DNA of 64,000 nt from Pseudoscleropodium purum (taxonomy: Eukaryota > Streptophyta > Bryopsida > Hypnales > Brachytheciaceae): the NCBI GenBank assembly GCA_963969395.1, contig OZ017796.1, forward strand, positions 13,270,501 to 13,334,500, read 5' to 3'. Below the pieces are notes generated by a model. That model was not told the origin of the DNA. It did no database searches and worked only from the letters and a program-made list of their open reading frames with translations. The position numbers were made by a program, and so were the translations under genes. Positions 1 through 64,000 of the stretch are shown one piece after another (the first letter of the stretch is position 1; every line of letters starts with the position of its first letter).

Positions 1-115
1 ACAGACACACGGCAAAGATTACGAGATCAAGTTTAAACAATCTTGCTCCATAACAACGACTGCCTAAGCATTAGAACGTCAAATCTGTACAAGAGAAAGG
101 TCATACGGGTCGTAC

Positions 116-2143
116 TGCGTCAGTAAGAACGTGCACAAGCTCTGCCTCAGGATAGCTAAGAGCCAAAGGAACTGCAACGTCTCCATTCAACCAAACTGCC
201 CAGAGGCTAGCAACAAATTCCGCGGATGGGGTTGCCATGATGCCCACTCGCGTCCCGTGCAGTCTCGCAACATCCTGAAAGTCACATGGAATGCTTGCGT
301 CAACACCACTTGCTGCGCATTTTCTAAACGTCACTACCCACTTTAACAGGAACTTGATAGTTTCGTACACTAAATCAAGAAAAAACCTCAACATTTATTA
401 GTCCAATATCATCCACAATATGACAGCTAGTCTAGTTCATAGTTTATAGTTCATATTTCTATGTGAGAAGCGGGCGTATAGAAAGAGTCTCAGTGCTCTA
501 CGCCCTACCTTACTCCACCCCAAACTTAGCTTGTGATTTGTTGAAAGGTGCCCTGAATTGAGAGCGAATCTTCCTGAATGTAAGACAATGTGGGACGACT
601 TTAGGGATCGAAGCAGTCATCTTTCAATATCTATTCACAGCTTAGTCTTTCCCGTAGCGATCTAAAAGAATGTTCAGGTTCAATTGATGAACCCGGGACG
701 AAGGTATCTGAATGCATGACGGATACTCTAAACTCAACAAAAATTCGTAAGGTCTGAAGAATGCAGTACAGAAAATATTTACCTCATTGCTGGCGGCTGT
801 TCCGTTATTTTGCTTAGATGTGTCACTTTTCATAGATTGCAATAATTTTGAAATCTGGGACGCGGATTGTAGTAAATGTCCATAGTAGTAGTCTTTCTGT
901 CCAGAAGATATTGCAAGAGAAGTTCGACACTCGGAATGACTCAGCTTCTTCCCTAACTTCAATGACTCCATAGCTTCTGCTTCGTATGCTAAAACAACAA
1001 CGTTACAATAATTCAGTGTGACACAAATTGACAAACGATGCCAACAACTTTCATGGCAGTTTATGTGGAACCAAAGTCGAAGGAGAGATGAAAAACAAGG
1101 ATAGCTGCGAAATTCATCTCTGAATCCAGTATTCCAAGTTTAGAGTCGTCAGCCCTCTAAATATTGAAAGTCGCAGGCAAGCATAGCGTACTCTGGAGTT
1201 GCTCGAGTGTAAAAACCCGCCTTTCGAATAAATACATGAAGTGTCCAAACTCATTTGCTTACCAGGAGAACGACGTCACAAGGAACACATTATTTACAGC
1301 ATTTAATGAGAGCTACCAATTGAAAAAGCTCACAAACTTTAAGCAATCTAAAAATGGAATATTTTTTCAGCTGTGGGTACTATTATCCCTATAGCAGAGG
1401 GTTTGAGAAATCTCCGACAGCAGCTAACTATATCGAAACTAACCGCCAGTTAAAGGTTCACGCTACGAGTCCTAACAATTGCGTCAGAGCACAGCAGGTA
1501 ACAACTTCGACAGATGACCGTCGATGCTACAACTCAATAGAAAGCATTCTCGCTACAGCATTCCAATCTCTAATAATGTACACGGCGAAGGCCAGAATGG
1601 AGCACATCAATCAATACTCTACACGCAAGCTAAAATAACCACGGCTATGTTAGCTAGGAACCTCACACAGAGATTCTGAAACTCCAACTATAGCCACAAG
1701 CGGCGAAATCGAAGGCTTCCAATTGAGGCGAGAAATCCTATAATCAGTAGAAAAGCGCTCTCGCTGCAGGACTCCAATCTCTCATAAACTCCAAACGCCG
1801 TAGACCAATCAATATTCTACAAGCAAGCACAAATCACAACGGCTATGATCGGATTTCACAATTGCTCCTCCCCGCTCACTCCCCGTCATCCGAGTCTAAA
1901 ATACCTTACACGGAGCTTCCGAAACTCTCACCACAGCCACAAAACGGTGAAATCGAAGACTTCGAATGGCGGAATTGATGTACCTGAAGACGACGAAAGC
2001 TCCCGCCCTTGAGCACTTGACCTGGCGCACCACCTGCTGCTACCTTGACCTGCAATGACACACGCAGGTTGCCTGATCCAGTGACGCAGGCAGAGCGCAT
2101 GACGAGGTGACAACAGCAGCAGTCGAATTAATGGGACGGACAT
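116..2143 (-). CDS. AAE13: AAE13-like malonyl-CoA synthetase (acyl-activating enzyme), 5' part only
   Basis: Partial gene running off the left edge. Proposed exons, in reading order: 2143-2044, 988-783 and 274-116. The last two are firm: donor GAG|GTAAAT and acceptor TTTCAG, both phase 0. They encode a segment with YYYGHLLQSASQISKLL followed by GTRVGIMATPSAEF and VAVPLALSYPEAELVHVL, which is the N-terminal part of the AMP-binding fold as in plant AAE13 and animal ACSF3. Family knowledge: the enzyme ligates malonate to CoA. The first exon is tentative. It is chosen because it starts with a Leu/Arg-rich presequence (MSVPLIRLLLLSPRH) resembling a mitochondrial leader, and because its donor (AAG|GTAGCA, or CAG|GTCAAG 6 bp upstream) has the needed phase 1. 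An internal in-frame ATG at 971-969 could start a leaderless form. The ATP-binding and catalytic motifs lie outside the window. Another acyl-activating enzyme clade cannot be excluded. Confidence 0.72.
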
Positions 2144-2640
2144 GGTCTGCCTCTCACCTACTGTGAACTCATCCAAGGACACTGACCGGGAATAATAAAG
2201 TAAAACGACGAAACGGAGAGGTTAGTCCGACCGAGACCGACACAGCCGCCCCGTGCTGCACCAAAAGAGCTCCGTCCTGTCTCCAGAATTTGACGAGGAG
2301 AGGCAGGGCTCCCCGCCTCCAGGCAGGACGTTCTACGCCACCATTCGTGTTGGTGCTTCACCACAACGGGACGACGAGGAAAGCACCAAAAGCGAGCGAA
2401 AAAACAATAAGCTTGAAAAAGCAACTCAGTCCCGCTAGTAGAGCGCCACGGACGGAATTCCCAGTTTCCAAGTCCAGGAAGGCTCCCGCCGCTCTCCCTT
2501 CACGTACTGTTGAGCGCTTGACAATTGGCAGGGCCACTGAACCAGTTCACAACATCTTCTGGGATTTAGTGGCGTTTGAGCCATTGAGGAGTTTCTTTTA
2601 AATCAGGGTTTACCGCACCCAATTCTTTTTTTTTTCCTTG
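2144..2640. promoter_or_regulatory. Likely 5' flank/promoter region of the AAE13-like gene
   Basis: This stretch has higher GC than the flanking repeats and no ORF resembling a known protein. It lies directly upstream of the proposed first exon on the minus strand, so it probably holds the 5' UTR and promoter. No convincing TATA box was picked out. The assignment rests on position and base composition only. Confidence 0.3.
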
Positions 2641-5098
2641 CTGGTAGAGCGACATCCATACCTTAACCCTGTAATGCTGTCGCAGACACTAAGTGTTCAA
2701 TGGACGACAGAGAATTCTCCTGTATAGAACAGAAGTGTAACTATTCATCCTTGGAGTTTTGTTGTGAAAAGGGAACATGTTCTACAGTAATTTGACTTTC
2801 AATGAATACTTTTTCATTTTTTTAAGTGATTGATTCTCACAATAATAAAAAATGATGATTTCTTCAAAGACTAGCCCGCCTTTAGAGGGTTAAATGACGT
2901 AGGGGTGACCTTGGAAATCATCCTTTTTCATTACAATGTGAATCATTGGCAAAAATATTCATTGGAAGTCAAGCTAATGTAAAAGACCTTCCCTTTTCCC
3001 ACAAAATTTGGAGGATGATTAGTTGCACTTCCATCCTACATAACAAGATTCTTTGTCATTCACTGACCAAAAAATGGTTGTCACGTCATTTCTAGGTTAA
3101 CTTAGGTTGTTTGTTTTGTTTGTTATGTTGAGATCTCTTTGATCGTGCATCCCCTCATCATGTTCTTGGTACCATTAGAAAAACCTCAACAAGGAAGAAT
3201 GCATAGGTTTGGTTTTGTAGCATTCCGACTAACAAGATAAAAATGATTGAATTTCAAAGTTTTTATGAATTGAAAAATTAGATAACTACTTTTACTTTTA
3301 CTTTGGATGTGGCAACGACAACCTCACAAGGCACACTAGGTTGTTTGTTTTGTTTGTTACATAGAGATATCCTAGACCATACATACCATAGATGTATTCT
3401 TAGTCTCATCGGAAAGCCTTTAGTGAGGAAGGGTGTATGGGCTTTGTTTCATAGTGTTTGCATGTATAGCAAGAAAGTTATTGAATTTCAAAATTTTATG
3501 AATTCAAAAAATCAAAAAATTACTTCTACTTTTATTTTGACTATTGCAACAACAAAAGGAGTACTAGTCTACATTAATGTATGCAAATATGAGAAAAATA
3601 GATAGAATCATCCACATCTATTTGTTCATCTAGAAAATTATTTATTAATAGTAGTATTCATCCAAGTATTAGAGGATCAAGTATCTTTTTAAGAAGGATT
3701 TAACAACTTCATTCATTTTTCTAATTGTTTTAGGGGTAATACTAAACTCAAGTAAGATTCTAGCAAAAAAATTCTAAAAAACATTTGATTGGTTTAGCAT
3801 ATTCTTCATTTTCTCATATTGAACAATCTTTTTGTGCAATTATTGCTTGTATTTATAATAAGGTAACAAAACCTACAGTTTTCTGAATAAAGGTCAAACC
3901 ATGGTTCCTATTATTGAACTATAGAAGTTTTTGTTTATAATATTCTTAACTAAGACAATAGTCTCACATTCAATCTTATGAAAAATTTAGGTCTCTAAGA
4001 AATAGTCAAGTATTCAAGAGAATGTGCCTTCACAACAAGAACCCTATGTTTTAGTTAACAGAGCTTTATAGACATCCAATGTAACAACTATGTTTTTATG
4101 TCAACTATGACATCCAATTTAACATGAAAAATTGATGTTTATATTAAATTGAATGTCATTCATTAGAAGAATTGTGAACCTTGTAGAAGCCCCCTACAAT
4201 CCATACATTGAGACCCCTCTTAGCTCATAAACATGTACTATCAAACTTATTTGGAGTTAGAAATCCCCTATTTCTGCACCCCCCCTCCTTATGCAATGAT
4301 GTAGAGAATCAATTTTCATTGGCTTGTTTGTATTGGCAACATAGAAGTATGTGACTCTTGTGGTACCTTGATTTCTTATTTTATTGTGTAGCAAGTACCT
4401 TGGCTTCTTATTTTACTATACAGGCAATGCCTTCAACAAGTTGTCCTTTGTATTGTAAATTGCATGTATAGTTGCTTTAGGCTATCCTTTAAAAACTTCT
4501 TATGAACACCAAAATAACAAGTAAATCACTAAATAATATGAAAAGCAAGTAGACATTGTATGTAACTAGTCATGGAAAACTGAGATGGCCCATTTGATCT
4601 AATCAATATGGATCCAAATGCACCATTTGACTTCTTATTCACCTTGGCTGAACCAACAAAAGAAGACATGAAGATCAATTGACACTGTAAGAAGGTCTAT
4701 ATTGTCTCATATGTGTTGCCTTCAAAGATACTTAAATTTAAAAGTTGTTAATTGCTTTTGTTTTGATGTCACTAAGGGACTTAGGCAAGGCCAGATGGAC
4801 TTAAGGTTCATGAAGTTTTTAATTTCTATCTTATAAGTGACAGGGATAGAGTGACAAGAAAACACTTTTAGGCCATTTTGAACTCATGATTTTGACCTCA
4901 ATGGTACGTTTTTGGGTGTTTGTGAATCAATATGAAGATTTTATGTTCTTGTGCTAATTGTATGGATTGTGAATTTTCAACAATTGATGGGCCTCCGAGA
5001 AATTGTAAATTTTGTAGTCTAATTATGTTGCAATTATCTAGTAGTTTTGTTGCATACTATGACAACATGACGGAGATGGACAAGCTCAACTTGTTAGA
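2641..5098. other. Gene-free AT-rich stretch with degenerate repeats
   Basis: No coding sequence is supported. It contains a tandem direct duplication (3103-3570, listed separately). A block near 2690-2960 resembles 57890-58060, so it is a dispersed repeat. Small ORFs here lack family resemblance, and the ORF beginning at 4932 only stays open because it runs through the GC-rich transposon at 5099. Confidence 0.6.
3103..3570. repeat. Diverged tandem direct duplication, unit about 235 bp
   Basis: Both units begin with TAGGTTGTTTGTTTTGTTTG (about 3103 and 3337). Both continue through the same order of landmarks: a GAGAT block, an 'AAGGAAG..TG.AT.GG.TTTG' block, then 'ATTGAATTTCAAA.TTTTATGAATT' and 'ACTTCTACTTTTA'. 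The units differ at many positions, so the duplication is old. Confidence 0.7.
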
Positions 5099-5372
5099 CA
5101 GGGTTGACGAATGTCAACGTCCGCCCCAAAATAGTGTCTGTTTTCCGGACGCTAGCGGACGCAGCGTCCCAACCGCCGTCGGAAAGTGGACGGGCGGGGC
5201 GGATGGCCCAAGGCGGACGCTCAGATTGTGCGGACCAGATCAGTCCGCACGTCGATCGGATGGCCGTAATCGGGCGGACGGGCGGACGCTGCGTCTGCCG
5301 GGACGCAAATGTCAGCGGACGCTGCGGACACAGCGTCCGCGTTTGGACGTCCCGGACGTCGTGTCAACCCTG
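5099..5372. mobile_element. Short non-autonomous hAT-like element (copy 1), 8-bp target duplication
   Basis: A 274-bp GC-rich insert in AT-rich DNA. The ends are CAGGGTTGACGA and TCGTGTCAACCCTG, forming a short terminal inverted repeat. It is flanked by an exact 8-bp direct repeat, TTGTTAGA (5091-5098 and 5373-5380). The 8-bp duplication and CAGGG end fit the hAT superfamily. The interior is packed with GCGGACGC/GTCCGC motifs, including a near-palindrome (GCGGACGCTG...CAGCGTCCGC) close to the right end. Both ends match those of the 10.7 kb element at 38731-49411, so it is probably a deletion derivative mobilised in trans. Confidence 0.9.
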
Positions 5373-5380
5373 TTGTTAGA

Positions 5381-8339
5381 AAGTACAAAATATTTCCAAA
5401 TTGAACCGGAAGATTTCTTGATCTCGAACATCATCATTCAATCGCATATCACTCCTGGCCAAGGAAATTTATTGATGCCATTGAGGTTCTTTATATTGGG
5501 AACAACTATCAAGCTTATGCTGTAAACATTTATCCCCCTATCTCTCATCATTGTTGTTGAATTTAAAATACTATATATTGTCATTGACTACAATACCCCA
5601 TTGACAACAAACTTACATCATCCATTTTATATTGCTGCAATTTGAAGTACACCCCCTTACTAGCTTGTACTTCATACAAGATGAAGACTATTTCTTGTCA
5701 ATTTGCTTGTCCTTAAAGTAGGTTGTATACCTCAATTTCCAAGTATAGTTTTGTCAATTGGGAGGGGGGCTTCAAGAGGGTCCATATTTCTCCGAATGGT
5801 TGACATAAAATAAAGTTGTTACATAGGATGTCCATAACAATTTGTCAACTAAAATACAAGTTTTTTATAGTGCTTCAAAAAGATGATGTGGGCTCACTTC
5901 CTTAACTCACAATAAGAATGATTCTTTCTTTGAGTTTATTTCCTTGGGAATTTCAAAAAAGTTATAGAGGTTTCTACTTGAAAGGTTTAGAATGTTATAT
6001 TAGTTTTTATTGATAGTTGATAGGGGATTTTAGATTTGCTAGAATGCAACTTTTTAGACACCATATACATTAGCTATGCACCCAAATGGTTGAAATTAAC
6101 ACTAACTTGCACCAAATGATTGAAATTCCAATGGGTGACAATCATTCTTCTATATCAATAAGTATTTATGTAAACTAATAAATGTATTAAAAGTTTGTAG
6201 ATAGAATTAATGAGTGAAAGCTCCTTTGCAAGTATTCTCATTGTATAAGAGTTTGAATTAAATACTTCAAAAAATTCCAAAAAATTGGATTATCAAATCT
6301 ATGAAATTATTTGACTCCTAAATATCCCCCCCTCCCCCTGGGATGATAAATAAATTCAACACAAGTGCTATTTTTAGCATGCAAATGCATTATTATTCAA
6401 TTTTTTTTATAAAGCCTAAAAAAAAATTTTGAAATTTTTTTATGAATTTTTATTCAAGCTTTTATGCAAAGGTTGGTTTTTCAAGTCTTTAACTCCTAAA
6501 GAATTGGGAATGTTTGAACATAATTCTAGTTTTCTTGACTAGCTCTTGTAATAAGTATAATTCCTCACTAGTGTGAAATAATTTTGATGATTGCTACTAG
6601 TGAAATTTAACGAGACTTCTTAAGCTTTCCAATGAAAAAAAAATCAACAAAATTGTACAATTTTTAAAACAATGTTTCCATTGATAAGATTGATGAAAGA
6701 TGTTTGATTACGTAGTACTTCTTACATATCTTGAAAATTGAAGTGCTCAAAAGTGCTTCAAAAACTTTGATTTTTATTCCACAAGGCCATATGATTATGA
6801 TATTGATGAGCAATTTTTTTGAAATCATTTTCAAGTGTGGAAAAAAAGATATAAAGATGTGAAGTGACAACCCAAAATGCCTTCTCCATTGTCTAAAATT
6901 CACCAAAAATTGCACACTCAATCATTTCTTAAAGAATCATTTTAGGTTTCTTTGTCATTCACAAACATTTAGTAAGGTTCACATTTTGAAATTTCTACAA
7001 ATGTAGTTCTCGATTTATAGAATCCACAAGGTGGCCTTATGATCCTTTAGGGGGTTATGAGCTTTTGGATGCATATCTCAAAATACACTAGATTTTTGAA
7101 AGCATATTACAATACATATCACTTGAAGTATTGATTTTGAGATTAGATAGATTATTTATAAAATACATGTCATATCATTTAACCTCATAATTCAAATGAC
7201 CACAATTTTAGAGTTGATTTGTAAACATCTGATCACCATACTTCAAATTTTCTTTCAAATTTTCAACGTCTTGTGATCAAGCATTAATCATATGTATTAT
7301 AATAGTGAGTTTTCTTTTTCTATGTGACCTATACATCAATTATACTTTAAAAGAAGTTGTTAAGACTAATCAAAATTTTCAATTTCTGTTTTTGTTTCTG
7401 ACATACTCTGAAAAGCTCCAAAAAGACCTTTCATGGGTTCACGGGTTAAGGAAAACATGAGAACCACTTATGTCCACTGCTAAACCTGCCTTTGGGGAAA
7501 TTATCACCTGGCTCTCGAGATTTATCTAGTACAAACAAATAACAGGTACACTACATCCGACAAAGATTTAGAGCTAGAGTCCAATTCAATTCTTTCAACT
7601 TCATGTTACATTTACCTCTCCAGGAGATCCGTCGATAAAACTACACCACTCTGCAGGTTGCTGATCTTCTATGTCAAATACAGATTACCCTAACCTAAAA
7701 ACCAACAAAAATCTCTGATTGTACTCAAGTGCTTGACTATTGAATGTTGTAAGTCTGACCAACTCATGGAACTAGGAGCAGCATCTATTTCTGGTCTTTT
7801 CAGTCTGTTGCAAACATAAGTTGGAGGAGGCATTGAGAAAACCCACCTCCATTGGGAAGATGGCTAAAGAATATGAAGGCAAAGAGGAAAATATCAGAGC
7901 CGGTTCGAATCTATAACAATAGAATCGAACTTGGAGTCTTTCAAATATTAAGTTCCGCACTTGACGGTATCAAAGCCTGTCCTTCAGCCACTTAAGGGCA
8001 CCTGATGCAACCGATCTGCAATTCCTCAACATTCAACCAATCACACGAAAAATAAGGTGAATAAGCGTGAAATATATTCCATGAAAAATACTGCAAGATC
8101 ATAATTAAGAACACAAGATAAGACGACGAATTGGAGGTAACTGTAGTAGCACAGACAATGCCTTGAACTGCAAAGAACACAATTGATAATCCAAAATATT
8201 AGGAAGTACTCAAGAAAGTAGTCAGTGATAAGAGGCAAGTCTGAGGCAATATAAACTTTCTAAATTTCATCATATTCGCCAATTCATCAGAAATTTCAAT
8301 AAGTGGGTTTTGTCCTCACAATTGGAGTTTCAAACAAAC
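5381..8339. other. Gene-free AT-rich stretch and 3' flank of the DnaJ gene
   Basis: No convincing gene. A block around 7060-7400 resembles 33010-33310, one of several old dispersed repeats. From about 7430 to 8339 the base composition rises toward that of the genes, and this part probably includes the 3' UTR, or a further 3' exon, of the DnaJ gene. Short minus-strand ORFs at 7772-7960 and 7992-8238 could not be matched to any family. Confidence 0.5.
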
Positions 8340-11300
8340 TTACCCCACAGCGTTCTTGACGTTTCCAAGCAGTCCTCCATCTTCCGCCTCCTGATCTGAT
8401 TCCACTTCAATCCTTTCTTTTTCCAAAACTGTTGTTCTGCCATCTTGACTCCCTGGTGCAAAAAAGAGAAAGGTCAACTTCAGAAGGATACGGCGCTTCC
8501 AAAACGAATAGCTACATTACAGCAGTTCTGTTCACAGGCAGTCATTTAACGAAAAATTAAGATTCGATTGAGTAGCGGCCATTCACATGTCGGGTAAGTT
8601 TACCACAATACTTTCACAACTGGTCAACTGGATACTCTATGTCTAATGTGAGCTAATCCAACACAGGTATGTAAGGAAGGATTTTCTTACGTTGCGGCCT
8701 GCTGCCATTATTAGATCTCAATTTGACTGAACCTCCACGACCCTTCGTCTTTTGTAATCTTGCCAGATCCTCCACCAACTCTCGCTCGGACTCACTGCCA
8801 TATGATTGCAGGAGAGAAGTAAGAATGGAATCGAGACAGCAGAAAGGGAATCAATCAGAAACGCACAGAAGTCATCAGTCTCGGCCCAAACGCACCTCAA
8901 TCGCGTCGGAATGGTGACCTTCACTGTAAAGAAATGATCTCCTCTCACATTAGGCTTGTTTAGTTTTGGTGCTCCGAATTTGGACATCACGAGAATATCC
9001 CCAGGTTGTGTTCCATTTGGAATTTGAAGGTCTCTGATTCCATCAACTGTCTTGACCTGATAAGTGCCACGGACTAGATATGTCAAACGAAATGTTTGCA
9101 AACCTTATATGTTCAAGAACAGATTAGCCATACAAAGTAAAAGCATGAAAAGCCTCCAATGGAAATGCTGACTATCATATTAGAACAGCTACAATTGGGA
9201 AGAGAATTACAAATTACTGGACATAAGACACAGACTGGACAGAAATATTATCAGAGTTACTAAAACAGTCGGTCACTAACTTAGACACGCGTAAAACCAG
9301 TTTGTTGACATTCTAGATTCCCAAGCAAGGGCAAATATCATAATTAATCAATACGAAAAGTCTATCTACTCAGCAATCCACTGCAGGCTGTCATTCGAAA
9401 ACGCAAGATATGTGCTGCAAGTTACCACAGGGGAAACTTACAAATACGTACCTGTGTTTTAGCACCTAAAATTGCATCTGTGAAACTTATAGCAACCGTC
9501 GAATAGAGGTTGATACCATCCCTTTGTACACCAGCCATTTCCCTCACGTTCAAAAAGACATATAGGTCTCCTGGTGGGCCTCTGCGAGACACACTTCACA
9601 AGTTAGTTCCACCACATTAATTGCCCCAAATAGAAAACTGACCATCTAAACTCTTCAAATACATTAAACAACCACAAATATGGGATCCACATGACTCCAT
9701 CGACCATCTCTAATTTTAGGGTGCACATAATTTTCACACAATAGTTTCACACAAGGCATACCCTCTAGGGCCGACATCCCCCTCTCCACGAACACGGAGT
9801 GTGCTGCCATTGTTCACACCAGCAGGTATCTTCACTTTGATGTTCTTCTTCACCCTTATCCGGCCTTCACCTCCACATTTGCGGCAATAATCACTAATAA
9901 CCTCGCCTTCACCTCCACAGGTAGTGCAAGTAGAAACCTGCAGCACGGATGACATCAATGACGATTTTTAAAGAGTTTCCGACCTCAAATTAAACTACTC
10001 AGCTGCAATGAACAACTCCCATCGATAGAAGCCAAAATTCAAGGTCAAAATCTGTATTTGAAACACTCATCACACATATATGTGTAGCTTGTTGCCATTT
10101 TCTAAACCACAGAATTGAAAACAGAAAGCTTTTGGTTGCTTCAAGAACCTGTCTCATAAAAAAAAATCCAGCCACAAGTTAATCAGAGCACCATATGGAG
10201 AATAATGAACCAGGGGTAGGTCAACTGAAAGTAGAAAACGAGCCTGGAGCAGGATGATCCTGCAAGCGGAAGCAAATAACGCAGTGGTGTATGTAAGGTT
10301 CTATAATACCTGTGAGAAAGTTCCAAATGGAGTATCTTGAGTGCGCATCACTTGACCCATGCCACCACATGTAGGGCAGCTCTTTCGACTGGTGCCCGCT
10401 CTAGCACCACTTCCAGAGCAAGCCGCGCATTCCTCCAAATGAGCAGCCTCAAACTCTTTCTCTGTACCAAATATGGCGTCCGCAAATTCCAAGGGCATAT
10501 CATACCTGATGATAGAGATAGCAGCCCATCACACAGTTTATTAAGCGTGGTACACGGACTCCTCGAGATGAAGACAGCTCATGAAGGAAGAAAAAAAATC
10601 TCATACATAAGAATATAGGCTAAAATTCTATGTTAACTCTAACGAACCAAAGAAGCCAATTTGGTGAGTCATGGTTTTTAGCCGTTTCGAATAAGTCATA
10701 TGGGATCTTCATTTTGTCCGATTTTACCCAATTATTGACCAACATGTCTAGTGTTCTTCACTCATTCTGGTGACATAAATTTGAACCCCTTTCTAATTAA
10801 ATTTCTAAAATGTAAGATCAATCACATTGGACATCTTGTCACCATCAATCCTTCGTGCTTTATGGGTTAATCCTTCAGGTTCATCATCAGGTTCTGATAG
10901 ACTTACAGATACCCATTCGAATGCACATTTTACAGTGTCCCACCAAAATGAAACTTTTTAGCTAAAAACATTTAACTCATTTCAGGTGAGTGAGGAGATT
11001 TCAAGATAACATACCTAACATCGTCACCTTGAACAACTGCCGGTCTCCTAGTTCCACCCATTCCGCCCATTCCGCCCATTCCGCCCATTCCACCCATGCC
11101 CCCCATGCTTCCCCCAAAGAAGGACTCAAATAGATCAAAAGGATTCGTCTGCAACATATTACAACATGTTAGGAATCTACATGCCAGTGCTTCCCAGAAA
11201 AAAAAATAGTTAACTAATCCATGCTACAAGATTGAGTAACGCCTGCTAGAGCAATAAATGGTCTCTGTCATCCCAAACTGCTTCAACTTTAAAGAAATGA

Positions 11301-12995
11301 AGCACTCAGAGATCGTCCACTAAATCCCAAGCCTTGGTGACTAATCACGCATGAGGGTCCAAACTTTTTGATGCCTGGGTTAGTGATTCGCCACTATCCG
11401 TTAATAAAAACGGAGCAAACGGAGTAAAATATATACCTTCACAGAACTCTGGTCAGCTTCTAAGTCAAACTTCTACATTCAAGGAGACATTACGAATTTA
11501 AAGTTTCTACAATTACCGCTCCATAAGCACCGGCTCCGCCAGCTGCCCCGCCCTTAAGCCCTGCCTCCCCATATTGATCATAAATCGACCTCTTCTGTTC
11601 ATCAGAGAGGACCTACACATGTTTCAAGAGCGACCACTACCGCGTTAACATTCACTGTCAAAAATCGGCGCAGCATGAATTGGAAATCAGAGTTGAAGAT
11701 ACAATTACGCATTAACTATACCACACATGTCACACCACACATCGATATTGTATTGTGATCCATGGTAGTGAGCATCCAAAATTTCATGAGAGAGGAATAT
11801 TTCCTCTTCGCCACACATCTACCTCACGTAGTTATTTCCCCTTGCCAAGATAGTAAAAGTTGGTCATGCAATACAGTTTCTTGCAATTCTACAATCGACC
11901 TGAGGAAAATGTGCACAAGAAGGGAATGCAACTTTCTTATAATATAAACGAGAATTCCTTACGACCGTCGGTGTGCAATTAAAGTGTGGAGAAGTGAGAG
12001 AGGGCAGTCAATGCCATGTCAACCCTAGCAATCTCTTGACGCAATGATCAAATGGATGAGCGTAGACCTAAAGTAGGATATCAAGTTTACTCAGTGTTGA
12101 AATTGCAAGTGGGACAAATATTCAAACCCTACCTCGTAAGCATTACTGATTTCCTTGAACTTGTCCTCAGCCCCTGCCTGTTTGTTAACGTCCGGATGAT
12201 ACTGCACAAGGAGCCAAGAAGATTGCATCATCACTACCATTGCTCAACAAGTATCATCAACCAGAATTCAGAATTCACTACAGTGACATCAATAAAGCTC
12301 TCTATTCAAACACTGCGGACTGATTCCTGAGGACTTGGTTACGACGAGATTGACCAAATTGAATCGCCCATTGCGCCATAGGAACAGAATCTAAAGTCGA
12401 CAATTCAAAACTAGCAACGCAGTCCACGCGGAAAAGCAATAGCCGAAGTTCCTCGAACCGCACCTAGTGCAAACCATTCGTGCCCTAAGAGACGAAGTGC
12501 AGGAGCAAGCATTGCAGGCAACAGAACACGCAATCCAAAAAATCGCTGCATTACCTTCCGCGCAAGTTTACGATAAGCGCTCTTGATATCCTGCTTGTTG
12601 GCCGATTTCGGAACTCCCAGAACGCCATAGTAATCCGCAGCCATGCGCACGCCCAACCTCCCTCCTCGCCTCAACCTCCTGCTTCCCGCAATACCACTAC
12701 CCCTGCTCTCGACTCGTAACGCGGTCCATTGCCGCGTCTCCCCTGCGAAAAAATCCCGGACACTTCCATTCCAAAACCCACGCCGCTCGTCCTCGCCCAC
12801 CCCACTCCTCTCTCGACCACTCCCCGAGCCCTTTCGAGCAGCAGCTACCACCACTCGCGAAGCTCTCCCTACTCGCAACCCCCTCTTCCCCGAATTCCGA
12901 GCTCCTCCCTCCCGCAGAGTAATCTCCGAGGTCGAGGCCACAGGCGCCACGCCATGGCTTGCGTGTGCACTCCACGGCGCCATTGCAGTCGCCAT
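8340..12995 (-). CDS. Plastid-type type I DnaJ/Hsp40 chaperone (DJA5/DJA6-like), ten exons
   Basis: Exons in reading order: 12995-12555, 12201-12133, 11612-11517, 11148-11015, 10505-10310, 9937-9762, 9581-9452, 9056-8896, 8794-8691, 8452-8340. All junctions are GT-AG and in phase, giving 539 residues. Residues 1-120 are a Ser/Arg/Ala-rich leader like a chloroplast transit peptide. The J-domain starts at about 121 with DYYGVLGV and has HPD at 149-151. A Gly/Met stretch ([12 protein letters not shown], then MGG repeats) follows. Four CxxCxGxG units come next: CAACSGSG 273, CPTCGGMG 290, CTTCGGEG 316, CRKCGGEG 330. The C-terminal client-binding domains end with [12 protein letters not shown]. 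Family role: Hsp70 co-chaperone; Arabidopsis relatives are plastid proteins. An ATG 14 codons upstream (13037) is in frame; 12995 was preferred because MATA suits a transit peptide. The terminal TAA lies within GGGTAAGT, a good donor, so one more exon is possible. Confidence 0.93.
11058..11106 (-). repeat. In-frame 9-bp minisatellite (MGG repeats) inside the DnaJ exon 4
   Basis: The plus strand reads CCCATTCCG/CCCATTCCA over and over, giving about six consecutive Met-Gly-Gly triplets after GGS in the protein. Relatives also carry GMGGMGG here, but the near-identical DNA units suggest recent expansion by slippage. It is in frame and preserves the gene. Confidence 0.85.
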
Positions 12996-13861
12996 TCGCA
13001 CCCCACACCGCTGAATGCCAATTCCGGAATCCTTCAAATCATCACAGCCTCACACAGCGCGCCTCCCCGTCGCGATTGATTGAAGATCTGATGATGCAAA
13101 CTTCGAAAGGCGGAGACGGAGACGACATAACACGGAGCTTCTCGGAGATGACCAGCAGCAGGCGCGGTAATAGGTCCGGATTAGGTGCAAGGGCATTTCA
13201 AGAGCGTGGCCTGGTTTGGGAGAACCACGGCAGGAACACTCTCTCTCACTCCCTCAAGGCCTTCGGGAACCGACTTTCATCCTTTTCCGTCACCCTCTCC
13301 CACACTGCAGTACTGGTTATATCGTATCCTTTCAGTTTCGGCATTTATCTCCGAATTTCTGCTTCCACACGATGCTGGATGCATCCTGAGGCTCATCCTT
13401 GCCAAATGGGACCCGCCATATAACACGCTCCATCACTGGTCAGGAATGCAGCAGTGATTCAAGCTCTGAGGCAGTCAGAATGCCGAAAGGTTTTTGAAAA
13501 CCCACGAATGCTAAGCAAAGATTTACTCAGAAACCCGGAGTCGTCATGGCCAATGGCAGGTGCTTGAAATGTTTGTGGTCTTGGCATGTAGCCACCTTCC
13601 CGTGGGCGCCATGGATAACAATCGGATAACGCTTAGTCCTAATCAGCAGAGTAGCGAGGCGTGTTGATTTCTTGCAGTTTCTGCACCCGCTCTAACATTC
13701 GATATTAGTTGACTGACGACCTTTGTGAGGGTAGGCGCTGCATCTCCAAGAACTGGTTCCTGTACGCCTGGTGAGTTGAATTTCTTCACTTCAAGGCAGT
13801 GAGGAATCCATCAATTTGAGGAAGGAATCGTGTGTAAGAATAAGCGTTTTGTTCTTGCGAG
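12996..13861. promoter_or_regulatory. Shared divergent promoter region of the two DnaJ-type genes
   Basis: An 866-bp GC-richer gap between the start of the plastid DnaJ (minus) and the zinc-finger gene (plus). No ORF is convincing: the one from 12959 to 13423 is largely antisense to DnaJ exon 1 and its leader. On the plus side a strong donor (CTG|GTGAGT at 13772) faces an acceptor-like GCGAG just before the ATG at 13862. The zinc-finger gene may therefore have an intron of about 90 nt in its 5' leader, or a further upstream exon. Confidence 0.5.
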
Positions 13862-14200
13862 ATGACGCATGTGCTGCGCGTCGGGCAGGGCTTGAAAGGC
13901 TTCGAGCGGCTGGATGTCCACAGGTCGACGGCGCTGCACAGAGGAGGCGTGCAGAGGGTTACCGTGAAGGCCATCTTCGGGAAGGCGTCGGGGAAAGTCC
14001 AGGCCACCGGGAAGGCGTGCGGCAAGTGCAAGGGGAAGGGGGGCGTGGAATGTCAGGGTTGCAAGGGAAGTGGCAAGAACAAGAGGAACGGCAACATGTT
14101 CGAGCGATGGAAATGCTACGACTGCCAGGGCTTTGGTTTCGTGAAGTGCCCCAATTGTGGCTCTCGCGGCCTCACCCCTGAGCAACGAGGCGAGCGCTGA
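13862..14200 (+). CDS. Small DnaJ-type zinc-finger protein (J-domain-less Hsp40 cysteine-rich domain)
   Basis: 112 codons. Four CxxC units make the DnaJ cysteine-rich fold: CGKC 53-56, CQGC 64-67, CYDC 85-88, CPNC 96-99. There is no J-domain. The 'NGNMFERWKCYDCQGFG' stretch and the C-terminal 'GLTPEQRGER' match plant 'DnaJ/Hsp40 cysteine-rich domain' proteins, which resemble plastid BSD2/LQY1-type zinc-finger proteins that assist protein assembly or thiol exchange. The exact partner here is unknown. An in-frame TAA lies a few codons upstream of the ATG, so this start holds unless a splice acceptor at 13861 joins an upstream exon. The coding region is GC-rich compared with its flanks. It is divergent from the plastid DnaJ, sharing its promoter gap. 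Confidence 0.85.
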   Translation: MTHVLRVGQGLKGFERLDVHRSTALHRGGVQRVTVKAIFGKASGKVQATGKACGKCKGKGGVECQGCKGSGKNKRNGNMFERWKCYDCQGFGFVKCPNCGSRGLTPEQRGER

Positions 14201-17200
14201 AGCTCCTGCAATCTTAGGTCAGCCAACGGTTTAGCGTGGGAAGGCGTTGTAGTATAGAAGTTGTTCAAATTTGCTGCAGTGTGGCGCGCGTTGTACATTA
14301 CGTATCTGTAGAATGAAGCCGGTTTCGTTCATCAATTCACAGAGTCCATAACCATGCTCTCCTTCATATCTCTTGTCATGTTTTCTGCCACGCCTTGTGT
14401 ATGCAGAATGCAACATGGAAACATTCTCAATGTGCTACTTGAGAGCCCGACTTAGACTACATTGACTGGATGTCATTGTGATGTTTTTCTTTGAGAGTTG
14501 AGCTGTCAGCATGCTGGTTCTAATTTGCTTTTACAACGAGTTGGGCCGAAGAGATCATGGAGAAATCTCTCTTTTTTTTCATTTAGATCTGGACAGTGAC
14601 CGAACTATGGCAGGGTTCCGCACTTTGGATCTTGCCAAGCTCGTGAGAAAATTGCTCACCCGGTTCCGGCTTCTTTTCGGAGTTCGAAGCTATGCAGTAT
14701 GTTTTTCAAGTTCGCAGTTTCATGTGGATTGTGGATCGATTGTGACTGTGGCCTACCTTGTTCTAGCATACAATTTGGACGATGATCCCATTCTCAAGAT
14801 GAGTCACACAGCCTTTGTGGAGTTTGGATCCACCCTTCCATGGGAACAATTTCCAGTCTTGGCAAGCTTGCTGTAGAATCGAGGTTGTTTGCACCTTGTA
14901 TGTCTCGGTACTTTTTTTTGAGGTACGAATTCTTAGGGGATTATCAATTTGGGTTGATCTTCATTTCAAATAGTTTCATCCAAGTAGCTCATGTGGGTGT
15001 TAAGGGGTGTGAGGGTCCATCAGCTAGTTGGAAATTGTCTAATTTAAAGTGAGAACATACTTGCTAGACAACTAATGAAGATTTAGGCTTTCAAAGCTAT
15101 TAGGTTGTAAGTATTGATTTAGCACTTCTAACCATAATTGGTAAAGACACAATTCACACATTTGGAATCAGGAAGTTAAGTAATTGGTGGAAATGGATGT
15201 GAATTCATTGTAACCTTGCACGTATGTCTCATATCATTTTATGACTAAAAGAATTTTCCTTTATTTCTATTTACATTCCTATTTGTTATGTTGAATTTCA
15301 ACAATGCTAGCATGTGAGTATAGAAATACAAGTGTATGAGACTTGAGCCTAGGAATATATAGATACTCTACAACCATTGAAGGTGCTTATAACACATTAA
15401 TAGAATTTTGTGTTTATTTAGACATGGGTTGTCTAACTTGACATTGTTTACTTATGCATTCAATGTAACAAACCTATGTTTTTTTATCAACATTGAAATC
15501 TAGTGACATTCACTATAACATCTTCAATGACAAAAAAAACATAGTATTGCTAAATTGAATGCATAAGTAAATGGCGTCAAGTTAGACAACCCATGTCTAA
15601 ATAAATATAGGATTCTTCTAGTGACATAAACACATATAATATAGGTATCTATAACATAGGTACCCTATAGTTATAGAAGGCTTCTATAATATAGACACCT
15701 ATAACATAAATATTTAGACTCTAGGCTCATATGTTAGTACTTACTATGTTTAACCCTTCAAGATTTATTGATTTCAAATTGTCTATAATTGTAGAAATTG
15801 TTAGTTTGATACCACCTTGTACATGACATAGATTAATAAGGCAAAAGCTATGGAATAATGAAGCATATTGATTTGTAATAGTAATCATATCAACATATAG
15901 AGGACATTGTATTTTGTATTTGTACATGGGATATTGGGAGATAGGACATTAGAGGTGCATATAATTTTGGGAAGATAGTACCAATTTGGTTACTAATACC
16001 AAATAGTAATTTGGATATTTAGTAATCTATTCCAATTAGCTACTAATTAGCACTATTTAGTTGTTAGATTAAATTTGTAAAGAAATACTTGCTTATGTTG
16101 TGCAAATGCTAAGCAAGCATATTTTTACACCAACAATAAATGTAGTTCATTTTAGCATCATGATATCTAAAGTTTCTATTTCTAATTTAAGCTATTGCAA
16201 ATTAGGAAGTAAAAGAGAAATTGAAGTCATGAATGAACCTTGCAAAGATCATGATAGCAATTATACTTCAAGTGCAAAAGACTTTGTTATCGTTTTGCAA
16301 ATCCTTGTATTCATTTTTATCATAAAATTTGACCAACTCAAGGAATGATTGCAATTTGGTTAGGATTGATTTGTTACTTGTCATATTTGGTTAAATTACA
16401 AGCATATTTACAGTTTGTAGATGTGAAAAATGATATAGCATTTCAAAATCTAAATTATGTTTCATATTTTGATAGTTGAATATAAATCAAACTAAAAATT
16501 TATATTCAAGTTCAAGTATCCTAAATTGTGATGGCTATTTTTAAAGAAATACTAATGAATTTGTAAATGCTCCTTCCAAAGTAGTTTTAGTAAATGGTCG
16601 ATGTTACATTTGGAAAGACTCTAGAAACCATCGCTATAGGAATTGTTTAATTCTAAGTTAATCTAAGCATCAACATTTGTACCAATGGTCAATTGGAAGT
16701 TTATAAGTATTAACTCTTAATACTATTGAAGACCCCCAAACACTATTGAATTACAAAACATTATTAAAGACTCAAGAATATCTTTGTGTATATGATTGAA
16801 GGACGTTAAGCCACTTTACATCTAGAAGCTAAGCCAATTTGTTATGTCAAAGGCCAAAAATCCTCATTTGTAATTGGACTAAATGCTAAAAATAATCCCA
16901 ACTCCTTTACATTTAGAAGTTGGGCCAATTTGGTGGAATAAATTTCAATTCAAAAAGGACATAATCTAACGCAGTTTATGCTCATTGAATTGGATGCACA
17001 AAAAATGAGAGGCCAATTTTTGGCCTTTGGATCACTATCAAATTTCATTAAATTTTTTTAATATAAAATACTATTTTTTTAAACAAATGGTATTCATTGG
17101 ATTTTGTGCAATTGGCTTCAACGAATTGACCCAGCTTCTAAATATAAAGTGATTTTGAAAATTTCACCCCCTTTTTGTTCTAGGTTTTATTGAATCAACC

Positions 17201-17386
17201 CATCTTCTTGGCATCAAGACCTTTACATATGGGAGAATTAACCCTCATCATATTTTTATTCTAATGAGTAGTTGAGGATGGCCTTGAATGCAAAAGGGAT
17301 TGAAACTTTGTATAGTTAGACTCAAGAAGAATTCATGCGGTCTCTAAGTATAAAGTGACCTTTGGGCTACATTATCTTTTAGAAGA
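14201..17386. other. 3' flank of the zinc-finger gene, then gene-free AT-rich DNA
   Basis: About the first 600 bases have gene-like composition and may be the 3' UTR. An ORF at 14511-14876 has no family resemblance. Beyond that the sequence is AT-rich with one foldback element (15413-15605) and short A/T-rich tandem motifs around 15610-15720 (repeated 'ATAGGTA/CTATAA'). No gene is supported. Confidence 0.55.
15413..15605. mobile_element. Foldback MITE with about 65-bp inverted arms
   Basis: The left arm starts TTTATTTAGACATGGGTTG and the right arm ends CAACCCATGTCTAAATAAA. Arms match over about 65 bp (including GTCTAACTTGAC and TTACTTATGCATTCAA) with few differences, around a roughly 60-bp centre. 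It has no coding capacity. The superfamily is not assigned because the target duplication is ambiguous in this A/T context. Confidence 0.75.
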
Positions 17387-17486
17387 ACATGCCTTCTAAG
17401 ATACCTTGGTCCCCTTCATATATCAAAGACCCTTTTACAAATATTGAATAATGTAATACACTTGTCATGATTTAATTTATCTACTT

Positions 17487-18617
17487 CACTACACAAAATA
17501 GTGAAATTAAGTTGCCCCACACTAATTTCTTGACAATTCACACTATATAAATATTCTCTGCTATTGTACAATGATGCATTTAATCCAAAGCCATGTATAT
17601 AGCATAGATCAATGCACCAGTTCAAGGCATGGTTCACAGAGTTGCATGCACCTCCATGTGTACAAGCATTGATTCATGAGGTAATTAATTTGAGGTAAGG
17701 CAACCTAATTGGGAAGGCAATCTAATTTCACTATTTTGTGTAGAAGAAAATGAGGGTTTTTGCATTTTTGCTTTTGCAACTACAATGTGTAACTTGTTTT
17801 GTAGTTGCATAGGATGTTTGCAACTAGGTGACAATCTAGAGCCCATAATTGCAGTGGACAAGTTGCAATAATTGCAATTTAGTTGTAGGTTTTTTTGTCA
17901 TTCGACAACATGCAAAGAACTTCATCTTTATATGCAACTTGTAGATTTGTAAATTCCAAATATTAATCTCAATGATTTGTATATTTCCAAATTTTATATC
18001 TACCTAATTTTAGATTTTAGAATTCTAGAACTATTTTTTTCTAGATTTTAGAATTTCAAATCTACCTTTCCCTAGATTTCAATATTTTAGATCTACCATT
18101 TTCTAGAGTTCAAAATTTCAAATGTACCTTTTCCACTTCCTAGATTTCTAAAATTTAGTTTCATAGATTTTAAAATTTCGTGAAGTTTAATTATTTTTTT
18201 ATTTCTACAAATTGTAGAAACCTTAGAATTCTATCAAAAAAACTTATTGTATAGGACTACAACAATTTATGAGTCTTATATGTTCAATCTAATGGTAATT
18301 TTTACAATTGATATGGAACAATTGATATAAGACAAATGGGAATGAACTTTAAGAGCAACTAGGAAACAACTAGTGTGCTACTAAAAACCAGCTAGGAAAC
18401 AACTATCAATGGTCATTTTCTAGTTGCATGATAGTTGTATAGGACACTAGTTGTTTCCTAGTTGTTTTTTGCAACTATAGAATGACTACTATCAAACTAA
18501 AACAATGTATGAATGTTGTAAAACAACTACATAAAAAATTACATTAGATTTGGTGCAAATAGAGAGGAAACTAGTTGCATAATAGTTGGTCGTACCAAAC
18601 ATGTTTTTCTTCTAGTG
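17487..18617. mobile_element. Non-autonomous CACTA (En/Spm-like) element, 1.13 kb
   Basis: It begins CACTACACAAAATAG and ends TTTTTCTTCTAGTG. It is flanked by CTT (17484-17486) and CTC (18618-18620), read as a 3-bp target duplication with one change. Copy C holds the empty site: 'CCACTTCAACATTGTG' at about 49572 corresponds to the joined flanks here. Subterminal motifs built on CTAGTTG / AACTAG recur near the right end, as in CACTA elements. No transposase ORF is present. Confidence 0.82.
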
Positions 18618-19654
18618 CTCCAACCTTGTGAAATGTATTCTTCTTAATTATCTCTAAGACTTGAGTATACACATAAGGTATGACATAGAAAAACAATTGC
18701 TTGAGACACAACCAAACCATGGACTCTCAATATAAATATAGTCCAAATATTAACACCTCAACAAGACCATCAATATTCAAAAATACAATAAAGCCATTAG
18801 GAATAGTCATTGAACAAGTGTCATGTGAATTCACCAATTGGGTGTTTATTACATTCATTGTGACATCATATTAAGCTTGATTTGTTGGTGACTCTACTAT
18901 CAAATACTATTAGCACTTTATTACTCAAATGAGCTTTAAAAGTGAATCAAAATCAAAGTACTTTGCTACTAATTTAGTGGGTCATTTGCAGCAAGGGGAG
19001 AGCCGTTTTATGCTTGTTCCCCTTGCCAGAACCAATAGTACGTTGTTAGGTTTTCATAATAATAAAAACTTAATAAAAAAATTGAATTAAAAAAATTTTG
19101 AAAATTTTGAAAAAATCAATTAAAAAAATTAATTTAATTTTTTCCAATTATTTTTTTAATCAATTTTTTAATATAATCTGACATGGCAATTGCTATGCCA
19201 CGTCAGCCAACTGCAATGGCGGAGTTCATGGCATCCAAGAAAACCCAAGGAACTTGTAGCCCTATAGACAAGTTGAATTTCTTCTAATGATTTTCTTCTA
19301 TTTGCAAAGTAAAGCACACTATTTTATTATCCAAATTCCAAGAGGTTTTTGAGTGAGTATTTGCAATAAGTCACAATAATGCGTGCTCATACTTCATCAC
19401 ATTTGATGACCTGTAACAGCAAGATATATTGTTGCACACTTCCGGTGCATACTTGGAACATTGAGTTTGTCTGTGTTGCTCAGCCCTTGTACTTGCCAAC
19501 ACGGCTTACCTATTGTTAATCCACTAATTACAAAAAGCATTGCTATGGTAGTTTTCAGGCTTGCTACCTGTGCCCTAATTAGAGAATAAAACCTAGCCTG
19601 AGGCAGGTGCAAAGCACATAGTGGACCACACAACCTTGAGGATTAGGGGTCTCT

Positions 19655-20522
19655 CTAGCTCCAGCACAAAATGTGAACAAGTGAAAACACTAGCGCCGCT
19701 GTAAATATTGTAAGCGGGACTAGAAGACCGAGTGCAATCCTCCAGGAAGGAACTTGACGTGTGCGATTAAAATCTAAACGATATTTCTTTTGGCAGTCTA
19801 GGCTACCAAAATCAAAGTCAGCATATCCTGTTACCCTCAAATTCAAAAGGCATTTCACAAGTACCTGAAAGTCCTACAACGAATCAAAATTTTTGGTTCA
19901 GCAGACAAGTGAAAACTTCGACAGCAGAATGAAAAAACAGAACAGAATTCTGACTATGAACATTGACCGTGCTCTGAACATGACTATGAAGTTCACTTCA
20001 AACGTGATGAAATCTTACCCGACTGGCAGCATTTTCTCCTGTTATCGTCTCTTCTGAATCACGAATCTCACCGAACTTCTTGAATGCAACAACGACGAGC
20101 ATAAAATACGCAAAGAGGGAAAGACCGACGGGACTCCAAAGATGCTCGCACTCCAGCTTATTGGATGTTGCAACCGCTGCCAAAACTACCCCCTCGAATA
20201 CACTATACAAACCGGCCAATTGGTACACTTCATTCATGATACTCCTCATCTCTGATTCCTTGTGCAGTATCCGATGAGTAACGAGTTCTATGTTCTCTTT
20301 CCACGACGTCAGTGCTGCGCGAGCCATCCTTTTCTTTCGCTTGACTTCAGTGGAATCATTTTCCTCATCAGCATACAGTTCCACTTGAAGATAGATTATT
20401 CTCTCCATGTACCCCATTTCTCTCTCACCCACACCTTGCATCTCGACTCTCTCACCCTCCTCCCTGCCGTTGGGATGACTCCCCGTCCCTACGTTTAACT
20501 CGGGATTCCCATCGGCGGCCAT
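19655..20522 (-). CDS. Putative three-pass membrane protein with coiled-coil N-terminus, copy A
   Basis: Two exons: 20522-20019 (donor CGG|GTAAGA) and 19864-19655 (acceptor TTTCAG), both phase 0; 237 residues. The acidic/charged N-terminus (about 1-105) has VKRKKRMARAALTSWKE and is probably helical. Next comes SEMRSIMNEVYQLAGLYSVFEGVVLAAVA (about 105-135, first hydrophobic segment). A Cys/Trp motif (CEHLWSP) and a second hydrophobic segment (LSLFAYFMLVVVAF) follow. Exon 2 ends with a third (LGLLVPLTIFTAALVFSLVHIL). The start is set at ATG 20522 because AATATGGCCGCC is a good context and all copies share it. The 'MNEVYQL..YSVFEGVV' core recalls plant-specific unnamed membrane proteins; function unknown. 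A GACTTTCAG acceptor is used because only it is conserved in all three copies. Confidence 0.7.
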
Positions 20523-22481
20523 ATTGACGACCTCTGTATCCAGCCACAACCACACTTGGTTCGGTAAACGAGAGCTCGCGAGTTGCTGGGTACGTGAGTT
20601 TGTACAACTGGTATCATACCAAAGCTTGTGCGCCGTGACTCAAAAGCTAACATCTAAGTGCTCCATCCGTGATAACGAAAGATTTTTCGATTATATATGG
20701 ATTAGTTCTACATTCTTCATTCATAGCAACAGTTCACCATGCTACACAATATGCGAATGCAGATTAACAAGAAGAGACGTACAAGTACGTCCTGACTTAT
20801 GAGAGACAGTATGCGTTCTGCTCTTTTTTGGTTTCTTCAATCGTGCTCAAAAGGGAGTTTTAAGAGTTTACCATCTCAGTTGGACCATTACCAGTTCTTA
20901 ATGAAGTGGTAAACTCTATTTCATGGCCATGATGGTAAGCTCGGAAAACTCTTTTATGGCTATCCTGCACAACCTCAGAAGAGAAGTGCAGTTGCCACAT
21001 GAACATTATTATAATAAGCTTCCTGGATCTACTACGGGATTTGAAAGATCTACACCAGGAAAAACTGATTTTGCAAACTCGATCGAACCTACTCACATCT
21101 TAACCACAGTTGCAAATAAAACTGGAAGAACCTCGGAGACCAAACGATTCCAAAATAGACAACGAATGGACCAGCAACTATCCATCGATTCATCAAACCC
21201 TCCGCTACAAAATAGGAGGCCTGGGGGAAGGACAATATACCCAGTACACCAATTACTCTCGTTAGGTTGCGCTTCTCGTTACCTAGGATAATTAAAAATT
21301 GAGATTTCAAAATCTCAATTTTGAAGTTATTATTGATACTCAAAAGTATCTTATTCATCAATTTCACGTTGAAGATTACAGGTTATCGAGTTCCATACGA
21401 CGACGGAACGGGTAACTCGAGATTTCATTCAGCCTACCCCAGCCCTTTCTAGTCTAGCTTCCCCGACGATCTATGCAAGTCTAGCTGGTGATTACACATA
21501 TAATGCAAAGTCAGCTTTCCAAGCATTACAGCAGAAGTATAAAAGATACAAAGTTAACGGACTTAGAAGGCATGCCTGGCTAGCTCTGGAGTCGGTTATC
21601 AAATGCACAGCAACTGAATCCCGGAACCACAACTACAGTTCGTCGATCAGTTCCCAGTTTCGTGTTTGCAGCACCACACGCACACGAATGAAGACAGGCA
21701 CTCCATCGATGCTCTTACAAAGCATTTATCAATGAGTTCTGTTCATTCAAGTTGGCCACTGGAGCATACCGACAGCCCGAAATGGCGGGTGAACACAAAG
21801 TCATACTGCATCTTTCTGCCCATATGGGCGAAAAGCAAGTGGGGTCCGTGAGAAGGAGTGTCGGAAATTTAATTTACAGTCATTCTGATGAGGGTTGTTT
21901 CACTCTAGAGTTACCGTAATTGGAAAGTTATGCAACCCCTCCTCCCTATGCGGAGGCTTATTCTAGCCCTGACTGGTTACCGTGCAGATTTGTCCAGCAG
22001 GTTTCCTGTAACCGTGAAGTTTGAATCAGAGCTCATTTCTGAGGAAGGAGAAGCTGCAAATGGTTGTTGATTTCTTTCAAACTCTCGTGGTGGGAGACTA
22101 CCCCCTCAAAAGATGGCTCTCCCTTGGTTTGCATTAGTTGCCCCCTTCTTTCAAAAAATTTACAGTCCTTTGATTTTTTTAAGAAAAAATGCTTACCTTT
22201 AAAATTGCCGTTGATTTCTCAAGAAACCACAAGCCATTGATCGTGTGAGATTTAATTTGAGCCATTCAAATATGAAATACGAAATGAATATCAAATATGT
22301 ATATAATATTGGATATAGATACAGGATGAATTCTAAATATGATTATCGAATATGAATATAGTACCAAATATGGATATGAAATGAATATTAAATATTGGAT
22401 ACAAATACAATACCAGATATGGATATGGAGGAATTATCCCATGTATTGATTGTCACTATGTTGGTTTTTGAAAATTACAAG

Positions 22482-22605
22482 AGGGAGGAGGGGGGAGGGG
22501 GGAGGGGGAGGAGGGGGGAGGGGGGAGGGGGGAGGGGGGAGGGGGAGGAGGGGGGAGGGGGGAGGGGGGAGGGGGGAGGGGGAGGGGGAGGAGGGGGAGG
22601 AGGGT
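22482..22605 (+). repeat. GGAGGGGG low-complexity tract (purine strand)
   Basis: About 120 bases of almost pure G and A on the plus strand, in units of GGAGGGG(G) and GGAGGAGGGG. Many runs of four to six G are spaced by single A residues, so G-quadruplex or triplex formation is expected. The Gly/Arg/Glu ORF across it is an artefact. Confidence 0.95.
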
Positions 22606-22631
22606 TGTACATGAAAAATTTAATATCTTTA

Positions 22632-22840
22632 CACTACAAAAGAAAAGGGTGTTTTAAGTGAGGTTTTAAATATAATCCTAAACAAAAGATTATAAAAAAT
22701 GGTTTGAAGGAGATTTTTAACAAAATTTTGTTAAAAATACATGTGTTTTTAATAAAATCTCCTTGAAGACCATTACTTACAATCTTATATTTAGGACTAT
22801 ACTTAAAACCTCACTTAAAACACCCTTTTCTCTTGTAGTG
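22632..22840. mobile_element. CACTA-type MITE, 209 bp, TTA target duplication
   Basis: The ends are CACTACAAAAGAAAAGGGTG and CACCCTTTTCTCTTGTAGTG. The arms pair over most of the length (including TTTTAAGTGAGG and GGAGATTTT), so it is a foldback. It is flanked on both sides by TTA (22629-22631 and 22841-22843). No coding capacity. Confidence 0.88.
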
Positions 22841-22881
22841 TTAAAACCCAAAAATAGAGTCACTTTTAGGTGGATAGTGGG

Positions 22882-23146
22882 CAGGGTTGACGAATCTCTA
22901 CGTCCACCCAAAAAAAGCGTCCATAACCCGGACGCACGGACGTTGGCGGACGCAGTGTCCCGACCGCTGTCGGAAAGCGGACGGCCCGAGGCGGACGCCC
23001 AGATCGTGCGGACCACATCAGTCCGCGTGTCGATCGGACGGCCATAATTGGGTAGACGGGTGGACGGATGCTGCGTCCGCCGGGACCGCGAATGTTAGCG
23101 GACGCTGCGAACACAGCATTTGTGTCCGGACGTCGTGTCAACCCTG
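22882..23146. mobile_element. Short non-autonomous hAT-like element (copy 2), 8-bp target duplication
   Basis: 265 bp, same ends as copy 1. Exact 8-bp flanking repeat ATAGTGGG (22874-22881 and 23147-23154). The middle contains GCGGACCACATCAGTCCGCG and the next bases GTGTCGATCGGACGG. The reverse complement of this block recurs at about 45805-45845, in front of the plus-strand gene of the 10.7 kb element. Confidence 0.92.
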
Positions 23147-23317
23147 ATAGTGGGTACCTTTCCTCACTATTCACTCAAAAAATGGCTCCCCTTCACTCTC
23201 GTAGTGGGAGACAATATCTATCAAGATGACTACAGAATCAATTCAAATTCTCCACTCTTGAAATGCAAAATAGAGCTAAATTAGTCCAAGCAAAAATGAA
23301 AACAGAGCAGTTTGAAT

Positions 23318-23636
23318 CATGGTTGTCATAACGGGCTAGTTAGGGTCATCGGACGGGACAGATGGACGGACGGACAAACCGGACCGGACAGACGGACGAT
23401 TCGGATAGCTTTAATTTTGTAACTTGTGCAATTTTGCGGAATGACACATCACCTCGGAATGCGAAATTCAGGGCCCTGACGATCTCGTCCGCACCTAGCA
23501 TGTTCTTTAATCCACATGGCATCCACGTGGCCTATTTTTCTGTTATCAAAAAGTCAACTATGTGTTGATTGTATTGGACGGGCAGGACCTCTAACGGACG
23601 GGCAAACCGGACGTCCGTCCTCTATGACAACTCATG
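23318..23636. mobile_element. Unclassified short inverted-repeat element B, intact copy
   Basis: 319 bp running from CATGGTTGTCATAACGG to CTATGACAACTCATG, an imperfect inverted repeat of about 13 bp. The interior has CGGACG-type motifs next to each end and an AT-rich centre. A second copy in reverse orientation is split by the 10.7 kb element (38468-38730 and 49420-49444). The target duplication is unclear: CATG flanks both ends and may belong to the element. Superfamily not assigned. Confidence 0.75.
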
Positions 23637-24003
23637 TTAAAAATCAATGGAAAGAGGTGTTAAAAAAAGAGATACACCACGTGGTCTTTGATTTCTCTTT
23701 CACCATCACATTGCACGTATTCTCGGTTGGACAGAAAGAGTACCTGAAGGTCATCGACTGGGCTTCAGTGCCGACGTAAATCATGCACTTCGTGTCCTTT
23801 TGTGGCTTGACGATGACGCAGCTCCTTGCCTCTGCCGCCTTTATTTCTCTAGGACCTCGTCGTAAGTGACTTCCTCTTCTGCTTACTGTCAATTTGTAAT
23901 GGAATTTCTGAACGTTTGTCTATCTTTTTTTCACTATTTCAGCAACATGCACAAGACCAGCACTTCGACTGCTCTTGTCAACAACGATTTCTATTAACAC
24001 GGC

Positions 24004-25326
24004 ATGAGTCCTTGTACATCAGAGCAGGAAATGCAGGCACTCGCACAAAAAATGATGCAAAAAGAATGTAAACGAAAGTACTTGTGCCCAAAACACGAAG
24101 TCATTGATGAAGTAACCAAGCGAGAAAAGTTATCAACAATGAAGAAATGTTCGGCACAAATAGACGTCGATGTCATCATACTAGTGGCACTCATAGGACA
24201 ATCTGTGACACCCGGGAGCACGTTTGTAGCTACTTCGTCAAAGGGAGACCTCGAAATGCCTTGGTAGGGTGAGCATTGGACTTTGAAACAATTGTCTTTA
24301 AAAAGATTATCCATCGAGATGAACACGCCTGTGCCTATAAGCTTCCCCGCTGCATTGTTAGCGGACAATCCCCTACAACACGACACTGAGGACGCACCTT
24401 CATGGACTCTAGGACTAGTAGTACACTCTTATGTGAGCAACAACAATCCTGAACTCGCATATGTTGTTCTCTTCAAAATTAGAAGAGAAGTTCACTTAGC
24501 TTCGGGACACATTGAGTGCATCTCCGTTGAGAAGCCGTCCAACTCCAAGGACCTGTCCATTGAATATGGCAATGATTGTCACTACTGTCTCCCGGTGGCC
24601 CATGCGTCATCAGAGGAGCAATTAGAGGATATTGTGAGCTCATTTGGAAGTTTCTTTTCAATTCTCCTACATCCCTCAACCAGCATTGAGTCTAGTGCCA
24701 GTGATGACTGCGAGAACTCCTACCCAGTACCTTTCACTTCTGAAAGTGACATAAACGCATGTGATACTCGTCCTTTGCTAGCAGCTGTTCTGCCTCCATC
24801 AACCAATCAGAAGATGCCTACTCTGTTTTCACATGATTGCAATGCAAGACTGCCACATGTGTCGAGCTATACGTTTGAAACAATATTGCCTACACCAATT
24901 CTGAAGTGCACGAAAAATTACACTAGCTACTTAGAGCTTTATGGACTTGTCACTCGAGAATGCTCAGCATCTTTGCTTCCGAATGCCAACTAAAGCAAAA
25001 AATATGGAGGCGTTCATGATGTAGCAGGACCTTCAAGAGTCACTCGACCGTCATCTTAGTTGGCATTAACTTCAACTGGAAGTGCCTTGCCACACTTTTT
25101 TTGTTTCACCAATGCCGACCCTACAGTACCAAAAAGGCGATATCCATTGTCTGCTAAGTCAACAAAAGCACCACATCAAGCTCTAGATGCTGTTGATAAC
25201 AGCCAGTCTTCCAGGATTCCAATCCAAGCTGCAAACAACAGAAGGCCTCCTCGTCCCACTGTTGCTTCACCATGTACATGTCCGATGAGGAGAACAGCAA
25301 CTAACACTCTCTCAGCAGCTGCTTAG
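24004..25326 (+). other. Open frames upstream of the piggyBac relic, possibly its N-terminal part
   Basis: Three plus-strand frames (24004-24267, 24283-24993, 25060-25326) with gene-like base composition precede the recognisable transposase. The 236-codon middle frame matches nothing I know. They are separated by stops and may be the decayed, family-specific N-terminus of the same piggyBac protein. Nothing in them identifies a function. Confidence 0.35.
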
Positions 25327-25362
25327 CGCTTGGCTTTCCTTCAGGCTTTCTTAGAGGAGACT

Positions 25363-26898
25363 TAGACTACAGCACAGTCCAAGTTCAGGGGAGAACCACA
25401 GTCGTTCACTGGTCCAACTGGAGGTCCGAGCTTCAGATTCCATCGAATGCCGACCGCCTCTTCTCTACTTGGGTGCTTTTGGAGCGAGTACACATTGCAT
25501 CGAATTTGCAAAGATACCAATCGGTATGCAAGTGAGACGAATATGGACATAGGCTTGCCTCAAGGAGGGCCCAACTGGTGGTTACTAGAAAATATAGAAC
25601 TCAAAGCATTCTTTGCTGTCAACTTGCTCATGGGCATCAAACACTTGCCAAACCACAAGAGCTATTGGAATCGAGGCAATGAATTCCTCTACTGTCCTAG
25701 CATCTCAAGTATTATGACAAGTAAGAGGTATGAGGACATCACGTGGTGTCTGCACGTTGCAAACAACACAATTCCTGCTATCCCTGGAGAAGATGAAGAG
25801 TTTGACAAGCTGCGAAAAATGAGGTGGCTATCAAGTGAGCTCCATGAGAGATATAAATTCAATTGGAATTTGAATCAACAAGTGACAGTGGATGAAAGTA
25901 TGATAGCTTACAAAAGAAAGTATTATCTAGTGAGAAAATATCTCTCTACGAAGCCAACTAAATGGGGTGTTAAAGTTTGGGCTCTTGCAGATGCACGCCA
26001 AAAGTACATTTATGACTTCTAGATTTACACAAGAGCTCTATCAAGAGAGACGTTAGCAGGAGGAGGGAGAGGAGACGCCAAAAACTCACATGACGTGGTG
26101 CTACAGTTAATGCAAGATCTACATAGTAGAGGCCATATCATCTGCATTGACAACTACTTCACCTCCATAAAGCTCTTGATGGAGCTACAATCGAAGGTAC
26201 GTTTGGTATTGGAACAATCAGAAGCAATAGGTTGGGTCTTCCAAAAGCTTTGCTGAACCTTAAAGCTCTGTCAAAAGAGCCGCAAGGCAGTCTTGTAGAG
26301 GATGCACAGTAGCTGCGACATTGCAGCTGTAGTTTATGTCGACAGAAAAGTAGTTCTGCTGTTGTCGATGTACTACAGACCCATTCCAAGTCCAGGAGAA
26401 AGTTGGCCAACAGTCCTCAAGCGAATTGATGGTCTTGTCATTGATTTGCACACATCTCCCATTTATAAAGTATACAATCAATTTATGAGGGGAATCGACA
26501 TCGCTGATCAGTTGTGGGGCAATTACAGTAGTCAGACAAGAAGTCATAAATGGTGGCACAAGGTTTTTTCCTATCTGGTCAATACCTCCACCGTCAATTG
26601 TTACATTTTGCACAAGCTAGCAGTGGAGCAGCTTGGCAAGAATGTAGTGATACACTTACAGTTTCAGTTACAAATGGCTGATGAATTGAGCAGGCCGTGG
26701 AGCTTGTAGAGGAGAGTAGTGTCTCAGTTTAGACTTTTAGTACTAGGAGTTTACGGACTTGTACACAGTGGACAACGACGGAAATGCAAATTTTGCATGG
26801 GAAGTTCACGCGCAAACATGGTATGTCTACAATGTGGTGGAGTTCATCTTTACTCGGGGAACTACTTTCAACGTAGTCACTATGTCCTTCGTCGATAA
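25363..26898 (+). pseudogene. Decayed piggyBac (DDE_Tnp_1_7) transposase
   Basis: Family landmarks appear in order. FTGPTGG is followed by an 'ETNRYA'-like segment (DTNRYA), then LKAFFAVNLLMGIKHLPNHKSYW and VTVDESMIAYK, which carries the first catalytic Asp. HIICIDNYFTS carries the second Asp. GTFGIGTIRSNRLGLPK appears in another frame. YNQFMRGIDIADQL carries the third Asp, followed by TRSHKWWHKVFSYL. Last comes a C-terminal cysteine-rich domain with CKFC and CLQCGGVH, ending at the TAA at 26898. The gene is dead: TAG at 26022, a frameshift near 26195, another stop near 26300, and TAG at 26707. All three catalytic Asp positions survive. Terminal repeats with TTAA could not be paired. Confidence 0.9.
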
Positions 26899-28360
26899 GG
26901 AATGAGTGTTTCATGATGATGGATCGGTGGACAAAGTAGTTTCTGTCTGTCATGACAACCGAAGACGGATAGGCTGTCGGACAAAGTTGTAGACACGTTT
27001 GTACATGTTGTATAGAATTTGTCGTTTGGAAGGCTATTTTATATGTTTTAAGATACTGACTGAATTTTATTTTTGTTGGAGAGAATGGTGTCATCGATGC
27101 AGTATCCGGGCTTACAGTCAAAAGTCTCAAAAATTACCATCAAAACAACCAGTCTTGTTTTTTTGATGTCACAACACGACTTCGGTGAAGTATAGAGGAA
27201 CGGAATGTCGACATGTTGTAAAAGAGTGCGACAAAAGTAATGTCGATAAGTGATGTGTCTGTCCTGACGACATGTTGTGAGGATGATTTCCGTTGTTGAT
27301 AACTGCACAAGATTATGTCCAAGTTTTTAAAGTTCACTAATCAGTTCATAGTCAAAGCCTCTAACGTCCCTTGAAACTGATGTGTGGAATAAGAGAACTA
27401 TCTTTGGCGTGCACTATTTGAATACAATTACTATGTATAGTAGATCGTCTAGTGATGTAGACGCTCAGGAGGATTCCAACTTCTCTTATACTGGAGTAGC
27501 TAATCACAGGCATGCAATGTTTAGAGATGTGAATATGAATGTCATATTCAGCAAGTAATAAAGTTTTTGGAAAATTTGTAAAGTAGTTGTTGACCACTGG
27601 ATTCCATCTAAAGTGTAGTTACAATGAAACTAATGCAAAAAAAGAAGGCATGTTAGTATGGATTATGTTATGAAGTGAGAAGGATTGCATACATCAGAGT
27701 ACTGTCAATTCCTTTCTAAAGAAATTCTTTTGGTTTTGTAAATTTCATAAACATCGGAATGTAGTGCAGGTCAAATTCACATGACAGCAAACCTAAGTTG
27801 AGCCGTGCAATTTTCATGACGTCAGGTCGTCTATCACTTTACAAGGGGTAGCATCGAATTGTTCTCATGGGCAGATTGGGATCATTGTCATCGTCCTTTT
27901 CTTCTGGGAATGGTCAGCTTCTCATGTTTGCAAAATACTACCCGCCCAAACTCTCTTCTGTAGAAGAGAAGATGTTCTCTGCAATGCAAGATCGAAATCT
28001 ACCAGGTCTATTCATATTTCAATGTGATTTCAAATCATTTATTTTCTCCACAGCATGCTCTTCCAAAACAATATTTTTGTCGACTTATTAGGTAATCAAA
28101 CGTCCATGCTCGATTGAGGAAGGAGAGCAGAAATGACACTGCCTACAGAAGTCATCCTCTCCAACGATATGGTCAAACATCAAAATCATACAATCGGCAA
28201 ATCCGATTGAAGCGTTTTAACATGTTATCGAAAGATATAACAGAGGCAATGTAGATCTTACGGTTCAATTGTTGCCCTTGTTAATGAACCTCCTCACAGC
28301 ACCCCTTCAACACTATGTGCTTTCCAGTCGCTTCTGTGAATCCTAAGACTAAAGGGTTAA
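26899..28360. other. Gene-free stretch 3' of the piggyBac relic
   Basis: No supported gene. The sequence 'AAAGGGTTAA' at 28351-28360 abuts the left break of segmental copy B and would suit a piggyBac right end (GGG next to TTAA). No matching left end was found, so the link is unproven. Confidence 0.4.
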
Positions 28361-28716
28361 TAGATGAAGCCATTAGGAATAGTCATTAAATAAGTGTCAT
28401 GTGAATTTACCAATTGTGTGTTCATTACATTCATTTCAATATCATACTGTACTTGATTTTTTGGTGACTCTACTATCAATTGCTATTGCTACTTTACTCA
28501 AATGAACTTTGGAAGTGAATCTCTCCATTTTGAACCAAAGTGTTCTACTAGCAATTCAATAGGCTTGTTTCTCTATTTGCAAAGAAATGCACATTATTTT
28601 ATCATCTAAAGTCCTAAAAGTTTTTGAGTGAGTATTTGCCATAAATCACGATAATATAGGCTTGTATAATTTCACATTTGATGATAAGTAACAATAAGAT
28701 CATATTGTTGTACACT

Positions 28717-31700
28717 AGCCTATTTTTTTTAGGTGAAGTTGGGGCAACAACATAGAAAATAGGGTGCAAAAAATAATATGTTTTTTTGCCAAAAAATAAT
28801 AAATGCAGCTAGCTAGCCCCCTTTGCTTGGGTATAGGTTGCCAAATGGCACCATGACAAGAGGTGGTTGTAGCTAATAGGAAGATGCAGAATGTGATAAT
28901 TCAAATGCGACTTGCATTCCAAAGCACTTCTATAGATCAATAAAAAAGCTATTTTGAAGCTAGAATTGAGGCATTGTTGCCAAAAGTAATAGCTACTTGA
29001 GAAGTGGTTATCTTCATCTTTCAATACCATCACCACAAGGTGATTTGTAAAAAGGTTTTTACTATTCCTTTCTTAAAAATAAACCCAAAAAGGATTCGAA
29101 CGCTAGGAGGTATTTTATTTCCTATCGGAATAAATGTTATTCTAATTCTCTAATTTCTCGTTCAATTGCAAGCTTATGAGTCCTTATCACTTTCCAATAA
29201 GTATTAATAGTATATGGTCAACGTTTGACTCATCAATTGGCTGGATCTCTTAATAAGGATTCAGTCCTCTTTTCTCTAGTTGATCTTTTGCTTTACTACT
29301 TTGCTCCCGCACGCTCTTGATCAAGCTTTTCCATCTTCTTTTCTCCATGCACTCTTTCACTTTGCTTCATAGAAATTATCTCTTTATTCTTACACTCCAT
29401 CGTAATATTATTCAATCTTTTGCAAAATTGACACTTCTTTATCTTCTTTTTGAAATTATCTTTGTCCATTTTTATTTTATCTTTGATTCTTTCATTTGTA
29501 TTTATTTGTATTTTATTTTTAATTTTCTTAAAATTAATATCCCTCGTTTCTCCAATTGGTAACACAATGCCCAAAATTCCCGATTGTTAACACAATTCTC
29601 CACAACTTCCAATCTTCTCTCACAAGACACTTTGCACAAATTCCTCAATCGGTAATAATGCTCTCAGTTCTCCCCAATTGATTTTATCCTTAAACCATTC
29701 AGCGATTGATTCCCAATACACTCTAATTTCACTCAATCTCTCCTATCGGTAATTCACTCTCAACATTTTTCAATCTTCACAACAATTTGATATAAACTAT
29801 TAAAACAGTCTCCAATTGATCAATCTATAAAATTCATCATACAATTTCCATTTAACACACTACAACACTCCAATCGTCTTTATATTTGCCAAACTCCATT
29901 CTACAGTTCACTCACAGATCATCCACTTTAACATCACAAAGTTACTCACAATTGATTCATTCCAATCGTCACACAATCACCACACACTAAACACACACAC
30001 ATATTCAACATGCACAAACACACAAACACTCACACACAAACACTCACACACAATTGGCAATTTTTCCATCACATTAAACAAACACGAAAATACAAAAACT
30101 CAATTGTTTTTACTTCCGACAATTGAAAGGAGTGCCTGCTACTCTCAAGGTCAACTGAACTAACACCGATCGTTTCCAACCTAAAATACCACCCAGCAAC
30201 GTAACTACCGATCGTTCATAGCCTTCAAGATCTCATACCAGCCAAATCCTATCCCAATTGATAACTACTATTAGTAAATCGCTAAGATACACTACCGATT
30301 GATAAAACTACCAATTAACACCTCAAAAGCTCCAATTGGCCTAAATTAAGGTTCAGAATCAGACTACATGATTGCAAGAAATACTTGTACTATTTTCTAT
30401 CATACATAGCATATTGATTTGTTTTTTGGCCATGACTTTGGGCATTCTAGCTTCAAATGAATCAAAATTTATAGATAAGGTACTTGTGAATATTACACCT
30501 TGACAAATTTTTCTCCAACTTTCAAAAGTCTTTTATTGTCTAAAAATAGCCCTCAATTTTCATCACATTTGCTAATTTGGGGGGTTTGTACTATTTGATA
30601 CCCTCCAAAAGAATTTAGAGGGCATTGTCTATTCGTCTTCTATTAGATTTGTAGCTACTATCTAAAGTAAATTTAAAAATAGTTAATTTCATATTGTATG
30701 AAAGTCTATAAAGTAGGTTTTTTGTTAATTGCATTTTGAAACATGTAAAATATATTTTGGTTGTCCTTTTGGTTAATGACCATCTCCATAGAGTTGTTGC
30801 AAATGGCTAATTTGATTTATTTACTTTATTTTTTTTCTACTTTTTACAATTAAAACATAGAAATATCTATTTTCTTGAGATATGAAACTTTTCTAGCTCT
30901 CCTACTTAAAAAGATTTCTATGCTTTTCCTTTGGTGGTTATCTTCATCTATAAGGTGTATATATTGGCCATATTTTTTATATTGGAAAAAATTATTTTCT
31001 AATTTTAAATTACTCAAGAAAAACTCAACATGACTATTGTGAAAATATAACAAAATCAATAATCTGTCTTTCTTGCAATTATGTAACATAGGTGCCATTC
31101 ATTTCCACTCTCTCACTACCATCAATGTCCTTTAGTTTGACTCTCTTGCTAGCATGCTCTCTATGTCTTTGCTTTTAATCACCATGGTAGCTATGTGAGA
31201 TCATTGGAGATTGCCAATAATTTTTAGAATTCAATACGATGGATTTTGTTTCATAAGAATGGTGAGCTAGCTAGGTGCTTAAGTGCGTAAGGAAATGGAT
31301 TTGCTTTGCATAGAAATTAGAAGCACATAGCTATCTTTGTTGAACAAAGCTTTCCTTATTGTGCAACAAACTTGACACCTTTTGCCTTGCAAAGGGTGAG
31401 TAAGATGTTGAAGATGTTGAGCAAGTACCTTTTAGAGAATTTTTTAGTTTAGCCCCTTGCTCTAGAATTTCACCAATTCATGTTGGGATCAAGAGCTACT
31501 ATGAACTAGGTAATCTTAAATTGCCAAGAGGTTGTGAGTAGGTTATAGGGCGTAACTAGCTTTATCCCTAGTTAGTTAAAATTCATGTAATTGTTGTAAA
31601 CGTAGATGAATATCATGTGGTAACAAACGAACTATTATGCTCTTGGGTGAAACAATGTCGAGCAAAAAGATATGCATAGTCAAAGCTAATTACAAAATTT

Positions 31701-34700
31701 AAATTAAAGATCTCAAGTTTTTTGAAGTACCTTAATGTTGTTGAACATTGAGGTGAGGTGAGTTATGTGCACTAGAAGTTGAATTGCTAGTGAACACTAA
31801 CCATTGAAGGCCCCAAGGCCTTTTTGAGTTAATATACATTATTGCTTAGGAAGTGATATAGTCCAAAATGTCGCTAAGGTATATAAATCTCAACTATACA
31901 ATCTATTAGTGCATATGTTGTAGATGACATGAATCAAATTTAAAGTCATTTGGCTACATAGATTGCAAGATTATAATGCTTTTATATTGAAAAAAAATGT
32001 TGAAATTTTCCTAGCAATACATTTGGAGAATTGGAGATGAAAACCGATTTCTAAACCTACTCAAATGAAAAAGGTTGAAGCTATAAAGTGCTTCAAAATA
32101 AGCATACAAATACGTTAGTGAAACAAGATATCATTCAATTAATTCATTGTGTTTGTAAAATGACTTTGAAATGTCAAAAAATAACAAGAAAAGTTGCAAA
32201 AAACACATCTAAAACTAAACCTATTTCTACTAAAATGATTTTTAGTCACTCTTAACTTCTTATATTGATATAAAATTCCAACTACACATACTAAACTAGT
32301 AGGCACAATTTTAATAAATTTTTTTTATTGAAAATGGACATTGAATGAAGAAGAAAGTCAAGAAACAAGTCACTAAAGTTCACCATAATCCAAAAAATGT
32401 CTAGATTTTGAACTTTGAATTGCTCCCAAACATTCAAAGCACCTTGCTTATTTGCATGAAAGTTTCACCACAATAACTAGAATTCAAGAGGAAAATAACC
32501 CAACAAATTTTATTGAAAAAAAACTTGGATGAAGGATATACAAGCCCTTAATGATGTAGTCATCAAAATGCAATTTGGTAAATTCAAATTGAACTCGTGA
32601 ACTTGAATGGCTTCTAAAAAATCAATACATATTGGATTGATTTAAAAATTATACTACTCAAACGAAAAGAGTGAGCCCAAATTTTCCAAGTTTTATTGGA
32701 TTTAGACATTGGATGCAAAAGTTCTAGCACTTTGAATTAGATTTTTACACTATGTGAGGACACTTTTGATCCCCTTGGGCAATGAGGGGTTAACTCTCAA
32801 ATGCCCTAGGCACCAAAGTCTCATGTTTGCAAAACTTTGAAGTTAAATAAAACCTAACCAAGTTTATATTTTTAATAGTTTATATTTTTGGAAAGTTCTT
32901 GAAGTCTAGTTTTAGAATAAAAAATCTGACCTTGAAAATAAATGATAGTGATTTTTCTATTCAAGATTTTGTGCAAGGATATCATTGTTATCTTGACTTC
33001 CCGTAGTGTTGAGAGCTCTTGGAAATGAGCTCCAAATACACTAGATCTTGAAAAAAAAAATCACATTCAAAATTCATTTAAGGAAATTATAGAGTAGATT
33101 TTAAGAAGCCATACATTGATTGGGGTTACACATGTTAGGTCCTTTAACCTCATATTTTTTTGGTCACCAATTTTTTAGATTTGACTTGTGAAAAGAAGAT
33201 TGAAAGACTTCACATCACTTTTGCAATTTTAACACCCTCTTGGTGAAACATTATAATCTTTCACTCCATAAGTGATATTGTTGTGTTTTCTTTTCCTATG
33301 AGATCTCTAACATGTCTAGTTTGATTTTATATGGTTACAATTTATAAAAATTGATACACCTTATCAAAATGTTGGCATTTTGTTCAATTTAGAGCAAATT
33401 CCAAGAAGCTCAAGACACGCATTTAGGGGTTAAGGATCACGTTCTTGTTCAACAACACGAAGTTAATATCTTGACAAAAAGAAGACTCTCACTGCTGGAG
33501 CCATTCTCTGTGAAGGAAAACCCAGGTACTTTTTGTGTCATTTCTGTGTTTGTTCAAATCCCTTTAAATCTGTCCAGGGCTTATGAACTAAAAAAATGGT
33601 GAAGAAGATTGTTTTGCAATGTTCATACTCTCAGCATGCTTCTATTTTGTGTTGACATTGGAATAGAAATAGCATGCATATGTCTTGGATCCTTCTTGGT
33701 ATTGACTTACAAGGTAGAGGATACTGTAACCATTGGGGACCTGATCCCGGCTTGGAAACTGCCACAGTTACAAACAGCAAGTCGTGAATTCCTACAGTTG
33801 GTTGCACTTATTAGGCAATGTTATTATGTCTTACTTAAAATGTGTATAGCCACTGATCTTTGAATGGAAACAGGGTTGTTTATCCTCACTTGCGGTGATA
33901 GTATAGTGACTCCCCCTTTGAAATTGCACAAGAATTCCATAGAATTTCATACAATAATAAAATCTATCTCATGAGAGTTTGCCCTTTTTACCTCTCTGCA
34001 ACTCTATGTTGATCTTCCAATAGAAGCTTACTCCTACATACATAAAAGTGCTTTATCAATGATACAAATAGCATCCTCTCACTTTTGCTACCATTTTGGA
34101 GAATTTTGCAAATATTGCTACTAAAAACTGCATTCTATGGTAGAGATTGTCATCTCTTATCATTTAAAGAATTTGATAAGGAGCGTGGTTGGTTGATTTT
34201 GCAGCTTCTTTGGATGCAAGAGACATGGATAGCTCACTATTGTAGTCTTAAGTAAGATCTAGTAATGAAGATTATCTGACCTAGTGAAACTATGAGTTGA
34301 CATGTTACTTATTGATTTGTTGTGATCTATTGGTCAAAAGCTATTGTGTTGGGATTATGAATTGTAAAGTCTACATAAACTTTTCAATGGTTGTCTTAGT
34401 TCCTATTGTATGTGCCCCTAGGTTTCACTTGGCAATTTTAGTGACATTGTTCCGTGGCAGTTTAGGTTTAACTTTCAACATTTCACATTTGAGAGTTTTA
34501 AGGGGATTTAATGTATGCTTGGTACTTGTATGATTTTGTGTTGCCAAAATTCCTACATCATTTTAGTGGCAAAAGACATATTTGCAATGAATTAGAAGAA
34601 CATGTTGCCCAACTAGCCCCACCTTCAAAGGTAGGGCTGCCCTCCAAAACACTCAATGCTTTGTTGAATTTGTCATGTTTTGTGACAATGTAGAATTGTC

Positions 34701-34881
34701 ATTGCCAAAATTACCCAGGGAACTTTAAGGAAAGTAGCCAGGATTCTTTAATGGAGCGATGACAGTTGCCAAACACTTCCATCCATAAAAACTGAAATGA
34801 AGCTTGTTTGTGACCACAGTGAATCTATGTGAATTTATGTGTTGCCACATGGCCTACCACCCAAAAAAACAAAAAAGGGAC
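28717..34881. mobile_element. Large AT-rich insertion in copy B, about 6.2 kb, no gene
   Basis: Bounded by TGTTGTACACT (28706-28716) and TGTTGCACACT (34882-34892), read as a 9-11 bp target duplication with one change. The termini show weak inverted similarity: 'TTTTTTTTAGGTG...GGGGCAACAACATA' at the left, and the reverse complement of 'TATG.GTTGCCAC...CACCCAAAAAAA' at the right. This would suit an old Mutator-like element. Inside are a CA-rich stretch near 30000, a region rich in CAATTG and CGAT motifs (29150-30350) and dispersed repeats (33010-33310). No ORF is credible. Confidence 0.55.
29985..30060 (+). repeat. CA-rich simple repeat
   Basis: Imperfect runs of CACACAAACACTCACACACAA on the plus strand. 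Simple-sequence DNA with no coding meaning. Confidence 0.9.
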
Positions 34882-35141
34882 TGTTGCACACTTTCAATGC
34901 ATACTTGTAACATTGAATTTGTCTGTGCTGCGCAGGCCTTGTACTCACCAACACTATTGTCAATCAGCTAATTACAAAAAACATTGCTATGGTTGTTTTA
35001 GGCTTGCTGCGTGTGCCCTTAACAGAGAATAAAACCTAGCCTGAGGCAGGTGCAAAGCATATTATGGACTACACAACCTTGAGGATTTGGGATCTCTCTA
35101 GCTCCAGCACAAAATGTGAACAAGTGAAAACACTAGTCCCA

Positions 35142-35932
35142 CTAAAATATTGAAAGCGGGACTATAAGACCGAGTGCATTCCTCGAGAAAACATGTGGAT
35201 ACCTGCCCATGAGACCCCATTCGTCCTGGCAGTGCGCACCAAAACGAAATTCATAGTAGGCCGTCTTCAATTTTGAAGCCTCTTTATCAATTTCCTGAAA
35301 GTCCAACATATCAAAAACTTTGGTTCAGTAGACCAGTGAAAACTTCGACACCAGAAAGAAAAAACAGAACAGAATTATAATGTAGTAATGGCCGTGATCT
35401 AAACATGACTATGAAGATCACTTCAAACGTGATGAAATTTTACCTCAATTTCCTGCATGTTGATTTTCTTCTTCTCTTCTAAATCACTGATCTCCCTGAA
35501 TTTCGTGAGTGCAACAACGACGGCCATAAAAGTCGCAAAGAACGAAAGTAGGACGGGACTCCAAAGATGCTCGCACTCCAGCCTATTGGTTGTTGCAACC
35601 GCTGCCCAAACTACCCCCTCGAATACACTATACAAACCGACCAATTGGTACACTTCATTCATGATACTCCTCATCTCTGATTTTACCTCCAGTATTTCAT
35701 GCCGAGCTGATTCTTTTTTCTCTTTCCATATCGTCATTGCTGCGCGAGCGATCCTTTTCTTTCGCTTGACTTCAGGGAGATCATTTTCCCCAGCAGATGT
35801 GTTCACCGTAAACATGATTTCTTTCTCCAGATCCCCCATTTCTTTTCTACACTTACCCTGGTCCGCACACTGCCCGGTTTGGGGATGATTCCCGGTCTGT
35901 AAGTTTACCTCGGGATTCCCATCGACGTCCAT
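35142..35932 (-). CDS. Putative membrane protein, copy B, truncated third membrane segment
   Basis: Same gene as copies A and C. Exons 35932-35444 (donor GAG|GTAAAA) and 35294-35142 (acceptor TTTCAG); 213 residues. The N-terminal charged half has VKRKKRIARAAMTIWKEKKE. The core MRSIMNEVYQLVGLYSVFEG and CEHLWSP are kept. The end differs: after NALGLIVPLSIF a TAG (35144-35142) stops translation where copies A and C read on through TAALVFS..HILCW, because the bases encoding TAA are altered or deleted. The third hydrophobic segment is therefore cut after about 12 residues. Exon 2 upstream of it also diverges strongly from A. It may be a non-functional copy or a shortened isoform. Confidence 0.6.
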
Positions 35933-37323
35933 ATTGACGACCTCTGCATCCAACCACAACCACACTTGGTTCGGTAAAGTGGTAAACGAGAGCTCGCGAG
36001 TTGCTGGGTACGTGAGTTTGTACAACTGGTATCACACCAAAGCTTGTGTCCCGTGACTCAAAAGCTAACATCTAAGTGCTCCATCCGTGATAACGAAAGA
36101 TGTTCATACATGGATTAGTTATGCATTCTTCATTCGTAGCACCAGTACACCATTCTAGACAATATGCGAATGCAGATTAACAGGAGAAACGTACAAGTTC
36201 TGATTTATGCTCGTCTGCGTTCTGCTCTATATGAGGTTTCTTCAATCGTGTTCACACGGGAGTTTAAGAGTTTACCATTTCAATTGGACCATTACCACCT
36301 CCTAATGAAGTGGTAACCTCTATTTCATTACCATGATGGTAAACTCTTTAAAATCTTCTGTGGCTATCCCGCACAGCCTCAGAAAACAAGCTGCACTTGC
36401 CACATGATCATTACTGTCATAAGCTTCCTGGATCGACTACGGATATGAAAGATGCACACCAGGATCGGAAAAACTGATTCGCAAACTCTAAACTACTTAC
36501 ATCTTAACCACAGTTGCTCATAAAACTGGAAGAACCTAGCTTGGAGACCAAAAGATTCCAGAACGGATAACAAATGGACCAGCAACTATCCATCGATTCA
36601 TCAAACCCTCCGTTACCAAATAGGAAGCCTGGGGAGCAAGGACAATACCCCCAGTGCATCAAATACTCTCATTAGTTGCCCTTCTCGTTACCTAGGATAA
36701 AATTTGAGATTTCAAAATCTCAATTTCGAAATTATTATAGATACTCAAAAGTATCTTAGTCATCGATTTCGCATTGAAGGATCAATTACGGGTTGTTAAG
36801 ACTTTTTAAGCTTGTATGTCGACGAAGGAAGGGGTAACTCGAGATTTCATTCAGTCTACCCCGGCACTTTCCAGGCCAGCTTCCCCGGCGCTCTGTGCAA
36901 GTCTAGCTGGTGATCGATTAAACATGCATTGCAAAGCCAGCTTGCCAAACATTGTAGCAGAAGTGTGAAAGATACGTATCACTACTGCGAACCCCGTCGC
37001 TTTTCATTCCTTGAAATAACAACAAAACGTGGAATGAGTGAAAAAAGTCACCAAGAACAAATCGTGCGACCGATTTTGATACTAGATCATCTGACACAGG
37101 TCCGGTTCTCCGGAATGAATAACGACGGGTTCGTTCAACAGAGTTAAGGGACTCACAAGGTAGGCCCGGCTAGCTCTGGAGTTGGTTATCAAACGCACAG
37201 TAGCTGCAGTTCACCACCCAGTCCTGCACGCAACAGAACTTCGCGGTTAGTTTCCAATGTCGTGTTTGGAGCAGCAAGTGCACACAAATGAAGGCAGGTA
37301 CTCGATCGAGGCTCTTGCAAACC

Positions 37324-37426
37324 AAGGTGAACCAGCTGTTGCCACCAGCCTACCCAATTCCGCTATCATGTACCCGTACATGATGGTGGAATTGGGTAGG
37401 CTGGTGGTAATGGGCTAGTTCACCTT
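37324..37426. mobile_element. Small foldback insertion (hairpin of about 103 bp)
   Basis: The arms are about 50 bp each. The left one reads AAGGTGAACCAGC..., then CCACCAGCCTACCCAATTCC. The right one reads GGAATTGGGTAGGCTGGTGG and ends in GTTCACCTT. The hairpin is missing from the matching points of copies A and C, where the flanks run directly into 'AACCCTAAT', so it is an insertion and not an ancestral feature. An RNA copy would form a long, nearly perfect stem. Confidence 0.85.
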
Positions 37427-37560
37427 GAACCCTAATTCATGAGCTCTGCCTATTGAAGTTGGCCACAAGAGCATACGTACAGTTTGAAATGGCAGCACTT
37501 GGCACCATAAAAGTCATACGGCCTCTTTGTGCCCATGTGGGCAAGAACAAGTGAGGTCCA

Positions 37561-38467
37561 TGACATTGTTTCCCAATGAGGTAAGGTAGAACAGCCTATT
37601 ACCATCCTGATTTGCGATCTGACTATCTTGGGGCCAACTTCAAGAGAGGTATATATTTTTCAGAGTTGCGTGCTTTTTTCACAAATCGAACCCAAGTGGA
37701 ATTATAAATTTCCGATCAAAATTGTAATTTCTGTGAATTCTTAAAGTAGGCTGCCCTGAAATTACAAAACTATGCATAGAGAGTGGGGTCAAAAATGTTT
37801 CTTGAACAACCCATTACCATCTTAACATGTATCTATTGGCATTTAAATTCCCACCAATGAAGGATTGACACATTAACCCTTTGGGCATTAATGCATTGAA
37901 ATTGTCAGAAAAGTGAATGGATATGGATTTTGCAATCAACGGAGTTAGGGCCAAAGCATAGGCAATAGAATTGGGAAAATGATGGAATTGGGCTATTCTA
38001 CCTTAGTGTCACTCTTGCAACCTTGAAAAGGGACCCTTACAGTGAACAAAATTGTTTTATATGTTAGTGTTTATTCTAAGGTGAAAACACCTAAAATTAT
38101 CAAAATATGCAATTTAGCTTAGCGGGAGGCACTTTTTTTTATAGAAAAACATTCATGTTATATTAGCAATTGAAAACCATGAGTTTTCAAAAGAAAGGTT
38201 AGAATTTTTGGATAAGACATGTAACAACTATGATGGAAGAACTCCCAAGGTTACAAAAAATCACATAGCTTGGTCGTAACACTAAAATCTACAAAACCAT
38301 AATCAACTAATTGCAATTAAGTATAAGCCGGAACAATTTAGTTGCATTTGGGGGGACACTTTCAATAAAAGTCCTACCTTGTTTGCCTTGTTTAGGAATG
38401 GATATACAAGTGTTTTTGGGTGTTTTGACCTTTATTTTGAATCAATTGCAAAATCATGCACCCCATC
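37561..38467. other. Gene-free stretch
   Basis: AT-rich DNA between the end of copy B and element B. No ORF or structured repeat of note was seen. Confidence 0.5.
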
Positions 38468-38730
38468 CATGGTTGTCATAGTGGACGGATGTCCGGTTCA
38501 CCCGTCCATTAGAGGTCCTGCCCGTCCGATACAATCAACACATAGTTGACTTTCTGATAATGGAAAAATAGGCCACGTGGATGCCATGTGGATTAAGGAA
38601 CATGTTGGGCGCGGACGAGATCATCCACGCCCTGGATTTCACATTCCGAGGTGACGTGTCATTCTGCAAAATTGCACAAGTTACAAAATTAAAGCCGTCC
38701 AGACCATCAGTCCGTCCGGTCTGATGGCCC
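38468..38730. mobile_element. Element B, second copy, left part (split by the 10.7 kb element)
   Basis: Reverse-orientation match to 23318-23636: it begins CATGGTTGTCATAGTGG and contains the same 'AGGTCCTGCCCGTCC', 'CCACGTGGATGCCATGTGG' and 'TTGCACAAGTTACAAAATTAAAG' blocks. It breaks off at GATGGCCC (38723-38730), the target duplication of the large element. The missing end of about 25 bases is at 49420-49444. Confidence 0.85.
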
Positions 38731-39192
38731 CAGGGTTGACGAATCTCAACGTCCGCCCCAAAATAGCGTCCATTTTCCGGACGTCCGGACGCTAGCAGAC
38801 GCAGCATCCCTCCTGCCGTTGGAAGGCGGACGAGCAGGGCGGGGCGGACAGACCAGACGGGGCGGATGGATAGGGCGGACGGGGCGAACTTTGCATTGCC
38901 ATTAGTCATTAGAAAATTTTATATTGTTATGTAATTTGAATGTTACACAATCAGAAATGAATGCATCCACGTAAAATAAGATGTACATATAAAAATATTT
39001 TTATACGCAAATGAAAATATAGCATCTTTATATATAAATATATATGTATAAACAAAATACATGAAAACATAGTTCCAATATTACTATTGAATCCTATACG
39101 ATCTTTTTAAGATCTAAATCTTTTACATTCTTTTTTATTTTTAAACAATGAAAGGACCATTGTTTTTAAAAAAACAAAATTCTCTTCAAATC

Positions 39193-42100
39193 CTACTTCC
39201 CACCGAATGGACCACTACCTTCTCCCAAAACAAAAGGAAAATCTGCTGTACCGAGCAGTTTAGCAAATGATTGACAAGTTGACCGTTGTTGACTTGGACA
39301 GACTATTCGCCCTCCAGATTGAACTTCGATGTCCACCTTATGAAATTGTTTCTTGGTTTCCGGAGAGAAGTCATCGTCCTCTTCACGCTTCCTTTTTTGT
39401 TTTCTTTTCGGTGATAAATTGACTTCATCTACCTTCAAGGTTCTCAAGTTACTCTCCACATGATCTACCATCGCTTGAACAACTTCATCATCTCCTTTCC
39501 CTTGCCATACTGTGAGGCAGTCTCCATCCAATAGGAAAGCCTTCCAATGCCCTATAATATTGCCAATGCGCCTATCAAATGCTGCTGCCACATCTACAGA
39601 TGAATGTCCTGTGCTTGTTTGTCCATTTGTATCGTAAACAGCACGAACTTTTGCAGCCTCTTCCAACTTCGACAATAGAAGGGCCCTACCTACGAGGGTG
39701 TGGTCATATGCCTTATACTGCTCATCGAACTCTTTTCCATGGTTCACCTCCACCCAACTGTCTTCTGGTCCTCTCTCCACTTTTTTATTTGGAAAACGAA
39801 ATAACTTTTTGTGTTGCAAGCTCCAATGTCCGCCTATGTTGCGACAAAACATTTCACGGGCCGCATCATCTACGATTCCTCGAGCCCGCAATTCCACCTT
39901 TCTATTGTGAGTCATCCACACATCCAAATCCAATGGTTGCTGAGATTCCTTGTACAAATCATGCCTCTGTTCATTTGCATTCCACCGGATTGGCTTCCCC
40001 CAATGTTCATAATTTTGAAATTTGTATGGCGCTTGATCAAGAGGAAGATTCCAACGATTGTACTCGTGGCTTGGAGGCATAGCTTCCAAGATACCAAACA
40101 TTTTGTAGAACCTAGCACTTAGTGGACTACGACACTCAGCACACACCGAACGAATGAGTGATGCTTTCACAATGCAAGTGACATGGAAAATGTGGCGACA
40201 TTGGCCCATGGTTACCGCACCTTCTGGTCCGAAGAGGCTTTAGTAAAGGCTACAACAACCATCCAAGATTGAAGAGGCTGGATCACAAGCATATACCACT
40301 CGCTTGTCTTTCACATTGATGTGTGCTGAAAGTGTGTTGTAAGGGACTCATCCTTCCTCTACTTCCAAGGCCCAATTGATGGATGGAGCTTGGTCCTTCT
40401 TTGTGTGGTTTAACCGCTCAAACATGGCATCCATGTCTCCCTAACATGTGATCTCCGTATATCCCTTTGAAGGGTGTTGGTCAAACATAGTCTTGAATCA
40501 ACTCAAAGAGCTTTGAATGGCATTGCAATTTTCATTCGACTCCATTGCCAATGTTTGAAGACCTGCCATTGCTCGAGATACTACAGAGGGTCTATCTTGG
40601 AGTCTTTGTACCCATGCTAACCATCGAGACTCCAAGCCGCTAGATGGCATAAACTTCTCTAAATCCAAGCACAATTGCAATCGATTCAACTCGGATTCAA
40701 CAATTTCTTTTGCTTCAATTGCCTCCTCCCATTTATGCTTCAACTCTTCAAAGTCACAACTCTCCGTTTGCGTCTCCGCATTCACGTAAACGGATGAAAG
40801 TTTTTCCATTGATGGTTGTTGTGTCGCTTTTAACATGCTCATGTCTTGACTTTCTTGTACATTCACAATGGCAGGGTTGTCGTTTGCTTCGGCCTTATCA
40901 AAAGGAAGAGAGAGCTTATCTTCACTCTTTTGAGTCTCTTGATTGTCTCCGAGTACAATCACTGGTGAGATTGCAACCTCACTTGGATTCTTGGAGGTCC
41001 CTTGTAATTCTGCAATCCGTTTACGTATCTTCATCAACTCCTCCATTTGCCTCGATGATTGTTGATTTAAATGTTCAACCTCACTCTCCGAAGTCTTTAA
41101 TTTCAACTCCAACACTTTGCACCTTGCTTCCACTCCTTCAAGGTCAGCAATTTTCTTCTCATATTCCACCAATTGTAATATGTGAACATCTCTTTCTTCG
41201 AAAAGTGGTCCGAAAGTCTTCGTGAGATTCTGAAATGCTATAGCACCTTTCAACATCTCTAGTGCCATGAAAGAAAACTCCTTGGCCAAATTCATAAAAG
41301 TCGGAGCAACTTTCGCTAAAAATTTTCGCTCGTACTTGATACAGCTTTCTACATCGTCATCTAGAAAGCTGTATCAAGTATATGTGCAACATTCTTTGGA
41401 TCTGCAAGTGAACTCATTGAAACAGTAGTAGCACCATCATCGGGGTTAGACGATCTGCCTATTTCTTCATGAAGGTTAGAAAACTGAACCGAGAGCTTCA
41501 AAAGATTTTCCAATTGTTTTGGATTGGATATGTCTTGCAAGGTTCGATGTAGAGGACTCGGCAATGACGTTGCAAACGGAAACTCCTCCGCCCGCTTTTT
41601 ACGCTTGGAACTCCATAATGAGGATATATTATCAAACTCCACGCCTTGTCCACGAGGCGTATGTACTTTGTCTTCTAAACTTAACGCTGGACTAGATTCA
41701 GCGCCTTGATGCATAGGCAAAGATTTGTAGACCAAACTATCAAAACAACTGTTGGCTATCAGACTATCAATTGTAGCATTAGCCTTTGTCACTTTCTCCG
41801 CCAAGACTTCGTCTACTTTACTTTTTGAAGTTTTCCCGCGTTCCGTGCAAACATTGCCTTCGTTTACAGACTCCGTTTGTGTTTGTGCCGCAACATTTGG
41901 TATAAAGGTCAAACGCGTTGGAGTTGTGGAAAAGACTTCACCCTCTTGCACCTCTACATCTTTTTCCACATCTTTCTCCACATTTTTCGAAGAGCTTTCA
42001 TTGATTGTTTTTGTTGGAGATTGTACAGACCGTAATTCTTCAACATTTGAGGCTTTCTCCTCACCATCTGTTTTCACCTCTATAGTATTTTTTAATACTT

Positions 42101-42611
42101 TTTCTGTTTCTCCCTCTGAATTGTACAAGTCGGGAATGTCTTTTTGATTGGCTTCAAGTAAAAATAGGCAAGCTGCTGTTGTCGAAAACGTGCCCCAATC
42201 GATTTTACGCTCTAATATAAGTTCGGCGTAAACCATATACGCCACGCTATAATTAATATAGCCTTTGCTTCTGGGTTTGTTTCCAAATAGAACACGCCAC
42301 AGTTCCGCAGACCGATGGACAAAATGTTTGTTTTTGCAAGTCCATGGTTTTCAACAAAAATCCCATGTATGACTCTTGTACGGCTCTTGAGGCTACAACT
42401 TGTCAATGTGGTACATTTTAATATAGGTCCTGCACATTTTTTATGTCCAATATTCCACATCTTCATTTTCCCACCCGCTCTCTGCTTTAATTGTAGGGTC
42501 ATTTAAAATGTCAAGCCGAAGGTCATGTGTAGCCTCCTTCACTTTGCTTTTTTTCTTGGCTTCGCTTCCCGGAGTCACCCCATCCATATTTCGATCACCT
42601 TTGCCGTTCAT
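39193..42611 (-). pseudogene. CxxC-domain / coiled-coil / RING protein gene of the giant element, decayed
   Basis: Read as one gene of about 1,100 codons from ATG 42611 to the TGA-type end at 39193. Segments: (1) 42611-41361, one frame with a TAA at 42443 and two more stops before 42245. It contains MCRTYIKMYHIDKL and, later, NYSVAYMVYAELIL, both resembling the plus-strand gene. (2) A Ser/Glu/Lys-rich middle. (3) A shift of one base at about 41350. (4) 41350-40498, predicted coiled coil (EYEKKIADLEGVEARCKVLE). (5) A 290-bp stretch with four in-frame stops. (6) 40209-39193, the second half of a RING finger (CRHIFHVTCI...CAECRSPLS), then 300 residues ending basic and acidic (KRKQKRKREEDDD). The first RING ligands may be the CC of LDGCC, just upstream. 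RING proteins usually act as ubiquitin ligases. Long open frames argue for recent loss. Confidence 0.65.
41333..41380. repeat. Perfect 19-bp inverted repeat at a frameshift
   Basis: TACTTGATACAGCTTTCTA (41333-41351), a 10-base loop, then its exact reverse complement (41362-41380). It sits where the reading frame of the RING gene shifts by one base, so an inverted duplication or hairpin-driven error may have broken the gene. In the cell it would form a strong cruciform or RNA hairpin. Confidence 0.9.
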
Positions 42612-42823
42612 GATTGTCAATTGGATTCAATAACCAATTGAAGTGAATAAAAAAATCTCACGTGATAGTCAAAAGTGATGGCATCAACCGTAATACAGTA
42701 ACAAAAGATAGAGGACCCCAACTCTCCACCCCGTAGGAGCAACTAGCGCATAAAGCAATAGTAGCACATCCAACTTGGCACCGAAGGAGAATTGAAGTGA
42801 GAAGAAATGAAAGTCACTCCACC

Positions 42824-42829
42824 CTTATA
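42824..42829 (-). promoter_or_regulatory. TATA box of the RING gene
   Basis: TATAAG followed by GG on the minus strand, about 215 bp upstream of ATG 42611. It is preceded by a 190-bp block dense in GCGGACG motifs (42833-43012). Confidence 0.6.
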
Positions 42830-43171
42830 GCCGTCCGCCGCTGGACCTGCCCCGGACTGTGCGAAGCGGCCCCGAATCTCGCGTCCGCTTCGGCAGCAGA
42901 CGCGTCATCCGCCCGTCGCCCCGTCCGACCGCCGCGTCTGCCCGGACTGTCAGCACTGTCCGCCTTCCGACGCCGTCCGCGCTTTGGACATGCTGACCGC
43001 CCCACTTAAACACTAAGCGTCGACGGCGGCCACCCAACTATTCATTGGTGCATCCTATGAGGCCATTATTATTCAAAAAGAGCGGTAACATTTCAAAAAT
43101 AAAACAACCTAATAATCACTGCTAAATGAGGATCAATGGAATTGATTTATCATTTTTTTTTAAAAAAAAAT

Positions 43172-43208
43172 GTAAACCCTAAACCCTATACCCTAATTAC
43201 CCTAAACC
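43172..43208 (-). promoter_or_regulatory. Telomere-like box (AAACCCTAAACCCTA) upstream of the RING gene
   Basis: Plus strand shows AAACCCTAAACCCTATACCC, then CTAATTACCCTAAACC. This is three to four units of the plant telomere motif; in plants short copies (telo-boxes) act in promoters. It lies about 560 bp upstream of the RING gene start. Confidence 0.6.
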
Positions 43209-43460
43209 TTTTCTTTTCTCCCCTAAATTGTTTTACAAATGAGGGGAATGTGATTAAGTTCAATATGTTTGGATTATTTACTTATATTATCCTTCTAAAT
43301 AGGTTTTGAGCAAATCTGAAGATGGTGGGGATTTTTTTAAAGTTCATTAGGAAATCAAATGTTTTGCAAAAATAATCAATTCCTTTTTCATCGTAAACAA
43401 ATGAAATTTTTTAAAAAGGTCCCAATACATAATTAGAATAATAGTTTAATGGATTTCAAC

Positions 43461-43739
43461 CAGGGTTGACGAATGTCAACGTCCGCTCCAAAATAGCGTC
43501 CGTTTTCCAGACATCCGGACGCACGGACGCTAGTGGACGCAGCGTCCCGACCACCGTCGGAAAGCGGACGGGCGGGGCGGGGCGGACGCCCAAATCGTGC
43601 GGACCAGATTAGTCCGTGCGTCGATCGGACGGCCGTAATCGGGCGGACGGGGGACAGGCGGACGCTGCGTCTGCCGGGACGCGAATGTCAGCGGACGCTG
43701 CAAACACAGCATCTGTGTCCGGACGTCGTGTCAACCCTG
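43461..43739. mobile_element. Short non-autonomous hAT-like element (copy 3), nested in the giant element
   Basis: 279 bp, same ends as the other short copies. Exact 8-bp flanking repeat ATTTCAAC (43453-43460 and 43740-43747). It inserted between the two divergent promoters of the large element that shares its termini. Confidence 0.93.
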
Positions 43740-43747
43740 ATTTCAAC

Positions 43748-45723
43748 CTCATGATATTTAATGAAAGGTTTTGATTTCTAATTAGAAGTGCATCACGATC
43801 TTCAAATGAACATCGAGTCTTTCATATTTTTTAATGAAATTTTGATTAGATTTGAAAACAAAGAAAAATAATCAATGTTTTAACTTTCAAATCATGTATG
43901 GCTATATTTTTCCTTAAAAACATAGAAAAATTCGTTACTTGAGTTGGTTGAGTAGAATACATTATACACTTATACATGTGCTATATTTATTTTGAAGGAT
44001 AATTCCAATATTCTTATTTCAGATGTTTTTAAATATTAATTTTAAAAAAGAGGGTTCATTGTTAAAAGATCTAAAAAATTGACAAACATAATTTCTATTA
44101 TAAATAGGAATTGAATTCAGAATTCGAATTTTGAAATGATTCAAATGAACAAGATATTGATTATAAAATATTTCTTCGTTTGAGTTTTCAAAATGAATTC
44201 ACGAAACAATTGCAAACTTTTGAACTTAGGTATATGGTATTGTTTTTGGTTTGTACTTTGTAGAGTATAATACTTCAATTTTAATCCTAAATAAATGAAA
44301 AAACTCCTCATGAATGAAGTGTTTCTATGTATTGCACAAAAATTTCTATCAATTACTATGATAATTAAATACATTGTTACATTTCATAAAATATTCTACA
44401 TAGAAAGAAAAAATCATTTCAGTTTTCAATCATGATAAACGATGTCTTTTACTCTTTCTGTTATATGTTCATTTTGTATAACGTGTACATTGTACAATCT
44501 TTGAGAGCAAGGTAGTTCATTTTTGACTCTCATTGAAATAGAAAATATATTTGTGTTTGGATTGTGAAATCATTATGTATTCTACAGTCTTGCAAGAATG
44601 CATCTTGCTCCTTCCTTTGAATCCTTTTGATATTTTCTTTTTTTTCTTTGCTTTCTATCTCGTAGGGCTCTCATTCTCTTATTCTCTTCATTTGACCAGG
44701 CTATTTGGCTTGGCTTTTAGTTTTTTTTTCTTTTTAATGCAATGGTTTATGCATATATTATAAAAAATATATATTATTTATTTAAAATTAATATATTGAT
44801 GAACAAACGCATAAAGGCATTCAATGCTTTCACATTTAAAGTTATAAATCTATCATAAATCACTCTTGCAAATTTGAATGATTGAATCGAAAATTTGAAA
44901 ATGTAATTACAAGAGCTTTCAATTCAATCAATTGCATAAATCATAAATGTTGAAATGCAACTCGTATGAGTTTAGCATCTATGAAAATTAATTCATGCCA
45001 TTCACATGCAATTTTCCAATTTAATAAAATGCAATTGAGTACTTCAATTTCTTTCCCTTCAATTCTCCAAGTAACATTCACTTCATATCTTTCTCTATTT
45101 GTTTATCTATTTTTTGACAACAAATGGAGAAACCATCTTTGTCTATATTTGCACATGCACTCTTATTTGATTGATGAAGAATAGATCTATAAAATATATA
45201 ATCATTGATTTGTTCATGTTGATTTATCTAATATATATTATGTATGTATGTATGTGTATATATATATATCATTAAAAGAGTATGGAAGACAAGATTGACA
45301 AATTGTGTTCAAATGTTGTTGATTTTGAAATGATTTAGTACTATATCATTTATAAAAATATTATAATAGTGTTATGTTATAATATTCCTAAAACAATTGC
45401 AACAAATATTAAAATACATGCTAAGTTAGGTTTGTTAGCCTACCAATTGTTCATTAATAGACATAATTGAGTAGCCCCCTTAAATAAAACACTCAATATC
45501 TAATATCTTACAATCCAAATGGTGGATTTGTCTAAAATTTTTTCCACATCTTTTCCAACTAATTTACTACAAGATCCTACGGTTACATATGCTCCAAAGT
45601 ATTTTTCTTCTAAGACTTGGTATTTGCACTACTAATGGCAGTTTTGAAGTGCTTATAGTAAAAAGAACTTTAGGGGTTAAACATCTATACCATGAGATTT
45701 TGAAAAAAGAACAATTTGCTTCA
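43748..45723. other. AT-rich spacer between the two gene modules of the giant element
   Basis: Very AT-rich with no credible ORF on either strand; a transposase gene was specifically looked for here and not seen. It includes an AT/TGTA microsatellite near 45230-45270. Confidence 0.55.
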
Positions 45724-45725
45724 TT

Positions 45726-45739
45726 GGGTTTAGGGTTTA
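45726..45739 (+). promoter_or_regulatory. Telomere-like box (GGGTTTAGGGTTTA) upstream of the plus-strand gene
   Basis: Two units of the plant telomere motif, oriented toward the plus-strand gene. A CGGACG/GTCCG-rich block (45745-45905) and a TATA-like run follow, the same order as on the minus side. Confidence 0.55.
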
Positions 45740-45880
45740 AAGTGAGCCGTCCACCCTGTCCGCCCAATCCGGCATCCGCTTTGTCCGCCCCGATACCCGT
45801 CCGCTTCGGTATGGCCGTCCGATTGACACGCGAACTGATGTGGTCCGGATGATTTGAACGTTCGCCTTTGGGCGTCCACA

Positions 45881-45889
45881 TATATATAT
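45881..45889 (+). promoter_or_regulatory. TATA-like sequence before the plus-strand gene
   Basis: TATATATAT followed by GGGGAGG, about 225 bp upstream of ATG 46113. The distance is close to that of the minus-strand TATA box (about 215 bp). Confidence 0.5.
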
Positions 45890-46112
45890 GGGGAGGCGGA
45901 CGGCTCATTCCGAACAATCGTTCTCTTTTGGAGTGGGCGGACCAGTGCTTTGGAAGCTCTGCGCGCCCCTTCTGCTTTGAGTGAACGATTGTTGTGAGAT
46001 TGTTACAAATTTTCACAAAGTTCACGCTTGTAAAATTTTAATTAATTAATTAAATCAAAATTTTGGTTCTTAAGCTTTCTAATTGTTTCATTCTCTTTGC
46101 TTCAGCTTCATC

Positions 46113-47462
46113 ATGCTGAAAGATAGAACATCCAAAAAAAGTAGTCGAAAGGGAAGACCTCAATTGTTCGATTGGGATGCTGAAGCCGATCCATTGTGCG
46201 TGGGTGAACCGGGATGGGAAGAGGAACCAACAAGAGTGTAGGATTGCTCAATGTGCAAGAAGTATGTGAAAATGACTCACATTCAAAAACTTTGGCGACG
46301 TGAACGTGTAAAATACCAAGCGCCACGTTGGGAAGGACAAATGTCTACGTGCCAAAGTAAGCACTTTAAACAACGATACACACAAGTGCATCAAGTTCTT
46401 GGCATTAAAAGCGCCAAACCAAATATAATGAATTATAATGTTATGGCAATGGTTTGGGCAGAGATTGTACTCCACAAGGACGTGGACTGGCGTACCGCTA
46501 AAGGTCGCAATGTGGAGAACTATACGCGCATGGATGCCGTTATAGATACACAGTGGAGGGGCGCAAACGATTGCATGCTAGAGTGGTCCAATCGAGATTA
46601 TCTACAACAACCTTCAATTGTTCTACAAGATGCTGAAGATGCATGGACAGATGACGATGATGACAATGATATGCAAACGCCTGTCACATTTGGAGTTAAG
46701 CACGAGCAGATAGAAGAACGAGAACGAATTGAATTCGAACAACAAATGCAAGAGGCAACACGCAGAAGCCTTCAAGATCGTGGACGGCAAGATAGGCATG
46801 GTGGGTCCTACGGATGTGAACATGGAATGCGAGAATCTGAACAAGGAAGAGGTGGTTCATACTCTGGTTACGATCCTCAAAATAGATATGAAGGTGAAAG
46901 AGGGAGCTATGGATCCACGCATTATGGTGGTTCAAGTGTAGTTGATTCTCGTTATAGCACTCCCCTTGAAATTGGCTCTCAAAGTGGAGCAGATAGTTAT
47001 GGCAACACGCACTATGGTAGGTCTAGTGGATCTGGTTCATATTATACGACGCCCACTCAAGTGGGCTCCGAAGGTAGTGGAGGAAGTCATGTAACCCCGC
47101 AGCATAGTTGCTCTTTTCACGGAAGCGCCCAATACTATCCGGGATCAACTAGAAGTGATTCATACGGGCATCATGGGGCCTCTTATTATGGGGCTTCAAA
47201 TGAAAGAGGATCAAAGCCAACTACTCCGGTTCCTCCTCCCACTTTTGGAGGTTCAAGCTATGGACAAGGAGATGCACCGAGTGGATATCACGGAAACTAC
47301 GGAGGTGGTCCGTTCATTGGAGTACAAAGAAGAGGCAGCAGTCAACAATTTGAGTCCGATTCAGATTCCGATAATAAAAACATGCAAGTATATAGTGAGC
47401 ATGTATTTGTTGAATTTTCTCATTTTTATTCTCACGACAAGCATAGAGCACTAGATTGGTAG
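46113..47462 (+). CDS. CxxC-domain, Gly/Ser/Tyr-rich protein of the giant element; one in-frame stop
   Basis: ATG 46113 opens a frame that runs to TGA/TAG-type end 47460-47462 with a single TAG at 46239. Without that stop it would be about 448 residues; from the next ATG (46251) it is 403. After the stop come CSMCKKYVKMTHIQKL, a later C-x3-KHF, then NYNVMAMVWAEIVLHKDVDW. These parallel the minus-strand RING gene (MCRTYIKMYHIDKL, KHF, NYSVAYMVYAELILERKIDW). Residues from about 175 are Asp-rich (DDDDDND), then Gln/Arg-rich. The last 200 are low-complexity Gly/Ser/Tyr with repeats such as SYGxTHYGGSS. A donor-like CAA|GTATAT at 47393 could splice into the kinase region downstream. Function unknown; a zinc-binding module is plausible. 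Confidence 0.55.
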
Positions 47463-47682
47463 AAGTAGTACAAAATTTTAAATGAATAGAACAATTTTGA
47501 ACAACAATTTTGTTCACTTTTTCAAAAAGTATTGTGTAATAGTGTACACCAAGTATGTATGTAGGCAAACATATTGTTGAAAACATCATTGTATTATTTT
47601 ATAATAGCATTGATGTATAAGGCTATAAGCAACTTTGATAATAATAATAAGTGATTCTAAAAGCGAACTTATTTAGGGGGTG

Positions 47683-48762
47683 ATGTGCTCCATTCGCCAA
47701 AAAGCACAATCAAGTTGGTTCAATTGCTTGGTGGAAAAGCAATGATGGAGTTGCTAAAGCGGAAAGAATCAAACGGCACCTCATAGCACTTCCAAATATA
47801 GCACGCGTGATTGCTGTTGATGATAGAACGATGAGAGGTAGATATGCAACGATTCGAAAGGTCCGTATTGAAGGATGTTCAGTAATATTTTCTTATTAGG
47901 AGTTTGCGGTAAAGAAATCCATTCACTACCAAACTCGACCCGATCTTGCAAAGTTAGAACATCAAAACGAATCAATGGCTGTTCGAATTCCACACGCGGG
48001 TGTGATACGGTTTGCTGCGGTGCACGGAACGACGTGTGAAGGTTATGCGTATTGGTGGAATGGTGGAACTCTTCGACAAATGTTGAATATGGATAAGGAC
48101 TTTCCAGACAACATTCAAATCCGTTTGATGTATACAAATCCAACCGAAGAGGAGGTTGTAAAAGCTCACCATTTAGGGCGATATCGAAAGAAGCGCACGG
48201 AGTTGACATGGGCGTTTATGCATATAATGTATGCAGCACATCTTACTGGACATTTGCACAATGATCTTTCTCCGGACAACATCTTGTTGCATTTTCCAAA
48301 AGATGAGTCACGTGTGTACATTGAAGTTTGCGATTGGGGCATGATCACCTTAGCTTCTGAGCCATGAAGTCTTTGTACACATTCACATCAACAGATGAGA
48401 TAAAACAAACTTTGCAGAGGAGATGGTGGGTGGATCCACGTATTGCATATTTACATAAAGCAGGTGCAGATGTGGAAGTCATTCCGATGTATTCACGTAA
48501 GTCGGAAGAGTATACCATTCGAAAAATTGCTCGGCGGATGAATGAAATCAACATGTCAGAGGCGTATTTCAACTTGCTACTTAAAACACCTAGTGTGACA
48601 CAATTTGCCTTTCATGACTTTGCAAAAGTGTTTTATGCTTACTTGAAGCGCATTTCTTCAAAGACTGACGATGAAAATACTAGTTTGGCCTATGTGATTA
48701 CGCGATTTTTTAATACATATTGTTGGCCGATGCCAGATGAACATTTCCGCCATTTATATTAA
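47683..48762 (+). pseudogene. Protein-kinase-like domain of the giant element, decayed
   Basis: Kinase landmarks appear in order. A glycine-loop-like GRYATIRKV is followed by a TAG at 47897-47899. EFAVKKS has the ATP-binding Lys. VIRFAAVHG and a hinge YAYWWNGGTLRQML follow. The catalytic loop is HNDLSPDNILLHF (HxDLxxxN intact, non-RD type). CDWGMIT stands for DFG. A one-base shift near 48365 then leads into a second frame (48364-48762) with the C-lobe (RRWWVDPRIAYLH, VITRFFNTY). Catalytic Asp and Asn are preserved, but the frame is broken twice. It follows the CxxC gene by 220 bp in the same direction and may be its last exon. The family within kinases is not recognised. Confidence 0.65.
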
Positions 48763-48953
48763 ATTGATAGTACAGAAGTAGTAGTTGAATAGGTTATATA
48801 GGCATTAAAAATTAGTTTAGAAATATAGAGTTGGAATGAAAAAAATTATATGTGCAATTAGCCAAATGTGCACAATGTATAGTATTCTATATTAAATTCA
48901 ATACATTTTGCTCATATTGATTATGTTTGTATTTGTGTTGATCTTGATTTTTT

Positions 48954-48957
<4 letters not shown>

Positions 48958-49014
<57 letters not shown>
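48958..49014. repeat. (AT)n microsatellite
   Basis: About 28 uninterrupted AT dinucleotides near the right end of the giant element. Confidence 0.97.
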
Positions 49015-49017
<3 letters not shown>

Positions 49018-49199
49018 AAGTCATAAACTTTTTTAGTTTGCCTTCTGAAAATGAATTGGAATTTTTTCATAGTTTCAAGACTATCATGGAGTCATGGTCA
49101 AACTTTATAATCTTTCAACTTATAAGAGACATTGTTTTAATAACAAATTGCGAACCATTGCACTTCATTTAACATTTAATTGTTTAAAGATTAAGGGAG

Positions 49200-49411
49200 T
49201 AACCATGAGGCAGTTTGGGTAGGGCGGTCGGGGGAAATAGGGCCATCAGGGGAAATAAGGCCGTCAAAGCGGACAGGGCGGATGGGCAGGGCGGGCGGAT
49301 GGGGTGACAGGCGGATGGGGCGGTCCCGGCGGACGCTGTGTCCGCCGGGACCGCGAATGTCAGCGGACGTTGCGGACACAGCGTCCGCGTCCGGACGTCG
49401 TATCAACCCTG
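49200..49411. repeat. Subterminal CGGACG-rich region, right end of the giant element
   Basis: Dense GGGCGG and GCGGACG motifs, ending in palindromic GCGGACG...GACACAGCGTCCGC and the terminal CAACCCTG. The left end (38731-38890) is built in the same way. Such subterminal clusters are typical transposase-binding regions in hAT elements; binding here is inference. Confidence 0.7.
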
Positions 49412-49419
49412 GATGACCC

Positions 49420-49444
49420 TAACTTGCCCGTTATGACAACCATG
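49420..49444. mobile_element. Element B, second copy, right remnant
   Basis: TAACTTGCCCGTTATGACAA ending CCATG is the end missing from 38468-38730. It matches the reverse complement of the first bases of the intact copy at 23318. Confidence 0.85.
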
Positions 49445-49465
49445 ACATTTATTATTTTTTTTTAA

Positions 49466-52400
49466 AACATGCCTTCCAATTGTTCCAAGACACTTTGGTT
49501 CTTTTTGTCTCACAAAGACCCTCCTACAAATATTGAATAATGTAATGTACATACAACTATTTAATTTATCCACTTCAACATTGTGAGATGTATTTTTCTA
49601 AACTATTTCTAGCACTTGAGTGTAAACACAAGGCATGAAGAAATGACCAAAAACAATTGTTTGAAATACAACCAAGGCATGGACTCCCAATATGAACATA
49701 GTCTAAATATCAACACTTCAACAAAGACCATCAACATTCAAAGATACAATAAAGCCATGAGAAGAGGTCATTGAACAAGTGTCATATGAAATCACCAATT
49801 GGGTGTTCATTACATTCATTTTGACATCATCTTGTGCTTGACTTGGTGGTGACCCTGCTAACAAATATTCTTGGCAATTTACTCAAATGAACTGTGGACC
49901 TCTCTCATTTGAACGCACACGCTCTGCTACCAATTCAGCAGACCTTTTCTTCCACTCGCAGAGAAACGCACAATATTTTATTCTCCGAATTCCTAAAGGA
50001 TTCTGAGTGAGTATTTGCAGTAATGCGTGCCCATCCGTTAGATCACATTTGGCTACAAGGAACAGCAAGATCATGTTGTTGCACACTTGCGGTGCATACT
50101 TGTAACATTGAATTGGTCTGTGTTGCTCAGGCCTTGTACTGTACTTACCAACACTATTGCCAATCAGCTAAATAGAAAAAACATTGCTATAGCACGATAG
50201 TTTTGAGGCTTGCTACATGTGCGCTAAACAGAGAATGAAATCTAGCCTGAGGCAGATGCAAAGCATATTGTGGACCACACAACCTTGAGGATTCGGGATC
50301 TCTCTAGCTCCAGCACAAAATGTGAACAACTGAAAACTCTAGCGCCGCTGTAAATATTGTAAGCGGGACTGTAAGACCGAGTGCATTCCTCCAGAAAGGA
50401 GGACGTCTGCGTATGTAACGCCGTCTCGTCATTCCCATTTCACAGTCTCTATCAAAATCAAAGTCAGCATATCCGGTTTCCCTCAAAGTCAAAACCCATC
50501 CCACAAGTACCTGAGAGTCCGACAAATCATAAATTTTGGTTCAGCAGACAAGTGAAAACTTCGACAGCAGAATGAAAAAACAGGACAGAATTCTGACTAT
50601 GAACATTGACCGTGCTCTGAACATGACTATGAAGTTCACTTCAAACGTGATGAAATCTTACCCGAATGACCGTTCTGTTGCTTGCTTTCGTCTCTTCTAA
50701 ATCACGAATCTCACCAAACTTCTTGAATGCAACAACGACGAGCATAAAATACGCAAAGAGGGAAAGACTGACGGGACTCCAAAGATGCTGGCACTCCAGC
50801 CTACTGGATGTTGCAACCGCTGCCAAAACCACCCCCTCAAATACACTATACAAACTGACCAAATTGTACACCTCATTCATGATACTCCTCATCTCCGATC
50901 CACATTGCAGTAACCGTTGCTCAAATGTTTCTATTTTCTCTTTCCACGACGTCAGTGCTGCGCGAGCCATCCTTTTCTTTCGCTTGACTTCAGTGGAATC
51001 ATTTTCCTCATCAGCATACAGTTCCACCAGAAGAAAGATTTCTCTCTCCACCTCCCCCATTTCTCTCTCACTCACACCTTGCACCTCGACTCTCTCACCC
51101 TCCTTCCCGCTGTTGGGATGATTCCTCGTCTCCAAGTTTCCCTCGGGAATCCCATCGGCGGCCATATTGACGACCTCTGTATCCAACCACAACCACACTT
51201 GGTTCGGTAAACGAGAGCTCGCGAGTTGCTGGGCACGTGAGTTTGTACAACTGGTATCACACCAAAGCTTGTGTCCCGTGACTCGATCAAAAGCTAACAT
51301 CTAAGTGCTCCATCCGTGATAACGAAAAATTCTCATACATGGATTAGTTCTGCATTCTTCATTCATAGCACACAAGTACACCATGCTAGACAAAATGCGA
51401 ATGCAGGTTAACAAGAAGAGACGTACAAGTCCTGACTTACGCGAGTATGCATTCTGCTCTATATTAGGTTTCTTCAATCGTGGTCACAAGGGAGTTTTAA
51501 GAGCTTACTAGGGAAGATGAAACGGAGTTTACAATCTCAATTGGGTCATTACCACCTCCTAATGAAGTCGTAACCTCTATTTCATTACCATGATGGTAAA
51601 CTCTTAAAACTCTTTTGTGGTTGACTTCCTCTATCCCGCACAACCTCAGAAAGCAAGCTGCACTTGTTACACGAACATTACTATCGTAAGTTTCCTGATC
51701 TACTAAGGTATATATATGCAAGATGCACACCAGGAAAAACTGATTCACAAACTCTAACCTACTTACATCTTAAAACCGCAGTTGCACATAAAACTGGAAG
51801 AACCTAGCTTGGAGACCAAGCGATTCCAAAACAGACAGCAAATGGACCATCAACTATCCATCGATTCATCAAATCCTCCGCTACAAAGTAGGAAGCCTGG
51901 GGGGCAAGGACAATACCCCCAGTACATCAAATACTCTCATTAGTTGCCCTCCTCGTTACCTAGGATAAAAATCTTAACTTCAAAATTCTAATAGATACTC
52001 AAAACTCTCTTATTCATCGATTTCGCGTGGAAGGAGTACGGGTTGTTAAGACTTTCTAAGTTAGCATGTCGACGAAGGAAGGGGTAACTCGAGATTTCAT
52101 TCAGTCTACCCCGGCACTTTCCAGGCCAGCTTCCCCGGCGCTCTGTGCAAGTCTAGCTGGTGATCGATTAAACATGCATTGCAAAGCCAGTTTGCCAAAC
52201 ATTGTAGCAGAGGTTTGAAAGATACAGAGTTAATGAACTCACAAGGTACTACGCGCTACTAGATCTGGAGTTGGTTATCAAATGTACACCAACTGAATTC
52301 CGGAACCAACTGCAATTCACCACCCAGTCCGACACGCAGTTGAACTTCGCGATTAGTTCCCAGTGTCGTGTTTCGGCAGCAGCACGCGTACACAAATGAA

Positions 52401-52945
52401 GCCAGGAACTCGATCGGGTTCAAACTAAACCCTAATGATTCCCGGAAATTGACCACTGGAGCATGCCGACAGTCCGAAATGGTGGATCGCCACAAAGTCA
52501 TAAGGTGGAGGCACCAATTACCAACCACGCCCAGTACCCAACATGGAAGGGGTGTTAATTCCAACTTGGGCCTGATTTGCCGGATATGAAGCTTAAAATT
52601 TAATTTTTATTGCCCTTATTAAGTTAGCAACTAATAACGTTATGACACATTACCTGTAGTAATGAGCAAGAAAGTACTATGTGGAACGATCAGAACTAGA
52701 AGACTCTAGACATCACTTATGGGTCAAGAGTCCTGTTGCCTCCCGAAATGCACTACAATTTCAATTTTTTGAATAAAAATCTGAAAATTTAAGCAATCCT
52801 CATATTTCCTATCTTTCTACATGGGAAAAATATCCACCAACTCATACTACACAGAATCTGCTCTCAAATTGCTTATTTGATTGGTTATTGGTGCTTCCAC
52901 CTTAGAGCATGTGGGTGAAAAACAAATGGGGTTCATGATGGGAGT
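49466..52945. repeat. Segmental repeat, copy C
   Basis: Starts at 'AACATGCCTTCCAA' next to element B and runs through the membrane-protein gene to about 52945. An extra block at about 52515-52890, absent from A and B, resembles 63700-63960 near the right edge of the window. It provides the empty site for the CACTA element of copy A. Confidence 0.8.
50304..51165 (-). CDS. Putative three-pass membrane protein, copy C
   Basis: Exons 51165-50662 (donor CGG|GTAAGA) and 50510-50304 (acceptor CTCTCAG); 236 residues, start AATATGGCCGCC as in copy A. N-terminal charged coiled-coil-like half (EMGEVEREIFLLVELYADEE, then VKRKKRMARAALTSWKE). Core MRSIMNEVYNLVSLYSVFEG and hydrophobic VVLAAVA, CQHLWSP, then LSLFAYFMLVVVAFKKFGEI. 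Exon 2 begins VLVGWVLTLRETGYADFDF and ends with the third hydrophobic stretch, GLTVPLTIFTAALEFSVVHIL, then CWS. Full length, like copy A. An upstream in-frame extension to 51300 exists only because the 5' region lacks stops. Cellular location is not predictable beyond membrane insertion. Confidence 0.7.
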
Positions 52946-53756
52946 GTCAAGAAGAAATGAAACCCTTGAACAACGCAATTGACTTTTAATGTAGAGGTAT
53001 CTATTTCGGATAACTTAACCATATAATAAGGATGGGTTGGTCTCCACAGAAATCATCCTTTTTGATATAGTGTGCATCATCTATTTTAAGAAAACCAAAA
53101 GCACTCATTCAAGGACAAGTTACTTTAGAAGGTCTTCGTTTTTTGCATAAAATTCCAAGTATGAACAATGGCACTTTTGTCCTACATGCAAAGATTTTTT
53201 GTAATTCATCGAACACTTAGTATTCATAGCAACATTAAAGGGTTCAACATTTCAACCTCTAGAATATAGGAAATTCATTGAGAAATCAAGCTCAATGTGT
53301 GCAAATATAAAGATGAGGAAGAATGCAAAAAAATGAGTTTTTTCTCCAAAAATGAATATTACTACTCCTTTTGTTTTTGAAAATGATCCATGTTCCTTTG
53401 TGTTTTACAAACAAAACACTAGGCTATTTCAAAAACAAATGTAGTATTCAATATAAATGTGGATTTTTCATTAGGACCCATTCTAGTCTCAAAGACTCAC
53501 CTATTGCGGTTAGCTTTGGGATCTTTCTTCCTTTAAGGGATGGAAGAGAGATGAGTGAATGAAAAGGGTCCAAATAGAGAATCTTTTTCAATGAACAGTG
53601 TATCCAACTATTGTTGACAATAGGTCACCTTATAAAGCCATCGTAGGGAGGTTGTCAAAAATAGATACTTCTAACTTATTGTCCAATGAATAATAGAAAA
53701 TCCTTTGTAAGGCGAAAGTGTAGGTATATATTCATGGGATTTTGTAACATCAGATC
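52946..53756. other. Gene-free AT-rich stretch
   Basis: Between copy C and the first Tc1/mariner relic. No supported gene; it contains fragments of the dispersed repeat also seen near 2700 and 57900. Confidence 0.5.
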
Positions 53757-54627
53757 CAATAATTTTACAAATTTTGTTCTTGTAAGTTTCAACAAAAAGT
53801 TCGTGAACTTCTTGAAACTCTAGTATACTAAAAAAAGGATAGATTTTCAAATTACAAATTACATTGGAATCATAGTGAAGAATACTTGATCATCCTAACA
53901 AATATATACAAATGATTCAAAATCATACAACAATTTGGAACTTTCCTATACACTATCTATCATTTGGTGTTGCCACCTTTTGCTAAAATTATAGCTTGCA
54001 TTATGTTGGGCATATTAAAAATGAGCATTTGCAATTGCTTTAAAGATACTTGATCCCATACTTCTTCAATTGTTTGTATCATTTTTTGCTTGTTCTTTGG
54101 CCTTCTTGGCAAGGTTAATAAATTGGAACATCCGGGGCAAATTAACATCCAAACATTCGTCTGTAGGCGGATGGCAAAATTAAATTTCTTTTTGCTCCCC
54201 TCCCCCCCCCCACCTTCCAATGGCGCCATCCGCCCTATCCGCCAAATAGATCTAGGCCATTAGATCTTGCTGACAAAGCTGGTGGATGGAGCAAAAAAAA
54301 AAATTTCAAATGTCAATGGACACTACAAACCCAACGTTCGTGTCTAGACGTCCTATCAACCCTGCTTCTTGGGTGTTGCAACAAAATTTTGACTATCTTC
54401 CAAGGGTTTAATGGTGAATTAAGAGGTCAAACTAATTTCTTCATACCATGAGTTTGCCTCTACTTCTCTAGAAGTTTTTATATGATGTTAAATTATTCTT
54501 CACTAGAATTCTAATACAATTTGTGGTTTGGAAATTTGCCATATTTTTAGAATGCTAGAGCTTCTTGAAGTTCGTGAATTTTTTATTAGTTGAATCTACT
54601 TGAGAAGAAAAATTATTAAGATTATTA
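53757..54627 (-). mobile_element. Tc1/mariner-type relic 1, containing a nested hAT-like element
   Basis: The ends CAATAATTTTACAAATTTTG and ...TTATTAAGATTATT form long inverted repeats of about 75 bp (with AGTTCGTGAACTTCTTGAA). It is an inverted relative of 58427-59034. It encodes, on the minus strand (53960-54100), the last 40 or so residues of a transposase: QTIEEVWDQVSLKQLQ, then MPNIMQAIILAKGGNTK. This matches the C-terminus typical of Tc1-like DDE transposases (...SMPRR.QAVI.AKGGHT). It is interrupted at 54110-54364. Confidence 0.75.
54110..54364. mobile_element. Old, degenerate hAT-like short element (copy 4)
   Basis: 255 bp. The ends are CAAGGTTAATAAA (decayed from CAGGGTTGACGAA) and GACGTCCTATCAACCCTG. 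Exact 8-bp flanking repeat CTTCTTGG (54102-54109 and 54365-54372). The sister element at 58427-59034 lacks it, giving an empty site ('CACCGGAAAAGGCCAAAG' at about 58679). Many CpG sites of the fresher copies are gone, so it is older. Confidence 0.88.
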
Positions 54628-55364
54628 AATCTAAATGTATATCTTAAAGAACTATTGAGATTAGGTGGACAAAAATGAGGGATAATTTTATATAAAAATC
54701 AACGAAAATTAGGGCTCAAGTCAATTATTTTTATAAGTATTGGAGTTATATTGAATTATTTGTGAATTTTTGAAATCATTGAGTTGCCATTTCCAAAACC
54801 AAACATAACTTTATGCTAAAAGACTATTGGAATAAGGATTGTTAGTGAAGGTGAATGAGCCCATCATGGATAATGCAAGGCAATTGTGGAAAAAATTGCA
54901 TTGTTGGAGTACGTTTCAAGTTTTGAATGTACATCATTATAATAATTTTGCCCATAATGGAATGGTCTTTCTCTTTACCTTATAAAGGGCCTTGGAATAA
55001 CAATCAATATTTAATCTTTATCCTTCCAATCTTTTATTTATATAATATTAAAACAAAGTCATTATCGTGGAGATCTATACCACCAAAATACCATTGGGCT
55101 TTAACAAGAATCATTTAAAATTTGGATAAAAAATAATTCCAACTTTTCACATTCCTAGAACAAACTTTATTCATCCAAAATATAAATTTCAACATACTAA
55201 CATGTTAATATAACTATAGTACTTATACAATTGCACTATTGATTTAATTGTTTTGTTTGTATTTGTAAATGGTAGTATAATTTCACTTATTTACCTAAAA
55301 TCAACAAATATATTCAAATCCACAAACATATTTAATTTACGCAATTGCAAATATTCACTATACC

Positions 55365-55560
55365 AAATACTCTCATTAGATTGCTCTACAATATTTTTCT
55401 AAAATTTTATATTAAATTTATGTAATTGATAAAATGAAGTATAATATATTGTTGAATTTTTTTATGTACCTATATTATAGATTTGAAATGAAATTTTTCA
55501 TCATGTACATATATGTTAGATTGGACAACCTAATTACAAAGGCAATCTAATGAGAGTTTT
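55365..55560. mobile_element. Possible MITE with ACTCTCATTAGATTGC ends
   Basis: 16-bp terminal inverted repeat around about 160 bp of AT-rich DNA. The target duplication was not determined. A related 'GGCAATCTAAT' motif occurs inside the CACTA element at about 17720, so a distant relationship is possible. Confidence 0.4.
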
Positions 55561-55706
55561 TAATGTTAGTAGCACAAATCTTCTCTAGGTTAAAATGATT
55601 TTAAATTAGTTGTTTGTTAGTTTCAATGGAATTTGAGTTCATTTTAACACAAATTCAACACAAATCCATTTTAGCCTATGGTGGATTGGTATTTAGTTAT
55701 CAAAAG

Positions 55707-55708
<2 letters not shown>

Positions 55709-55751
<43 letters not shown>
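55709..55751. repeat. (AT)n microsatellite
   Basis: About 21 AT dinucleotides. Confidence 0.95.
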
Positions 55752-55753
<2 letters not shown>

Positions 55754-57469
55754 ACCTCATACTTTCAAAATATAATCATATTCAACAAAGATATGGTCTT
55801 TTTAGAAATAACACTTCTCATTCTAATTTTCTTTAAACTTTATAAACTTTTATATTCTTAAAAAAAAATGAAAGAGATGAAAGAGCTCTATGGTGTTAGA
55901 ATTTTATGAAAAGTTTTGAATTTACAATTACATAATTTCTCAAAGACCATGTTTACAACTTATCTAATTAAAAGTCATTCAAAATTAAAAGTTATTTCCA
56001 AATTTAAGGTTGAGTATGAAGGTAGTAAATCCACTTATCATTGTAAGAAGAAGTGTACAATAGAAAGGACAAAAAATGGACCAAATGAGCAAGACTAAAA
56101 TTTCATAAATTTGTTCACGAAGGTCAATTTTTTTTTAAACTTGATTTTCTAGTACAAATATCCACATTGTAGAAAAACATTATTATTTATACCAAGTCTA
56201 ATTGCTTTTCCTATCTTTCTAAAAATATGTACTTTATGGGCAATTAGTTCTATTCAATCAACATCTTTTATACCATACTATAACCTATATATAATATAGA
56301 TAATTGTTGACTGGTAACTCCAGTTTTTAGGCTTCTTCTATATTCAATTTCATGTACAATGAAAACATATTAGCAATATATTTGCTGAGGAGTATTGAAA
56401 AACACCAAAGTAAGATTCAATGACAACAATTAAGCATTAGTGTAACAAAATGGTGTGTTTTAAATATTGTCCTAGTAGGAAGATTTTTATTAATGACTAT
56501 ATAGGAGGATGTTTTTTTCAACATTTTTAGAAAAGGAACTTTTAAAGAATAAATTATGATTAAATTGCATTTTAACAAATAGATTAAAATTGCATGCTGA
56601 CAAAATTTATTGTCATTCCAATATAAAATTAAATAGATATAAGCCATGATTGTCTTGTTGTCTTTCCAATAAAATTCAAATTGGAGTAGAATTCGATGAA
56701 TGACTTTGTAAGAGATTAGCGATTGTACAATACTATACTAGTACGTATGAAGCAGTACATAAGCAAACAATTTTTTTTTTGGTTTTTGAACAAATGGTTA
56801 TGTGGCCTTTCTTTCAAAAAGGTTTTAAATTTCATGGTTCCTTCATACTGGGGGGTTGAATTAAAGGAGGCCAATCTTGAATATACAATTTTGAATATGT
56901 AATTTTTGTATGTGCTGGCTTTACACAATGGATGAAATGAGGTTTTGGAAACATTCTGGCACTAATGTGTAGGGTTCATCATTACAGTCTGACATTTTTT
57001 TAACACATTTACCCCCCTTTTTTTTCTACAGGCTTGAAGCTGCCCATTTTTTTTTGGAGGAAATTGGGCATTTAATTGCCTAATAAAAAAACCTGGAAGC
57101 GAAGTTTCGTTTTTCATCGTTGAAAGCTTTTGTTTTTCCTGGATTGAAGGTTCTGAAAAAGCAAGACACGGATACTTCAGCACGGATGCAGGTCACCCTG
57201 CCCAAGCAACACAATTTGTGTGAGGGTTGCTTCGTTTTAAACTGTAGAACCAGAAATCTGCAGAATTTTTGCTGTTCGCAATGAAGGGGAGTTAGCAACT
57301 GCGCAAAACAGCCGATTGTAACTAACGGCGTCCAAATGCAAAGTCAGGTGCTTCAAAAGTCAAATCAAGTTCATCTTCCTCCAATTTCTTGTGTATGACG
57401 ATATTGCTTGATTTGATGTTGGCCATCATGGTGAAAATGTAGCAACGCCCATAGTTCAAACTGCTCTAG

Positions 57470-57850
57470 TGCGGTCTCTGCCAGGACTCTATTTTGCATT
57501 CCAAGAGTGGAGAATTTGAATTGATTCTTGTGGTCATCTTGACAAATACTCTTTCTCATCTGACTCATGAATTCCCGCATTGGACACAACTGTCTCCCAC
57601 CACGAGAGTCTGAAAGAAATCAGCAACCGTTTTGCAGATCCTCCGTTTCCTCAGAAATGACCTCTGATTCGAACTTCACGGTTATAGAAAACCTGCTGGA
57701 CAAATCTCCAAGGTAACCAGTCCGTCCGCCTTTCAGGGTTAGAAGACGCTGTGCATAGCTGAGGAGGGGTGGGGGTTGGGTGGGGGTGGGGGTGCATGAC
57801 TTTGCAATTAACTCTAGAGTGAAACAACCCTCATTAGAATAGCTTAACTC
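57470..57850 (-). repeat. Dispersed repeat / possible gene relic, inverted to 21880-23290
   Basis: Read on the minus strand it is the uninterrupted form of the repeat broken up at 21880-23290. Short open frames (57371-57589 and 57620-57862) have composition nearer to coding DNA and are partly preserved in the other copy, but frames are broken and no family is recognised. A C/G-rich run (GGGGTGGGGGTTGGGTGGGGGTGGGGG) lies at 57766-57791. Confidence 0.55.
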
Positions 57851-58426
57851 TTGATAGAACAATGCAGAGGTTGTTTATTGTCCAATGGACAACAGGGAAT
57901 GCTTACATGTGAGATAGAAGTGCAAATCTCCGGTCAATTTTGGAATTTTGTATAGAAAAGGAAGGTTTTGCACACTACTTTGACTTTTAATGAGTATTCT
58001 TGATGTTTTTTTGAGCAATGATTCACATGGTACACCAAAAGGATGATTTTTACAGCAACTAGCATGTCCTTTAAGGGCTAACCCTTTTCCTTGGAAGGAT
58101 GCCACAAACACAAAGTGTTTGATGGCTGACAAAAATCCTTCTATGTAAGATAGAAATGCAGATGTTTATCCTTGGAATTTTGTATGGAAAAGAAAGCTCT
58201 AGCTTGCACAATAGTTTAATCTCTAATGAGTGCTTTTTGGGTTTTTAAGCAAATGAATCACATAGTATCAAAAAGGTTGATTTCTACAACGATTAGGCCA
58301 TCTTTCTAGGGTTAAAGGATGGATTGGTCACTATGCGAATCATCATTTTGGGAAATTGTGTGAATCATTTACTTACAAAAAAACCAAAAACATTCATTGG
58401 AGGTCAAACTATTGTATAGTGAGGTT
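57851..58426. repeat. Two tandem copies of a dispersed AT-rich repeat
   Basis: 'TCC(A/T)ATGGA..ACA', 'TTTGACTTTTAATGAGTATT' and 'AATGATTCACATGGTA.CA' recur here near 57890-58040 and, in altered form, at 58130-58400. They also recur near 2690-2960. No coding sequence was found. Confidence 0.5.
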
Positions 58427-59034
58427 CAATAATCTTAAGAATTTTCTTTCCAAATAGATTCAACTAATCAAAAGTTCATGAACTTCAAGAAGCTCTAGCA
58501 TCCTAAAAAAAAGGACAAATTTTCAAACTACAAATTGCATTGGAATTCCAATGAAGAATAATTGAATATCATATAAAAACTTCTAGAGAAGTAAAGACAA
58601 ATTCATGGTATGAAGAAGTTAGTTCGACCTCCTAATTCACCATTGAACTCTTGGAAAATAGTCAAAAATTTGTTGCAACACCGGAAAAGGCCAAAGAACA
58701 AGAAAAACATTATACAAACAATTGAAGAAGTATAGGATCAAGTATCTTTAAAGCAATTGAAAATGCTCATTTCTAATATGCCCAACATAATGCAAGCTAT
58801 GATTTTAATAGAAGGTGGCAACACCAAATGGTAGATAGTGTACAGGAAAGATCCAAATTGTTGTATGATTTTGAATCACTTGTATATATTTGTTAGGATG
58901 ATCAAGTATTTTTCACTATGATTCCAATGTAATTTGTGGTTTGAAAATCTATCCATTTTTGAGTATGCTAGAGTTTCAAGAGGTTCACGAACTTTTTGTT
59001 GAAACTGACTGGAACAAAATTTGTAAGATTATTG
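58427..59034 (+). mobile_element. Tc1/mariner-type relic 2, 608 bp
   Basis: Inverted-repeat ends of about 75 bp, starting CAATAATCTTAAGAATTTTC and ending AAATTTGTAAGATTATTG. On the plus strand 58694-58834 encodes the transposase C-terminus, QTIEEV-stop-DQVSLKQLK, then MPNIMQAMILIEGGNTKW and TAG. The TAG at 58733-58735 replaces the Trp of relic 1. Most of the transposase is missing, so this is a deleted element. Confidence 0.75.
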
Positions 59035-59149
59035 GCTCTTGACAGTACAACTATCGACCTACCAGTGTACCTTACAATTTCGGATCCAGCAGTCCGAATA
59101 ACAAAGCATTCACGAATCACGATAACACATTACAATCCACTGAATCCAG

Positions 59150-60610
59150 CATTCATTTCTCGCAAGTAAACGCAACGTTAAACTCAATTAATTGAAGAGG
59201 TGCAAGAGCTTCATTGTCTGCATCATTTTTTTCTTGCCATGGAATTGCAGGACTGCTTCTGCAATCGTGAATGCCCAAAGAGAGTTGCTCCTCTATTCCA
59301 GCGCGACCTGGAGGTTCAATACAGGAAATGGAAGACACGGAAGACAGGCACACGCCTCCTCGTCACTCAAGTTACAGTTTTGACATCCTTGTACAGACGT
59401 GAGAAATCAGGTGCCTGTTAAGGAACCAGTAAAGCTCCAGTACATTCTCCATGCCAACTTCGTCATCACCCGGTCTTTGTCGTGGAAGGAATCGATAGAG
59501 AGCCCTAAGTATACCACCTTATCATCCATCGAGATGAGGGAGTGGGGAAGCGCATGAACATGCCTCCCCTTTGTGAATACTTCGATGTGAAAATTAACAA
59601 TGAGGCATTAAGTTACTCCCAGACAAACAGCAGACATCAATCCAGAGAAACCAACAGTTCGAAATCCAGCTTATTCCGCCACGTGACAGCTCAGGCAAAG
59701 GCAATGCCCTGAAAGTACAAACGACCCATCACTTCGACCAATTCTCACCAGTCAGGGATAATCATGGCAAAGTTTCTTTATTAAAATGTCACGATGGCTT
59801 GAAACGGCATCAAGCCAATACAAGTATATTGCTATGATCCAACCCGAAATCCTCAAATCTCTCATATCCAGAGAAAACTCAAAACTGTCTACTAGAGAGG
59901 AACCCGCTCCGCAGGCACATGATCACAAGTGATAGAATCCAACTCTTCACGTATGAATTCCTGCCAAACGACTGGCATGGGTGGAGAAATCACAACGGTA
60001 GTAAGAAGCTCTGTATGCCAGGAACTCCGTCGGAAAAGTAACTCGCAAATGCAACAATGTATGGAAAAACAACGTTTAAGATATTCAATTCTTCTCTCCA
60101 TCTTCCATTTCAGCCGATCTGACCTTCTCAGCCCACCTTCACTCCAACGTCCTTGTGAAATCTCCCTTCAATGTGGGAGAAAACCCTGCTGAAAGTAATT
60201 CCACAGAAATGTGACCCTGTTCTGTGCCCAGCTGCCGTAGTCTTGAATGCCGATTCAAACTGTTTGCTGAGAAACTCCTGCTTGCACGAAATCAATGGTG
60301 CCCAAGCAAAGGTCACTCTCAGCTTGCCAAACGATGTCACACAAAGTCTTTTTCTTCATGCCGGAAACTTGCAGCCTATGTTCAGCAAATCCACGCAGGC
60401 ACCTTGTCTTTCTCCTCAGATCTTCCACTTCATGGAATGGAAAGCCGAAAGGGAAGAGAATTGCCTAAAAATGCGCACATTCTCATAATCTCTGGCGTGC
60501 GTTTGTCGTAACCATTAGGACAAACCCCTGCCAGCTTCTCTCGGGCGGTTGAAATTATGAACACGGTGGTAGAGTTGGAGCGTAGTTCTCAATTCTTCAC
60601 CAAGACTCTG
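59150..60610. other. Gene-composition stretch downstream of the RTFL gene, possibly its 3' UTR
   Basis: Base composition is like that of the genes. Overlapping short frames exist on both strands (for example 59892-60101 and 60128-60340, minus; 59200-59421 and 60171-60488, plus), but none shows a known family or a consistent splice pattern. A long 3' UTR of the RTFL gene or an unrecognised gene would both fit. Confidence 0.35.
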
Positions 60611-60832
60611 TCACTTGCTCCAGAGCAGCATGGTGACACAGCGACGCACGATGTAGAGCTTGCCGCGCTGATGCCTGATGAACGCCAGTGTGTTCTTGGT
60701 GCCATTCGACAGACAGTTACTGTGGAGCGAGTACAATCCCCTGCTGCTGGATCGTCTCTTTCCTGTCGTAGTGCTCTTCCACGAATCGCACTCATCGCTC
60801 GTTACACCATCTCGCCCGTAACACTGACCCAT
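60611..60832 (-). CDS. DEVIL/ROTUNDIFOLIA-like (RTFL/DVL) small peptide
   Basis: 73 codons from ATG 60832 (MGQCYGRDGV). Ser/Arg-rich middle, then the RTFL domain at the C-terminus: FIRHQRGKLYIVRRCVTMLL followed by WSK and the stop. The Arg-Arg-Cys and the '(K/R)(L/F)YI(L/V)RRC' core are the family signature. Family knowledge: plant-specific plasma-membrane-associated peptides that restrict polar cell proliferation when overproduced. A frame extends upstream to 60928, but the domain order and usual family length favour 60832. It is intronless, as in relatives. A TATA box lies about 330 bp upstream. It is the best evidence in the window that the host is a land plant. Confidence 0.82.
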   Translation of the reverse strand: MGQCYGRDGVTSDECDSWKSTTTGKRRSSSRGLYSLHSNCLSNGTKNTLAFIRHQRGKLYIVRRCVTMLLWSK

Positions 60833-61158
60833 ACTTCCAAAATTGCGTAACAGAAAATTACGGACACACAAAGAAATCTTCCAAGAACAACCCCTCCAAT
60901 GCGAAGTAATTAACCCCTCTCTCAACAAAGCAAGCCCTCACACACACGAAGATGAACCACGCGAATTCTCAACAGCGCCTTGAAATCCACGCACCCTCGA
61001 GACAAACGTTCACAAATGCGCGCTACCAAGACAATAGTAAGTGTCTTCCAGCCAACTCCTCACTAGACCAATTCTACCAAGACAAGGAAAAAACCCCAAC
61101 ACTCACTCCCCAAGACTTGAAGCTCAACTGCCTCAGACAGCGTTGCCAACACTGAGCT

Positions 61159-61164
61159 CTTATA
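61159..61164 (-). promoter_or_regulatory. TATA box of the RTFL gene
   Basis: TATAAG in the context GTATAAGAGCTC on the minus strand, with gene-like DNA on both sides. It would place the transcript start near 61130 and give a leader of about 300 bases. Confidence 0.6.
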
Positions 61165-64000
61165 CATCCAAAGTTACGAGCCTCGAAAGTGAAGAATTGG
61201 TAGGACTAATCCAATTTGGACCCAATGACGGTGACCCCACGTACTGCAATTTAAGCAAGTGGCGAAATGAGATGAGTAGGCAAGCTGGGAATAGAGCTCC
61301 GTGGGATAGAAGGCAGAACTCTTATGCAGAAGCAGCTGCTGCGGCGTGGTGGTGGCGAGGGATGGCGCCACTCCTGGGAAGGCTGCCAGAAAGGTACAGG
61401 AAGCATCGCCACCGCAACGACACGGGCGGGTGTGGAATCCATACCCGGGTATTTACCACGGGTAGGGTATAATCTCAGGTATGATACTCTGATCTTGCCC
61501 GCGGATGGACGCGGCGGGCGTGGGATGGTTCAGGATTGGATCTCGATTCTTGTGCCTCCAAGTGGCGTTTCGTCCAATTGAGGACCTTGAGAAATGGCTC
61601 CGGCTTTGGAGTTTTAAGACGAACTGAACTGAATGCCTTTCAGTTGCCTGTGAGCCTGTTTTTAAGTATTTTAGCTCTTTGGAATTTGTGGCGATTCCCG
61701 TCCGTCAGATGAGGCCAGTAGGGCACATGTCCCAGTGCCCCCACACTATTTTCTTTAGCCATTTAATGGCGATTCACAGAAGGCACTTTGAGATTCCATC
61801 ATGTTTCCCACATGTAGACGGATATTGACCTTTACAGGAATTGCGGCTATTTTCGTATTCCTATGCCGACATGATATTTTATACCATTTCACTGTCATTT
61901 AGAGAAGCACGGAGTACTTCAGGATGGCGTTTCTGAGTTTTGGGTAAAAAATATCGGTGCCATTTTGATCATGTAGCGACCCACATGCTACAGAAGGTAA
62001 GCTTTACTTATTATTCTGTGGGTCCTACTCTTACTGGCAAGCGTTGATGGAAAGATTGGATCTCCTCATTCGGTTACGATTTGTCTTTTGGTGCGCGGGG
62101 GCTGGGGACGTTCATGTTGGGACTTGGGAGAGGATAGCATCGTACAAAGGTGTGGACGGACCTTTTGCAAGCATTCTCTGATTCTTGTTGAAGTCTGAGA
62201 GCCTGCAGTGAGACCTGCCTTCCAGAGGAAACGGAATGCTGATTTTGTTCTCCATCACCACTTTGGGTAGAAGTATCTATTACCATTCATTAAAGCTGGT
62301 GTGTTAAGATGCATAGATGCATTAAAAATCACAATTCAAAGCATAATTCGGTGTTGTTTTTGCCATGTAGACAAATAGAAATCATTGATATTCAAAAACA
62401 TAAATGAAAAAATAAATGAAAAAATTGGAGAGTTTTTGTATTTTTAGGGAATTTTCAAAGTCAAGACTAGGAAGACATTTTGAAGTGTTCCATAGGTGTC
62501 TTGTTTGAAGCTCCTTGGGCAAGACTCTAAATCATTCACTAAAAGTTTCTTAGGAGGCATTTAAAGAAAACAGGTTGCGGTCATATTGGTGACACTTCAA
62601 TGGCCCCTAATGCCCCAAGGCCATTTTTTGTCAAAAAACACTCAAAAATGTCATTTTTGCTTCATTCATAAAAAAGAAAATTAGAATCTAACCATATGAT
62701 CTTGTACTTCACTTGTCTTAGCTCATGTAGTAAAAATTTCATTAAGTTTAACTGTATAGAATCTATAGATTGGAAGATATTAGCATTCAAAGTTGAAAAA
62801 AAAAGTTTTTTTGAACATTGGCCTACAATTTCAAATGATTTTGACTACCATTTGTAGAATTTTTTTTGCATTATAGCCTTTGAATTTAAAACTTTTTATG
62901 TTGGAGAATTGAGTTGAAAGTCTTGGAAAAAAAAAATTGTAATTGATTTTCATTCTTTAAAAAATTGTTAAGTAGAAGTAGGCCCAAGATTGAAAAAAAA
63001 CTAAACCATTAATAGCTCCAAGATGGGATTGAAAGACAAGAATTCCAATAGTGAGATTTTTTTAGCAAGCAAAACACAATTTTGTCAAACAGTTTTTTGA
63101 AAAATTGTGAAAATTGCATTTAGAAACAAATTCTACAAGTTAAATTTTTGAGAAGATGTCTAGATTGCCCAAAGAAACAAGAAGTTGTCCTTAACTTTTT
63201 CATTATTAGTCCAAATAGAGTGAATCAAAGATTCACATGTAGACAAAAATATAATATTTTAGGAAAAGAAAATGAAAAATTTATTTTGACTTTTTGAAGT
63301 TTTTTTTGTTTTGCCCGCTGAGTTTAGTTCTAAGCTTTTTGTGGTATAACTTTTGCTCCCAATCACCAATTGACATAAATATTATATTCATATATAGCTA
63401 ATTAGTCTTTCTATATTATGAGAAACTTTCAAAAAGCTTCATAAAAAATTGAGCTCACAAGAACCTAACAAAATCCAATTTGTCCCTTCAGGGAACAATG
63501 GGACTTTAAGAGATAGACACCTATTTGACAAAGGAGGGGGAGATGGAATCAAGTAGTTTTACTTTTGCTTTAACAATGCTTGTGGTTGAAATAGTATTGT
63601 TTAGATTTCAATAAGGATACATTAAGTTGATCTAGTGACATTCTTCACATATGAATATACAAAGGTTGTCTTTTGCAAGTGTACATGACACATGTCCCAA
63701 AATAGTGAGAAAAAAAGTAGGAATTCATGAATAAAAAATTAGTTCTTGAATGATTGGAATTAGAAGAGTCTAGACATTGGCCATGGGTCTAGAGCACTTT
63801 TTGCCTTCCAAAATTCATAGTAATTTCAATTCAAGCAATAAAATTATCATTTTTTTTGCAATCCCCTTCATTTTTATCAATGTACCTTTGAAAATATTTA
63901 CTTTGTCCTACAATTCTCCACATCATGTTGTAATTGCTTAAGTTATCAATTATATGTGGTTCTACATTACATAATTTGAGATTAACTATGACAATTTGAT
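61165..64000. other. Upstream flank of RTFL, then gene-free AT-rich DNA
   Basis: 61165-62300 is moderately GC-rich and probably holds promoter sequence. No ORF is convincing; 61041-61472 has no family match. From 62300 to the right edge it is AT-rich. The block 63700-63960 is a diverged copy of 52650-52890. No gene was found. Confidence 0.5.

What the first reader, a model, noticed from the sequence alone, without database searches (positions are those of the whole stretch)
38731..49411. 10.7 kb hAT-like element carrying a RING/kinase gene pair and no visible transposase
Seen: CAGGGTTGAC...CAACCCTG ends, a 7/8 target duplication (GATGGCCC / GATGACCC), and insertion into a known short element. 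Inside are two divergent modules encoding a RING protein and a kinase-like protein. Family knowledge: CAGGG ends and 8-bp duplications are hAT traits, but hAT elements normally encode a single RNase-H-fold transposase. A cargo of ubiquitin-ligase-like and kinase-like proteins would be unusual and could be an undescribed element lineage.
Basis: partly seen in the sequence, partly recalled or inferred. Interest (0 to 1): 0.9.

Follow-up and report, generated by a model that had tools for sequence, protein, structure and literature searches.

The report
Kinase- and RING-carrying partner hAT transposon
This is a decayed copy of a high-copy plant jumping-gene family that comes in two versions, one carrying the jumping enzyme plus a protein kinase and one carrying a RING protein, a second zinc-binding-type protein and the same kinase, which suggests a selfish element that may bring along tools for handling its host.

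Summary
Window 38731-49411 is one transposed unit with hAT-type ends and a 7/8 TSD; a related copy of its target repeat lies unfilled in the same window. Nine long copies were read; all have these ends with at most one changed base per end, and 8 of 9 have a 7/8 or 8/8 TSD. The missing transposase is in a sibling, 'type I' (9.5 kb): same ends, backbone and kinase, but a hAT transposase in the RING gene's slot and no second gene. Of the 85 best kinase places, 31 have a hAT match and 11 the second gene in the expected position, none both (lists capped). So it is most likely a non-autonomous hAT mobilised in trans, not a transposase-free new lineage. The accessory genes have relatives at 27-93% identity, two named from the moss Ceratodon. 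CGTCCGCC arrays lie at the ends and before each gene, as in VANC transposons. Accessory functions are inferred, not shown.

The parts
38723..38730 (.). left target-site duplication GATGGCCC
   Evidence: related empty target
38731..38880 (+). left terminus (CAGGGTTGAC...) with CGTCCGCC-type subterminal DNA; homologous to MITE and type I left ends
39193..42611 (-). gene G1, 1,138 residues when read through: N-terminal domain shared with G2, long helical region (low-confidence model), RING-H2, conserved C-terminal part; broken here by stops and a frameshift near 41367
42820..43050 (.). GC-rich CGTCCGCC-type cluster before G1 (the same slot precedes the transposase in type I)
   Evidence: by inspection; counted in C, E, F, H
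43461..43739 (.). nested 279-bp MITE of the same family, TSD ATTTCAAC (43453-43460 / 43740-43747), absent at this point from A-F and H
45745..45950 (.). GC-rich CGTCCGCC-type cluster before G2; its inverse makes up the middle of the MITE
46113..47372 (+). gene G2, about 420 codons: N-terminal domain shared with G1, then Gly/Ser-rich low-confidence tail; one in-frame stop here and the natural stop lost
47646..47650 (.). 5-bp junction where 1.1-1.5 kb found in A-F (kinase promoter and first ~135 codons) is missing here
47651..48762 (+). gene G3, protein kinase, codons ~136-505 only, frameshifted
49230..49411 (+). right terminus with CGTCCGCC-type DNA, ending ATCAACCCTG
49412..49419 (.). right target-site duplication GATGACCC

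Best explanation
The window element is a dead copy of a long non-autonomous hAT transposon ('type II'). It is moved in trans by the transposase of a sibling ('type I') with the same termini, the same 2.5-kb intergenic backbone and the same kinase gene. The two differ in a swappable left module (hAT transposase in type I, RING protein G1 in type II) and in the presence of G2. SHOWN: the shared ends, TSDs, co-linearity, geometry, module swap and relatives of the gene families. INFERRED: mobilisation in trans; that the CGTCCGCC arrays at the ends and before each gene are the binding sites of an element protein (transposase or the G1/G2 N-terminal domain); that G1 (RING) and the kinase act on host or element proteins to relieve silencing or regulate transposition, as VANC does and as is thought for some other transposon accessory proteins (recalled).
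For: Seven type II copies (window, A-F) run from the same left to the same right terminus; six of the seven have 7/8 or 8/8 TSDs. Two type I copies, H and I, have 8/8 TSDs and match each other at 93-97% in three blocks that cover their whole length. H vs C: left ends 87% over 156 bp, then H 151-4298 (transposase) in place of C 156-4322 (G1), then 94% over 2.5 kb, kinase region 94% over 2.1 kb, right ends 78% over 218 bp. Transposase: DUF659 and hAT dimerisation above cut-off. Of the 85 best kinase places, 31 have a hAT place on the opposite strand in the divergent position within 15 kb (same-strand control 2) and 11 have G2 in tandem at 736-1,264 bp (opposite-strand control 0), none both; random placement of the kinases against the PF05699 and G2 lists gave means of 0.36 and 0.20, maximum 3 each in 500 runs. 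A kinase match is present in 29 of 30 G2 loci, on the G2 strand in all 29, and a transposase match in 0 of 30. No stop in the matched stretch in 35 of the 85 listed kinases and 19 of the 63 listed transposases, the latter with open frames up to 1,155 aa. Kinase residues K223, E242, D340, N345, D363 are invariant in 24 aligned sequences. dN/dS below 1 in all 22 pairs computed. GTCCG/CGGAC: 68 of 73, 36 of 40, 82 of 87 and 62 of 68 sites (C, H, E, F) lie in the ends and pre-gene clusters.
Against: The hAT, G2, kinase and transposase lists hold only the best-scoring places (150 of 664, 102 of 1,305, 85 of 1,553, 63 of 1,107 first-look candidates), so 'none both' is a sample; 52 of the 85 kinases had neither neighbour in the first pair of lists. 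Four of 150 hAT places lie within 15 kb of a listed G2 place, one of them only 2 kb away on the same strand, and were not inspected. Two same-strand hAT neighbours turned up in the control, and one of the 31 distances (6,588 bp) is off the cluster. Copy E has no TSD (1/8). H and I themselves carry a broken transposase frame. The motif clusters were chosen by eye after and counted in 4 of 9 copies. No transposition, binding or expression was tested. In the element's own copies the kinase and RING matches stay below Pfam cut-offs. The whole-genome search for G1 did not complete.
Confidence: 0.78

Rival explanations
1. A MITE split by a 10-kb nested insert, or two unrelated short elements flanking host genes.
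For: The outer 100-200 bp at each end look like the two halves of the 279-bp MITE.
Against: Nine long copies at different places have the same termini, 8 of 9 with TSDs directly outside the ends; the middle of the MITEs is itself a piece of the long element, the inverted G2 promoter, matched in 7 of 7 type II copies; a related unfilled target exists.
Confidence: 0.02
2. Pack-type gene capture: a non-autonomous hAT picked up ordinary host RING and kinase genes as passengers without function for the element.
For: Many plant DNA transposons carry captured gene pieces (recalled). Type II lacks the transposase. All three window genes are broken. dN/dS reaches 0.94 in one G2 pair.
Against: Whole genes, each behind its own CGTCCGCC-type cluster, not fragments; the kinase is in both element types; kinase relatives 25-72% identical to it in the alignment have all five catalytic residues; G1 and G2 share a domain (hhalign E 2.5e-40); a G1 relative and a G2 relative are both listed with a longest contig of 17,649 bp from the same source, which I take to be one contig; no kinase relative is listed with that length. 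No search for a single-copy host progenitor was possible.
Confidence: 0.12
3. Type II is autonomous: G1 or G2 is itself a new kind of transposase, and the hAT in type I is a later intruder.
For: First-look candidate counts for G2 (1,305) are not below those for the transposase (1,107). G1 is long and most of it has no known domain. G2's domain has no PDB match.
Against: CAGGG ends and 8-bp TSDs are what a hAT transposase makes (recalled); a hAT transposase lies between these very ends in two copies read; G1 shows no similarity to it (hhalign probability 0.2%) and no nuclease family.
Confidence: 0.05

Closest known systems
hAT superfamily (Ac/Ds-like autonomous and non-autonomous pairs)
   Same: CAGGG... 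terminal inverted repeats, 8-bp TSDs, DUF659 + dimerisation-domain transposase in type I; long non-autonomous partner; short-motif-rich subterminal DNA as in Ac (Ac features recalled)
   Different: A protein kinase gene in both element types; the non-autonomous partner is not a mere deletion derivative but has a RING gene in the transposase's place and a further gene, G2
VANDAL / VANC anti-silencing MULEs (Nat Commun 2017, PMC5735166; abstract and passages seen)
   Same: Short motif accumulated in terminal and other non-coding regions of a multi-gene plant transposon, with variable repeat number
   Different: hAT not MULE; 8-bp TSD; different motif; sequence relation between VANC and G1/G2 was not tested; no methylation data
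TET-carrying and alpha-kinase-carrying fungal DNA transposons (Biology 2025, PMC12730594; passages seen)
   Same: Accessory enzyme genes on DNA transposons: an alpha-kinase gene in TET-carrying IS3EU, a TET gene in some hAT; the TET genes are proposed to help escape silencing
   Different: Fungi; alpha-kinase is another kinase class (recalled); no swap between transposase and RING modules in the passages read
Lanisha (proposed EnSpm-like superfamily; known here only through PMC12730594; link to Ceratodon recalled)
   Same: Cut-and-paste transposon, from moss (recalled)
   Different: EnSpm-like transposase in a group with 2-5 bp TSDs; here hAT transposase and 8 bp

Membership tests
hAT superfamily | short TIR beginning CAGGG or similar | tested here: met
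   9 of 9 long copies read, at most one changed base in each 10-base end
hAT superfamily | 8-bp TSD | tested here: met
   8 of 9 copies at 7/8 or 8/8; copy E 1/8
hAT superfamily | hAT transposase encoded by the window element or its type II siblings | tested here: not met
   no hAT family in nine window ORFs; the transposase query matches none of the 7 type II copies and none of 30 G2 loci
hAT superfamily | hAT transposase encoded by elements with the same ends | tested here: met
   type I copies H and I: DUF659 and Dimer_Tnp_hAT above cut-off
hAT superfamily | ends of type II used by that transposase | not testable with these tools
   needs an excision or binding assay
RING-type E3 ligase (G1) | C3H2C3 RING ligands | tested here: met
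   copy A has all eight by inspection; PF17123 E 5.4e-6 but 26.4 bits against a cut-off of 27; 8 of 9 relatives carry a precomputed RING-type domain, P0044 and P0049 exceed cut-offs, P0045 does not; the window copy has lost one cysteine
RING-type E3 ligase (G1) | ubiquitin transfer | not testable with these tools
   -
Protein kinase (G3) | beta3 Lys, alphaC Glu, catalytic Asp/Asn, D of DFG | tested here: met
   K223, E242, D340, N345, D363 invariant in 24 sequences; roles recalled; Pfam Pkinase below cut-off in the element's copies
VANC-type anti-silencing system | protein binds motif and removes methylation | not testable with these tools
   only the motif layout was looked at
VANDAL (MULE) | MULE transposase and 9-bp TSD (recalled) | tested here: not met
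   hAT transposase, 8-bp TSD
Lanisha / CMC clade | EnSpm-like transposase, 2-5 bp TSD | tested here: not met
KDZ (Zisupton and kin, 8-bp TSD) | KDZ transposase | tested here: not met
   no such Pfam family at E <= 1 in the window ORFs or the type I ORFs of H, nor at E <= 0.1 in one transposase ORF of I; that Pfam holds a KDZ model is recalled

The most novel reading that the evidence does not exclude
A divided selfish system: type I supplies the transposase, type II supplies a RING ligase and a sequence-specific zinc-domain pair (G1/G2) that recognises CGTCCGCC arrays at the ends and promoters of both types, and both carry a dedicated kinase. Together they would form a transposon-encoded anti-silencing and signalling module shared in trans on a hAT, a counterpart of VANC that evolved independently.
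Probability: 0.3. Interest if true: 0.82.

Novelty: new variant of a known kind. Interest (0 to 1): 0.62.

Why it matters
hAT elements are normally one-gene parasites (recalled). A high-copy hAT family that keeps a catalytically intact-looking kinase in both versions, and has a RING protein in the transposase's place in the other, is an unusual case of a transposon with a conserved accessory toolkit. It makes a testable setting for how transposons evade silencing or control copy number, and for how an autonomous element and its non-autonomous partner divide labour. One kinase relative (named KC19_VG055000, Ceratodon; the VG prefix I take to mean the V sex chromosome) stands for 126 sequences, so such genes could be counted as host kinases and E3 ligases in moss genomes when they are transposon genes.

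Tried and rejected

Not obtained: whole-genome places of G1. The request did not complete (with 30 loci; with none).

Mended on recheck: the missing stretch at 47648 is 1.1-1.5 kb (E and F have more than I first wrote), the right ends of H and C match at 78%, B lacks the RING part, and the derivation of the MITEs from type II was tested.
Full report
WHAT IS THERE. Window 38731-49411 begins CAGGGTTGAC and ends ATCAACCCTG, flanked by GATGGCCC and GATGACCC. The end 10-mer is found 6,720 times in the 313-Mb host assembly against 264 for the pattern read backwards. The insertion split a short repeat whose other copy in the window (about 23317-23636, reverse strand) carries one GATGACCC at the corresponding point and no insert; 31 bp of that copy between the two matched stretches are unmatched. 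A 279-bp MITE of the same family lies inside at 43461-43739 with its own 8-bp TSD. It is absent at that point from A and B, C-F and H, so it is a later arrival. Two further MITEs of the family in the window, at 5099 and 22882, also have perfect 8-bp TSDs.

OTHER COPIES. Two of the first eight end matches, taken only because they came first on contig 1, turned out to lie on long copies. Six more type II copies were read: A and B (contig 1), C (contig 45), D (contig 41), E (contig 47), F (contig 43). C-F were chosen from the best G2 hits, so they are not a random sample. Lengths: 15.8, 15.7, 11.8, 14.8, 11.9 and 11.6 kb. A, B and D are enlarged by insertions; in B these replace part of the G1 gene, RING included. 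TSDs: A 7/8, B, C, D, F 8/8, E 1/8, window 7/8.

GENES OF TYPE II. G1 (minus strand): one long reading frame of about 1,100 codons with no evident intron, broken in the window copy. It has nine relatives (40-93% identity), 8 of them with a precomputed RING-type domain. G2 (plus strand): about 420 codons; 43 relatives (37-70% identity), none with a Pfam domain. The N-terminal ~150 residues of the two families are homologous (hhalign E 2.5e-40 over 151 columns; the G2 relative P0001 matches the elements' G1 at 35-39%), with C47, C79 and H83 of G2 invariant and H55 nearly so in the 29 sequences aligned, a likely zinc site (inference). G3 (plus strand): about 500 codons; 50 relatives (27-71% identity), two of them named as Ceratodon purpureus, a moss. 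In the 24 sequences aligned, including the element's own from H, five residues expected of an active kinase are invariant (roles recalled). In the window, G3 lacks its promoter and first ~135 codons at 47646-47650; A and B show the missing DNA, and C-F have 1.1-1.5 kb there too.

THE TRANSPOSASE. PF05699 gave 150 scored hAT places out of 664 candidates. One search prints end matches only for the first 2.95 Mb of contig 1; the two hAT places listed in that stretch both lie between paired ends about 9.55 kb apart. One was fetched: element H, contig 1 2680608-2690152, 9,545 bp, TSD 8/8. A second, I, contig 45 3575260-3584755, 9,496 bp, TSD TTACTTAG 8/8, matches H at 93-97% in three blocks. Both carry an open 505-aa kinase and a hAT transposase, interrupted once in H and twice in I. 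Against C, the left ends match (87% over 156 bp), H 151-4298 with the transposase stands in place of C 156-4322 with G1, the next 2.5 kb match at 94%, G2 is missing, the kinase region matches at 94% over 2.1 kb and the right end at 78% over 218 bp. The transposase has the same orientation and the same upstream cluster as G1. Of 63 transposase places listed, 19 have no stop in the matched 702 aa, with open frames up to 1,155 aa.

HOW GENERAL. Kinase: 1,553 candidates, 85 scored. Transposase: 1,107, 63 scored. G2: 1,305, 102 scored. Only scored places are printed. Among the 85 kinases, 22 have a PF05699 place 5.4-5.9 kb away in divergent orientation and 11 have G2 736-1,264 bp upstream in tandem; random placement gives 0.36 and 0.20 on average, 3 at most. 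With the transposase list added, 31 of 85 have a hAT (distances 4.7-5.9 kb, one 6.6 kb), 11 have G2, 0 both; controls with the other strand give 2 and 0. In the first comparison 52 of 85 had neither neighbour in the capped lists. Four of 150 hAT places lie within 15 kb of a listed G2 place and were not looked into. Thirty G2 loci with 1.5-kb flanks, the window's own among them: a kinase match in 29, always on the G2 strand, and no transposase match in any; L020 is the miss.

REPEATED MOTIF. GTCCG/CGGAC is concentrated at both ends and in the DNA before each gene: 12+13+16+18+9 of 73 in C, 10+10+8+8 of 40 in H; E 82 of 87; F 62 of 68 (the other five copies were not counted). Mononucleotide shuffles of the same cluster DNA give 3-7 on average, 15 at most. 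The clusters were outlined by eye, so the ratio is not an independent test. The commonest 8-mer shared by the five kinds of cluster is CGTCCGCC. Repeat number before the kinase varies (18 in 500 bp of C, 32 in 700 bp of E). The middles of the three window MITEs match the inverted G2-promoter DNA of 7 of 7 type II copies (74-94%, E 2e-9 or better), but H and I only weakly (26-71 bp, E 4e-5 or worse), so the MITEs probably derive from type II. VANC21 of Arabidopsis binds a short motif in non-coding regions of its own transposon, termini included, in tandem repeats that vary between copies (PMC5735166, abstract and passages). The layout here is alike; nothing shows the function to be.

SELECTION. 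Nei-Gojobori estimates by my own script: kinase 0.33-0.61 (6 pairs of B, C, E, H), G2 0.27-0.94 (15 pairs of A, C, D, E, F, window), G1 0.51 (C against E only); copies with stops were kept and stop codons skipped. Such values fit lineages that are selected while active and decay after insertion, but do not prove it.

HOW IT MOST LIKELY WORKS. Shown: two element types share ends, backbone and kinase and differ by a transposase/RING module swap and by G2. Inferred, likely: type I transposase moves both. Inferred, less certain: a protein of the system reads the CGTCCGCC arrays at ends and promoters, coupling expression and mobility; the RING protein and kinase modify host or element proteins to permit expression or transposition. 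The G1/G2 domain is my candidate reader, the transposase the alternative.

VERDICT. Real, not a chance pairing, not a transposase-free new lineage; a hAT family with an unusual accessory gene set split over two partner elements. A new variant of a known kind.

Noticed in passing
L009/L010 (copy A), L045 (copy D), L012 (copy B): A nested ~3.3-kb DNA transposon with TIR TGTCGCAGC and 5-bp TSDs (CTAAC in A, GGTCC in D) encodes a 545-aa protein (L012:6374-8008, minus) with no Pfam family above cut-off; B holds three pieces of it in inverted and direct arrangement.
   Followed up: partly
genome places: Of 17 pairs of listed places closer than 30 kb (8 kinase, 6 transposase, 3 G2), 16 are inverted, some near-identical; some pairs of different genes may be the same event. 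Local inverted duplication or an assembly fold-back artefact.
   Followed up: no
window about 18763-21492, 34878-36975, 49724-52225: A tract repeated about every 15 kb, 62-97% identical piece by piece; one copy begins just right of the element.
   Followed up: no
window 43461-43739; 5099-5372; 22882-23146: MITEs of this family are three-piece constructs: left end, inverted G2-promoter piece, right end.
   Followed up: yes
P0054: A kinase relative is labelled as from a Bacilli metagenome bin on a 2.9-kb contig; likely plant contamination of the bin.
   Followed up: no
window 53752-54611 and 58442-59039: Long inverted repeat arms (353, 184 and 80 nt, 85-93%) 3.8-4.6 kb apart; a right-end match of this family at 54355-54364 adjoins one arm.
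   Followed up: no
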